NCBI RefSeq assembly: GCF_035083965.1
Contig: NC_089727.1
Coordinates: 5,399,501-5,463,500 of the forward strand
DNA: 64,000 nt
Direction of reading: 5' to 3'
Source: Branchiostoma lanceolatum
Lineage: Eukaryota; Chordata; Leptocardii; Amphioxiformes; Branchiostomatidae
Part shown: positions 1 through 64,000 of the stretch, one piece after another
Layout: each line of letters opens with the position of its first letter
Numbering within the stretch: position 1 is the stretch's first letter
The notes under the pieces: model-generated
The model's input: the letters and a program-made list of their open reading frames with translations, nothing else
Database searches by the model: none
What the model was told of the DNA's origin: nothing
Made by a program: the position numbers and the translations under genes

Positions 1-3000
1 CCTCTCCTCCTGCAGCAGTTTTTCCAGCCCTGCAGTATAATTTCATTTTTTTTATTCTATCAAAATCTTGAAAACATACAAAGGATTAGAATAATACGAA
101 GGTCCAGTTTCCCTACACATGACACACATGACTGCAATATTACTTGGCTAGCATGCCATGATTAATTCTGTTCATAGGAGTACTGGTACATGTAATGATG
201 AGAAAATCTTCAAGCAAGTAGTAATTATTGGTACTCACTCAACTTCTCTTGCTGGTGCTCATTACCCATTTCTGCCAGTTTCCTGGGGGGAAAAACATGA
301 TAATGGGTTGTAATGATAAAACTTCTAATCTCAGTTCTCTTACTTCTACATACAGGTACCTTGAGTATGTAAATCAAGGTTAAACATCCAGGCAGGGCTG
401 TCTCCAGCTTGAAATTTTTTTCCGTCCCACTAATTCTTTGAGATCCAAAGTGGTTTTCCGTCCCAACAAGCAAATTTCTGTTCTGGGACGGAGGGACGGG
501 TCCTGGAGACAGCCCTGCATCCAGGTAATACACAAAACAAAAGTTCCAAGGACCTTGAATATGAGCTCAAGGACTGCATCTGTTACATTTCTTCAGGATT
601 AAGTCATATACAAAAATAATTATTTTGCAAATACCTGTTGGCAGAGTCCAGGTCTCTTTGTAGTAATGCAGCCTCTTCCTTGATGTGTCTGAGGTCTCCC
701 ATCTGTGGACAAGTCTAGTTTTTAGGTGATATCATTAGGCTATTTCTTTACCAGGATTTGACAACAAAACATTACAAAGGAAAATGTTAAAGATTATGAG
801 CAAACACACTACATAATACAGAGTGCATTGGGATGATAGTGAGGATATGACATTCAGCTGTTAAGATGACAAAGAAGCAGGGGAAGTTTCCATTCACCTG
901 TGGTTAGTGATAACATAGAGTATTGGGGTGTATAAGTTAAATATGTTAGTTAAGAAAACTACACAGATGTTAGATATTTCTTTGTTTCAACAGTCAAGAT
1001 CATTTAGCAGGAAACCTGTTACCCTAGATGTGATAATAGAAACCGAAATACAAAATGATTAATAACTGTGAAGGTGCTTTGATTTGGATGGCTTGATCTT
1101 AATGATTTTCCATTGATCAGCAAATTGTTTGGTTTTATCTTTGATTAATGTTTTGAATATTGTTAGACAAGCTTCATCTTGATAGGGGTAGAGATTTAGA
1201 ACGAATCCCTGACCAAATCAAAGCACTTCACAGTAATGTAACAGTGAAAGAGAAGTGTAACAGTTGTGTACTGGACACCAGCAGAAGAAAGCCACCAACT
1301 CAGTCATGAACAGGACATCTTTCCACAACCCAAGTAGGCAGACACACAACAGGCTTCAAATACAACAAAGATGTGGTCAATGTAACATGCTTTGTAGTGG
1401 AATATCTGACTCAGAGTATTGTACATTTTTGCTGTAGTACATGTAGGCTTGAAGATGTAGAAGGATAAAACTTTTGAATGAATTTTAACAAAGGTGTGGA
1501 CAAGTTAGTAATAGTTTTCAAAGCTTTTCTACAAAGAATGATTAAGAGATGGGGGTTACATGTATTTTCCTGCTGGGAAAGGCGAACGTCCCTCAGCGAC
1601 ATAACTCCCTCGGCAACATAACTTCTTTGGCCCGTGTAAGAAATCGCATAACCTGCCACCACCCCCAACCCCCAAATATATACGCCACCGTTCCCGGGAA
1701 GTCTGCGAAGGAGGCTATGTATTGGGATAGTTGAGACCTTTTTTCATCAGTGCTAGAATTTTCAATTCTAAAGCAAGTATTTGGAAGCCTGTTGAGAGAG
1801 AGAGACTCAGGTTGGTGTAAAGCTGTGCCCATACTTCTCTGAGCCTTTCTTGTAAAACTTGGTTCTGCTTGGTAGTGTATGACATGTCTCGGTCCTTTGC
1901 CTCCAAGTCTCTCTGGAAGGCATATCATCAACGGTTGGTTACGATTAAAAAAAACAGACCTAATGTTTTATAGGAGTGCACAGCTTATACAATACAATAT
2001 AATACTATGAAAAGTACTTAGTAAACTCAACCTGTAGATGTCAGGAGCAAAAGAAAAGTTAACATTACACTACATCTATTTTAACTGCCAGATGTAGTCA
2101 CATATTAACTAAATGTACAAGCAACTGAATCTGTAGTACATATGGAAACCTATCTTTTTCTCCACTGTACAAATTTCTCAAAAGAAACTGGATTTTATTC
2201 AATGACCATTTATTAATGACATTGCTGGTGAAAGGAGTCTAGAAATCATAACCAAGACTGGTACTGGATGATTCTTACCTCCAGCTGTTTAAGACAGGCT
2301 GTTGTCTCCCTCAGTTCCTCTTTTACCCTGGTCTGTGCAGTCCTCTCCTCCGCAAGGCGTCTTGCCTCCTCTGTGCAACACAATATAAGATTTGTTAGGT
2401 TCTAATCTGCACAGGATATTGAGCCCTGGGAATTTCATATCAAGTACTCACTGATCAGATACTGTAATTCTAGTCTCTGAATCCTTCACAAAAGAGCTGG
2501 TTAACCGCCATGTGGTCTCACTTCATTAACCTCAAGATCGTTGTATCTGTTCCAAAATGGACACAAACTAAGGTAATCTGAACTCACCCCTGTTCCTAGC
2601 TTCCCGCTCCTCTTCCTCTTGAAGTCGTTTCACATATTGACCTTTGACCTCAAGTTTGTATCTATTTCAGACGGACACGAAGGTTAGGACAATTAGTTTG
2701 TATAGTAAAGACATTTCTATGGGACAATGTTGACACTATTGTGCAAGAAAAGGTAACTACGGGATACAGCATCTAATCTAACAGTATCCAAATAGTAGGT
2801 ACTAGGTAGGGATATCACATCTCAAGACTTAAGTGAAATCACCACAGTGGTGATTTCACTTAAGTCTTGAGATGTGATATCCCTACCTAGTACCTGAGTG
2901 CCTTACCACTACCAAACATACATCTGCACACAAGAAAGCAGTGTTACAAAATCAATGCATGCATAGATGTCATCCATAACATGTAATTTGTATGGCCCTG

Positions 3001-6000
3001 ACAGTGCTCACTTCATCATCTCATTGTTCAGCCTCTTCTCGTAAGTCTCCTCAATGCTCTTCACGGCCTCCTCTCTACGGTGGATGTTCTCTTCCAAACT
3101 CTTCATCTTGTCCTGTTCAATCTGCACAGCTCTGTATAGTTGCAAAATTACAGAATTTTAAAGCCGGTTACAATGTTACATTCAAGTTATATGTATGGTC
3201 TCCTAAAAGTACACAAATAGAGACACAGGGGATTGATAAAGAGGTCTTGGGAGTGGCTATGAACAATCAAGAGCTGCCTGTTGTGCAAAGTCTTATTCCG
3301 CTCACCTGGGATGATTTTAGACTCTGGCCTATTATCAGTACAGATATATTATAATTACCCTTCACCTGAAGGCTACAACACTATTGTAGGATTCACAGTC
3401 AATGCTGTGCAGATAGATGTGGGGTACTTAAGTTAAAAGTTTTAGCCCTTACCTGTCATTAACTTCTGCTTCCCTTCTAGCCTGTGTCTCCCTACTCCGT
3501 ACCGTCTCCAGCTCCTCGAGTATGGCCTGTCTCTGGGCATGCATCTCTTTGTCTTGGATCTGCAACATGACATGGCGCATGTTATGCCTCTCTAATTCTA
3601 TTCTAATTCTAACTTTTTATAAGCTCCATTTCCGCCCTTCAATTGACAAAAAATAATGTGCTATTCAGATCTTGCAACTTGATATTGTCTCACATTATTG
3701 TACTGACCTCTTGTTGCTTCTGTAGCCTCTCAATTGCGTTCCTCTCACGGGCCAGCAGAGCATCAGACTTGATACGGTATTCCTGCTCCAACTGAGGGAT
3801 AGAAAGCACATCTACTTGTACAAAGGGTAACTTTTTTCTTTGTAGGGTTGAACATAGCCATCGTGATTAAGTTTGAGTCTGCTTGATCGGATTGTGGAAA
3901 TGATAGATGGAAAACAGGCTGAATGGGAAACAGGCTCTCTATAGAGTCTATACTATAGGCTCTCTTTCTTGAAGACTTCAGATTCTAAAGGCTCTCTATA
4001 TAGTGTATATATGAATCCGCTACTTTGGTGCTCTAAGCTACAGTAAAGTGGGTGTTATTATGTATGTCCTTTGTGCATAAACATTCAATCTTTCACACTT
4101 TCATTTCAACCAGCAACTGGCCCCTTCATTGGCTTCTCTTTCTGGGTTCATGACATGGAGTACACCACCAATAGGCTGAAATATACAACCATCTGTTGAT
4201 CACATACTATCATATTGTTTGAAAGAAGAACTAGTTAAGACCAGTTGTCCATTTCTTCATTATCTCCCTCCTTCTTACCTCTCTCCTCATTGCATCTATC
4301 TCCCGTCTTGTCTTCTCCTTCTCCTCCAGCCTCATCCTAACCAGCTCTGTTTCCTTGAAGTGGGCAACCTAAAAACAGACAGAAACAATCTTAATTTCAC
4401 TACTTACCTCCTCTGTCTTGGAGTATCAATAATCTATTTAGTATTACCTTGTGAATGAGTAGACATTTTACCTATTGCTTTGTCACAATGTGAAAGGTAG
4501 GGCAAAACAGGTGCATAAGCATCTTTACAAGTAGCCCTCCCTTATATCAGCTTCAGCATATTTTATCTAAAGAGTTGCTGATTAAGATATGTCATGATTC
4601 ATTGTTTCATCTGAATCATTCTTTTTTCAAGTATAAATCAAATCAAATCAAATCAAACCAGACAATAAATTTATCAACTTTTGTGATTCAACATATGTGC
4701 CTCTTTGACCCCATGACCTATGTTAGCCTACCTCCTGCTTGACCTGTGACCTTGCACGCTCGTCGACCTTGCGCTGGTAGGACAACATCCTGTCCTCAAT
4801 GGTCAGTGCGCTGCTGGCGGCCAGTTGGTCCCGTTGTACTGAGAACCGTTCATCTACAGACCGCAGCTTATCATCTGCGAATGCGAGACAATGCTTGGCT
4901 CAATGTATATGGAGTGAGAGGGAAACTGGACAATAATATACCATGTACATTTAAGTTTGGCTTTGGTTTGTGTGGTGTAACGGCAGGGTGTTTGGCCCAG
5001 AACCCAGGTTTGAATCCCCTGACGCCACCGATGTTGTGCCCTCGGGAAAGGCACTTTACACAACTTTCCTCATTCCACCCAGGTGTAAAAATGGGTACCT
5101 GACTTCGGTTGGGGAGGTAAAAGGCGGTGGAAGGAGAGGGATGGGCTAGGCCTTCCAATACTGTGCCCTAGACATGGTGGATAACAACCCACTGGCCCTA
5201 CGGCCTCAAAAAGGCTATGGAACCTTTAGGCTTTACCTTATACCTTGGCTTGTAACTAAAGGTAGGAGGTTCTGAGAAAATGCAGAGTGTGTCCTTACTG
5301 AGTGATGCAGCAGGAGGTAGAGTTGCAGCATCTGTCTGGCACCCGATGTCCTCAGTTAACCCCTGGGGGAGGGCAGAGGTCAGCTCACACAACAGCTGCC
5401 ATAGGAAACCTGCAAGCAAAATAGCATAGCTACATGCATCTTCCTGTTTGTAAACTATGGAATGCATTAACTAATCCTCAAAAATGGATTCTGCTTTGTG
5501 TAAAATTCCTACTTTCAGTAATAAGTGGTAACTCAAAATGTTGAACAAGTCCACAGTTACACTATGTTGTTACTGCTAACAAGCAGTCACTAGAATGGTT
5601 ACATACCTTTGGAAGAACCATGTAGTTTTCCGGTCTGTAAGGAGAGAGAAAAAAATCAGGCTTGATAACTTCTTTGAGAAGTTAATGAAACTTCTTGATG
5701 GACAGGATTTATATTTTATTGCTATATCATATTCATAACACAGCTATTCATTTAATGATACTTGACTGTGTACTCAAGTTGTGCAGAGGCTAACCCTGAC
5801 CCAGTGAGATAACAAACAAAACGAACAATAACAGGAAAAACAACTTACCAATGACTTGTGCACTTTTGACTGAGGATTGACTCTGAGGAGTTGTAGAAGG
5901 TCACTTGTGGTGAGCAGCTAGAAAAAGTCAACTTAACTTAGAAAAGCATGAAACTCATAAAAAAGAGTCATATGTAGCATGACAACACAAACTTCACACA

Positions 6001-8470
6001 CTACTAAATTCTACAAAACCAAAAGAGATCCCAAGACAGTAGTCATCATTTATCAGAAAGAATACAAACAGTTAGTCCATTCAATTAATATTTGATCCAA
6101 TAATCAATACTTCCACCAATATTCACTGAATAACATTGACAAAACTGTCTGACAGGTTTTAGTCAGTCCTATTGAGTACACCTATGATATGAACAAAAAA
6201 ACTGAACTTTTGTTCATAATGTCATTTACCAACACATGTACAGATGAACTTTCATGGCAATTCATGCTATGACAACACTGCGCCTGTTGTGATCTAGAGG
6301 CTACATCTTAGTATTCTTACCTGATCCCGTGAGATCCCACATTCTGGAAGGAAGACTGACAGGGAATAGTCGTAGCTACACTTCTGCAGGTGGTCGGCTA
6401 TCAGGCTGTTGGCTGCTCTATGCAGCAGAGACCCTCCCTCTGGAATATCGACAGGCCGAGGAGCCCGATCTGAGCGGCCGCTGGACCTCAGCTCTGTGAT
6501 CAGTTTGTTCCTCAGTTGACTCTGTCAGGGAAACATGCAGGTGTCTTAAAACTTCTGGTCATGACACAAAGATTCCTTGTTTTTGAATATTTTTCTAGTC
6601 CACCAGACTCTTCAAATGGTTTGATTAGCTTTATTCAACGTAACACAAAGTGATGGTGATTTAAGTGAGTGGCTAAAATTTGGAAACAGTCAGACGTTAT
6701 TCTAACGTTACTCCACACTATTCTAACTTGACTCTGGTACTCTCCAAGCAGAGGTTGGTGGGGAAGATTGTGACCGTTTTATCATATGCCCCGTTTTTCG
6801 TGAGCTATCCCCACTGCTGACGAAAAACGGGGCATATGATGAAACGGTCAAAATCTTCCCCACCAACCTCTGCTTGGAGAGTAGACTCTGGGACCTTACA
6901 AATGGTGTTTGATTGCTTTCTGATAAATCTATCATACCACAAAGATTGACAAAGATATTTTGAACTTCTGAGAGGTGCTGACTTCCAGTTTCCTTATTAA
7001 CCGTTACATGACCTATTTCTTTTAAAGTGAGGTCAGTCTTTAGATGATAAGAATAATCACCTTTAAGGAGTCTAGCAGCCCTCTCTCCTTGAAGGTGTGA
7101 TAGAGCTGCTGCCTCAGGTCTTCTGCGCTCATGGAGTCTTCACGTGAGGAAGTCATCTCCCTGGAGAATGACCTGAAAAGACGAGTAGAGTAGAGTCTGA
7201 GGATGACTTGATAGGTAAAATGAGATGAGTTTTGTTCAGAATGACAAGTAAGGTTTACACAATTAAGATTACACTTCAATAAAGGGATCAGGGCGATTCG
7301 ACCGTTTACCAACTCGGCCCAACACCCTGGTCAACTCAGCCAGGGTTCAGGGTTAGGGGCTGAGTTGGTCTGATTTAAGCCATGGGCCGAGTTGGCCCAA
7401 AAGCATTCGACATTACTGGTAAACTTTACCCTATATCTAGATGTAGTTAGAATATGCCCCTGACTGAGTGAGAGTGTGTGTATATCATACTATATGCTGT
7501 GTTCTGTGAGAGTTATCCATGTTCCTGTTTTAAAAGCATCTGTCATGTGGTTATGAGTAGCCATGATGACTGTTATAGGGCTTACTTTTACTTACTTGAG
7601 TATGGCCCGTATGGTATAAGCCCTGAACAGTCACGATGACTAGGGGTTGAGTACTGCACCGAGCGAGACGCATAACGGCAAGACATAAATTTACTGTCTT
7701 TATCAAATAGCCTCATATCTAGTATTAGCCGTGGCGACTAACGAAGGGGGTTTTTGCTTGATATTACATATACTTATGTAATATCAAGCAAAAACTCCCT
7801 TCGTTAGTGGTGACTAACAAAGGGAGTTTTTGCTTGATATTATGTAATATCAATCAAAAACTCCCTTTGTTAGTCGTCACGGCTACATATCTATGAGATT
7901 ATCAGCAGTTAGTTACAACACAAGGGCCCGGTACAAATAAACGAAGGGAAAGGAACATAAACAACTGATATTGTTTGTGCAAACAAGGAGGTTGAATATT
8001 CAACCTCTTTGGTGCAAAGGACACCCCTGACAAGTGAATCTAGCGGGTTAGTGATTTGCCCCACCTTGTGGATGTAAGCATAAATGCAGCACACAACAAA
8101 GGACCACTGTATCGAAGTAAACTGTTTGTTAACTATCTAGCAAGACACGAAATCTATACAAGCAGTTAGGAACGTAAACTCTTAAAACTACTGCACAGAA
8201 AGTACAAGTATCAAGCCGTATACTCGATTGCTACCGCGCTGTATAATAATTTCCACTTCCCACATATCATACCGTCTCCCCCTCCCCACAGGCGCACAGA
8301 AAAGGTATCTAAAACAGAGAAACCCTTAAATATGAGAATATAATACATCATACCACCGTCACTAGATTATTTCTGTCAATAACGTACCTTTATCTTGCAA
8401 AAATTCCTTTAAAACGCGATCAAAACAATCACATAAACAAACAAATTTCGTCTTTCATCCATGTATGCCG
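1..8470 (-). CDS. OFD1: OFD1 centriolar/ciliary protein, 5' half (partial at left edge)
   Basis: Coding exons in transcript order: 7156-7061 (ATG at 7156), 6521-6321, 5917-5849, 5634-5607, 5409-5299, 4874-4732, 4368-4279, 3791-3708, 3559-3453, 3131-3012, 2661-2588, 2370-2279, 1912-1835, 702-635, 282-239, 29-1 (cut by the window). All have AG/GT borders and the phases join without a break into about 478 codons. A non-coding first exon ending at 8388 (donor GTACGT) is likely. The N-terminus carries the LisH region of OFD1: LRQQLYHTFKERGLLDSLK, then NSLIADHLQKCSYDYSLSVF. After it comes a long charged coiled coil, as in OFD1 of basal bodies and centriolar satellites. Human OFD1 is about 1,000 residues, so roughly half is present. 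The start lies just before the LisH motif. Family assignment is firm; the first exon is inferred. Confidence 0.92.
393..517. mobile_element. Short hAT-like MITE nested in an older repeat
   Basis: A 125-bp element with terminal inverted repeats CAGGGCTGTCTCCAG / CTGGAGACAGCCCTG, flanked by a perfect 8-bp target duplication CATCCAGG (385-392 and 518-525). It sits in an OFD1 intron. The flanks, read without the insertion, resemble the left end of the repeat at 12.5 kb (AAGGTTAAACATCCAGGTAAT), so this is an insertion into an older repeat. The 8-bp duplication and CAGGG ends fit the hAT superfamily. It contains no coding capacity. Confidence 0.8.
2797..2895. repeat. Perfect 99-bp palindrome
   Basis: Two 49-bp arms are exact reverse complements around a single central base at 2846. 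It lies in an OFD1 intron between the exons at 3012-3131 and 2588-2661. It is probably a palindromic MITE or snap-back insertion. No coding content. Confidence 0.9.
4966..5230 (+). mobile_element. tRNA-derived SINE
   Basis: The left part has RNA polymerase III promoter-like boxes: an A-box-like TGGTGTAACGGCAGGG and a B-box GGTTTGAATCC about 30 bp later, as in a tRNA-derived head. A non-tRNA body follows (CCCTCGGGAAAGGCAC and a tail near 5220). It lies in the OFD1 intron between the exons at 5299 and 4874, antisense to OFD1. The ends are approximate. Confidence 0.6.
6741..6880. repeat. Hairpin inverted repeat of about 140 bp
   Basis: Arms of about 60 bp start TCTCCAAGCAGAGGTTGGTG and end with its reverse complement. 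The arms are slightly mismatched and separated by a short loop near 6800-6820. It lies in the OFD1 intron between the exons at 7061 and 6521. Likely a MITE; no ORF. Confidence 0.85.
7726..7885. repeat. Nested palindromic repeat
   Basis: The outer inverted repeat TAGCCGTGGCGACTAAC...GTTAGTCGTCACGGCTA encloses two back-to-back smaller palindromes built from the same AACTCCCTTYGTTAGT and TTGCTTGATATTA modules. The same ~35-bp module therefore occurs four times in alternating orientation. It lies in the 5' intron of OFD1. Confidence 0.85.
7984..8011. repeat. Short palindrome, AAGGAGGTT family
   Basis: A 28-bp near-perfect palindrome CAAGGAGGTTGA-N4-TCAACCTCTTTG. Members of the same family occur at 9453-9480 and 63116-63139. 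Confidence 0.75.
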
Positions 8471-8654
8471 CCATTTTGAGACTTTTGAACCCATTACTCA
8501 TCTCTGATTGGCTAACATTTGACCAATCAGTAGGTACAACAAAGCGGTTACTATTTGTGTCCAATCAGCACTGTTGTTACATCAGAGCTCGGGAAAATCA
8601 CGTGAACAGAGTCACATGGGTGTTTTATCAGCTGTTTGCTGTGTTGTGTGGCAG
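8467..8654. promoter_or_regulatory. Putative bidirectional OFD1/NAGA promoter
   Basis: The region lies between the putative first exon of OFD1 (minus) and a putative 5'UTR donor for the NAGA-like gene (GGCAG|GTGGGT after 8654). Visible sites are a YY1-type motif GCCGCCATTTTG (8467-8478), three CCAAT boxes (8507-8511 inverted, 8523-8527, 8561-8565) and an E-box TCACGTGA (8598-8605) that matches the core of the TFEB/CLEAR element of lysosomal genes. Site identities are by eye, and transcription starts are not known. Confidence 0.5.
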
Positions 8655-10558
8655 GTGGGTGTGTATCCTGTTTTCTTGTGATTTTAAATCAAAATTGCAA
8701 TTCTTTCAGTACGTATGCAGTTGCCATTCTGTGAATGATTTGTTCCTGTAAACCCTTAGATCATTACTGCAACAGGTTCTTGCATAATCTGGACCTTTAG
8801 GCTTCAAAATGGCAAAGTTTTAAAGTTTGGTAGCTAATAGTAATAAGCAGCCATTTTCACTTGTTATCTCAGTACATCCTTTGTTCATGGAAAGTTTCAC
8901 TAGGTATGCAGTATATGTCTAATATTGTTATAACTGTGGGTCAAACAAGGAAATATGCATCAATTCATATAAACAGATATTTTTGATATGAATGAGTAGG
9001 TGTAGCTTCAATGACATTGCTGAATATTATAACGTGAGTAACACATAATGTTATCACGTTATAATAATATGGGAACTTTCATGTGTTTATAAAACACAAA
9101 CTTTGGAGTGTGTGCTGCCTAGCACGTAACCAGACTGTATTGCAAATGCATGAGACCTGTCTTGAAGATAAAAATCATTTTTACTAATCAATGAATGAAG
9201 ACAAAGTCAGCTTTCAACAACATAAGACATAACCTTGTGACCTAAGTCCCAAGTTGTAATGTGGAGGGGTTGTTGTTTTATAGTTGTGCAGATCATTGCC
9301 CTATCTGATGGATGTTTGTTCGGTGTTGCTGCAAAATCTTGTACACTGTATGGTTATATATGATTTCAGACACAGTTTTTATATATGATTTCAGACGCTG
9401 TTTAATATAGGCCATTTTCTGGAAGACTCCTAGTAGCTACAGTGGTTCAGCCCAAGGAGGTTTTGTATAAAACCTCCTTGTTTGTTCAGCCCTTTGCCAA
9501 TCAATACACTGACTTGACATAGAACATTGATCCGTGGTAACTTTGCACAATAGTTTCAACTGCTGGTTTGTGACATAAGGATATAGATTTTATCATTATG
9601 GTGTGCTGTCTTCTACCACTGGTACCACTCTTTTATAGCACGGTAATTATCAATTTGAAAGTATGTTGTAAGAGGGTGAAGTAAGAGTTCTATATGAAGT
9701 ACAGAACATCGTCTCTGTTTTGCTGCTTATTCTTAATTGGATGACACCTGTTGTGTTGCCAATTATTACTGTAACAGCTGCACACTTTGTGAGTCAGTCT
9801 CAAATGTTGCAGGCTTACTATTGTGACCATTGTGTTTTAAATTTGGTCAGCCATTGAAAAAGTAAAGCAATACAGTGTATGAAAAAAAAGAATACCATTA
9901 AGTTGACATCAATATTGTTACATGTAGCATACGAAATGCAATGGAATTCACTGCGAGTTAATGTTAACATTTGAAGTAGAAATAGGTTGTTAACTTTTAA
10001 CCGATTCTTAGGCAGGAGAAGAAATGTCTGTTAAACTTTTGTACAACTTGGACTTTGAACCAACTTTTCTTAATTACTTGGGGTGTGGTACTGGTGTCAG
10101 GTGCTAGTCACATGTGTAAACAGTCCTTCACTGTCGCCAGGAAACACTCTCAATTTATCTTTGTCTTTTCTACTGTGACCTGAACTGAATCTACATAAGA
10201 CACAAACTTCAGTACAAATAGGTAGATCAGCTTTCTACACCTTTATGCTTAACACTTTGTCTGAGCTGTATCCTTTCCTGCGTTCCTGTTGAAAAAAGGT
10301 AGTTCTTGTACTTTTGATAGCAGTCCTAAAACTGCAGAAAATAACAGTCTTGCATGGTGATGGCCACCTCTTAAACTATCAGATCAGTAGCTACAGGGCA
10401 TAATCGTATCCTGCATTCCAGCCTACTTAAGAAAGTCAAGTAGATCTTCATCATCATCATCAGATCTTCCACCTGTTCCAAATAATCCCAGTAGACTTAC
10501 TTTGATGCATCTGTCCATAATTTTCAGGTGAGACACAGTTACAACCAACCCATCCAAC
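8655..10558. other. Non-coding stretch: probable 5'UTR intron of the NAGA-like gene
   Basis: No convincing exon is seen. It starts at a possible donor (8655) and ends near a good acceptor, TTTTCAG at about 10527, just upstream of the NAGA start codon, so it may be a 5'UTR intron. It holds the 28-bp palindrome at 9453-9480. Nothing else is recognisable. Confidence 0.5.
9453..9480. repeat. Short palindrome, AAGGAGGTT family
   Basis: A 28-bp palindrome CAAGGAGGTTTT-N-AAAACCTCCTTG, the same short family as at 7984 and 63116. Intronic or intergenic. Confidence 0.8.
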
Positions 10559-13500
10559 ATGTGGAAGGCAGTGGTAACTGCAGCTGTAGCCTTTGCGCTG
10601 CTTCTCTGTCAGAGCAGCTCACTAGATAACGGACTGGCTCGGACCCCGCCCATGGGCTGGCTGGCCTGGGAGCGGTTCAGGTGCAATGTGGACTGTGTGG
10701 ACGACCCATACAACTGTATCAGGTTAGTGGGTTTTTTTTCAATGGTTATAACATATACAGTCAAACCTGTACAAGAAAACCACTCATGATCAGGGGACAG
10801 ATTATATCTGGTCTATGTGGACTGGTGGTCACTAGGGGTGGGTACCGGTACAGAAGATTCAGGTCCAGTCCAGGTCCAGGTCCAGAGGGTCAGGTCCAGG
10901 TCCGGACCTGTACCTGTACCTGATTATAGTCGTGTCTCAGTACATCATATTTTGGAGAGCGAGACACTAGTAAAGGCCTTTGTGAGTCCTACGGGTTATG
11001 TTCAAATTGTATATTAGAATTATCGGTGCATATTAATATGCAAAAAGAAAACGAAGATGTACCGAAGCATGCAACCATGTATTCAAGGTAACTTTTATCT
11101 CACAAAAGTGATTCATAGCAACATTGTTCTCCTTTGAGTACAATGTAGTTGACAACAACTATATACATTATGACCAGAATTTTCTAATCGGTCCATATGC
11201 CGGTCCACTGAATTTTTCCGGACCGGTTTTTTTGGACCGGTCCATAACAAAATACCGGTTTTGGACCGGTACACTGTACCGGTACCCACCCCTAGTGGTC
11301 ACTATAGACCAGGGCTGCCTCCAGGACTAGGGGTGGGTACCGGTACATAAAATTCAGGTCCGGTCCAGGTCCAGGTCCAGAGGGTCAGGTCCAGGTCCGG
11401 ACCTGTACCTGTACCTGATTATAGTAGTGTCGCAGTACATCATATTTTGGAGAGCGAGACACACGTAAAAGTCTCCAAACGTCAAGTCTGGAACGATATA
11501 ATTTCTTAGGTTTGCACTTTGTCTCAAAACTATAACTATACTCTCTTCGCCGTCTGTTTACTCATCCTTCAAGTGTTTCTAGATATGATTCACAGCTAAC
11601 GTTATCGAAAACGACTCGTTAATCTGCTGTTTTGTATTTTCTTAAACCAGTTATGTGGCCGCCTGCTGGTAGCCTGGTACTATGAATTTTCTAATCGGTC
11701 CATAGGCCGGTCCACTGATTTTTTACGGACCGGTTTTTTTGGACCGGTCCATTAAGAAATACCGGTTTTGTACCGGTACACGGTACCGGTACCCACCCCT
11801 ATCCAGGACCCATCCCTCCGTCCTGGGATGGAAACTTGCTTGTTGGGGCAGAAAAAAATTGTCACCGTTTGTCCAGAAAAACTTAACTTAATGATATGAA
11901 ATTGATGAAAAATGTATTTTTGTAAGCTTAAAATGACAAGTTCAACAAAGAAAGCCAACAATATGGGCTTCCAAACAATGAGTAGGACAAAATTCTGCAG
12001 TCAGCTTGGCTATAGACGGGATTCTCGATTATTGGTTCAATGGGGAAAATTATCTATGAGGGCACAAAAATGGTTACATTGACCAGGTGGTCCTTATATG
12101 TAGGTGGTCATGGGTTTGACTGTATAAGTACACTATAAGGTACATTTTTTTTCATTGGAGGAAGCTAGGTGGATGTTGATTTCAATGAAGTAACAAATTG
12201 ATGCCATGTCTCAAGATCTACATGATCACAACGAAAGAGATTCTTTGTTTACTTCCCAGTGAGCGACTCTTTATGCAGATGGCGGACCGTTTGGCAGAGG
12301 ACGGGTGGAAGGAGCTCGGGTACAACTACATCAACATAGACGACTGCTGGATGTCCATGGACAGGGACGAGCAGGGAAACCTGTACGCCAACAAGACAAG
12401 GTTCCCTAACGGCATCAAGAAGCTGGCTGACTATGTTAGTACAGGATTTCGAATAGATAATTCTAGAATTTAAATATCACTGCCATACCTATATACGTTG
12501 ATGAAGGTTAGACATCCAGGTAATAAGATACGCCAAAAATAATTACTCAAGCAACTGGATAAGATTTTGAAACAGTCTGACGTTTCAGATAGCATCCGCT
12601 ATCTTTCGTCAGTGACTGAAGAAGGATCTGGTAGAACTAGGTTTTATACCAGGAAAGATAGCGGATGCTATCTGAAACGTCTGACTGTTTCAAAATCTTA
12701 TCCAGTTGCTTGAGTAATTATTTTTGCCGTGCCATACCTATAGTTGCTACCCTTGCTTGTTACATGATCTATACTAGCTTTGGGATACCAGATTAACTTC
12801 TAAATGTCTTCATGAAGAAACATGCACGTCTAGCAAAAGACGAAATGTTCATGTAATATGTCATCTCAAAACTGTAAATTTGTCTACACATTTTACGAAG
12901 AAGGAACAGACTTCATAGATATAAATGGAATATAGCATAATATTCTGACTTGTTTTAACATGTCAGTTTTCTGATGCGTTTAGCCTATGTTGGGTATTTC
13001 TATGCTAAAAAGGTCATCGTCATCATCATAAAGTTCTTCATAAACCCAAATTTCCTTGGATGCTCACAGGTGCATTCTAAAGGCTTGAAGCTGGGGATCT
13101 ACCTGGACTTCGGTACCCACACCTGTGGAGGGTACCCCGGCTCCATCAAGTACCTGCAGAAAGATGCTGAGACCATCGCCGGCTGGGGGATCGACATGCT
13201 CAAGATGGACGGTTGCTATGCCAACGTGTCGGACATGTCTTGGGGTATGTAGCATTTGTTGTGTTCTAATCATTTTCACAAAGTCCTGAGCTTTCTACTG
13301 TTTACCAGTTGTAAAGCAGAATGTGATGGGTTAATGATCTGCATGAATGCATTTCTTACCGAAGTATGTTCTTAGGATTAATGTGTCCAAATTTCATTCA
13401 TAAAAACCTGACCACTTTCTGGCAACTAGCCCTGGAGTGCATGAGTTTGAGCGTGTGAAAAAGTGTCTTTTGATGTTGGACCCTCCCTGTAATACGACAT

Positions 13501-16500
13501 ATATGGCATGTAGTGAATATGGCATCTAATGGCTGAAGATTCCAGACTTACCAGTGATATTTTGACTACTACAGGCTATCCCGATATGGAGATGTACATG
13601 AACAAGACAGGACGACCCATCCTGTTCTCCTGCAGCTGGCCTGCTTATGCTGGGGGCATCAAGGTTGATTTTTGTCTCTACATGTAACATCTAACGTAAT
13701 TCCACCAGGGTACATAATTCCACCACCCTGAAAAGATACATACAAATAGATCTCCAACCCAACATTCCCCAGGCAGTATAATGCACTCCTGTATAACTAA
13801 ACTGTGTATACTTGGGGGGGGGGTGCTGCACTAAAGATCTTTCAAACCTGTAATTGTTTTTCCAAGTGATGGATTTATGTAACCCGGCGGATTAATATTA
13901 ATGGCGGTTAGTTAGGAACGATTCTGGCTCTTGATTGGACTAACATGCTTTTAACTAAAGCCCCTGTCACACATAGCTGACCATGGCCTCCCGACCTTCT
14001 CCAGACCATGGTTGGGAGTTAGTTGTTAGCAATGTTATCTGTGGTTAGGAGTTGGTTGGTGAGGTTGCCCACTGGTCTTTAAAAGTCGTCTGTGCCAGAC
14101 AAATTAAACTAGGGAAAGTCATAATCTTGTCAGATGCAAGTGAACTGGAGGTAGAATAGGATGGATTCCAGGCTACTCTCAACCTAGCTGGGTTGGAGAG
14201 TGGTCAGGATCAAAGTTGTAGGAAGGTCCTGAATGTGTGACAGGAACTTGATTTACCATGAGTTGCTGGCTCTTGATTGGCCAAGAGTTACTGACTCATA
14301 CCAGGCTTGCTCCTGATTGGTGAAGACTTGTCTGTTATGTCCTACTGTAAGTTAGAATGCTGAGGAGTCAATGGAGGGATCTAGCATGGTCTTTCATGTT
14401 AGCTGTTGTAAGATCACTTTCATGTACAAACATAGGTCGACTACTCTGTCCTGGGCAAACACTGCAATGCGTGGCGCAACTACGACGACATCCAGGACTC
14501 GTGGGACAGCGTCACCCACATCATTGACTGGTTCGGAGACAACCAGGATGTTCTTGCCCCCGCCGCTGGCCCCGGTCACTGGAATGACCCCGACATGGTA
14601 TGTACATTCCTATGTCAAGAAAATAACATTTTAAAATTCTGTCCAGGTGAACTATACTGCTATAGGGGACCACTGCAACATGTGGCGGAACTACGGAGAC
14701 ATCCAGGATTCGTGGGATAGCGTGACCAACATCATTGACTGGTACGGAAACAACCAGGATATCCTGGTTCCTGCCGCCGCGCCCGGGCAGTGGAACGATC
14801 CGGACATGGTGGGTGGGGGTGGTGGTGACGGGCGTGACTGCATGGACTTATTAACTAATAATGCATGTTCTCCCTAATTAGTCTACTTGAAATAGGTGTT
14901 TTCAGCTTTTGAAACTTATCAATCTAACATTCATTTCTTCTTGTCTGATGTTATATTTCTTGATGATACATGTACATTTGCTTGATACATGGTCATGACT
15001 GCATGAACTTGTCAACTACTAATGCATGTTCACATTTATTAGCAGGCTTGAAATAGATGTTTAGCTTTTGAATATTAAGAATCTAATGTTCATTTCTTCT
15101 TATTTGATGTTTTATTTCTTCACAATTTTTTTTTTTTTCACTTCTATTCATCTCTCTCTTGTTTGACTTTTAATTGATTGTTGATGAAATGATGTCAGTG
15201 AATTTGCAAATTCCTGCTTTTCAGAACTGTACAAAACTGTTTTGAATGCTGGAATGACTGTAGTTTCACCACAATATTTGTACTGACACTGCAAACATTC
15301 TGTCATCAGCTGATAGTTGGAGACTACAGTTTGAGTTACGAGGAGTCTAAAGCCCAGATGGCCATGTGGGCGATCCTGGCTGCCCCTCTCTTCATGTCCA
15401 ACGATCTCCGTTCGATCTCCCCCGAGGCCAGGACCATCCTCATGAACAAGGAGGTCATCAGGATCAGCCAGGACTCACTGGGCATGCAGGGGAGGAGAGT
15501 CATCAAGGTAGGTCATGCAAGGTTCTTCTGAATATGATTGTCAATAGGGCTGTGTACCGATACATAGAGCTGTGTACCTAAACAAATTTTAGGTACAGGT
15601 ACAGGTACAGGTACACAGGTTAAGGTACAGGTCCGGACCTGAACCTGTCCCTAAACTACTTGTTCAGAAAATGGTAGATTTTAGATAAGGACAAAGCATG
15701 TTTGAACTGGTAACAACATAATATTTAATTGTGCTAGGTATTATTTTTATGAAAACACAGATGAAAATTTGACTCCATCTTATTTTGTTACTAATAACGA
15801 GTCATTCCCACTACAAAGATGAAAATGTTGCACTGGAAAATTAAGGAAACATTCCATGGCTGTTGAAATCAGCACCATGTTGAATTTGATATTCTCCCAA
15901 AAGTATCTCTGTCATCATTGAAGACCACAGGCTACTTTCAGGTACAGGCTAGGTCTGGACTTAAAATCTCTGTACTGGCACTTGTACCTGATGTTACGTT
16001 TAGGTACACAGCCCTGTCATTGATCTGCACTTTAGATATTGCATTAGGTTGTAATTATGCTTTGAATCTTAATTTTGCTGCAATATGCTTGTATTTGTTG
16101 ATGTTGCTGCTTACAATCAAACCTGTCATTCTTCCTCTGCTTGAAATCAGGAGCACGGAATAGAAGTGTGGACGAGAGTCATAGAAAACAAGGCTTTCCC
16201 CTCGTATGCTGTGGTTTTCCTGAACAGGCGAGACGACGGGATGCCGTACAAATATTCGCTCACTCTAGACGAGATTGGGTTTGAATACAACATGGGATAT
16301 GAATTGTCAGAAGTATTCTCTGGCCAACACTATGGTCATTATGATTTGAAACGTGTTTTGACTCTGCATATCAATCCATCAGGTGTGGTTATGATATATG
16401 CTGTGCCTATGTCATAATGCTTGAACACCACAGTCCATTGTAATTGTAAGCAGGTGTTCAGTGACTGTCTTGGTGGCATTTTAGACTCAAAGTCAAATTT

Positions 16501-19500
16501 TTGTCCAATCAAGGATTATATTTCTTCATCTGTTGTGAATATTTTGTCTGGTCTAAATTGCAAAAAAAGTGTAGAAAAATCCTGTGTTTTGGTTAAGCTT
16601 TGACCGTGGTGAGTCACACTTAGACATGAATGCATTATACATCAGACTGCCTCACCCCTCCAATACCAATGGACCACTACTAACGTTATCATGTAGCAAA
16701 ATGACAGGTTGCATCGGGAGTGCATCATGGGCCAGGCTTTCATCTTGAGTAATTGATACTATGCAAATGATAACAACATAGGATTTCTTTAGACAAGACT
16801 AAAAAGTCAGAGCAAGATATTCCATCTATAAACTACATGTATCATTATTCAGGCATAGATTTTATCTAAAATTTTTTGCATGTGGGCTCATTCAGAGTGA
16901 TGTTTTTCATATCATATTTCTATCTGTTACTTTGACCACTTCTTATTCCTAGCATAGCTATTGATACTTTGTGACAATGCTCTAAAGTTGAATTATATCA
17001 TCATGCTTGAGCTTGTTTGATTTCTGCCTTTGCCTGAATGATCATTATAGTGCTTTAAATTACAGTTTTTGTTTGTAAAATAAATGAAATTGCATTATCT
17101 AAAGAGCTGATGCTTGATCAGAATATGCTTTGCAATTCTACAAGATTGTAGAAGAGTTTGTATCAATAATCTTATATCAAGACCACTTGGTTTTGGAAGC
17201 TGCAATATATTGGATGTAAAATTTATGGAAATCAGCATTAAAGATATGTTATTCAAGTGACCACCAGAATCAATGGCTGAACGAATCATTATTGTTTGCT
17301 TTGATTACTGCTCAAGACCAATGATTTTTGTGATATTCAGCTGATATAACAAGACATGAGCTAGATAGTATTAGCTATGAGTCATTCATATTATTAATCT
17401 AACAAATATGAATATTGTCTGTCCATGGAAAACTGTCCAAGATCAAATATGTTTAAGTTTTGTTGTCATCAGGGAACATGGATAGTAAAAATTCCCTGTC
17501 CTGATGATTTTGAAAGAAAGAAGACCAGCTAGTTATAGAAGTAGAGAAAGACCCCAATTTGTCAGTGTTACACATGATTGTGTAAGTAAAACTTAACACC
17601 TGATAGATCCTATAGCTGTAGAGACATTGTGTACCACAAAATGTTGAAACCAGCATATGACCTGCACAGCTGAGCCCTGACATACTTTTCAGTTGGTATG
17701 GAATTGCATATGCAAAGGGAGCTTTTGTATTGTTACTGTTGCGGTAACTGAGATTTGTGAGCAGTGTAAGATTGATCGTAGTCGTAGAACACTACATCCC
17801 TGATGTCCATGGAGGCCATTTATGAAGTTGTTTTGACCAAGCCTCATTTGGACCTTCCAGACACACAGTTAAGTTCATTAACAGTTACTGGTATTAGCAT
17901 GGCATTTTCCATTAGATTCTGTATTACATGGAAAACATTATCTACCTGCTGATTTGTGCATGCATTGGTAATATGTCCCAACATGATGTCGAAGTTATGT
18001 TCGGACATGAAAGAAACGCACCACTATTCTAAAGATTTCAAACCAATCTTAGAATGACATTTTCCCTAAAATTCTGTATTGCAGATAATTTTGATTTATC
18101 TGACTCATGCATGCATTTGTTACATGTTCGAACGAAGATCTTAAACTGCTTTTCAACATTATCTTCAAACAACTCTTAAAGATTACTGATGAAATGAATC
18201 ACACTTTTGGGCTATGCATCACAAACTGACACGACCTTTATTAATATTCAAAGGGGACCAACAAAGTGGAGACCTGGGTAAGGCAGGTCCAGACGAAGGA
18301 CACCTATGCAGTCGCCTTCCTGAACAGACGAGAGGACGGGATGCCCTATAACCACACACTGACACTGGGCAGTCTCAATCTCACCTCTACCATGGGGTAC
18401 GAGGTGGTGGATGTCTACACAAACCACCGCTATGGCCACTTCGGCTTGGACACTAAACTTACTGTCAGTATCGATCCTAATGGTGTGGTATTTGTCTATG
18501 CCTACCCGTCCAAGTGAACACACAAAGCTGTGGGCTATTGTGATGAAATATGCCAAGTTGAAGGTACATCTAGATCTGTATCACTAGCTAACATCTTACA
18601 AATTTCCCATCGCGAAATAGAATCGCTTTGACGTATTAATAAATGTTTCAGAAATATTGCACGCAAAAAGTATGCTACCCACCACGACGTTAGAGAATCT
18701 ATTTAACAGTGCCTGTGTAGAAAAGCTGTACTTCAGAAGAAATGTTTCAAATGTACTATCTCCTTAGTTTTGTTGCAATGCTTTTTTCACACTGACTTCG
18801 CATGGAAAGCAAATAAAGCACGAATAAAGAGTCTCTGTTTGTGAATCTGTTGATGTTTGTTTTAGTTGTGTCGTTACTTTTAATCCAGAGTGCTACCATC
18901 ATCTGAAAAGATGGAAGGATGCCTACTACCTTTAATGACATTAAAACAGTAAGAATGCCGAATCTCTGATGTCGTTGGATTCCTGTCATATTTGAGGTTC
19001 TTCGGCGATACACCCTCGTTTTCAGTCACCGTGCATTTTTCAGGAACCTTCCTGATAAGAACAAAAGAACAATCAGCTGAAACGAACAATTTAGATGCCT
19101 GCTTTGAAGAGTACGCTTTCAATTTGTAAAAAGGAACTTTTCATTCTTCTTGAGATTTCAAAGCAAATAATCTGCTTGCACTAAATCTGAGAAAATAAGC
19201 AATTGACAAAACGTCCTTGCAATCGCGTTTTGGCTATATTCAGTATAACTGACACGATTTCATTGACTTTGAAGGGAGACAACAAGATTGAGACATGGGT
19301 TAGACCCATTGAAAGGCAGGACACGTATGCAGTCGCCTTCCTGAACAGGCGGTCGGACGGGATCCCCTATAACCACACACTGACTCTGGGCAGTCTGAAT
19401 TTCACCTATCCCGTGGGGTACGAGGTGGTCGATGCCTTTGAATACCGCTACTACGGTCACCTAAGGCTCGTGGTCGTTTTAGAAATGACAGTTCTGCTCA

Positions 19501-22500
19501 CAAAACAAAATTTGTTATGTGTCACCAGCTGACATTATCAGGCTTCAAACTCTTGCTTTGTAAAGTTAGGAAGTTGGTTCGTATCATCCAGCATTTTGTA
19601 TTGCCGTTGCTTGCCCTACTTATAGCGAAGAAACTTTATTTGATAGAGTCAATCACCACTTAGACCGACTTCAGGTTATACAGAAACTGATATTTCCATA
19701 TGCTGCTATCATGTTCAATATTCACATAATATGTTGGTATGATTGTACACTTGATAATTGTTGTACCTACATTGAAAGTGTTCATATTTACTTAGCTATA
19801 AGTGTTTTCATTCAAGAAGATTAGTTTCATAGAGTTATTGCCAAAGCTTGCCATACTTTTTACCTTGTTCCACTGTTGCGCAATAAAGTTCATTCATAGT
19901 TTCTTAGAAGTTGTTGCCAAAGCTTGCCATACTTTTTTAATACCCGTTGTACCACTGTTGCCCAATAAAGTTCATTCATAGTATGCTATCAAAATATGGC
20001 CTCGTTACGAATAAACTTTGGATTGAAAGATACTTGAAGTTTCTCATACAGAATGATAGAATCCGTCTTTGTTCTTGGTTACTTTTATCACAGTGTGTTT
20101 TGTTAACTTTGTAATATAAAGTAAAGCTCGAATAAAGCGAGGTTGAAACATAAAAGAGTTGCTGTTCTTATTTTTAAATGTCGAACATTACAAGGGGGAT
20201 ACCAGCTTTGCCCATTCCAGTACAAGTTAAGCATGTCGCGTGTGTACATTAACTATTCAAGCCAGTTATCTTCTGTTGTAACAATTTGTTGCAAGTTATA
20301 AAAGGGGGCATGTACATCTATTTCTTATACCGTGTATCAACAATTGTTCCCTGAAGTTTTTAGCGGCATTTCTTGCGTGTTTTTTCAAGGGTGAGGACAA
20401 GATAGAGGTGTGGACGAGAGAGCTCGACGTCACATTTCTGCCGTCCTACGGGATCGCCTTCCTGAACCGACGGGCCGACGGGGAGCCGTTCAACTATACC
20501 TTAACTCTGGGAGACCTGCACTTTCAGTACATGATGGGATATGCTGTAGAGGACGTGTTTACCGGCCGTGAATACGGACACTATGACTTGTATAGAGAGC
20601 TGACAGTCAGTATCAATCCGAACGGGGTTGTTCTGCTGTACGCGTACCCGTCCAAGTAAACTCAAAGGCCACATCGTTCTCCGAATGCTGCATATAATGC
20701 CCCCCTCTCACTGGATCCGCGGCACGCTGGCGGCGTCGCTGCGGCCGATCGAATTTACAAAGCACTCAACGAATTTCATCGACACAAAACGAATCTTTTT
20801 AAGCTTTGTGTGTTTTATTCTCTTTGCGGTCATACTTCTACGTTTTGAATGATGTTCCCATACATGAAGTCAATGGTAACACCAATCAAGTTTAGGACGC
20901 AGCAACGCCGCCAGAGTGCCTCGGGTCCAGTGAGAGGGGGGCTTTAGTGACTGATATGCAGAGTCCCTACAGGGCCGTGTTGTATCTTGTCTCCTAAAAA
21001 GCTGCCTTCACGGACAGTAAATAGTAGTTGTTACTACGCCGACTTAAAATAGAATATCCTACAGCATCTTACAAGTTACTATAGTTTTATCATGTTTGCT
21101 TCATTGCACAAATTTTATTTAGAACCGTGTAGCCAACGTAGCTCTGAGACCCCGCTGCCTCATTCGAATGATATCGCCATTCATGTATTGTTTACTTACA
21201 ATAACGATAGCTAAAGGAGTATTTCTTGAATAAAGTAAGTTTGTAACACAAAGGAATATCTGTGTCTTGAATTTATTTTCAAATAAGACACGGGTTATTG
21301 AAGCTCATCATTTGCAAACGAGCCAATGCAATGGTTTGAAGTCAAGTCTTTCGAACTCTATCTTCTGTCCATTTTGCCAACACAGACACCATCTAATGAT
21401 ATAGCTTGTCCTTAAAACATTCACAACTTTATTCAAGTATGGTCACTGCAGCCTGTATTTTCAGACTCTCTGAAATCTAACGTGAACAAGTTGAACTTGA
21501 ATTCTGCAGCAAACACAATTTTCTATTTCATTCAAGGGAGACAACAAGATCGAAGTCTGGCTGAGAGACATCGAATACAGTTCGTACGGGATAGCATTCC
21601 TGAACAGGCGTACAGACGGCATGCCCTACAACTTCACCCTGACACTGCAGGACCTGAACTTCACCTACCTGAAGGGATACCACCTAGACGATCTGTATAG
21701 CGGCCAGCCTCTTGGTCATTTCGAACTAAACAGGAATCTTACTGTCAGTATGGCGCCCAACGGCGTGGTGTTGATCTATGCCTACCCGTCTGAATAAGAT
21801 GTGTATAGTAGGGAAATGTCAAGTTCAAAGGCGTGTTCATATCACAATACTGTACTGTCTTACAAATCTAACCAATATCAATGGTTGTACTTCAACTAGG
21901 CTCTATCATAAATCACAAACAGTTCCTGAATGGCAAATAGACAACGATTGAAAGATATGTGTGTTCTCTCGTACTCATGTTAAGCAGGCCTGAAACGATA
22001 TTCCGCTTACTCCGCTGCAACAACATTTGAATTTAAAAACACTTAACGTTAGACAGTATCGACGTATTCTCTGACCATCAAGCAATGCAAGAAAATAAAG
22101 TATTCTACTCCTCATTCGGCTGTGTAATCTTTATTTTTCTAGTAAGGATAGTTTGCAATAAGGGGCTATTCGTTCTTTTATCACTTGAACACTGAAGCGT
22201 GAAAATATATCAGCAAAAACCCTATTTCAGTATTTTTGAACTAGAAGCAGCGGCAACGTTCTCAACGTCTTAAGCCAACCGTGCTTCTAGATTACGAGGT
22301 TGGGACTCATATCCCGGACCACATGTCAGACTTCTAAAGTCTGTTGTAGATGTCCACCGGTCCTTCGGAAGGGCGGTTATAGTATGTTTTACTACACTTC
22401 TCGAGAAAGAGATAACTGCACGTATCTTCCTGCAGGATCATAACGGGATAGACGTGTGGACGAGGCCCATTGAATTCCCGGATATTCCCACCTACGGAGT

Positions 22501-25500
22501 CGCCTTTCTGAACAGACGGTCGGACGGGATACCTTACAACTACACCCTGACTCCGGGAGACCTCAGGCTTAAGTGCGGGTCCTGTTTAGGATATCAACTG
22601 ACCGACGTTTTCACCGGAAAGGATTACGGGCACTGCTCCTCGTCTCAAGAATTCACCGTCAGCGTCGTTCCCAACGGAGTTGTCATGGTTTATGCCGTCC
22701 CTACGTCACTGGACGTCACCTCGGACTGACGTTAATCGACCTGGCCTCAACAATAATAATGATACAAAGCGATAGCAATGCTCGTTTGCTACGTTACGTT
22801 ACATGTTTACTAGCTGCATTTGTAGGTCATGGTTTATTGATTGGCCAAACTTTTATACGAAATGCTTTCTTCATGTTGACCAAGTTTTTAGTTCATCAAA
22901 GATAATTTTGTAGGTTTCAATGAATTCACGAAATGCAATAAAATGACTCTTCTCAACATGTGTTGGTGTTGTTTTTAACGAAACATATGTACCTGCCCTT
23001 GGTGCTGATCTACCACCCCTTTGCTTTTGGAGCTATTGATTACTATACGGAATCCGCTCAACTGGGATGATAGGGTTGTCCTTCATGTAGCCCTTTTACG
23101 GAAAGTGTTCAGTACCAAGGAGAGACCCGTTAACACGTGTATGCATGTTGTGACGCATGGAGGACATGTGAAAGATGTTAAGTGACTCAACATAAGAGCT
23201 GTAAATGATTCAATAGATACAACAGTAGCATCTATCTGAACCCTATCATGAGTCTGGTTTACGAGAACGAGGCTAGGATATCGGAGTTCTAAATTCTGAT
23301 ATACACGCAATTGGTCCTTCGGAATGGAGGCTTTAGTATAAACTCTAGTATAGTATATAGTAGCATATCTAGAGAAAGGGAAAGATAACTCCATGTGTGT
23401 TCCTGCAGGATCATAACGGGATAGACGTGTGGTCGAGACCCATTGAATCCACAAAGGTTCCGTCCTACGGAGTCGCCTTCCTGAACAGACGGTCGGACGG
23501 GATACCTTACAACTACACCCTGACTCCGGGGGACCTCAACCTTACGTACGGATATGGATATCAACTGACCGACGTTTTCAGTGGACAGAGTTACGGTCAC
23601 TGCGCCCCGTTTCAAAATTTCACCGTCAGCGTCGTTCCCAACGGAGTTGTCGTGGTTTACGCCGTCCCTATGTCACTGGACGTCACCTCGGACTTGCGTT
23701 GATTAACTTGGCAGCAATATCTACCTTATGTATATGTCTGAGGTTAATAGTTGCGTATACAGATTATGGTTTATGATGAGCGGAGCTGTTGTATAAAGTG
23801 CTTTACGAATGTTGTACGTTTCCTAGTTCATCAAAGAGCCCTTTAGGTTCCAATAAATCACGAAATGCAATAAAATGTTTGTGCCTGACTTTTTTTAAAG
23901 CAAAACTAGTACTAAGACACCAAAACGAAGATCGGCACTTGTCCTTGGTGCTGATCTTCCATCCCCTTTGTTTTGGGACCAAGAATATATTCCGGTACTT
24001 TGTCACATATTGCTCTTGGGTACACTAGTGCGCTCAGCTGGGATGATACATGTGTCTTTAAAGCCTCCGTCACAAATCAAGAATTTAGCTCGGCCGACTT
24101 GTCGGCGAGCTCCAAATGGCGATTTTCGGGCGAAGTACGGCCGACGTCCTGTCGATTCTACGGGCTTCGGGCGAATTTTCGGAGCTCGGCCGACGTTCGC
24201 GGGTCACTGGAAGCTGCGCTTAAATTCAGCGAGGCCTCGGCGACGATTTTTGAACTCGCACAGCTCGTCAACAGTTTGCCCGTAGCTCGCCCGAGCAACG
24301 CCCAGCGCTCGGCCAATATTCGGGCGAGGATTTTAGACCTGATTTTTGATCGGTCGGAGGTCGCCCGAAATCTTCGACCTCGTGCGAGCCTCGCACGGGC
24401 TTTGTACAATAATCGGACGACCGTCGTCAGTGTTCCGGCCGACTCATGAAAAGTAAGGCGTGCTTCGGGCGAGCGTCTGGGCGAGCGTTGTACTGAGGTC
24501 AATGGGAGCTTGGACGGGCTCCGGCCGAACTCCTTATTGTTTATAGATAAAAGGGAACGACAGTTTGGTTTATAACATAAGATAATAACTAATACTTTAA
24601 TACATGTATTAACTAATACTGATATCAACTTGTCAAAGAATGCTGCCAAACTTTTCTAATGAAAGACGATTCAATTGCAAAGTTAGTTTTCATTGAAAAT
24701 TTTTTATAAATAAAATGTGGACACCGAAGACAATACTTCTTGTTTCTTTTTTGGTATTGGTTTGGACGTTTTAATTTATATATTAATGAGCTGAGGCTTG
24801 ACTTGACTTTTTTCCTCCACAAAATGACTACTTGAAAGTCCACTAAGTCATTATTGATCTATGTTTGCTGCCGAGACACGCCCATGCGTCTGCAAGGCGT
24901 CGATAGACTTATCAACGGTCGGCCGAAGCTCGGACGGCGTTCGCCCGAGCTTCGGTTGATCTCCATTAGGTGAAAATGCTTGGATCGGGGTTAAACGACT
25001 GATCTGTTGATTCGTGGCTCCTGCGCTAGTATTCGGATTGGTTTATGACGAAATTCCTGTTTAGATTATTATTTTCAGTGTGCCCACCCACTTCACTCAT
25101 GCCCGACAGATTTGCCACAACTCAGAAAGTAAAGTTGGTCCAAATTTGAGCTTGTTACCAGGTCAGTTGATTTTGACTTTGTCCGTGTCCAAGAGACGGT
25201 ACCGTCTTATGTGGGATTTATGATTATTAGTGTTCGACGGACGTCGCCCGAGCTCCGTTCAATTTGTGACGGGGCAGGTTTTCAGCGAATAATACGGTCG
25301 ACGCTCGGGCGAATTTGAAATTCGGCGAGCTTCCTGCGATCTACAAAATCGGCCGATGCTCGCATGAATTGTGACGCCGGCTTTATACAGCCTTTGTACG
25401 GAAAGCGTTCAGCACCAAGGAGAGACCCATTAACCTATATATGCATGTTGTGACGTATGGAGGACATGAACGCTTGCCAAAGTTATAACCACACCCTACA

Positions 25501-25805
25501 GAGTAATCCAACCATTCCTCTCCTTTCTGGATTCAAAGGACAACGGCATCGAGGTGTGGATGCGTAACCTAGGCGACGGTAACGATGGTGACATGGCAGC
25601 GGTGCTCCTGAACACACGAACGGACGGCACGCCTACCAACTACACGCTGGAGCTGAAGCGGATAGGGTTCCAGTTCCCACTAGGGTACGGCATTAGAGAC
25701 GTCTTCACCGGGCATCTGTGGCAACACGTGCAGATCAGCGAGCCCTTCACGGTTTCGATCGACCCAAGCGGCGTGGTAGCCGTGTATGCACAGGAGGTAG
25801 AGTAG
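10559..25805 (+). CDS. NAGA: Lysosomal alpha-N-acetylgalactosaminidase-like glycosidase (GH27) with alternative exons
   Basis: Constant coding exons: 10559-10722, 12260-12434, 13070-13244, 13575-13663 and 15310-15507. Exon 5 is either 14436-14597 or 14647-14808, and the last exon is one of eight between 16151 and 25805. All phases join; products would be 406-418 residues, against about 411 for human NAGA. A signal peptide (first ~22 residues) is followed by [22 protein letters not shown]. The nucleophile Asp is in LKMDGC and the acid/base Asp in WNDPDM. The substrate-pocket segment SCSWPAY has the Ser/Ala pair typical of NAGA rather than the Glu/Leu of alpha-galactosidase A, so N-acetylgalactosamine specificity is inferred. 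The family is a (beta/alpha)8 barrel plus a C-terminal beta domain and removes terminal alpha-linked sugars in lysosomes. The start is supported by the signal peptide and family length. Confidence 0.9.
10833..11294. mobile_element. hAT-like MITE, copy 1
   Basis: A 462-bp element with ends TAGGGGTGGGTACCGGTAC and its inverse, flanked by an exact 8-bp target duplication GTGGTCAC (10825-10832 and 11295-11302). The interior has GGTCCAGGTCC-type short repeats. It lies in intron 1 of the NAGA-like gene. No transposase; non-autonomous. Confidence 0.9.
11328..11801. mobile_element. hAT-like MITE, copy 2, nested in a second MITE
   Basis: The same family as copy 1, 33 bp downstream and in the same orientation. 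The ends are the same and the 8-bp target duplication is different, TCCAGGAC (11320-11327 and 11802-11809), so it is an independent insertion. The flanks (AGGGCTGCCTCCAGGAC... and ...CCATCCCTCCGTCCTGGGA) match part of the 393-517 MITE family, so it inserted into an older MITE copy. Confidence 0.88.
12494..12729. mobile_element. Inverted-repeat element with 13-bp flanking repeats
   Basis: Arms of about 85 bp (from 12531, and ending at 12729) contain CAGATAGCATCCGCTATCTTT and its inverse around a loop near 12610-12650. The whole is flanked by the direct repeat TGCCATACCTATA (12481-12493 and 12730-12742), possibly a target duplication. It lies in intron 2 of the NAGA-like gene. Confidence 0.75.
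14436..14597 (+). CDS. NAGA: NAGA-like exon 5, version a
   Basis: 162 bp (54 codons), acceptor ACATAG| and donor ATG|GTATGT, phase 0 at both ends. It encodes a barrel segment running from [18 protein letters not shown] through [10 protein letters not shown], including the catalytic acid/base Asp in WNDPDM. It follows exon 4 (13575-13663) in frame and reads into exon 6 (15310). The GPGH form before WNDPDM is the usual one in human NAGA. Confidence 0.93.
14647..14808 (+). CDS. NAGA: NAGA-like exon 5, version b (alternative to a)
   Basis: A second copy of exon 5 with identical length (162 bp), phase (0-0) and splice positions: acceptor GTCCAG| and donor ATG|GTGGGT. It encodes [18 protein letters not shown] through [10 protein letters not shown] and keeps the catalytic Asp. 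It differs from version a at about a dozen residues, including His to Gln beside the WNDPDM motif. Only 49 bp separate the donor of a from this acceptor, which is very short for an animal intron. Joining a to b would duplicate a barrel segment. Mutually exclusive use is therefore inferred, not shown. Confidence 0.88.
14832..15125. repeat. Two-copy tandem repeat of ~135 bp in NAGA intron 5
   Basis: The segment from GTGACTGCATGGACTTATTA (14835 on) to about 14975 is repeated, diverged, from about 14993 to 15125. It lies directly downstream of exon 5b and may be a relic of the local duplication that copied exon 5. Confidence 0.7.
15547..16015. mobile_element. Decayed inverted-repeat element (hAT-like)
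   Basis: Ends AGGGCTGTGTACC and GGTACACAGCCCT are inverted. The interior has GGTACAGGTACAGG runs like those of the 10.8-kb MITEs. It occupies most of the intron between exon 6 and the first terminal exon. No clean target duplication is seen; old copy. Confidence 0.6.
16151..16417 (+). CDS. NAGA: NAGA-like terminal exon 7a (C-terminal beta domain)
   Basis: The first of eight terminal exons. Acceptor GAAATCAG|, phase 0, joins exon 6 ending at 15507. It encodes [20 protein letters not shown]... ending ...[14 protein letters not shown] and a stop. This matches the last module of human NAGA (IEVYMRPLS... [13 protein letters not shown]), the C-terminal antiparallel beta domain. A polyadenylation signal AATAAA lies at 17079-17084. 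It is nearest to exon 6 and so is the best candidate for the default isoform (409 residues). Confidence 0.93.
   Translation, partial: EHGIEVWTRVIENKAFPSYAVVFLNRRDDGMPYKYSLTLDEIGFEYNMGYELSEVFSGQHYGHYDLKRVLTLHINPSGVVMIYAVPMS
18254..18517 (+). CDS. NAGA: NAGA-like terminal exon 7b
   Basis: Acceptor TTCAAAG|, phase 0, 88 codons including the stop. It encodes [20 protein letters not shown]... through [18 protein letters not shown] and ends [16 protein letters not shown]. The full beta domain is kept and AATAAA occurs at 18812-18817 and 18823-18828. It resembles exon 7c most closely. No copies of exons 1-6 precede it, so it can only be read by splicing from the shared upstream exons or be silent. 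Confidence 0.87.
   Translation, partial: GTNKVETWVRQVQTKDTYAVAFLNRREDGMPYNHTLTLGSLNLTSTMGYEVVDVYTNHRYGHFGLDTKLTVSIDPNGVVFVYAYPSK
19275..19532 (+). CDS. NAGA: NAGA-like terminal exon 7c, altered C-terminus
   Basis: Acceptor TTTGAAG|, phase 0, 86 codons with the stop. It starts [20 protein letters not shown] and follows 7b closely to [12 protein letters not shown]. From there the sequence no longer matches: the last strands (normally S-I-x-P-N-G-V-V-x-x-Y-A) are replaced by unrelated residues ending LLCVTS. AATAAA occurs at 19882-19887 and again in a tandem copy at 19964-19969. It is either a decaying terminal exon or an isoform with a remodelled tail. Confidence 0.7.
   Translation, partial: GDNKIETWVRPIERQDTYAVAFLNRRSDGIPYNHTLTLGSLNFTYPVGYEVVDAFEYRYYGHLRLVVVLEMTVLLTKQNLLCVTS
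19840..19982 (+). repeat. Tandemly duplicated 3'-end segment with two AATAAA sites
   Basis: A unit of about 80 bp (TTGCCAAAGCTTGCCATACTTTTT...CAATAAAGTTCATTCATAG) is present twice, so the 3' end of terminal exon 7c has two near-identical polyadenylation signals at 19882 and 19964. Confidence 0.85.
20390..20659 (+). CDS. NAGA: NAGA-like terminal exon 7d
   Basis: Acceptor TTTTTCAAG|, phase 0, 90 codons with the stop. It encodes [20 protein letters not shown]..., then [20 protein letters not shown], and ends [16 protein letters not shown]. The beta domain is intact, with AATAAA at 21229-21234. Its 3'UTR is interrupted by the inverted-repeat element at 20699-20942. Confidence 0.88.
   Translation, partial: GEDKIEVWTRELDVTFLPSYGIAFLNRRADGEPFNYTLTLGDLHFQYMMGYAVEDVFTGREYGHYDLYRELTVSINPNGVVLLYAYPSK
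20699..20942. mobile_element. Inverted-repeat element (MITE) in the 7d 3' region
   Basis: The ends GCCCCCCTCTCACTGGA and TCCAGTGAGAGGGGGGC are inverted. Pairing continues inward through CGGCACGCTGGCGGCGT and ACGCCGCCAGAGTGCC with mismatches. No ORF. Target duplication not resolved. Confidence 0.8.
21537..21797 (+). CDS. NAGA: NAGA-like terminal exon 7e
   Basis: Acceptor CATTCAAG|, phase 0, 87 codons with the stop. It encodes [20 protein letters not shown]..., then [19 protein letters not shown], and ends [16 protein letters not shown]. There is no internal Met near the start, so it is readable only when spliced. AATAAA at 22094-22099. The beta domain is intact. It is closest in style to 7d and 7b. 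Confidence 0.88.
   Translation, partial: GDNKIEVWLRDIEYSSYGIAFLNRRTDGMPYNFTLTLQDLNFTYLKGYHLDDLYSGQPLGHFELNRNLTVSMAPNGVVLIYAYPSE
22436..22729 (+). CDS. NAGA: NAGA-like terminal exon 7f
   Basis: Acceptor TTCCTGCAG|, phase 0, 98 codons with the stop. It encodes [20 protein letters not shown]..., carries an extra CGSC segment before LGYQLTDVF, and ends [15 protein letters not shown] plus a short DVTSD tail. AATAAA at 22937-22942. It forms a recently duplicated pair with 7g, including intron sequence upstream of both. Confidence 0.88.
   Translation, partial: DHNGIDVWTRPIEFPDIPTYGVAFLNRRSDGIPYNYTLTPGDLRLKCGSCLGYQLTDVFTGKDYGHCSSSQEFTVSVVPNGVVMVYAVPTSLDVTSD
23409..23702 (+). CDS. NAGA: NAGA-like terminal exon 7g
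   Basis: Acceptor TTCCTGCAG|, phase 0, 98 codons with the stop. It encodes [20 protein letters not shown]... and ends [15 protein letters not shown] plus a DVTSD-type tail. It is close to 7f but lacks the CGSC cysteines ([11 protein letters not shown] instead). AATAAA at 23852-23857 and 23869-23874. The reading frame is preserved although the exon is a late duplicate, which suggests coding use. Confidence 0.88.
   Translation, partial: DHNGIDVWSRPIESTKVPSYGVAFLNRRSDGIPYNYTLTPGDLNLTYGYGYQLTDVFSGQSYGHCAPFQNFTVSVVPNGVVVVYAVPMSLDVTSDLR
24060..25386. mobile_element. GC-rich 1.3-kb inverted-repeat element inside the exon array
   Basis: Ends AAGCCTCCGTCACAA and TTGTGACGCCGGCTT are inverted, bordered by TA on both sides. 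The interior is packed with short TCGGCCGA / TCGGGCGA motifs near both ends and an AT-rich centre (24540-24840). The flanks 24025-24058 and 25387-25470 together match a continuous stretch at 23050-23170, so it inserted into one copy of a duplicated segment. No transposase ORF. Confidence 0.7.
25539..25805 (+). CDS. NAGA: NAGA-like terminal exon 7h (most diverged)
   Basis: Acceptor ATTCAAAG|, phase 0, 89 codons with the stop. It encodes [20 protein letters not shown]..., then [20 protein letters not shown], and ends [16 protein letters not shown]. The otherwise conserved FLNRR core is LLNTR here. AATAAA at 25923-25928, followed at once by the convergent VCBP gene. It is the last unit of the array and has an acidic tail. 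Confidence 0.85.
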   Translation, partial: DNGIEVWMRNLGDGNDGDMAAVLLNTRTDGTPTNYTLELKRIGFQFPLGYGIRDVFTGHLWQHVQISEPFTVSIDPSGVVAVYAQEVE

Positions 25806-26265
25806 CATTAGTAGAGAACGGTTGTGTCTTTCTCTACCCCATTGGACAACATGTCAGTTATCACTTATATTGTAGAATAACAGATTTAGGTGTTAACTGC
25901 TTATAACACGGTATGAAAACCAAATAAAGAATTATGTATAATCAGTCCTTCCAAGACTGGTAAAAATGCTGTTTTGAAATAATTACAGGAGAATGCTTTT
26001 CAGTCTTAAATGAATTGTGCTTTATTGATGTTGAATTGTGCTGTATTGATGTTGAATTCAGATGTTCTGCAGCAACTGATACGCATAGACATGTCGACAA
26101 CGTTTAACAGGATGATCTACAGCCTTTAAGTACCAGATAATACAGAGAACATTCAATTAGCCATGACAAGCTAGCCTGTAGGGACCAAAGCGTATGGCCC
26201 TTCCCTAATATCAAAACCGCGAGGGATGAATGTTGTCACAGGCAAGATAGCAGTGGAAGGGTCAT

Positions 26266-29200
26266 TTACAGGCAGATGACGTTGTTTGCCCAGTCACACA
26301 GCTGTAGTTCCTGGTTGAAGACCAGTCCGGCCGGACAGGTGTTGGTGCCGTACAGCAGCCCGCCCGAGCACGTGTAGAACTGGGCACAGTCGGCGGGGTG
26401 CTGATACCTCCCGTCCGCCTTACCGCCACAGGTCGGCTCGGTACCCGGGTCTGGTAACAGGAGAGCATGAAAGTATTGTCTATCAAGGCCGAAAGTCGCT
26501 GCTCGTTTATTGGAGAAACATCTAGCACCCAGGCTTTCCACTAGAGGCTGAGACAGCGCCGCGACCGCTCGACAGATATCTTAACGAATTTTATATTCAC
26601 AATTAGATAAAGAACGATTTTTTAAAACGTTTTGTGTGTTTTCTTGTCTTTTAAATCATACTTGTACATCTTGCGTCATTGTCAAGTTATGAAATCAAGG
26701 GTGACACAAATCTAATTTTGGTCGCCTGGCAGTCGCTCAGCGATCGCTGTCAGTGGAAAGAGGGCACGTCGGTATGAACCAGGGAATAGGAAGTGCAGTT
26801 CTATTATGTTATGGTCTCCCAACATCATTGTTTTAAGGGTAGACCTTGGGGGAAATAGAGAAATAAACCTACCGTTGACGATGATGACAACAGACTGAGC
26901 GTCCCGGTTCAGAGGGCCCAGGTTAGAGTACACCTCGGAGATGTCGGGGGCGCACCAGTACCGGCCGGCGTCGCTAGGGCGGATATCGGTGATGGTCAGG
27001 GTCGGGGTGAAGGAGCCAGACCCGTCCGCAGCTGGGTAACCGGGGAACAGGGGGATCATCACGAGGAGATCATCACATTCAGAAGGTCGAGATTCTCACA
27101 ATACATTTGTGAAAGCTTGCTACATTTATGAAGGTTAAATATCAAGCTAAATAATGCTTAAAGACAAGTCAATTTCTACAACTATATAAGATACAGAGAT
27201 TATGAAAGGTATCGAAGTTGTTGAGAGAAAAGATGTTTGAATTCAAAGTCTTACAAAATATGTGAAAGTTTGCCTTTAACGTACCCAGGGAAACCCTTCC
27301 ATCATAGTTGGGGGAGATAGTGATGTTTTCCGGTTCCGGTCCCATCCACACGGCGGACTTGTGAATGACAGTCTCGTAACCGTCACAGCGTCCTCCTGCA
27401 GACGGTTCGATACAAAAGTGAAAAGGAACGAGTGAGTGAAAAATAAAGAACGAATGAATGAATGGTGATCTGAATAAGTGCGCAATCGTACCGCTCGAGC
27501 TAGTCGGTTAAGATTGGTGATCTAAATAAGTGTGCAATCGTACAACTCGACTAGTCGGTTACGTGGTCTAGACGATCCATTCACCGCCCGAACTCCAGAC
27601 GCCCTCTCTCAAGCATGCAATGATTAGGCACTTCATCATTGAATTCGTATCATTTTGACAGCGCATATTGATACAGCTAGCGAAGTGCGTGGGTGTGTCC
27701 ACGTGTAATGTGTTAGCACGAGGAGAAAACTTCTGCAAAGTACCTTGAGTACAGCCCGCCGGCCCTTTGACCCAGAGAATGGAAGCTTCGCGGCCGCTTG
27801 TTCCCGTACAGTCGAGCCGAGCTGTTCCGCCGGCCGTCACGCGGACTGGCGTTTTGTCCAGGGTTACTTGCGACAGACGGGTCGGTGGGTCGTAACCTGG
27901 AAATCAAGCATATTGGCTTACTGTATACAGCGATTGAAATATGGCACTCCTGTTCGAAAGTTTTTTTTTTTTATTCACTATCAAAACAGAAATAACTTTA
28001 CAAAGTTATTTCTGTAGATAGCCTATTGCACAAAACTCATCATGTTAGAATAACGCACGATACCGTGCAAAATACTCACCCAACTTGTACCAGAAGAGGA
28101 CAGACTCCTCGTCCGTTCCAAACTCGTCCGGTTGTTCCTCGTTCGTGACCCGACACCAGTATCGGCCCCAATCGTCGAACTTCGTGTCGGTCAGTACAAG
28201 GGTGGCCTGATTACTAGACGGTACACTGACCCGGCCTGCGAACTCGGGGTGGACGTAGACTTCTCCTGACGAACTCCGCTTGTAGACCACCTGTCGGTCT
28301 GCATCGGCGAACACTCCCTTCAGGGTAATAAATGGACACCGTACAAAAGCACCACTGAGATGAGGTGGGTATGTCTCAACGTCGGCGCTTTATCTAAATT
28401 CTAACTTCACTTAAGCTCAAAATGTGCACATCTGCAAATGGAAATTTCTGCTCAGTGTTCAACATGTTAACAATGAGAAAGCATCATGTTTGATATAGCA
28501 AACGTTAAGTTGGAGACATTACGGAGGAGACAAATCATGCCTCTTTCTGTGGGTATGTTGCCGTTCAAACACAGCATTTCTGAAAATAACGTTACCTTCA
28601 TTTTTGTGTGTGTCGTATTTGCTTCTTTTCTGCATGTTCACGCGTGCATATTATTTTTAAAATTACAAATATAAGTTTAAAAATTACAAATGTAAGCTAT
28701 TACAAATGTGCGTTTCATAAATCTTACTAACCCTTAGCCAGGTGATTGTAGGAGGAGTGGCTGAGGCAGGTGAGATGGAATATTCACACGTGAGCTCTAT
28801 CCTGTTCACCCAGGTAGGGTCTCCCGGGCGGGGCCACATCACCAACCAGCCGCCTCGATCCGGCACCGTCACGGTCGTGATAGTCGCCGCATCTAAACGT
28901 GTGTTGTGTATGTATGGGTTAAGGTTATCCGTTAACTTGTATAATCTTTTATCTAGAAGATTTGTGGCTTGCTCCTGTCATCCTACTTCTTTCTGTCAGT
29001 CTTGCACCTCTTTAAGTTGTGAGGTGAGGTGCCCATTAAACATGTTAAAAAGCAGACAATTTTGAAAAGGACCTCACGAAAGAAGTTGAAAAGAAGAAAT
29101 AAGCAAAAGGAAGAAAAGTGGCGGAAACTAAACGTTTGTCTGGAGGCGGGTGTAAAATCATCTTAGATACGTCAGCTGTTTTTTTTAAGTAAATGAGAAA

Positions 29201-31771
29201 ATTAGAAGCAGCCACTTTTCTTTTCTAAACTTGCGCGATGTTCGCCACTTCAGAGAATATTTGTCGTACAGAATATAGCGTTACGTCAACATTATTTGTT
29301 TGTTTTGTTTATTTATTTATCCAGGAATACAGTATCGCCTGGCGGCGTTTTTCAACGAATCCTGGGGGGTTCAACCCCTTACATAATAACACATAGCAAC
29401 AATAAAAGTTCAAATAATAACAAATAATACAGGAATTAACTTAAAAATATAACTAATTCAACAAACAGAAATCCTGAGTTAGATAATAAATGAAATAACG
29501 ATAACGTAATAGATTAGAAATATTTAGCCAAAACATAATGATGAAGAATCAAAACAATGACCCAAACTCCAATATAAATAAACAAGAAGTGAATTTGCAT
29601 ATCAATGGTAAATCATAAGAAAACTCATGTCAAAAATTATGGGTCACTACAAACGTCAAACTTAACATAGAGAAAGGAAAAGTCGACTAGAAAGGAGTTT
29701 GTATACATATGTCAATGTTTAGCAGGGAGGCAGTGGACATCATATAGCTGTTTGAAAAGTGGAAGTGATCTGGCTGATTTAAGATGTTGTGGTAGTGTGT
29801 TCCAAAGTGCAGCCCCCGAGGACGAGAAGGCTCGTCTTCTGTATTCCAAATGTGTCATTGGCAACTGAAGGCCGCCTTGTGCCCTTAGGCGGGTGTTATG
29901 GGTGTGTACATTGGATAATTGGGTGAACATTGCAGTGATGTAGGAAGGAGTCAGACCGTTAAGGGCCTTGTAGACAAGTGTAGCTTTACTTTTTTTATGA
30001 ATTTCAGCTACTGGGAGCCATCCTAGTGTGTTGAGAAGGGTTGATGTGGGAGTGTACCGGTCACAGCCAAGAATTACCCGACCTGCTCTTTTCTGCAGCT
30101 TTTCAAGCTTATCAAGGTATCCCTTCCCTCCCTGGTCCCAAACCGTGCTACAATAGTTTATGTGGGGTATGAATAACGTTGTATACATTAACCGAAGAGC
30201 CTGACTGCTGACATATGGCTTAACGTACTTGATGATGCCAATTACCTGAGCGAGTTTCTTGAAAATGTGTTCGAAGTGATAGCTCCACTTAAGTACGTTG
30301 TCAATGGTAACCCCCAGGTATTTGAAAGCATTTACTTGTTCCAGTCTGGCCCCGTCTAGTGTAATATTAAGCTTTATATTGGCTACATTCATTCCATGTG
30401 TACCTATGAGCATTGTTTTGCACTTTGTAGGGTTCAAAGAAAGTTTGTTAGCAGCAAACCAATGGGAAAGCCGGGTTGAATCACTTTGGAGTGTTTTCTC
30501 CAGTGTGTGAAAGCTTCGCGCCGCAAAATATAAAATAGTATCATCGGCGTACATGGAAACTTTGCACGACTGGATGCAATTTGGTAGATCGTTTATATAA
30601 ACGATAAACAGTAGTGGACCCAAAATGGATCCCTGCGGTACACCACAGGTGACACAAGTTGAGGAGGATAAAGCTGAGCTTACACCCGTGCATTGCTGCC
30701 TACCAGTCAAGTAAGACTTAAACCAGCCACAAGCTGAGTCTTTCACGCCATAGCATTTCAGTTTTAGCAGTAGTATGTCGTGATCTAGCGTGTCAAACGC
30801 TCTTGACAGATCACAGAAAACTACACCAGTTAGCTCTTTCTTTTGTATGGATTGAGTCCAGTCTTCCACCACAGAGTGTAACGCTGTCTCACATGAGTGT
30901 AGTTTTCTAAAGCCAGACTGACAGGATGTTAGCAGTCCGTGATGGCTCAAGTATGTGTACAGTTGGTTGTGAACTACTCTCTCAAGAATCTTTGATACCC
31001 CCGACAGAAGGGACACAGGACGGTAGTTATTCGGATTTGTTTTGTCCCCCTTTTTGTGTATCGGCGTGATTTTGGATTGTTTCCACTTTTGTGGAAACTT
31101 TCCGGTACTCAGTGAAAAGTTGAACAGTTTGGTGAGAGGAGGACCGAGGATACGTGCACCAACTTTCAAGAGCCTATTGTCGATGGTATCTAGCCCAGTT
31201 GCTTTATTAGCTTTGAGGCTGGACAGTAGACTTATGACAGACTCCTCAGTGACGGGAGTAAAAGAGAAATTACTGTCAGCGTTGTTGACAAACTGAAAAG
31301 GGCTAAAGTGGGGAACAGTGTTTGAGATTGACTTATACAAGTCATCTATCACTTTGTGGAAAAACTTATTCAAGTATTCCGCTATTCCCAACTTGTCAGT
31401 AATGTTCTGATCTTCGTGCTGAATACAGTTGATGGTATTCGGTGTTTTACTTGGGAGCAAGTTGCGGATGGCTTTCCACATTCCAGACTGTCCCTCTTCA
31501 GACCCTTGTATAACTGACTGAGACGCATGCTCTTTTTTGGCTTTACGACACAGGTAGTTTACCTTGTTCTTTATGCACTTGTATTCTAACATGAGTGTAG
31601 TTTTCTAAAGCCAGACTGACATTAAAAGTTGATCTGCTAATATCTTTTCCGGACAAAGGATGTTTGGTTTAATATATCTTTCGATTTGGAATTATTGATG
31701 TACTCACCTGCACTTCCCGGCCCCAAGTACAGCAGCGCCGACAGAACAACGTTAACCAGAAGACCCAGCAT
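26266..31771 (-). CDS. VCBP: Variable-region-containing chitin-binding protein (VCBP)
   Basis: Seven exons in transcript order: 31771-31708 (signal peptide MLGLLVNVVLSALLYLGPGSA), 28892-28732, 28317-28080, 27896-27744, 27395-27285, 27031-26873, 26450-26266. Phases join into 356 codons plus stop. Domains: V-type Ig 1 (IELTCEYS...TWLR, DDWGRYWCRV), V-type Ig 2 (ARLDCTG...ILWVKG, SDAGRYWCAP, with an extra Cys pair in CTQGGRC), then a six-cysteine CBM14/peritrophin-A chitin-binding domain (TCGGKADGRY...CDWANNVIC). VCBPs are secreted gut immune proteins that bind bacteria and chitin; the role here is inferred from the family. The polyadenylation signal is probably TTTATT at 26021-26026 (AATAAA on this strand). 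A LINE sits in intron 1. Which VCBP paralogue this is cannot be told. Confidence 0.92.
29290..31621 (-). mobile_element. CR1/L2-like LINE, 5'-truncated, in VCBP intron 1
   Basis: It spans the ORF below plus a 3' tail. On the minus strand the 3' end reads TATTCCTGGATAAATAAATA near 29310, a CR1/L2-type terminus. It is in the same orientation as VCBP. At its 5' end (31590-31621) a ~30-bp stretch repeats an internal segment of the element at 30893-30923. Confidence 0.8.
29712..31592 (-). CDS. Non-LTR retrotransposon reverse transcriptase (truncated ORF2)
   Basis: An uninterrupted 626-residue ORF. The reverse transcriptase core is visible: NYRPVSLLSGVSKILERVV, VFCDLSRAFDTLDH, GVPQGSILGPLLFIVYINDL and the catalytic SMYADDTILY. 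The C-terminal AFSSSGAALWNTLP is typical of CR1/jockey-group elements. The N-terminal endonuclease domain is missing, consistent with 5' truncation during target-primed reverse transcription. The open frame implies a fairly recent insertion. It is not part of VCBP. Confidence 0.9.
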   Translation of the reverse strand: MLEYKCIKNKVNYLCRKAKKEHASQSVIQGSEEGQSGMWKAIRNLLPSKTPNTINCIQHEDQNITDKLGIAEYLNKFFHKVIDDLYKSISNTVPHFSPFQFVNNADSNFSFTPVTEESVISLLSSLKANKATGLDTIDNRLLKVGARILGPPLTKLFNFSLSTGKFPQKWKQSKITPIHKKGDKTNPNNYRPVSLLSGVSKILERVVHNQLYTYLSHHGLLTSCQSGFRKLHSCETALHSVVEDWTQSIQKKELTGVVFCDLSRAFDTLDHDILLLKLKCYGVKDSACGWFKSYLTGRQQCTGVSSALSSSTCVTCGVPQGSILGPLLFIVYINDLPNCIQSCKVSMYADDTILYFAARSFHTLEKTLQSDSTRLSHWFAANKLSLNPTKCKTMLIGTHGMNVANIKLNITLDGARLEQVNAFKYLGVTIDNVLKWSYHFEHIFKKLAQVIGIIKYVKPYVSSQALRLMYTTLFIPHINYCSTVWDQGGKGYLDKLEKLQKRAGRVILGCDRYTPTSTLLNTLGWLPVAEIHKKSKATLVYKALNGLTPSYITAMFTQLSNVHTHNTRLRAQGGLQLPMTHLEYRRRAFSSSGAALWNTLPQHLKSARSLPLFKQLYDVHCLPAKH

Positions 31772-33612
31772 TCTTCTTTTGTGAAAGTATCTCCTGTCGT
31801 CAAATGCAGTTAGACAGGACTTAATGACGACTAACAATTTTCTGAACAGTTTTGATATATCATGTCAATGAATTGAAAGAGAAACGTACTCTTACCACTT
31901 TCATTTGCGAAATGGTAGTCATTTATTTTGCTGTCCAAAAATACCCGTATACATATCAGACGTAGACGCAATATACTATCACTACACTGGTTTGATAGTA
32001 GGCAAGAAAACCACTGAAATGCACAAATAATTTATATGCAGGAGAAACCTACCGTTTTATGGCAAGAAGTTCTTCCCCCTCCGTACGCCGATGACAGCTT
32101 TGCCACAGTGTTACAAACCGTGCTAACAACAGGTGCGACAAATGATGTCGGTTCTCACCGATCGCACGGCGGGCGGATATTTGTCGACTCGATGTTTGCA
32201 CAATCGTTAAAGACTATATGCTGATGTAAGAGTTGACCTGAAGAATGTGCTTGCTAGGACTTTCATTTTGCTTAGTTGATGATTACATTATGTTTGATAA
32301 AGCTATGACGGAGATGCATGCTACTAGCTGTGTCAGCCAAATTTCAAGATAGCGCCCGTCTTTCTTTTTTAATGCCACCGAAGTATACAGCCCAATTTTG
32401 CTGATACCCGGAGGAAAAATGTAAAATCTACTTATGAATCCACATTTTCCTAAGGGCCTCAGACTTTCATAAAACAAAATAAAAGCCACAACATATAGAA
32501 TTAAGCAAGTTCTATCAGCCAACCTGTACAAGGCAAAACCGCTTGAAATACACAAACAGTACTAGTGGATCAGAATATAATCCAAACTTACGTTTCCGCA
32601 GAGACGACTGCAATGAGCGTTGGCTACTCTGTGGGCGCCTTTTCAACGGGTCCGACAGATGGCTTGTGTTTGAGACGACGGAAATTAAATGTTTTCAATG
32701 CTATCGTGGGTATTGAATTCTGGAGAGGGCTATGAAAGTTACTTGACGTATCAATAAACTTTTTTCCTTTTACACCATACACTGATAGATATTACCGATA
32801 TAAAGATTACGACCCCATCAGTTGTTGTTTGGAAAAGGAAACATGAATATACATCATCTCAAATATTCTGAGAACATCTGGAATTTTTGGACTAAATCAA
32901 ATACCAACTCTTTGCTCAGGACAAAAACTTGGGCGACATTGTAAACAGTGGAAAGGTCAGCAAACACATGGAGCCAAAACTATTACAAAATCATGCAACA
33001 AATAGAAATTCAAACTCATAAACGCCAAGGGCCCATGTCTAACTGGATATTAACTTTGCACTTCGAGATAGCTATATAGACTTTTTATGACTTTCTTTCT
33101 ATGACTTTTTAACCATCTGCCTGTGAGTGAATTGCGATAACGGTTAATAAGGAAATTACTTCCCTTCGAGTGTGGGACAAACACAAATGCAAAATCTGAT
33201 TTTTCAATTGTTTATCATTTTCTTTACAGAATGTGGAACTGACATATTATGGGCCTAATTAAAGCAATAAAGTAGTTGTCAACAAACAGACACATTAAAC
33301 TGAATCACGTGACTTTTAGTGCGCTTATTAAAGTCTGGATCACCACGAGTGTATCATAAGTCAGTATTTTGTCTCCCACTAAATCTCATATCTATATGTG
33401 CTAACTTCATATTGTGACTCTGGCTCAGATGAATAATAAAATCAAGCGGTAATAAAATGAGTTTTCTTAAAACGAACAAATTTCACCTCAATGCATATTG
33501 TTGCGTGTTGCGTGTAAGAAGTAACATAAAAGCAGACGGAAGACATGTTTTCTTTCGTGGTCAAAGTCTCTTAATCAGTATTAGTGTGCATATTACATAC
33601 TAGTATTAGAAT
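31772..33612. other. Intergenic region, VCBP 5' flank and receptor kinase 3' flank
   Basis: No coding region is supported. On the minus strand, donor-like sequences near 31893, 32050 (ACG|GTAGGT) and 32590 (AAAC|GTAAGT) could mark non-coding first exons of VCBP. The right part is AT-rich and is the 3' flank of the minus-strand receptor kinase. No clear promoter element was found. Confidence 0.5.
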
Positions 33613-36456
33613 TTAGACAACAGTCTCCATTTCTATGACGAAATTAGGATCGAGTATTTGATGAAGATGTTCCAGCCTCCTCTCTAAACTATCCGGGGTG
33701 GGTCGTGTCTCAGGATCGTCCCGCCAACACGACCTCATCACCGCGTACACTCCGTCATCGCACCGAGCCGGCTTCCTCAGCCGGGCCCCCCGCCTCAGGA
33801 TCCCGATCAGGACCGGCCCAGTCAGCCGGGCCCGGTCATCATACCGCGGTTCGTCCCCAAGCGAGGCGATCTCCCACAGCAGCACGCCGAACGACCACAC
33901 GTCACTCTGACAGGTGTACTCACCCATCTCTAACGACCCCAGCGCCATCCACCTGACGGGCAGCAGAACACCGTCGCCTTGTCTGGGAGTAGACACGTAC
34001 TGAGTCGTGGCGTAGACGTCTCGCGCCAGTCCAAAGTCGGCCAACTTGGCGACGTTGTCCCGAGTGACGAGGACGTTCCGGACAGCCACGTCACGATGGA
34101 CGATACGCAGCCTCTGCAGCTCCTGTAGAGCTCGGGCTATGTGCACTGCGTACGGAAGGAAAGTGACGTGTGTGTGCGCTGTGGCATGGTTTCTCTGCTG
34201 TCTCAGGAAACACAGGAGATCTCCTTTAGGGGCGTACTCTAGAATGATGTACTTGTGAGCGGCCTTTGTCATGACCCCGAAGAGTTGGACAATGTTGGAC
34301 CGTCGGACGTCGTGGTCCTTCTCTTCGTGCACGGCTATAAGTATGGCGACTTCTCGATAAAAGTCGCGGTAAGACTGCGCGTCCTCCACGCGGACCGACT
34401 TGGCGGCGACGGGGATTTTTCCTTTCGGCGTTCGTAGTTCACCATTTCGGACTTCTCCAAACAACCCCGCACCTATGAGATCACCAAGCTGGAGGTTTTT
34501 GGCTTTCTTTTCCCACCGTCCCAGCCAGCCCGGCTGCAGACCCTGTGTCAGATCCGCCTCCACGCGCTGCAGCTCTAGAAGAACCTGGGTCTCCTCGTCA
34601 TCGTCTGCCGTAACGCAACACAGCCATCCTTTCTTGTACAACACCAACAACACAACCGGGCAAAGTAGCAGAAAGAACACGATTGGTACAAGCGTTTCCA
34701 CATACGGTTCCCCATTACCCTTCATGACTCTGACGTCACAGTACCTGCCCGTCCAGGCTCCTACACATTGACAGCTGCCGTCCACGTGACTGCAGCTGCC
34801 GTTATGACGACACGCACAGGTGTTCTGACATCTCCGGCCGTACCTACCGGTAACACATGGGCGGCTGCAGTCCGACCCGTACCAGCCGTCCCTGCAGTCA
34901 CAGCTACCGTCGCTTGTTCTGCAGACTCCGTTCTGACAGCTACACTGCCGTGCGCAGCCCTTCCCGTAGGTGCCGTCTGGGCATCTTGTCTGACACCTGG
35001 AGCCTGTCCATCCCTCGCCACAGATGCAGCCAGTCCACCTGTCGCAGTGGGCGCGATCACAGCCACAGACTTCTGTACACAGACTTCCTTTCCTGTCGAC
35101 TGGACAACTTGCGTTTAGAACGAACGTTGTTGCCATCACTTCTCCTGTAGATGTCATTATTGTACATGTGTAAATCCCTTCGTCATTTGTTTCGAGCTTG
35201 TCAAAAATAACCACTGATTCGTTGCTGTCACTCGTTGCCATCTTTGACCCATTCGGGAACTGCCAGTGCAGAGTCCTGACTGCAACATGATGGGCCCTGC
35301 AGCGAAGCGTCACGTTTCCAGAGATTGTAATATGTCGAGGGTTGCTAGGTGTCGTCTCGATACCAACAGACGGCTTGGGGATGTCACACGCCACGCCCTG
35401 CCATCCCTGGGTACATTTGCAGGCTCCGTTGAAGACGTGACAGAGGGCACCGTTCTTACAGATACACGTCTTTTGACAGGTGATTCCGTATTTTCCAGCT
35501 TCACAACCGACCGGAAACATGATCGTGTCAAATTTCTGCACACTTTCGATCTGATAATATTTCTCCCGAATAACCACGTCAATTCGCTGACTGAGATTTG
35601 TAATCTTGCAAGTAAGACGACGTTTCTCTTGTGAAACCCAAGTTCCGGTAAACTGATAAATATCGTTAACATTGTTCTTTGTCCATTTCTTTACCAAATC
35701 ACGCTCCCCTGAAGCCATGACAAAAGACGCCTCGTCGGTTTGCAAACGCGACATAGAAAGTTTGTTCGTACCCGGATCAGTCCAGTCTGAACAGCTACGT
35801 AACCCTGCCCCCCACAAGGAGCGGAAAAATCTCTGCCATACCTCGTCCCGCGCTGGCCACAGGAAACTGAACTTACAGTCTCCCCCCTGGTCTATGGCAA
35901 CAAAGTCCTTTTTCACGTCAAGTAAGATTTTGTCGTACATCAAGATACCATCAAATATGCTGAAGTAATCTCTATCGATGGTTGTACCTTCTAAGTCAAG
36001 AAGAAGGCCCATGTACAGCGGATTTGCTACGTTATCTGCCTTGGTAGGCATTGCACAACTATCATTGTACACAGGAGGATATCCCTGGACATCTTCTACC
36101 TGTATCCGGACACTGACGGTGTTATCAATCTTTCCTGTAGACCACTCACGGATACCTACTCTCAGCGTGTATTCTGACTTGACTGATCCATCCAAGGCGT
36201 TAGCTATCAGAATGGTGCAGTTCGTACTGATAATAAATCGTCCATATGGATCTCCGGAAGTGATTCCACACCTACCGTCACCTTCCCACTGTTTCCCCAG
36301 TCTGGCCCCCAAACTGACGACATTTCTCCCGACTGCGGCGTTTTCAGGGACGGAAACATTCAAACCCACCTGGCCTCCAAATGTCGTGGGGACGTGAAGA
36401 CACAGACAGAACGTGAGTAGAACCAACCGACAAGAAAACATGTTTGTAGTCACCAT
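33613..36456 (-). CDS. Intronless EGF/Ig receptor tyrosine kinase, copy 1
   Basis: 947 residues in a single exon. Signal peptide (1-27), cadherin-like segment (~28-126, NVSVPENAAVGRNVV, VRIQVEDVQGYPP), an unrecognised segment (~127-318), EGF (~319-358), Ig (~360-448, CRAHH...DEGIYTC), tandem EGF/laminin-type modules (~451-575), TM (~589-607) and a cytoplasmic tyrosine kinase (~655-935). Kinase motifs: GAGLFGEV, AAK (Lys 686), HRDVAVRN, DFG (807-809). The APE motif reads ALG (838-840), losing the conserved Glu. The EGF-Ig-EGF layout recalls Tie receptors, but orthology is not claimed; amphioxus is known for expanded receptor kinases. Ligand unknown. It is arranged head-to-head with copy 2. Confidence 0.9.
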   Translation of the reverse strand: MVTTNMFSCRLVLLTFCLCLHVPTTFGGQVGLNVSVPENAAVGRNVVSLGARLGKQWEGDGRCGITSGDPYGRFIISTNCTILIANALDGSVKSEYTLRVGIREWSTGKIDNTVSVRIQVEDVQGYPPVYNDSCAMPTKADNVANPLYMGLLLDLEGTTIDRDYFSIFDGILMYDKILLDVKKDFVAIDQGGDCKFSFLWPARDEVWQRFFRSLWGAGLRSCSDWTDPGTNKLSMSRLQTDEASFVMASGERDLVKKWTKNNVNDIYQFTGTWVSQEKRRLTCKITNLSQRIDVVIREKYYQIESVQKFDTIMFPVGCEAGKYGITCQKTCICKNGALCHVFNGACKCTQGWQGVACDIPKPSVGIETTPSNPRHITISGNVTLRCRAHHVAVRTLHWQFPNGSKMATSDSNESVVIFDKLETNDEGIYTCTIMTSTGEVMATTFVLNASCPVDRKGSLCTEVCGCDRAHCDRWTGCICGEGWTGSRCQTRCPDGTYGKGCARQCSCQNGVCRTSDGSCDCRDGWYGSDCSRPCVTGRYGRRCQNTCACRHNGSCSHVDGSCQCVGAWTGRYCDVRVMKGNGEPYVETLVPIVFFLLLCPVVLLVLYKKGWLCCVTADDDEETQVLLELQRVEADLTQGLQPGWLGRWEKKAKNLQLGDLIGAGLFGEVRNGELRTPKGKIPVAAKSVRVEDAQSYRDFYREVAILIAVHEEKDHDVRRSNIVQLFGVMTKAAHKYIILEYAPKGDLLCFLRQQRNHATAHTHVTFLPYAVHIARALQELQRLRIVHRDVAVRNVLVTRDNVAKLADFGLARDVYATTQYVSTPRQGDGVLLPVRWMALGSLEMGEYTCQSDVWSFGVLLWEIASLGDEPRYDDRARLTGPVLIGILRRGARLRKPARCDDGVYAVMRSCWRDDPETRPTPDSLERRLEHLHQILDPNFVIEMETVV

Positions 36457-37372
36457 TGCTAATGAACCGTCCGGGTATACACAAACTGATTTTCGTGCTT
36501 TCTCCTGCTTCTCTGTCGCAACCCAGCAAATGTTCTAGGTCTTCAGAAGTGTCTGCACTGCGTCCTTAGTATCCTGTGTGATCGTGAATTCCTGGAGGAC
36601 TTAAGGCTTTTCATTCAGTCACTGCTAAGAACCTTCCTCGCCTTGTCCCGAGAACATCAACAGTGATAATCACATGAACACGAGTGGTTGATACTGGAGT
36701 TGGGATGAATATCAGATTAAGTCGTCTGTCAGCTTCGAAATTAGGGAAATGATTTAGGACAAATCGCAAAAAGGGGAACATAATTATCGATGGTAGCTTG
36801 GGGCTACAAGGGAAAGAGGATGTTCATTTGTATAGAAACTAAACAGACAATTGTGGTGGGCATCCCGTGACGGTGCATAGCCGACGATATGTAGCATTCA
36901 GGGCACTTTTTCACAAAAATAGTAATACATTACATATCCCACTGATCAGCAATTAAGTGAACTTTCTTGGAAACAGAGTTTATTTATGATGAAACCTTGT
37001 GTACAAAACGGACCCGGGAATCTGTCAGTGTTTTTAAAGAATAGAATAGTATATGACACTCCCATCTTTGAGAAATCCCCTAACACTTTTTTTTATTTGT
37101 CCTGCGGCAATTCCTCAATGTCCACAAATTAGTTAGCACGAGGGCATTGTCCAGAGGCAGTGACTCTTGCTCAGATGTTAGTACCGTTGTCATCTTGAAA
37201 ATACCCGATACCGGCAGTTCTTACCAGTGAATTCAAGCATGATCCAAGGTACATGTATGTGTTGAAGATACTACAGATCACTTCTGAAACGTTTTCTGAG
37301 TTTTGGCAAATAGGACGGGAGAAAGAGCACACAGTGGTCTTGCGTGGACGCTAATCGATCGGATCATTAGCC
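36457..37372. promoter_or_regulatory. Shared 5' region between the two divergent receptor kinase genes
   Basis: A 916-bp spacer between start codons on opposite strands. Short stretches next to each ATG are similar (GGAGAAAG...CATTAGCMATGGTGAC), which marks the edge of the inverted duplication. The rest shows no similarity between arms. No TATA box or other site is called with confidence; a shared promoter is inferred from position only. Confidence 0.5.
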
Positions 37373-40192
37373 ATGGTGACTTCTCGTCAGGTGATCTTCT
37401 TTACTGTCTGTCTGTGCCTTCACGTCTCCACGACATTTGGAGGCCAGGTGGGTTTGAATGTTTCCGTCCCTGAAAACACCGCAGTCGGGAGAAATGTCGT
37501 CAGTCTGGCGGCTAGACTGGGGAAACAGTGGGGAGGTGACGGTAGGTGTGGAATCATATCCGGAGATCCATATGGCCGATTTATTATCAGTACGAACTGC
37601 ACCATTCTGATAGCTAACCCCTTGGATGGATCAGTCACATCAGAATACACGCTGAGAGTAGGTATTAGTAGTTGGTCTACAGGAAAGACTTTTAACGTTG
37701 TCAGTGTCCGTATTCAGGTAGAGGATGCCCAGGGCTATCCTCCTGTGTACAATAATAGTTGTGCAATGCCTACCAAGCAGCCACATGACGTGGGAGTCCC
37801 GTTATCCTTAGGCGTTCGTATTGCCCTGGAAGGCACGACCAGTAGTGGAGATTACTTCAACATATATGATGGTATACCGATGTTCGACTTATGGATGAAA
37901 AATATGAAAGAGGAAGCAATTGTAATAGCCGAGAAAGGAGACTGCAAGTTCCGGGTTGTGTGGGCTGTGCGAGTCGAGAGACGCCGACGAATATTTCGGG
38001 CACTGTGGGACGCCGGATTGCGCAACTGGTCATGTTCGGATGACTCAGACCTGGGTTCGAACGAACTTTCGTATTCGCTTCTCATGGCACCAGAGGGGGT
38101 AGATGTACCTACTGAATGGAGAGTGGACAATGTAAGTAACATTTACCAGTTTACCGGAACCTGGGTTTCGCAAGAGAATCGTCGTCTTACTTGTAAACTT
38201 CCAAGTCTAAGACATGTTTTGAACATGGTACTTCGGGGTGAAAAATATTATCAGATCGACAGTGTGCAGAAATTTGACACGATCATGTACCCGGTCGGTT
38301 GTGAAGCTGGAAAGTACGGAATCACCTGTCAAAAGACGTGTATCTGTAAGAACGGTGCCCTCTGTCACGTCTTCAACGGAGCCTGCAAATGTACCCAGGG
38401 ATGGCAGGGCGTGGCATGCGACATCCCCAAGCTGTCAGTTGGTATCGAGACGACCCCTAGCAACCCTCAACATATTACAATCTCTGGAAACGTGACGCTT
38501 CGCTGCAGGGCCCATCATGTTACAGTCAGAACTCTGCACTGGCAGTTCCCGAATGGGTCAAAGATGGTAACGAGTGACAGCAACGAATCAGTGGTCATTT
38601 TTGATAAGCTTCAAACAAATGACGAAGGAATTTACACATGTACAATAATCACATCTACAGGAGAAGTGATGGCAACAACGTTCGTGCTAAACGCAAGTTG
38701 TCCCGTCGACCGGAAAGGAAGTCTGTGTACAGAAGTCTGTGGCTGTGATCGCGCCCACTGCGACAGGTGGACTGGCTGCATCTGTGGCGAGGGATGGACA
38801 GGCTCCAGGTGTCAGACAAGATGCCCAGACGGCACCTACGGGAAGGGCTGCGCACGGCAGTGTAGCTGTCAGAACGGAGTCTGCAGAACAAGCGACGGTA
38901 GCTGTGACTGCAGGGACGGCTGGTACGGGTCGGACTGCAGCCGCCCATGTGTTACCGGTAGGTACGGCCGGAGATGTCAGAACACCTGTGCGTGTCGTCA
39001 TAACGGCAGCTGCAGTCACGTGGAAGGCAGCTGTCAATGTGTAGGGGCCTGGACGGGCAGGTATTGTGACGTCAAAGTCATGGAGGGTAATGGAGAACCG
39101 TTTGTGAAAACTCTTGTACCAATCGTGTTCTTTCTGCTACTTTGCCCTGTTGTGTTGTTGGTGTTGTACAAGAAAGGATGGCTGTGTTGCGTCACGGCAG
39201 ACGATGACGAGGAGACCCAGGTTCTTCTAGAGCTGCAGCGCGTGGAGGCAGATCTGACACAGGGTCTGCAGCCGGGCTGGCTGGGACGGTGGGAAAAGAA
39301 AGCCAAAAACCTCCAGCTTGGTGATCTCATAGGTGCGGGGATGTTTGGAGAAGTCCGAAATGCTGAGCTACGAACGCCGAAAGGAAAAATCCCCGTCGCC
39401 GCCAAGTCGGTCCGCGTGGAGGACGCGCAGTCTTACCGCGACTTTTATCGAGAAGTCGCCATACTTATAGCCGTGCACGAAGAGAAGGACCACGACGTCC
39501 GACGGTCCAACATTGTCCAACTCTTCGGGGTCATGACAAAGGCCGCTCACAAGTACATCATTCTAGAGTACGCCCCTAAAGGAGATCTCCTGTGTTTCCT
39601 GAGACAGCAGAGAAACCATGCCACAGCGCACACACACGTCACTTTCCTTCCGTACGCAGTGCACATAGCCCGAGCTCTACAGGAGCTGCAAAGGCTGCGT
39701 ATCGTCCATCGCGACGTGGCCGCCCGGAACGTCCTCGTCACTCGGGACAACGTCGCCAAGTTGGCCGACTTCGGACTCGCGCGAGACGTCTACGCCACGA
39801 CTCAGTACGTGTCTACTCCCAGACAAGGCGACGGTGTTCTGCTGCCCGTCAGTTGGATGGCGCTGGAGTCGTTAGAGATGGGTGAGTACACCTGCCAGAG
39901 TGACGTGTGGTCGTTCGGCGTGCTGCTGTGGGAGATCGCCTCGCTAGGGGACGAACCGCGCTATGATGACCGGGCCCGGCTGACTGGGCCGGTCCTGATC
40001 GGGATCCTGAGGCGGGGGGTCCGGCTGAGGAAGCCGGCTCGGTGCGATGACGGAGTGTACGCGGTGATGAGGTCGTGTTGGCGGGACGATCCTGAGACAC
40101 GACCCACTCCGGATAGTTTAGAGAGGAGGCTGGAACATCTTCATCAAATACTCGATCCTGATTTCGTCATAGAAATGGAGACTGTTGTCTGA
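37373..40192 (+). CDS. Intronless EGF/Ig receptor tyrosine kinase, copy 2
   Basis: 939 residues, single exon, the inverted duplicate of copy 1 with the same domain order. The start GCCATGG is a good initiation context and opens a signal peptide. The EGF, Ig, TM and kinase regions are nearly identical to copy 1, while residues ~135-294 are strongly diverged. Kinase motifs: GAGMFGEV, AAK, HRDVAARN (canonical form), DFG. The activation segment reads PVSWMALES, so the APE Glu is kept but the usual Arg before WMA is Ser. AATAAA at 40710-40715 probably ends the transcript, and a poly-A tract lies at 40821-40836. It converges on arfaptin. Ligand and role unknown. Confidence 0.9.
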   Translation: MVTSRQVIFFTVCLCLHVSTTFGGQVGLNVSVPENTAVGRNVVSLAARLGKQWGGDGRCGIISGDPYGRFIISTNCTILIANPLDGSVTSEYTLRVGISSWSTGKTFNVVSVRIQVEDAQGYPPVYNNSCAMPTKQPHDVGVPLSLGVRIALEGTTSSGDYFNIYDGIPMFDLWMKNMKEEAIVIAEKGDCKFRVVWAVRVERRRRIFRALWDAGLRNWSCSDDSDLGSNELSYSLLMAPEGVDVPTEWRVDNVSNIYQFTGTWVSQENRRLTCKLPSLRHVLNMVLRGEKYYQIDSVQKFDTIMYPVGCEAGKYGITCQKTCICKNGALCHVFNGACKCTQGWQGVACDIPKLSVGIETTPSNPQHITISGNVTLRCRAHHVTVRTLHWQFPNGSKMVTSDSNESVVIFDKLQTNDEGIYTCTIITSTGEVMATTFVLNASCPVDRKGSLCTEVCGCDRAHCDRWTGCICGEGWTGSRCQTRCPDGTYGKGCARQCSCQNGVCRTSDGSCDCRDGWYGSDCSRPCVTGRYGRRCQNTCACRHNGSCSHVEGSCQCVGAWTGRYCDVKVMEGNGEPFVKTLVPIVFFLLLCPVVLLVLYKKGWLCCVTADDDEETQVLLELQRVEADLTQGLQPGWLGRWEKKAKNLQLGDLIGAGMFGEVRNAELRTPKGKIPVAAKSVRVEDAQSYRDFYREVAILIAVHEEKDHDVRRSNIVQLFGVMTKAAHKYIILEYAPKGDLLCFLRQQRNHATAHTHVTFLPYAVHIARALQELQRLRIVHRDVAARNVLVTRDNVAKLADFGLARDVYATTQYVSTPRQGDGVLLPVSWMALESLEMGEYTCQSDVWSFGVLLWEIASLGDEPRYDDRARLTGPVLIGILRRGVRLRKPARCDDGVYAVMRSCWRDDPETRPTPDSLERRLEHLHQILDPDFVIEMETVV

Positions 40193-43100
40193 TTTTTATG
40201 TATAAAGCATGTTGGCTCATTTATCAAGATTCATTTAGTACGCTAAACTGGATCACGATGCTGTGTACCCGAAAGAAGAAAAGTTGTCCTGCAACAATAT
40301 AAGTGTCTCCTATAGACTATGCATGTATTTTCGTTCTATGTGTACACAATATGCAGTAAGGTGAACTTTGTTCGTTTAAAGATGAGACTGATAATGGTAC
40401 TGGAGAAACTGGATGCATGTCTTACTATCGAAAAGGAAACTACAGCCAAGGACGGTTTGATCAACTTAACGAACCAAGGAAACATTTATTCTAGACTAGT
40501 AGACGTTCAACAATTTCAGAAAATATAGAAACCAGGTTAAGTGCAGTTTAATCATTCTCTGATTTTATTAAACTAAGTACTAGTAGTACGTTAAAGTGGC
40601 GAGGTCGTTATTTACGTCGATTCAACTGTTACCGTGTTTGTGGTCAATATCTTTCACCTTGGGAGGGTATGGGTCTGTGCTTCCGTATTTTGGTTTGTAT
40701 TGGGTGTGTAATAAAAGATTATAATACCAAAGCTAGATTTTCTGCAAATACAAATGAACCTTCTTATTACATACATACATAACTATTCTCAGTATCATTA
40801 TGAGTACAATGTACCAAATGAAAAAAAAAAAAAAAACTTTTGGCATTGCTCCCTTGACTTTAATCGCAAAATCAAAGTCATTGTACTATATCATCTGAAT
40901 AACAAAGGTAGCGCATAACACAGAATGTAGCAACATTATAACCTATGGTGTAATTATCTACAGAAAGAAATGTATTCCTCACAAATAGCATTCAGGCAAT
41001 CAACTTTCCTTACCCTCCCCCCTGCAAATCAACAAGTTTTTTCAACTTGATGTTACTAGAACCAGTTAAACAATGACAGCAACACAATAAATAAGTCGCA
41101 TTTGAAACATTTCCTTGTTCTAGTTCATTAGATGGTCTATGAGAATTATTTACATGTACAGCAGAAATTTTAAAGCGAATATGATATGAGCTTGTATTAA
41201 AGCATTTCTACATATACATTTATTTATCACCACTCTTATTCCAATACACCCCAAAACATGCACTATCCCAAACATCCAGGTATACACAGGGAACCTACCA
41301 GCCTTTGCTGTGACATGTCTTATATCTTCACGGATATCTGTACAAGGCAGCAGAAAAAAATAGCTAGCAGATAATTAATAAGATGGTAAGAAGAACAGAT
41401 TTCCTCATTATTCCAGGCACTAAAGATGTGTACATTGAACAAGTTCAAGTCTGTTTACACTTGTAATGTCCAGCATGGGCTAGGATGTTAAGATCCACCT
41501 TGGCACATCCCATAGCTTAAGGCCGTGCCTTTCATTTATGTGTTCACTACTGAGCGCTGACAACGTTGGGGTGTGGTGGGATTTTCACCCTTGCTTTTGA
41601 GAATTTGAAAAAAGCATTAAGAAGGATCAAGGCAAATCATTAACATGAAAAAAATGGAAGAAAACTGGAGAATATGATCTAAAAGATCAATCTTGACCCT
41701 TTGACTGACTTGTGAATGACATGGTCCCTGAAAATAGTTAAAAGCACAAGATGTCCTGAAGAAAGTACATGAAGATTTTGCACTTACTTTAGGAAATCTT
41801 TACTTAAGTAAGGGGCAAGAATGAAACTGCATGTCTATTGCAATAATGTTCTGCAATGTCTTGCTGTTCTTGTACATTTGGATTTTTTGTTTGAGTTTCT
41901 TTTTTACCAGTTTCGACTTTGGTAACAAGGAAATGCATTATTTTACCAACGTACAATTGAAAAGGGGAACAAAGAATATCCATCAGTTTGAGTAATGAAA
42001 AACCCCTTTACCAGTTACTTTTTTGCTTCTAAAATGAAATGCTCAGTAACAAACACATGAATCAAGTAGAACTTTGTCCTGGTGTAACAGTGCAAAGCAA
42101 ATATTGTATATAATAATTGCAAAAATGCATTTCTGTAACTGGTGCAATTTGACCAAGTTATAGTAACTGATAAGGACACATGTTTGTAATTGTTATATCT
42201 GTATATTTTTTCACTAAGGTGCATAAAATTTTGCTTAACATTTGTTTTGAACCTTCTCCAAAAGATTTTACCTCCACATTGGACATAAAATCCTCATGAT
42301 AACACCCCCAGGACACCCATCTATAAATGTTCACTTGCAATCATTTAGTCCTAGTACTGTAACAGTATAATGAGGGGATTCAACTCCATAATATCTTTAT
42401 CAACAACAAAAAAGCTCGCCTACATTAAGGCCTGTAAAAGGAGTTCACAGAACTAACAAAAAATGCACAAAAGCTCACTTGCAAGCAAAGTCCTTATTTC
42501 TTTCCTAGTGCCAACAATTTTTACAACCTACAGTGCCTTCTAGTTTCTAGACTTGCACAGCATTGTGCAGTTACTATCCCTTCTGGCATCCCTCCCTACA
42601 AAAACATTGTCTACTGTACCTAGAACACAGCACTTTCTTTACATGTACACCTTTTTTCTTACTCTCAGCATTCTGGTTTTGCTTGAAAAAAAAAATACCC
42701 CTAGTTTATCTACCCCTATGCCAATAGTAACCCCTAGTGGAGGTGTTACATACACACATGAACTCACTAATACCTTTCCACATAGAAACAACTAGCTACA
42801 TACTTACACATGGTGACACGTGTGTTCTACATTAACACCTGTACAGGTATTGTACGTCCCAAGCATGTGGGACAGTTAATTTGCATCAGAAATTTGTGAC
42901 GCCATCTTCTTCTAATGTTACCAATGTTGAAGTACATTTTCTATCCAGTAGTTTTTCTACTGGGAAATCAAAAACATGGGTATCTACCTTAACATAAGAA
43001 ATAAATGTACAAGTCAGAACTGTCTTATGTTAAGTCTAGCTTTTCTTCACAAAATTCTTACAGGCCACTTTTCAAGTACCAACTGTAATAATACTAGTTG

Positions 43101-43530
43101 GAGCATGAATATACTGTAATAAGGTATTGACATAAAGCCATTCTGTGTGCTGTGTGTTTATACAGAGCTGTCCAATGACTCAGATGATGCTTCACAATAC
43201 AAGAAATTTGCCAGTATATGTATCTTGGGATCTTGGGCAACATAAATGGGGTTTATGTATACGTCCTACTTGATGAAATATGCAACAACGCAACTTCTTT
43301 CGAGGTACTAAAACTAGTTAATGTGATACACACAAAAATGGTACTATATGGTAGCATGGGAAGAAGATGGATCCAGTGACATTCTATTTATGAGGGTGTT
43401 TAAGGTCTATTGGTTCTTGTTGAAAGGGCACTCTTCTACCAGCCACAAGCCCATGAGAAGAAGGTGCATCACTAGACATGCTATTTATACAGAACTATCA
43501 TTACAGGGCCAGCTCGCTCTCGTTCCCGGG
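40193..43530. other. Convergent 3' regions of receptor kinase copy 2 and arfaptin
   Basis: No coding exon is seen. The left end holds the kinase 3'UTR (AATAAA 40710-40715) and a 16-A run (40821-40836). The rest is probably the long arfaptin 3'UTR on the minus strand. TTTATT at 41219-41224 is one possible polyadenylation signal, giving a 3'UTR of about 2.3 kb. Confidence 0.5.
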
Positions 43531-46500
43531 CTACTCTTCCAACCAGGAGGGGTTCTCCTCCCCGGGAGACTTGAGTTTGATGTTGAACTGCTTCAGTGTC
43601 GCTTCCAGGGCCGTCTGGTTTCCCGCGAAGTAGGCCGAGATCGCGTTGTGGAAGAGGAGCAGCTGCTTGTGCATGACCTTCACCTGAGGTCATATGCAAA
43701 CGAAGGAAAGACAATCAGGAAAATATGTCAAAATTCTTGGTACAAATTGGGTGATTGTAGGAAGAACTTCTGTGTGTTTTCTCTGTAAGTTTAACCTCCA
43801 AGATCTTTCGCCTAGATTTTTAAGTACCTTTACTTTTTAAGGCACACAGACCCTACATTCTTCCTCATATGTGCAGCAGACTGACCATACAGAAATCCAT
43901 CTGCATATCATTGGTGATGCTTTTGCAACATTCTTCATCAATGAACAGCAGCAGCAGCAAACAAAATCACATTCATGCGAGCATTGCCCAACTTTGAGAT
44001 GCAGCACAGAAAAGGAACATTCCATGACGAACACAATCACAAAGCCATGCTGACACTAGGAAAGGAAAACATGGTGACAGGCTTTAAGTTACGTGGCTGT
44101 CAAGGCAACATGTCGGTGACCTACGATAGAAAAACTGAACAAAAACAAAAACTCCACTTCCACAAACATTGATTTTTGCCACTACAAACAGGCCAGGATG
44201 GTACATGGTACAAGAGGTGGTCAGTAAGCTCTCGGCCACAACCAGAAATAAGGTGCAGAACTCAAATTTCGGGGCATGATTATTAAGTATAAAGCCTTTT
44301 GTCAATGTCTACCAAAATTCAAATCATTACTTTGCAGGCAAAGTACACCTAGTTAAATTAGGTGAGAGAGAAGGGCTAAAAAACATGGACAATTGAGCTG
44401 CGACCTGAGGTGCGCGGGTCAACTTTCTCTGCTGAAAGTCAGATACCCACTTCTTTCTAATTGAAATACGAAGAGAATCCTCATAAAACATTCTGACAAT
44501 GTCTTTGCAGATTTCATGGCATGAGGAACACGACCCACACAGCTCTGATCACAGTTTGCCTTTCTTGCCACTTACCTACTGATTTTCAAAAGGACATTGA
44601 CTAAATGAAAACAATTTGAAATTTGGTGGATATTGACTTCATACTACATAATTATGCCCCCAAATTTGAGTTGTGCACCTTATTTCTGGGTGAGGCCAAG
44701 AACTTATTGATCACCCCTCCTAACAGCCAAAGAACAACCTCTCTCAGTGAGTCTCACTCTCAGAGAGGCCACAAGACAAAAACTTCACATGTGGCCAGCT
44801 TTACAGACAGCCGTGTTACCTTATTATCTTCCAATAGCGAAAGCTTGACAGCCACGTCACCGCTAAGCCTAGAAAACTTGTCCTGGTGAGGCTATGTGTA
44901 CGGCAAAACCAGACGTCGCATGTCAGTGTGTGAAATGCAACGATGGCTGATATGTTTGTGTTTTGTGGCTAAGACCCTGTTCATACCAGGATTTGCATAT
45001 CAGGATTCACCCAGGCATGGGATTGATCTCGGTTTGCAATTACTGGTATGAACAGTCTGAATCTGGCTCCAAAGGGGGAGGGTAATCCTGTTTGTCCGAA
45101 TCTACGTCATGAGGTTGATTCAGCGGATCTGATTGGAATCAATTACATGAATGGGGGAAGCTTAGCCTGATTCTGGAATCCTAGTAGGAATGCTGTCTAA
45201 CCTTTCTGGTGAAAAAGCTGCTCAGTGGACAACCTGGACTAAAAAACTGGTTACCTGGCAGCTTTTAGCTAAAATAGTTGAGTAACCAAGTATTTCACAC
45301 ACTGAAAGTGGAACCTGCAGCACTTGAAACGTGTGTACATGTATAGGTGTAGCAGTAGACAGTAGCATGTTATAAGGACAATGTTAAACTATCAAGTATG
45401 TGATAAGCTATACACAGAAAACAGAAAAAATTTGTGATGTTATAGAGAGAATCATGCAAAGTAAGTGACAAAGGGATCAGAATGTTACATAATTCAATTA
45501 CTTTCTAAAGTCAGTTGGAAGGGGACAGAGATGAAGCTTGTTGTGTCTTTTCTTTCCTGTGGATTACATGCCTCTTGGTCCCTAAAATGGTGCAGCATTA
45601 AGCCTCCCCAACTGAAATCATCGGCAATATATATAGAACAGCCTGGAGGGCATTTGTATTCCGAGCAATCACAGACTTTGAAGATAAAGAAGGCAGCGCC
45701 TTAATGCTGCAAGGACCAAACGCCATAGGGCAGCAGAGACAGCAGTCCTGACGACCGACCACCAATGTGCGAAGTGCGGACGGCTGTGTGCCTCAAGTTT
45801 TGGACTTAGAAGCCACATGAGGTCACATCCTGCGTGAGAGATACTGACAGTCATCTTCGACTCAAAGGACTGCCATGAAGAAGGATTACATGACACAAAG
45901 TTCTCACCTTATTTTCCTCCAGAAATTTAAGCTTAACGGCGACGTCCCCCCTGAGCCTGTCGAACTTGTCCTTGTGAGCCTGGAAGTTACTGTCTGCATC
46001 CTTCATTCTGGCCTGAACTGCTGCATCTTTGGGTCCCAACTGCAGCTGTTCCAGGTCCGTCCTGTATGCATCATACTCCACCCTGCAATGTCAAGGAACA
46101 AGCAAGGAATGATGACTAAATGGCTTCTGCATATCAATCAGCTAATATCTTCTTCTTTTTTCAGTCTAACTCGAAGCGTAATGGTTTTTCGGTAGCTGAC
46201 AGTACAATGCCGCTTTGTTACGGCTCGCTTTTATAGCCAAGCTCTGCGAATCAACCCTACTCTTCTCGATAAGTGTGATGGGTTCTTTTACGTGCAGAGG
46301 TTTAACGCTTGAGGTTTATTCCCGAGGATCCCATTCCTCATACATGGGACTACTGGCTTTACATCATAATTCTAAATGAGGAGTATATAATTGCCCTTCA
46401 GTACAACACAATAGCTTTCCAGACATGGCTCAAGACTGAACTAAAATCTAACTTACTTCAGCTTTCTGCCTATTTACTATACAAGGTAATAGGTAATTAT

Positions 46501-49500
46501 TTACTCAAACAAGTCACAAAAATAACTTAAACAAGTCACAAAATCTACTCTAAAATGTCACAAAATCTATTCAGTTGTTTGAGTAACTTTTGTCTTATTT
46601 ATAAAAAGGTTGATTGGCTGACATGCCCAAAGCGCCCCCTACCTGGCCTGCTCATATTGCCTTATTGTCAGCAGTGTGTCCTCCATGGTCTTGTTGACTA
46701 GCGTGTTCACGTTAGACGTGAAGAAGTTGATTGCGCTCAGCAGGGTTTCCCCATTCTTACACAAGGCCTTCTGCGTCTCTGCGTTGTACGTGAACTCTTC
46801 CTGCAACTCTGGTGACTTCTGGGCTAGATCTGTCAACACAGACAAATGTGGTTTAACAGCGCTCGTGAGTGCGACTCGCACACAATATGTATGCGACCAG
46901 TTTCTTGAGAATGCGACTAGATTTAAAATCACGGTCGCACGGTGCGACAATCCAAAATTAAGACCTGCGCCAGGATAATGGCTGCAGAACAAAGCGGTAA
47001 GCCGAAAATATAGGTATTCCAACGCTACCGCGAATATCGTCGGTGAATTTTCTATCATGTTCCCACACCCGCGGGACAAAAACTATCCGTTCCTAGTGGC
47101 AAAGTTACCCATAGAAATAAAGGATATAAGTTTCTCTCCTTTGTGGTGTATTTGTTTGATTTGTAAAATGTTTCAAACGCCTAAACTTTGTCGATGAAAG
47201 TGAGCGCTCGCCGGACGCTCGCTGTTTTCAATGGCGGCCATGATGTTTATGAAAAATAGACCGCAGCAGAATGAAAGGCTTGTTTCCTGCGGTCATATTT
47301 ATACCTGTTCAAGCGATGATTTTTACGATCAAAAATTGATGAATCAACTCAAGTGGAGTTTTATTTAAAAAAATATCAAATTTTCTTTTTGTCACCGGTA
47401 TCATTTCAAAGCTCATTACCTGCCCGTTGTTATGGTGCTGCATGTACTTTCATTCTGCTGCTGTCTATACTGCACAGCGGCGAATCACAAAGCTTTCCCC
47501 ATGCGGTCGGGTCGGCCTGTCATTGGATGACGGCGCCGCGCGGTCCTGACGCGCGAAATTTGAACTACGCGTTTCGAAGTTCCCGATTTGACTGGGTCGG
47601 CACAAACAGATCATTTTTGATACTATTTTGAGCAAGAATTTTAAGGATATTTAAGTATTTTGGATTATCTGTAGACAGAGGGTGAGGGTAAAAAGAAAGG
47701 AAATACCTGTAAAAATGTTGAACTTGATGCCAGCAGTGAAGTTTCAAATTATGGAATATGACTTTATTTGTTTTGGTCATGAACCCAATAGATAAGTTCT
47801 AGAGTCATCTATTTATTTATCATTCAAGGTTATGTGAATCATTACCTGCCTTGTTCCAAGTAAAAAATACCATTGTGTATTTTTCAACTTGTTGAACTTG
47901 AGGCACCGTGGCCCCCGGATAGGGGCCAGCCGGGGAACCTATGCCCAATTTTTCTAAAAATCCATCGTACTAGTATCAGTATGTAGGAAGGTATTGAATG
48001 AATTGAATTGCCAATTGTTCTGCACCATCAATGTAGGTTTTTATCTTTTATGATCTATTCAAATACTTTATTCCCGGTTGTTAACGTATAACATTGATTA
48101 ATAGGAGTATTATTTGGTATAGCCAAGACTTTTGCTTGTTCTTCCAACTTTTTGTAGTGGTGCCCCTAGATTTTTGCTGGTGCTCCTAACTTTTTTGAGT
48201 TAGGAGCACAGTGCTCCTAGGCCTAAAAGTTAGTCTGGAGCCCTGTTTAAAGAAAAAATTGTTTTTGTGTATGAAGACCACAGCTACCCTAAATTTCATT
48301 CATGGGCCCTACACATATGTGAATATAAATTATAATGTGAGACATGTCGAAGCTGCTCTGTACCTAAACAAGGGGACTATAAGTTTATTTATTGGTTCAA
48401 TCAATCTACTATTGTTAATGTTATAACAAGTATTTTTTTCAGTTCTACAAGGACAGCAGTTGTCAGAATAGTAAAAAATGTGATCTTTCTGAAAACTAGT
48501 GTTGGGGCTGTCATTGTTGAAAAGTTATATGTTTTCAAAGGTTTGGGAGATGTAGGAATGGATGTTTAGTTGTCATTTTATTTCCAACTTTACTGTAGGA
48601 TAAATGTAGCATCACAGAGGTGCTGATGATATCACTCATTTGCTTAGCCTTGAAAGATTAATGAAATTAACTTCAGTTCGTTTTAAAAGATTTATAGATA
48701 TTGGTTTTCAGCTTTTAGTATCTTATACTGCCACTTAATTCCCCTCACTATTGATCATCTATCCCCTCACTATTGATTATAGACTATACAAATTCTTTGC
48801 AAAATAAACTTTGATAAATGCACAATAATTGATACAATCAGGAAGGTTATTTCACCCTGATTTCCAATATTGATATGTGTGTGATTATCACACAGCAAGC
48901 AGTAAAATACTATGACCTTGCTTTACAAGAGAAAGGCCTGCACTCTGCACAATCAGTTTTGTAATTTGTTGTGTTTGCCTTCACCTAACCACCGAGGCAA
49001 TGTCCATGGTCTCTCTTACCATTGTAATAGTTTGAGTTCTGCATCTGGCTTTGTAAGGTCTCTGCACATGCTGTAGAATATGGACAATTTGGCCCCATTA
49101 AAAATTTTCCTACACTATAACGGTTAAGTTGGAATGGGCCAGCAGCAGAAAGTTGTGAGAGGTTTCGGACTGCAAAGCCAATAGTAGATTGAGACATATT
49201 ATTAGAACTAGAAGTAAGATAGACAAGCCACAAAGAGACCATTTTGCAGAGACTCAAAGAGATACACATGTACATATTTTCTTTTGAGCCAAGGATTATG
49301 ATGGGAGATTTTACAGATTGCAGTAAACTGATCATAAAAATTCATTTTTTTGCATGAATACAATCTATGTCTTTTCTTAGGTTAAGAATCACTGTCTCTC
49401 TATTGGAATGATGGCAAATTAATATCATAGCTAGCAGAACAGGCCATTTCTACATGTAGATACATGCTACAAAATGAACATGTACATGTACATGTATGTA

Positions 49501-52500
49501 CTCATTGTGGACGCTACCATATTGCTGCTATTGCCCTATAAAAATTTCAGAAGTGAAAAATCTTTAATGGAGAAAACATTAGAAATAGTAGATGCAGATT
49601 CAAATTTTCGCAAAATCTACACCAGTCCCCTAAATCAACAAAGTCCATTTTTTAGTTTTACAGACCAAAACTAATACCATCATCAAATTCAGATAAACCA
49701 TGGTGGATGTACAAAGGACACGAGCTAACCTGAGAAAGTGTCTCCCAGGGCCCTCTGTGTCTGCACCACGTTGTAGAAGTGGGAGGCCATGCCGCGCGCC
49801 AGGCGCAGAACCTGCTGGTACTTGCGCTGCGTGTCCCGTAGAACCTCGATCTGAGCCTCCAGCTGCAGGTCCACCGTCCGCGAACCACGGCCGAACCGTT
49901 CCGACAAGATCTGCCTCGTGCATTTGATCTGTTTTAAGCTCCAGTTTTTGATTGACTCAATTTTGGACACGGCGTTGGCCATGGACTGTGGTGGAGGGCC
50001 GCCCTCTGCGTGGTGCTCTATCGCTGTGGGGGGTGGTCTTGCTGCTCGGGAGGGGAGGGGGAAGAAGTATGGCAAACTTGTTAGTCTATAAAAGTCTGTA
50101 AACTTCATGTATGTTCAGAGTTAAAAATGCAAAACCAGGTTGAAACAGTTGTTCTAAACAGCCAAAGTCAAGAGCTTGCATTCTGTACACTTTGCAATAT
50201 TACAATATTTTGCAGTACCAGGTTAGAATAATTAACGAACAGCCAAAGGCAATAACTTGCATTTTTGCACATTGTAGTGTTGCAAAATTTTGTTGTACAT
50301 GCTGTAGTGAAATGTGAGAAAATGCAAACATGCATCCACTTTACTAAAACTGAGATGAATGTAGCAAGCATACCAATGAAATATGAGAAAGGAACCATGT
50401 ACATGTATGTGTGAAGTGTTACAGGCTACATGAAAAAAGCAAATGACATGCAATGGATTTAGTATGATAAATAGAACCACATATATTCCACGTGCCAGAG
50501 TATCATGCACAGCAGTGTGTGAAACGTGTAAGTATCTGCTGTGTTGTGCAGATGGGTTTTAAAAATGGGCTTTGCAAGGTTTGTGGTTTCTTAGGACCCT
50601 AATCCATGTGCATGAACTATTGATGTATGCATCATTTCGTGTGATATAACAGGCCACTTCCATGTATGTCTCAATCCTTTTTGTCTTGTGAATGTGATAT
50701 CGATTTGAGATGAAAACTGTTCTTAAAGGCAACCAGAGCAATATTTGGGCCCAGAAATCGGATTTTGAAAGTCAATTTATTCAGTCATTTCTATACATGA
50801 TTTGTTCAAACAACACTATCACAATGTATATGATGCCAAAATATGACATTGTTGTGATGTGAGAACTCACTGAAAATCATCGCCAGAGTTTTTGTAGGCT
50901 CGCGAAACTAAGGGGGTAATCGTACAGCACATTTTTGCACAGGTTTGAAATGCTCAAAGTATGAAGCTAAACGCAGATGTGCTAAACAGTATTAGTAAGT
51001 GTCACTACCATAAAGATTTCAGTATTTTCTTTATTTTCATTTTTGGGCCCTATTAAATATTGCTTTGGTTGCCTTTAACACCTAAGTAATAGGATTTTGA
51101 GAAGACCAAATCTAGCAAAGTCCATTTTGAAACACACAACTTTCACACACCGACTACAGGTCAACGTGCTAAAGGATCATGCTGGATGGAAGACAGGTAG
51201 GGTGTGTTAGTATTGAGCCATGCCTCCTCGTTAGAAATGTAAATTATACATTGAAATTAATTAACAAAATCAAACAAATGAGGTGCATACTCAGCCCGCG
51301 TGTTAGAAGTTAGAACCACGGCACTCAAAGTCAGGATGGGCCAGTAAACACTGAAAGGACACTGTCTGTCTATTGGGAATTCTTAACAAAATTTATGTAG
51401 AGTCCATTCCAAGTCACCACACGGGTTTTTGAGTGATAATTGTAATATCTTCGAATTATTGTTATATAATCATAAACTGTTATAAATATTTACAAATGTT
51501 TAGAAAAAAAGTAAATATGAGAGTAACATGTTTTAGAAAATTTTTCAAGAATTTGCAAACATTTCGAAACTGACTGTCAAAAGAGGTCATTTTTCAAAAC
51601 AAATTTGAAATATAAACTGGTTTGTTTCAAGTTTCGAAACATTTCGAAATAAAGATATTGGTCATTTGCCCCCCGTAACGAGCCGCTAATCCTACCAAAG
51701 CCTGTTTTGGATCGGAGGTGGACCGCCGACCGAGCAGGAAGTCAGCGTGCCGTGACACCGTCTCCGAGTTCCTCTAGTCCAGATTTCTACTGTAGTTTTG
51801 CTACTCAAAAAGGGCCAGCAAATGTTGCTAATGATCAGGAACCAACAGTGGTCAAAGGACAAGACGTAATGAGCAAAAACAAAACGTTTATCCACGCCAA
51901 ATTAGCCCGACATTTGGCACAATGCAAAGGGACAGCCGGAAAGGCGGCCGCTACTTAGGAGAATCTATTCTTTATGTAGGGGGGCAAACTCCTTGTAAAT
52001 ACTTTAAACCAACGTAAAATGATTACAAATACGAAAATTTCTCAGTAAAAATGTAGCACTGAAATACTGTTATACTTAAATTCTGTATTTTAAATCTTAA
52101 CTTATGTTGAAAGATAGATATATAATGATATTTCAGACAGCGTGTTCCCTGCAAACAGCCCGCGTCATGCCGTCTGCCGGGAATTCAACAACACGAGCGC
52201 GGGCATGAAGTTTTGATTGCGAGACAAAATCCACGATCTGACACTCTTCATCTCAGGAACAATAAAGCCTCTATGCTTTACCCTGTTGGCTGATTGACGT
52301 TTTTAATTTGCACTGGGACAGGGAATTGCTGAAGGTCAGTTGATTAGTCCCAGAGAACATGTGCTGGCGTGCCTCTGGGGAGGGGGGCAGCCTACTATTA
52401 CAACTTCCGTCAGTACTTTCTGTTATTTTTTCTATCGCATTTGGCTGGTTTCTGCAAGATTTTTAGGTTTGATTGATAGGGAAGCCAAGGGATTGGGCAC

Positions 52501-53516
52501 TGATAATGTTTCTTTGGGATTGTTGTGCTGCTTAAGTTATTGGTAGACCCGTTAACTGTTTGTTTAGGTTACTCCCGACCGGCCGGCTGTGAGAGCACAG
52601 CGGGGTGTGAGCGCTGCCTTTCTTCGTCTATTTTTGGGTGTAATCTAACTAATTAACAGCAGACTGCGAATTTCTTCTTTCGAAAAAAAGATAGGAAATT
52701 CGAAATAAAGGCAGGGGGATGTAATCAATCTTTAGAAAGTATCAAAAATATTGTTCTCGTGCCATAAATAATTTGAATATTCCACAACAACGTTGGAACA
52801 ATTACAAAGTGTAAACATATTTCGAAATGTTTGGAAACTATGGAATCTGGATTACAAATACTTACAAAAGTTTCAGATTAATTCTAAACAATGGCAACAA
52901 ACACCCGTGCGGTGACTTGGAATGGACTCTATGTATGAATGCATCATCTAAAATATTGACAGATTTTAAATCAAAAGATTTGAGCAAAAAATATTATTTT
53001 GAAAATCACAGTAGAATTATTGCACAAAGTCATATTTGGTGCCTGGCAAACAATTTTTTCAACTAAAAGTTATTAGATTTAGATTTGCAAATCTAATGGT
53101 AAACCCCTGTGGTACTGGCCCATCCTTCCAACACCTCTTTTACCAAATTCATCAGCTTCATAATCCTCTAGTTCTTGAGTCGAACCTGGTGCTTGATACT
53201 GTGGCGGTTTTACTGTGGACGCCAACCTACTTCCCACATAGGGGTTAGGAGGAGGCACCGGCCCCGTCGGGGAACGTTGCTGTTGGGACGGCGCCGTCGG
53301 CGAATTCAAACGGACCCCGCTGAACGGCGTCGGTGCTACAGTTGTCGGTGTGTCTCCCGATCCGCCCTGGACCGCGCTGCTGTTGTTGAGGTTTGGGCCG
53401 TCTTGAAGCATTTTCTTCAAGTCCCTCTCGAAGGTGTCGTCCTCCGGGGCATCGTTCGGCGTGCCGTTACTCGTGATGGGGATCTCTGATGTTAAAGGGG
53501 CGGTGGCCTCTGTCAT
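43531..53516 (-). CDS. ARFIP: Arfaptin (BAR/AH-domain protein binding Arf/Arl/Rac GTPases)
   Basis: Coding exons in transcript order: 53516-53144 (exon right edge 53540), 50041-49730, 46829-46643, 46082-45908, 43683-43531. Phases join into 399 codons plus stop (human arfaptins are 341-373). The non-coding first exon ends at a donor near 61284. The N-terminus is a poorly conserved Pro/Thr-rich linker. From [20 protein letters not shown], through [20 protein letters not shown], to the terminal PSWLEE the sequence is arfaptin. It forms the crescent BAR/AH dimer that senses curved trans-Golgi membrane and binds Arl1/Arf/Rac. The amphipathic helix preceding the BAR domain corresponds to [13 protein letters not shown]. 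The single gene is probably pro-orthologous to vertebrate ARFIP1 and ARFIP2. Confidence 0.93.
44214..44731. repeat. Inverted repeat pair in the last arfaptin intron
   Basis: Arms 44214-44327 and 44609-44731 are similar in inverted orientation. Shared core: CAGAAATAAGGTGCAVAACT and its complement. Loop about 280 bp. They lie just 3' of the extra exon copy at 44820-44891. Confidence 0.8.
44820..44891 (-). CDS. ARFIP: Partial duplicate of an arfaptin BAR-domain exon (cassette or relic)
   Basis: On the minus strand, acceptor CACATAG| and donor AAG|GTAAC bound 72 bp that read [20 protein letters not shown] then EDNK. This is a copy of the end of the exon at 46082-45908 ([23 protein letters not shown]). 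It is phase 0 at both ends, so inclusion between that exon and the last exon would add 24 residues in frame. It cannot replace the full exon, because splicing from the exon at 46643 (phase 2) would break the frame. It is either a cassette exon or a decaying duplicate. Confidence 0.65.
47787..47962. repeat. Inverted copy of the 53.9-kb repeat
   Basis: About 175 bp matches 53885-54062 in reverse complement with few differences (shared GGCACCGTGGCCCCCGGATA). It lies in the arfaptin intron between the exons at 49730 and 46829. Rightward, near 48226-48243, an element end GTTAGTCTGGAGCCCTG is visible. Confidence 0.85.
50723..51078. mobile_element. TTAA-flanked MITE (piggyBac-like)
   Basis: The ends TTAAAGGCAACCAGAGCAAT and ATTGCTTTGGTTGCCTTTAA are inverted, with TTAA at both borders. 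About 356 bp, no ORF, in the second arfaptin intron. The TTAA borders suggest the piggyBac superfamily. Confidence 0.75.
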
Positions 53517-53736
53517 GGTGACAGCCTACTGGGCATGTATCTGAGGAAACACAAGCAAACATCAACCATAAGACAAACAGGAAGTTTCCCGTGTTGGCTT
53601 TTACTTTTAGTTGTGATTTGTTTGATATCCGGTTTTGCTATATTACGTTATCCTACCTGCGTACGTGAAGCACAAAATATTGATTAAAAGAACTAAACAC
53701 TGTATAGCAATACACGCACATCAATCAATAATGGTG

Positions 53737-54823
53737 CAGGGTGCGAAATACTTTTTTGAGCCAGGTTGCCCGGTGGGCAACCTGTGGGAAAAGCTAGGTT
53801 GCACATCAAAATTTCAGGTTGCCCCACCTACATTCACCATTTGCGGTGACGTCAAAAATGACATCTTTCGGGAGCGATATATTGGGATTTTCGAAAAATT
53901 GGGCATAGGTTCCCCGGCTGGCCCCTATCCGGGGGCCACGGTGCCTCAAGTTCAACAAGTTGAAAAATACACAATGGTATTTTTTTTACTTGTAACAAGG
54001 CAAGTAATGATTTACATAATCTTGAATGATAAGTAAATAGATAACTCTAAAACTTATCTATTCACTAACATCCTGGAAAGTAATTTGAAAAAAAATATTC
54101 ATGCAAACTTATATACTGTCAGAAGTAAACACCAAAACAGTATAGTATTTCAAATATGTTTTGTATTTTTAGTTTTTACAACAACAACAATACAACAACA
54201 ATAAAGAAAAATTACTTAATTTTGCCCCTACAAATATACTAGTAACTGTGTTGGAATCATTATCAAACTTTAATGAACCTGCAGTGTCAAACTCATCTAC
54301 ATGCCAGAGTAGTGTCCTCATTTACATGAGAAAGTACCTCATTCGTATATTCACATGAGACAGTACCTCATTTGTATGAAAGAGTACCTCATTTGCGTGT
54401 TCGGAAGACTTGATGGGTATACCTCATGCAACAGTACCTCATTTACATGAGAGTACCTTATTTGCATGAAAAGTAGCTCATTTGCATGTTTAGGAGACTT
54501 GAAGAGTACACCGCATGGTGACCATGTTGATTTGACGACACTGCCCACGGCAGTTTATTCGCCTTTTTCCAGCGCTAATTTCACGATCTATGAACAGGTT
54601 TGGATGGTTTAGAACAAAAAGGTGTTGATTTCTGTGTTTCAATTGAAAATTTACCGAATTTTATGAAAGTGACACTGTTTTTGTGAGCTTACTCGGCTCA
54701 AATTGGGTTCTCAGGCTTCATAATCTTGGGTTGCGCACTGCGCTAGCTGCGTGTGGAAATTAGTTGCGCCAAGCAAAATGTGCTTGCGCGGCGCAAGTGC
54801 GCAACCGGGTATTTCGCACCCTG
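53737..54823. mobile_element. hAT-like inverted-repeat element, 1.09 kb
   Basis: Ends CAGGGTGCGAAATA and TATTTCGCACCCTG are inverted. The interior holds the 53885-54062 segment that recurs inverted at 47.8 kb and a run of CTCATTTGCATG-like repeats (54300-54490). Target duplication is imperfect (TGGTG on both sides). It is in arfaptin intron 1. No transposase ORF. Confidence 0.7.
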
Positions 54824-57800
54824 TGGTGTAATGGCAGAACGTCAGATACCAGTTGGAATGACGTCATGTACAAAATGTATGTGTGTATGGATATGTACAT
54901 AACAAAGACGCATTAACAATCGATAGGGAGCTATTCAGGATTTTGGATTGGCTACAATATTCTGTAGACTATAATGCTACAACTACAACCTGTCTTGAAA
55001 AGAATCAAGACTAGCATAGTAATAGTAGTAACTAGTAAGGCACACTAATTATTCAATTATCGTGAGCTTCAGGTTGTATGAGATTAGCAGGCATGCACAT
55101 AGCATATTCATAACATCTTAGCAAATACAGCACATTAAACTCATCATGTATGTATGCTACATACGCTACACTTTGATGGATGATTTAAAGCTAATCAAGG
55201 CATAAAGACACACAAAGAATGACATTACTGCTTGACAGGCGATTACCAAAAGATAAGCTCTATGTATTGACTATTCATATGTTACTCCCCTCCCGACACA
55301 CTTAATTTTTTGGTAAAATGTTTTATGTAGATCTCATTACATACATGTTTTTGTTTCGGAACAATCTATGCAATCTACAAATGGTTGAACAATAGAAGGC
55401 CTGAAATATGCTGCACAATAAAAAATACGTAATATTCGCAAAGTATAAGTTATTGATTATTGAGTACTGTCAAATAATTTTGACAAAAACACCCTCCCCA
55501 GACCATTTTGTGATCTTTTTTTAAAATCCTTCCATTTATACTTTATTATCATAGGAGTCACCAAAACAAAATAGAAAGGCCCAGCTGTGTGCATGTTATC
55601 AACACATCTGTATTATAACATTAATTCTTTATAGTTGATAGAAGAAAACTCAATCTGTACTCCTCTATGCGATTAGCAAATAACACGGAAATACAATACT
55701 CAATAGAATGCATTTCTTGCAGCCTTTGTAAAATGTACTTCATGTAATGGAGATATGATAGTAGACACTTGCAAATTTGAATATACTTACTGACGAAGTC
55801 GAAACCTGTTTATTTCAGAAAATCATTTGCAAATATAATCATTTCTGTATCAAAGGTCAGGACAATGAGGATAATAAACAATATCATCATGACAAAAAAT
55901 TCAGTCTTTGATCAGCCTTGAAATTTCTAACAGAATGCCACTGGTTGTGATCTCTATCGTAAACTAAACTACGCAAAATAATGTGTGCAAAATGGACCAT
56001 TTGAATTGCTGTTCTGCGGGCAGGGCGTTGTCTACCCTGTAATCTCTGACTGGGATGTAATCTATTTCCCGGTCCCTCCTGGAGTCAACAGCCACGCCTA
56101 GTGATTGTATCGATCCTTTCACTGATGATAGCAAAATAATGTGGGCCATAATCAATATTTAATGGGCAACACTGAAGAGTGCTGGACAGATGCCACATGC
56201 ACTATCCATGGGGGCTAAGGGGCCTGGACAGGGGAACTGTTTACTGGGAGTGTGATATACACTCTGGGTCATTTGGACTGATTCAACGTGAGGCTACTAG
56301 TAGTCAATGTTGACTGTACACATATATCTTTTTCTGCTGATGGTATTTTCTTTTCATTGGTTGTCTCTCTTTTTTCCAGGTCACTTAAGTGTTTATGATA
56401 TTTCACTTTCATATTTTGTCTCTTTCTCAGGGTCTAGATTGAAATGTACTCAAAGATGTATCAAATGTGTGGGTGTGTCCATCTATATGTATGTATGTGT
56501 GCATATCTTGTATGCATGAATGTGTGTCTCTGTGAGCATAGTTTGATTTTAGACTTTTAGATTTGAGAGTATAAACTAAATAGATGCCCTCTCTGAAGAT
56601 GTTCAAACTGGATCAGTCTGAAAAATACTCGTAGGACTAGACTTGAATGAAGGGCATACCTAGAGCCACAGAGCAGGAAAGGGGAAATGGGGTGCAATAA
56701 TATCAAGGGGTATTTTGTACAAGGGCCATACACTCAAAGGTCATTCTTCTATATGGATGCTCAGCATGATTTCACTTAGTTTTCATCTTTGAGTGCTTTA
56801 GGTTGAGCAGGTATGCTGAACAGAGTAGCCACTTTAGTCTAAAAATCAGGGTAGAAACAGCTGAAATTGAAGTACTACGTACTGTACCGGCAGTATGTGA
56901 CATATGTACCAGACTACTACCTGGAAAACCACACAGTGGTGTACAACTACGTATACAGGGTATTGGATAATTCACCTAAAAAGAGACGACAGATCAAATG
57001 AAGAGCAGCCCATACTGAAATTTTACAGTTTCTATCTGGCTGAAGAATTTCTACTATACTCATAGCAGTGTTCTCGCCAGCGCCCGTCCTCCCGTCATTT
57101 GACGGGTTTTTGTTGCTCATGACGGACAAAATTTTTGCCCAACCCGTCATTTTTAATGGACAAAAATCGGTGTGTAAAGATATTTAGACAGAGCTTAGAA
57201 TGTTCAAAAACTCCAGAGGATCAGCGGAAGTTCGTGACGATGGCAATCTAGATCATTTCTAATGCCCGCTGGCGACAACCCCAGCAACACACAGAGCGCC
57301 GTGGTGGTTGCTAGTAATATTTTGTGGCCGCCGAAAACTCGGCGTCATGCGCCGTCCTCCCCACCACAGTTTTGGCCGGTCGCATCAGGCTGACGTTTAT
57401 TTCTGTTTTGTCCCTCTCGGTTCACCGTCAGTTATTGTCATCAAAGACGCCTTAAAATTCAGAAATACTCCTTTAGCTATCAGGCTTTGTGTAATCTGTG
57501 TAAACAGAATTAAAGTTTTAAGCCGCGGCGGCTGAGCTTTCTTCCCGCAAGAAATGGTAAACAGGCGATTGTAATCCACCAATCACAGCACACCTCTCCG
57601 TCGCGTCAAGAAAAAACGACCAATGACATGCGAGTCTCGCTACTCGCGAGATTTCAGCTAAGCGTGAATTCGCGAGATGTTAGGGGAATGGCGGGAATCG
57701 CAAGGATCGCACGACGAAGCGGCTGTTGGAAGGCTTGAATCGACAACTTTTGAACACATTCAGTGCAGTTTCCGGAGAAATTAACCGTGGAAAACATGGG

Positions 57801-60800
57801 ACAAAAAACATGGACGTCTTTATTGCGTTCTTTCTCAAAGTAGGGTGTCAAATTCCTCATTATGTTCAATAATTACAGGGCGCATACGGAACAAGTGTTG
57901 AAAAGTTGTGTTTTATTTTTGCCACGCCGACTTACTAGTAGAGTAGAGTAGAGTAGAGTAGAATTTTCGGTGTATTTTAGTATTCTGTATTTTAGTATTC
58001 TGTGTGTATTTTTTGTAGGACGTAGCTGATACGTAATAAAGTTTTGTTGTGCTAAATTTTATTTTCTTTGCCGATTGTATACAACATAAAAGTGTAGCTT
58101 GTGTGTAAAGTTGTGAACATTCGATATTTCTAGATTTCCGCGATGCCTCCCCCAAAAAATCAAGCCTGAAACCCTTGTGTAATTTTTCACCGAAAGAGAT
58201 GTCATTAAACTAAGCTTATTCTACCAGAAAATTTGCCCCTCAAAATGCAGGAAATAGCGTTTCAGAGGGTCTAGATCTCAAAATTTTCCGACCCCCCTAG
58301 AATGGTCGCGCCTCCGGCGCGACGCCTCGCGCCTTCGGCGCTCGATATGTTCTTCCCCGAAGCAAAATTAAAATGACGGGTAAAAATTTAAGGCTGGCGA
58401 GAACACTGACTCATAGTCATAGACTCATACTCTACTCAGTGTCAGATGAATTCAAAACACTTGTGTATTCAGCTTGCTGCGTCAATACCACAGCACCATT
58501 GTCCTAGGCGCATGGTGTATACTTTGTGTCCTTGGCCTATTTTCTAGCTATTTTGCCAAACAGATTCACGTGTTCTCTATTTCGGACAGGAAATTCTAGA
58601 GAAACTATCATAACCTTAACAGATGATAACTACGTTAAAGCTCTGAGTGTGCAGTTCCCTTATAAATCATATGAGCACGAAACCCTTACACTTACTAATT
58701 TCACATGCAGGTAACGTCACTTATATGTGACACAGACTCTAGTAGTAGCTTTTACACCTAGATTAATTGAGACATTAGAATGACCTGGGGCCCTATCCTG
58801 ACTGTAATGTCCTCCTCTACCGGGCATTGGAGGCCCTTACCCTTCAAGCCTACAAAAATACATTTTTCTTCATTAAAGTCAGGATCTATTATTTCTCTCC
58901 ATCTCTGCCTGCAGGTCTACACATCTATCAAGTACATATTCCAGACATTTAGCTTGACAGATAAAAAGCCACCAGAGACCCATTACACATTAGACATGTT
59001 AGAAATGGGTAGGCTTAGCATATAGTGCTGCAGATGCCCCCCTCCCCACCATCTCTAATCCCACATGTGACAGACTACTGATACTGCCAGATGTGAAAGA
59101 TGTGCAGACATTCACGTGTGAAACCTAACTCTTCCCACAAGACAGCGGATAGCCCCACAATGCCAATCTAACTACTTCCGAAGTATACATCACATACGTG
59201 GCAGCAGTCAAGGTGGCAGCAGGACGATAAATATTCCAAGCACAGTCCCTATGATAAAAGCATTATGATCACTAACATCGTAACAAAAGTATATCATGGA
59301 CCAAGGACGTTTAAACCACCTTGCATGGACATAGCAAGTTCTTGGAATTCATAATGTATCAAGGCATGATGTACACTTTATATCATTATAACATGTTTAA
59401 AACATCATCTTCATCAGAGACAGTGGTCTTCTAACATGTAACGTAATGAAAAAGGCTTGTCAAATCTATACCGGTAGATTTCAGAAAGGAGGTTTTAATT
59501 TCCAAAGTCATGCATGGGTAGAAGTTAAAACAGAAAAATGTCCCACAGTAACAACACATCTTATTGTTTGGCCGGATTCCTGACTCTGTTTGTATGTTTG
59601 TGTTTACTAAATACTGCTGACTAGTGGAGTCTGCACACAATGTCCTGCATCAAACGCAGGATCACTGTAAACACTACATGCACTCAAGGTCATAAACATG
59701 CATCAGCAGACAAGAGAAACATTAACACGACAAACATGTCGTAGTTTACACAACAACAATAAAAACGGGCATGTTACATGAGATTATAAAAAATGCAAAA
59801 ACTTTGGCTGACTCTCTAAAACTTAGCTTGCTAATGCTATCAAGACTTTATTTATTTATTTAGGGTGGAGGTGTTCAAAAATGTGTTTTTCCCGAGAAAC
59901 ATCATAGAGTAGAACTCATTGCCACCAAGTACCATAGGCTTGCTAGGGGCATCCTCATTCGGTGTCATCTAGATTTACACATTAGGTAGCTTTAATTTAA
60001 ACACTGCTTGTAGCTTGTGCAAAGGTCAGATGTAACAGGTTGTTCGGTTTCGAAGAAGGAGTATATGTGTTCAATTGTGCCTTGCTAGTATTTGTGCCTC
60101 CAACACATCATCATAATACAATGTATAGTACATACAGGTAGGGCTTAGAGTTAGACAACTTCAAGGGGGTAGGTAGGCAGAAGACAATGCAAATTTTCAC
60201 AGTGGTTTTGAGTTCGCGGTGAGGCAGTCACTGCAAACATAAAACGATAAAACCACCCAAAAAATTTCTGCACGTACAATGTACAGCATAACCAGCTGCT
60301 ACTGTGCTGCGTGCATGCAAAGCTGGTGTGCATATCATAAGTGATCCTCAAAGCCTTGCTGATTAGTTTCCAAAGATGAATACTTTAATTTGTTGTTCTC
60401 CGTCTGAAAGTGAATGCCTGAACCTGCTTTCAATACTGTACTATAGGCTAGTATTTACTGTAAGTGTTACATAACAAAGTAAGCTGGGCACGTATAACAC
60501 ATCATCATCATATGACTAGTGTGAGGAGGTACAAATTATGTAGTTATTGAAAAGTGTTAGACAATCGAGTTTGCAGGTAATCTACTTATTCTTGTTACGG
60601 CATACAAATGAAGATGAAAAAATCAAAGGAGTGTGATTTAATTTTACAACTTTATGGCTCACTGGTCATTTATGGCAATTTTATTATGCCAGTCGTATAA
60701 TGAAATTATAATAATTTAGTTGATATATTATCATGAAAGGACCTAATCATGAGGAGTGCACACAATTATTCTATTTTCTAAAGTTTGAATAAAATCCAAT

Positions 60801-61283
60801 GGCCATATGATGTCACAAAATTCATCATTGGTATAACTGCTTGATTAGATTCATGTATGGACGTATGGTATAACGTTAACGTACGAGTTACAAAGTGTCC
60901 TTTTGGAAACCACTTCAAATCCCACGGAATAATGGCACAGATTGAAGTTTTAGTGCATGAAATATAGTGTCATCAGCATCCATCTGATGGACTTGAAGCT
61001 AGAGTTTTAATCTGTTTTAAAGAGCCACGTCATCAGACGGTGTAACCTTTCAGGTGAACGCGCAGAAATCTCGTCTGCCACATAACATTTTCATTCTCCC
61101 CAAAATAAGGTACATGAACCATGGCGCCAGGTGTGGGCCAACGTTTCACCACATTTGGGACGTAACTTTGGAAACAATCCGTCAAGTATCTCCTTCTAAG
61201 CGTTCCTCTTGGCCTTAACTACCCATCTGACGCCGATGGACCGCCTTGTCGAGACTGATTTGTAGAAAAATGAGTGAAAATTA
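54824..61283. other. ARFIP: Arfaptin intron 1, remaining part
   Basis: About 6.4 kb without a supported exon. The only clear content is the hAT-like element at 57066-58408 and scattered simple sequence. Confidence 0.6.
57066..58408. mobile_element. hAT-like non-autonomous element, 1.34 kb
   Basis: Ends CAGTGTTCTCGCCAGC and GCTGGCGAGAACACTG are exact inverted repeats, with a perfect 8-bp target duplication ACTCATAG (57058-57065 and 58409-58416). Subterminal CCCGTCATTT motifs recur inverted near both ends. No long ORF. Confidence 0.9.
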
Positions 61284-61453
61284 CCTGTTCTTCGATGAAA
61301 ACCCGGTACAGTTCCTCACGACGTGACGTCACCACATCCGGGACTTCTGGGTCAGACGGATGGGCTGCGCATGTGTACTAACGATTCTTGGTGCATGATG
61401 GGATATGTGGTAACCTTTTAACTTTGACCTACAGCAGCTGAAGGACGTGCGAG
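61284..61453. promoter_or_regulatory. Bidirectional arfaptin/TIMM10B promoter with CRE
   Basis: The arfaptin first exon (minus) ends at the donor CAG|GTAATT at about 61284, and TIMM10B (plus) starts at 61454, so both transcripts must start within about 170 bp. A perfect cAMP-response element TGACGTCA lies at 61324-61331, with no TATA box. The CRE call is by sequence; activity is inferred. Confidence 0.65.
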
Positions 61454-62711
61454 ATGGATCCAGCACAGTTTCAGGCAAATTTACGAAATGTAAGCGTTCT
61501 AAATGGTATAAATCTGTACCATTCAATAGATATGTTCTTTATTTAAAGCTACGTCAAATGATAAGTGTTCAGCCTTCTTTGTTTTCACATAACGGCAATG
61601 GATGTGTTGTGTGGGAGGGCCGAGTGGGTTGCACATGTGAGAGTTGTCATGACAGGATGCCCTTCGACAATTTTGAGTTGACGAGAGATGAAGAACCTTA
61701 TATTGACTCAAGCTCCCAATATTTCAATGGCGGCAGGATCGACGCCACTCGTATGTTTATCAAGAAGAAGAACAGGAATGTAACATCTAAGCTGTGTTTG
61801 TCTCCTCTGTAGCTACGTGATTTCCTGGCGGTTTATAACCGGCTGACAGAACACTGCTTCAGCAGATGTGTGTCCAACATGAACTACAGGTACCTCACAA
61901 GGGAAGAGGTGAGAAGGGTGGAAATCTTGGTTTTATAAAGAGTCAATACCCTATTTCCACACAAAAAGCAAAGCGTCTAGCAATAAGCTTTTGACCAGTT
62001 CTTTGCGAATAAGATCTTTGTTATTGTCAATAACAGAATTTATTCAATACCATGTTGTTGTATATTCATTTTTGTAGATAAAATGGTTACTAGTGATGTC
62101 ACTGTCTCACTGTACATATACGGTTCAGAGAGTATCAGTAATTTATGATACCACATCTAAAGTCAGGTCATGTTACAGTTGACGTCTAATGTCTAGATTA
62201 TGCAAGGGATGTAATTGTTAGGGACTTCTAGACTAGTGCTTTTTGTATTATAGTCTTAAAACTTAGGCCTGCTTTCTCTTCCCCCAAACAGGAAGTCTGC
62301 CTTGATGGTTGCTCAGGAAAGTTGATCAATGCCAACCACAGAATCATACAGAAATTTGCCGAGATCGGACCTTATGCCAAACTACAGCAGGAACAGGAGA
62401 GGGCAGCTGCACAGGCTGCAGCTGAAGCAGCAGCACAAGCAGCTCAAACAGGTGCAGCAGGTGCACCAGACATTCCTACACCAGCCGGTGTTCCAGGTCT
62501 TCCACACCTAATGCCAGGTGTTGACTCACAGCTGCCAACAGGCGCAATGCCTGCACCAGACTCAGATGTGACTGCAACACAGATGTTAGGTGCAATCGCG
62601 GCTCAACCTGCACCTGTATCACCTCTATCAGGTGCCGCTGCAGGAATGTCTGGAAATGCTGAACCACAGGGACTTGCAACAAATGTCACACAGCAACAAA
62701 GTACAACATAG
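61454..62711 (+). CDS. TIMM10B: TIMM10B, small Tim chaperone of mitochondrial protein import
   Basis: Exons 61454-61489 ([12 protein letters not shown]), 61813-61908 and 62292-62711. All junctions are phase 0, giving 183 residues. Twin CX3C motifs CFSRC and CLDGC, as in small Tim proteins; [16 protein letters not shown] and [14 protein letters not shown] identify TIMM10B (Tim9b), which sits at the carrier translocase TIM22 in the intermembrane space. The ATG at 61454 gives the family N-terminus. Human TIMM10B is about 103 residues. Here a tail of about 100 residues rich in Ala, Gln, Pro, Gly and Thr follows the small-Tim fold. AATAAA at 63200-63205. Confidence 0.93.
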
Positions 62712-64000
62712 TTAAAGTAGTATTGCTGGATTTTACATGTTAAACGTTTGGTCAATGAAATCAACTTGTTAAAACTGAGGACGGTTCAACTTGTCAGTGA
62801 CGCCACGAGGAACTGGATCACAAGCAATGCTATACTTTTCACTCTTCAGTTAAGGTTGGATGTCTCTGATGATGGGTTATATGTGTCAAACTTTTAGTCA
62901 ATGAAATCAACATGTTAAAACTGAAGACTTCAACCTGTTGTCATAGACTCCAGGACGAGCTGGATTTCAAGCAGCTGTTAATCTATGCTTTTCACTGTTC
63001 ACTTTAGGTTGACTGTCTCAATATTTCTGATGTTCAGTGTAATATTTAAGAGTTTAGACCATCTATATATGTATAGATGAGGTCTTGTATGTTGGCAATA
63101 GAAAGTTTGTGATATCAAGGAGGTTATATAACCTCTTTGGTGATATGCAGTTAATATGTTTATACATGTACTAACACATACCTGTATACATTCCTGTTGA
63201 ATAAATTGCTATCATCAGACAATATAGATCATATATTTGTTTGTAATCAAAGTTGTCTACCCCATCAAGAGGATGTAAAAGGGGTTTTGAATGCTTTTTT
63301 TGTAGAAGTTGCCTTGTAGTCAGATCTACAGATGCAGTTAGTCTATGCATTAGCAATCCCTCTTCTAAATCACAAGGTCGGGTGGGGGTATTCTTTAAGC
63401 AGAGGTTTTGATAAGGGGGCTGCAAGTAGTGGCCGCAATTTTAAACGCTGCTCTAGGTGTGGGTTGGGAGAAGGTGGATGATGGAATCCCAGGTTGGTCA
63501 TTGGAGTTGACTTTTACGATTTTCAAGATGTCAGCCCTGAGACCAGACTGTAAGGTTTGTGCTGCTCACACCAAGAAGGACATTACTCTTTTCAAAAAGT
63601 GTGATGGGTTGACCTTAGAAGAATTCTTATTTGCATAGTTGTTAGACTTATTTTTTTTTACCAAGCTGTGCGACTACCAATGTTTATTCACTAAAAGAGG
63701 AACACGACATGGTCCTCCACAGTACACACATTTTCTATTTCAAGTGGAACTTTTAAGACTGAGCATAAAGTCGCGCGGGAGGTAAATCTCAAGAAACATT
63801 TTACAGATCATTGCCACCCAGCGATCCTAACGCGAACTACAGGAGTTTGCGTGACTATTTGGTACATATGCTTGCTGTACAGGAAATGCATTGTCAGTCG
63901 AGACTGAGAACCCCTTTGACGAAGATTATAAGATTAATCAAAAGATCAAGTCTCTTTGAAGGAGCTCATTGTCCCTGCAGCTGTATCTTGAAAACAGTCT
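62712..64000. other. TIMM10B 3'UTR and downstream flank
   Basis: The 3'UTR with its tandem repeat and AATAAA (63200-63205) fills the left part. The short palindrome CAAGGAGGTTATATAACCTC plus TTTG lies at 63116-63139. From 63220 to the edge no gene is supported; a 76-codon open frame at 63408-63638 matches nothing I recognise. Confidence 0.6.
62738..63020 (+). repeat. Two-copy ~145-bp tandem repeat in the TIMM10B 3'UTR
   Basis: The unit starting near TTGGTCAATGAAATCAACTT (about 62749) recurs from about 62896 (TAGTCAATGAAATCAACATG). Both copies contain GTTAAAACTGA...CTTTTCACT, diverged. Confidence 0.75.

Follow-up and report, generated by a model that had tools for sequence, protein, structure and literature searches.

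The 64-kb stretch of Branchiostoma lanceolatum DNA analyzed here, referred to as the window, contains a NAGA-type GH27 gene. Exons 1–6 occupy 10559–15507 and are followed by eight tandem copies of the last exon, which we call tails 7a–7h (Table 1). When exons 1–4, 5a, 6 and 7a are spliced together, the product equals the public B. lanceolatum protein P0002 (isoform X4) letter for letter, and the junctions of that form are thereby confirmed. In tblastn searches with the gene's own exons, exons 1–4 and exon 6 were each found at one place in the window and the tail at eight. The further weak matches, with E values of 0.06 or worse, are at chance level. A sequence-only reading of this stretch had held that no copies of exons 1–6 lie among the tails, and the searches bear that out. 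The idea that the tails belong to separate genes whose cores have been lost nearby was rejected, there being no second core in the 64 kb. At 10831–11801, intron 1 contains repeats in two pairs, one of 149 nt (94% identical) and one of 118 nt (93%); a single mobile or repeat element has probably left these copies.

Table 1. Exons of the NAGA-type gene and the short intron between exons 5a and 5b, in window positions.
Feature	Positions	Strand	Description	Basis
Exon 1	10559..10722	+	coding part, signal peptide	spliced product identical to P0002
Exon 2	12260..12434	+		spliced product identical to P0002
Exon 3	13070..13244	+	KMDGC motif; counterpart varies in Amphiura models	spliced product identical to P0002
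Exon 4	13575..13663	+	FSCSWPAY	spliced product identical to P0002
Exon 5a	14436..14597	+	alternative exon, 162 nt, phase 0	tblastn; included in P0002
Intron 5a/5b	14598..14646	+	49 nt, separates 5a and 5b	
Exon 5b	14647..14808	+	alternative exon, 162 nt, phase 0	48/54 residues as in hybrid isoform X3
Exon 6	15310..15507	+	common donor for tails, after base 15507	spliced product identical to P0002
Tail 7a	16151..16417	+	88 aa, no sequon	frame, Pfam; part of P0002
Tail 7b	18254..18517	+	87 aa, two sequons	frame, Pfam
Tail 7c	19275..19532	+	85 aa, two sequons; open but domain end lost	frame, Pfam, DNA comparison
Tail 7d	20390..20659	+	89 aa, one sequon	frame, Pfam; B. floridae X3 counterpart 84/89
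Tail 7e	21537..21797	+	86 aa, three sequons	frame, Pfam; B. floridae C3YS95 counterpart 77/86
Tail 7f	22436..22729	+	97 aa, one sequon; young pair with 7g	frame, Pfam, tree
Tail 7g	23409..23702	+	97 aa, three sequons; young pair with 7f	frame, Pfam, tree
Tail 7h	25539..25805	+	88 aa, one sequon	frame, Pfam; hybrid X3 and X4 counterpart 64/88

All eight tails start right after an AG at a homologous codon, are in phase 0 with exon 6, and run through an open frame of 85 to 97 codons to a stop. Ranked against the window's AG sites, pyrimidine content lies at percentiles 81–99 upstream of the tail acceptors and at percentiles 52–96 upstream of the internal acceptors (2, 3, 4, 5a, 5b and 6). Each tail also passes the Pfam cut-off for Melibiase_2_C. 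The match of 7c covers profile positions 10–64 of 87, and those of the other seven reach position 87. The DNA similarity of 7c to 7b fades after GHL, at the same place where the Pfam match of 7c ends. Tail 7c is damaged, with its last strands gone, which leaves seven intact tails. The eight last-exon copies read from the sequence alone were therefore correct in position, acceptor, phase 0, frame and stop, and overstated in that 7c has lost the end of the domain. An 88-nt stretch before 7g (23081–23168) recurs before 7h (25381–25468) at 85% identity, though these two exons are far apart in sequence.

Exon 5 is also present in two versions. They have 74% protein identity (dS 1.43, dN 0.14) and phase 0 at both ends. 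Isoforms X3 and X4 of a floridae × belcheri hybrid differ in only 11 residues, all within the exon 5 segment, and these segments match 5b of the window in 48 of 54 residues and 5a in 49 of 54, respectively. Among the seven predicted Branchiostoma models examined, six have 5a, one has 5b and none has both, so use of 5b is indicated by a predicted public isoform. By length, phase and this either-or inclusion, 5a and 5b fit a mutually exclusive pair. In vertebrates, splicing needs a minimum spacing between donor and branch point. By analogy, the 49-nt intron would leave too little room between them, so 5a and 5b should exclude each other; this suggests that steric exclusion keeps the two from being joined. 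With seven intact tails, the pair would allow up to 14 intact combinations. The earlier reading had dealt with a variable site at the 3′ end of the gene and had overlooked the choice between 5a and 5b. The difference between the two versions includes the residue beside what we take to be the acid/base Asp, which is Gly in 5b and Asp in 5a, and this replacement may tune activity. Two gastropod NAGA-like models, Biomphalaria pfeifferi P0023 and Plakobranchus ocellatus P0150, contain the exon 5 segment twice, exactly 54 residues apart, as 5a and 5b would be if joined. They differ from the amphioxus gene in being protein models with both copies included. Possibly, the repeat in P0023 and P0150 is a mutually exclusive pair that was modelled as both included.

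Convergent with the tail array, on the minus strand at about 26262–28977, is a VCBP-like gene encoding a V-type Ig domain and a chitin-binding domain. Its best solved-structure match is VCBP3 (2fbo, E 5e-10), and CBM_14 is matched at E 5e-16. VCBPs are described as expressed in the digestive tract of amphioxus, where cells use phagocytosis to digest food (PMC6015868). The text of that article contains no word starting with galactos, and a VCBP genomics paper (PMC2632668) contains none starting with galactosaminidase or galactosidase. A digestive or gut-immune role for the NAGA-type enzyme would be a guess. Further along, a 630-codon open frame on the minus strand (29715–31604) encodes a reverse transcriptase domain (RVT_1, E 3.6e-38). 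It is followed by two divergent long open frames of 973 codons (33616–36534, minus) and 945 codons (37355–40189, plus), in which tyrosine-kinase-like and Ig domains occur; their cadherin matches fall below the cut-off.

Enzyme identity and selection on the tails

P0002 matches Melibiase_2 at E 2.5e-142 and Melibiase_2_C at E 1.7e-16 in Pfam. Its KMDGC, RNYDD and SCSWPAY motifs align with human NAGA, and we take them to carry the catalytic Asp residues and the Ser/Ala of the NAGA specificity loop, the last of these presumably being the FSCSWPAY of exon 4. The predicted structure of P0007, the form with 5b and 7h, has a mean pLDDT of 89.2, and its ten-residue blocks from 341 on score 94–97 except for two at 83 and 75. 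Against solved NAGA structures, this model has TM scores, by target length, of 0.95 (1ktb_A) and 0.96 (3h53_A). By domains, motifs and fold, the gene product is predicted to be a GH27 alpha-N-acetylgalactosaminidase, with a predicted activity on alpha-GalNAc. The exon 6/7 joint falls after residue 344 of the P0007 model. As this point lies within the beta domain's first strand, the tail supplies the remaining strands.

Taken together, the tails are under purifying selection. In 24 of the 28 tail pairs, the synonymous difference is at least 0.64 per site, which is near saturation, and replacement differences are 0.11–0.54. With the topology fixed by hand, and with the end of 7c masked because it is not homologous, a codon model over 89 columns yields an omega of 0.194 for the tails as a set (2dlnL 142 versus neutral). 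A comparison of dN/dS among the copies had been proposed with the sequence-only reading, and its outcome is divided. On single branches, an omega of 1 is rejected for 7a, 7d, 7e and 7h (p 0.01, 2e-6, 4e-6 and 3e-5, with the 7h branch at its length bound), and neutrality is not singly excluded for 7b, 7c, 7f and 7g (p 0.12, 0.30, 0.28 and 0.34). Since the branches of 7b, 7f and 7g are short and give little power, a non-significant test there is no evidence of decay. Tails 7f and 7g show more replacement than the other tails; their omegas are 13.5 and 5.1 (2dlnL 10 and 13 versus one omega), values not significantly above 1. In this young pair, selection would appear to be either relaxed or diversifying.

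Counterparts in other Branchiostoma, echinoderms and hemichordates

Predicted Branchiostoma models point to use of four of the tails. They carry 7a in B. lanceolatum (identical), 7d and 7e in B. floridae, 7a in B. belcheri, and 7a and 7h in the floridae × belcheri hybrid. The best matches in other species agree with the window in 80 of 88 residues for 7a (B. belcheri), 84 of 89 for 7d and 77 of 86 for 7e (both B. floridae), and 64 of 88 for 7h (hybrid). Identity between species is thus 94% for 7d, 90% for 7e and 73% for 7h; it is 93 to 97% for the cores, so 7h is clearly evolving faster than the core. No model with 7b, 7c, 7f or 7g was seen among the matches listed, where 90% clusters could hide isoforms.

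The protein searches returned the best 120 of about 7,990 scored candidates each, clustered at 90% identity in a way that hides isoforms. Even so, predicted models of echinoderms show the same design. In Antedon mediterranea, models X1–X5 are identical over their first 322 residues and then continue into five different tails. The seven Amphiura filiformis rows among the matches listed have six distinct tails on two kinds of core, with isoform numbers up to X18. The two kinds differ at residues 111–168, the counterpart of amphioxus exon 3 (113–171, with KMDGC). One exon 3 version is found in P0128, P0127, P0133 and P0136 and the other in P0038, P0028 and P0034, each combined with different tails, and the one tail that X8 shares with X18 follows a different version of exon 3 in each. 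Asterias amurensis X2 and X5 have 318 residues in common, as do Patiria X1 and X3; in the tree, the core of A. rubens X4 equals that of X5. The Apostichopus models X2 and X3 have 202 residues in common, followed by about one-residue differences in core and in tail. Lytechinus and Diadema have near-identical cores with different tails, a comparison that is between species only. Rows with other cores (A. rubens X2, Patiria X2 and three unlabelled rows from Asterias, Patiria and Acanthaster) indicate that separate genes also exist in sea stars. P0121 and P0130, which have two different tail classes, come from 2.2 kb contigs that hold the whole reading frame and so are probably cDNA.

In all alignment rows taken as tails, the joint between core and tail falls at the aligned position. 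The first tree was made of 63 tails from rows hand-picked among the matches, 3 of 66 having been left out (one truncated, two identical). Tails 7a–7g and their counterparts form one clade (98/95), and 7h stands apart, unplaced. Tails from a single echinoderm are spread over tail types that several echinoderm classes have in common. One such group unites Antedon X1, Amphiura X5, Apostichopus X2 and Diadema antillarum X1 (94/91). Monophyly was tested on 58 tails (eight left out) and 91 columns, with groups chosen after the first tree. A single clade was rejected for the five Antedon tails (p 7e-5), the six Amphiura tails (p 3e-5), all echinoderm tails (p 0.014) and the hemichordate tails (p 0.0099), and barely so for echinoderm and hemichordate tails together (p 0.045). 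A single clade was not rejected for the amphioxus tails (p 0.43). With only 91 columns, the deep forks are weak. Since the tails within an echinoderm species do not form a single clade, several tail classes look older than crown echinoderms, as far as predicted models can tell. In the hemichordate Glandiceps, the core of P0012 is sister to that of Ptychodera (97/83) and its tail groups with echinoderm tails (97/93), a hint that Glandiceps may have a tail array. Several arthropods and fishes also have more than one row among the matches listed, judging from names alone.

Choice of tail and its alternatives

Given the anatomy, phase, frames and selection described above, we consider it very probable that this NAGA-type GH27 gene works and that its pre-mRNA is finished off with a single exon from a tandem set of alternative terminal exons. 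Exons 1–6 would encode the signal peptide and the catalytic barrel and would also begin the C-terminal beta domain, contributing its first strand. Splicing would then link the donor of exon 6 to one tail acceptor, and that tail would bring the rest of the domain, a stop and its own 3′ end. Upstream, either 5a or 5b would be taken, the short intron probably blocking the joining of both. The choice of tail would then lie in splicing to an acceptor that competes with cleavage at an earlier poly(A) site. Each of the eight tails has an AATAAA downstream, ahead of the acceptor that comes next or, in the case of 7h, no more than 1500 nt on; the nearest lies 118 to 662 nt past the stop. Composition leads one to expect 0.9–3.6 A[AT]TAAA per stretch, so the presence of a signal after each tail is only weak evidence; the first one after 7a is the one 662 nt away and has no GT-rich sequel. 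No sign of RNA pairing as a guide of tail choice was found. When the intron that follows exon 6 was scanned, in a crude way, for duplexes with the stretches before the tails, the best dock was 2.8 kcal/mol below its control (−2.8) and an unrelated stretch reached −3.7, and no 7-, 8- or 9-mer is common to at least four of the eight upstream stretches.

The earlier claim of one core with selectable C-terminal domains is supported in part. Predicted isoforms agree with it for 7a, 7d, 7e and 7h, as do the echinoderm models. It falls short for 7c, which is damaged, and for 7b, 7c, 7f and 7g, which have neither a model among the matches listed nor a significant branch test. It could well be, though we stop just short of expecting it, that the array is in a mixed state in which 7a, 7d, 7e and 7h are old and functional and 7b, 7c, 7f and 7g are young, decaying or unused. 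Such a state is compatible with alternative terminal exons and narrows that explanation. The selection tests and the predicted models among the matches listed show exactly that split, and the damage to 7c agrees with it. On the other side, 7b, 7f and 7g each keep an intact frame, acceptor and domain, the tests on their short branches have little power, and isoforms within 90% clusters could carry them.

Returning to the alternative terminal exons, what the tails do has to be considered. The specificity loop lies in shared exon 4, so one sugar specificity is expected for all forms. The tails differ in surface and in sequons (0 to 3, with counts unchanged in the available orthologues of 7a, 7d, 7e and 7h), so the likeliest effect would be on glycosylation and thereby on sorting, secretion, stability or partners. 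An unlikely alternative is that tail choice alters substrate specificity, as the N-terminal halves of UGT1A do. It could draw on the divergence of the seven intact tails, in which just 19 of 89 columns are invariant, and on the changed residue in 5b beside the presumed acid/base Asp; the placement of the loop in a shared exon argues against it, as does the C-terminal domain, which is not known to line the active site in NAGA and GLA structures. To our knowledge, the purpose of the GH27 C-terminal beta domain is not well settled.

That 7b–7h are relics of local tandem duplication, with 7a alone in use, we regard as very unlikely. The state of 7c and the failure of 7b, 7c, 7f and 7g to reject neutrality singly are what relics would show, but 7d, 7e and 7h do reject it and recur in models of other species at the identities given above. 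Stop-free frames in seven tails are also improbable under drift: the probability that all seven intact frames would be stop-free after 0.5 changes per site without selection is about 7e-10, in a calculation that counts substitutions only and ignores indels. Finally, that the multi-tail models are gene-prediction chimaeras of separate tandem genes is hardly credible. Predictors do make such joins, the joints of B. floridae C3YS95 before exon 5 and before the tail are irregular, and some sea-star rows carry other cores, but the amphioxus window has one set of exons 1–4 and 6 and the five Antedon models have an identical 322-residue core.

Relation to known systems

Alternative C-terminal ends on one N-terminal part are known from other protein families, as in Drosophila lola and mod(mdg4), the alternative 3′ exons of an Anopheles GST, and the tails of acetylcholinesterase. 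Within the family, the vertebrate enzymes NAGA and GLA have the GH27 fold in common with the amphioxus protein, and chicken 1ktb and human NAGA (4do4, 3h53) are its top structure and sequence matches. The four vertebrate rows in the trees have one terminal domain, unlike the amphioxus array.

The nearest systems in organization are Drosophila pip, a sulfotransferase, and PGRP-LC, which have tandem homologous terminal exons used one per transcript (PMC9013439). As in the amphioxus gene, these exons lie behind a shared 5′ part. Pip is itself an enzyme, with eight clusters, and is cited there as an example of duplicated 3′ UTR exons. The two differ from the amphioxus gene in belonging to other protein families and in that the choice depends on competing RNA structures (PMC9013439), of which the amphioxus gene shows no sign. 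Neither a relation to echinoderms nor an additional alternative barrel exon belongs to these cases as that source presents them. UGT1A resembles the amphioxus gene in being an enzyme with a constant and an exchangeable part built from tandem exons, and it is its mirror image in that the exchangeable part is the first exon, which has a promoter of its own and binds substrate (PMC9013439). By analogy with pip and PGRP-LC, the amphioxus array would be of a known kind, that of tandem alternative terminal exons. Four features seem new: that it occurs in this enzyme family, that it is spread over both amphioxus and echinoderms, that the tail classes are so old, and that an alternative barrel exon is combined with it. 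In the open-licence literature, we found no paper on alternative tails of this enzyme in echinoderms or Branchiostoma, which is weak evidence since most subscription journals lie outside it. The databases already hold such isoform models, so the new part is seeing the pattern.

A wider reading can be offered tentatively, as a possibility that we hold with some doubt. An exchangeable-tail NAGA may date back to the ancestor that chordates share with ambulacrarians and may have been lost toward vertebrates and tunicates; splicing would swap the tail together with one barrel exon, which is exon 5 in amphioxus and exon 3 in Amphiura, keeping one sugar specificity and varying glycan number and surface.

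In the literature searched, we have not found whole-domain exchange by alternative last exons described for this lysosomal-type glycosidase family, which includes the human disease enzymes NAGA and GLA. A gene that varies just the GH27 C-terminal beta domain would be a natural experiment on the role of that domain. Given the same design in the echinoderm models, this mix-and-match enzyme seems to have persisted over a very long span of time.
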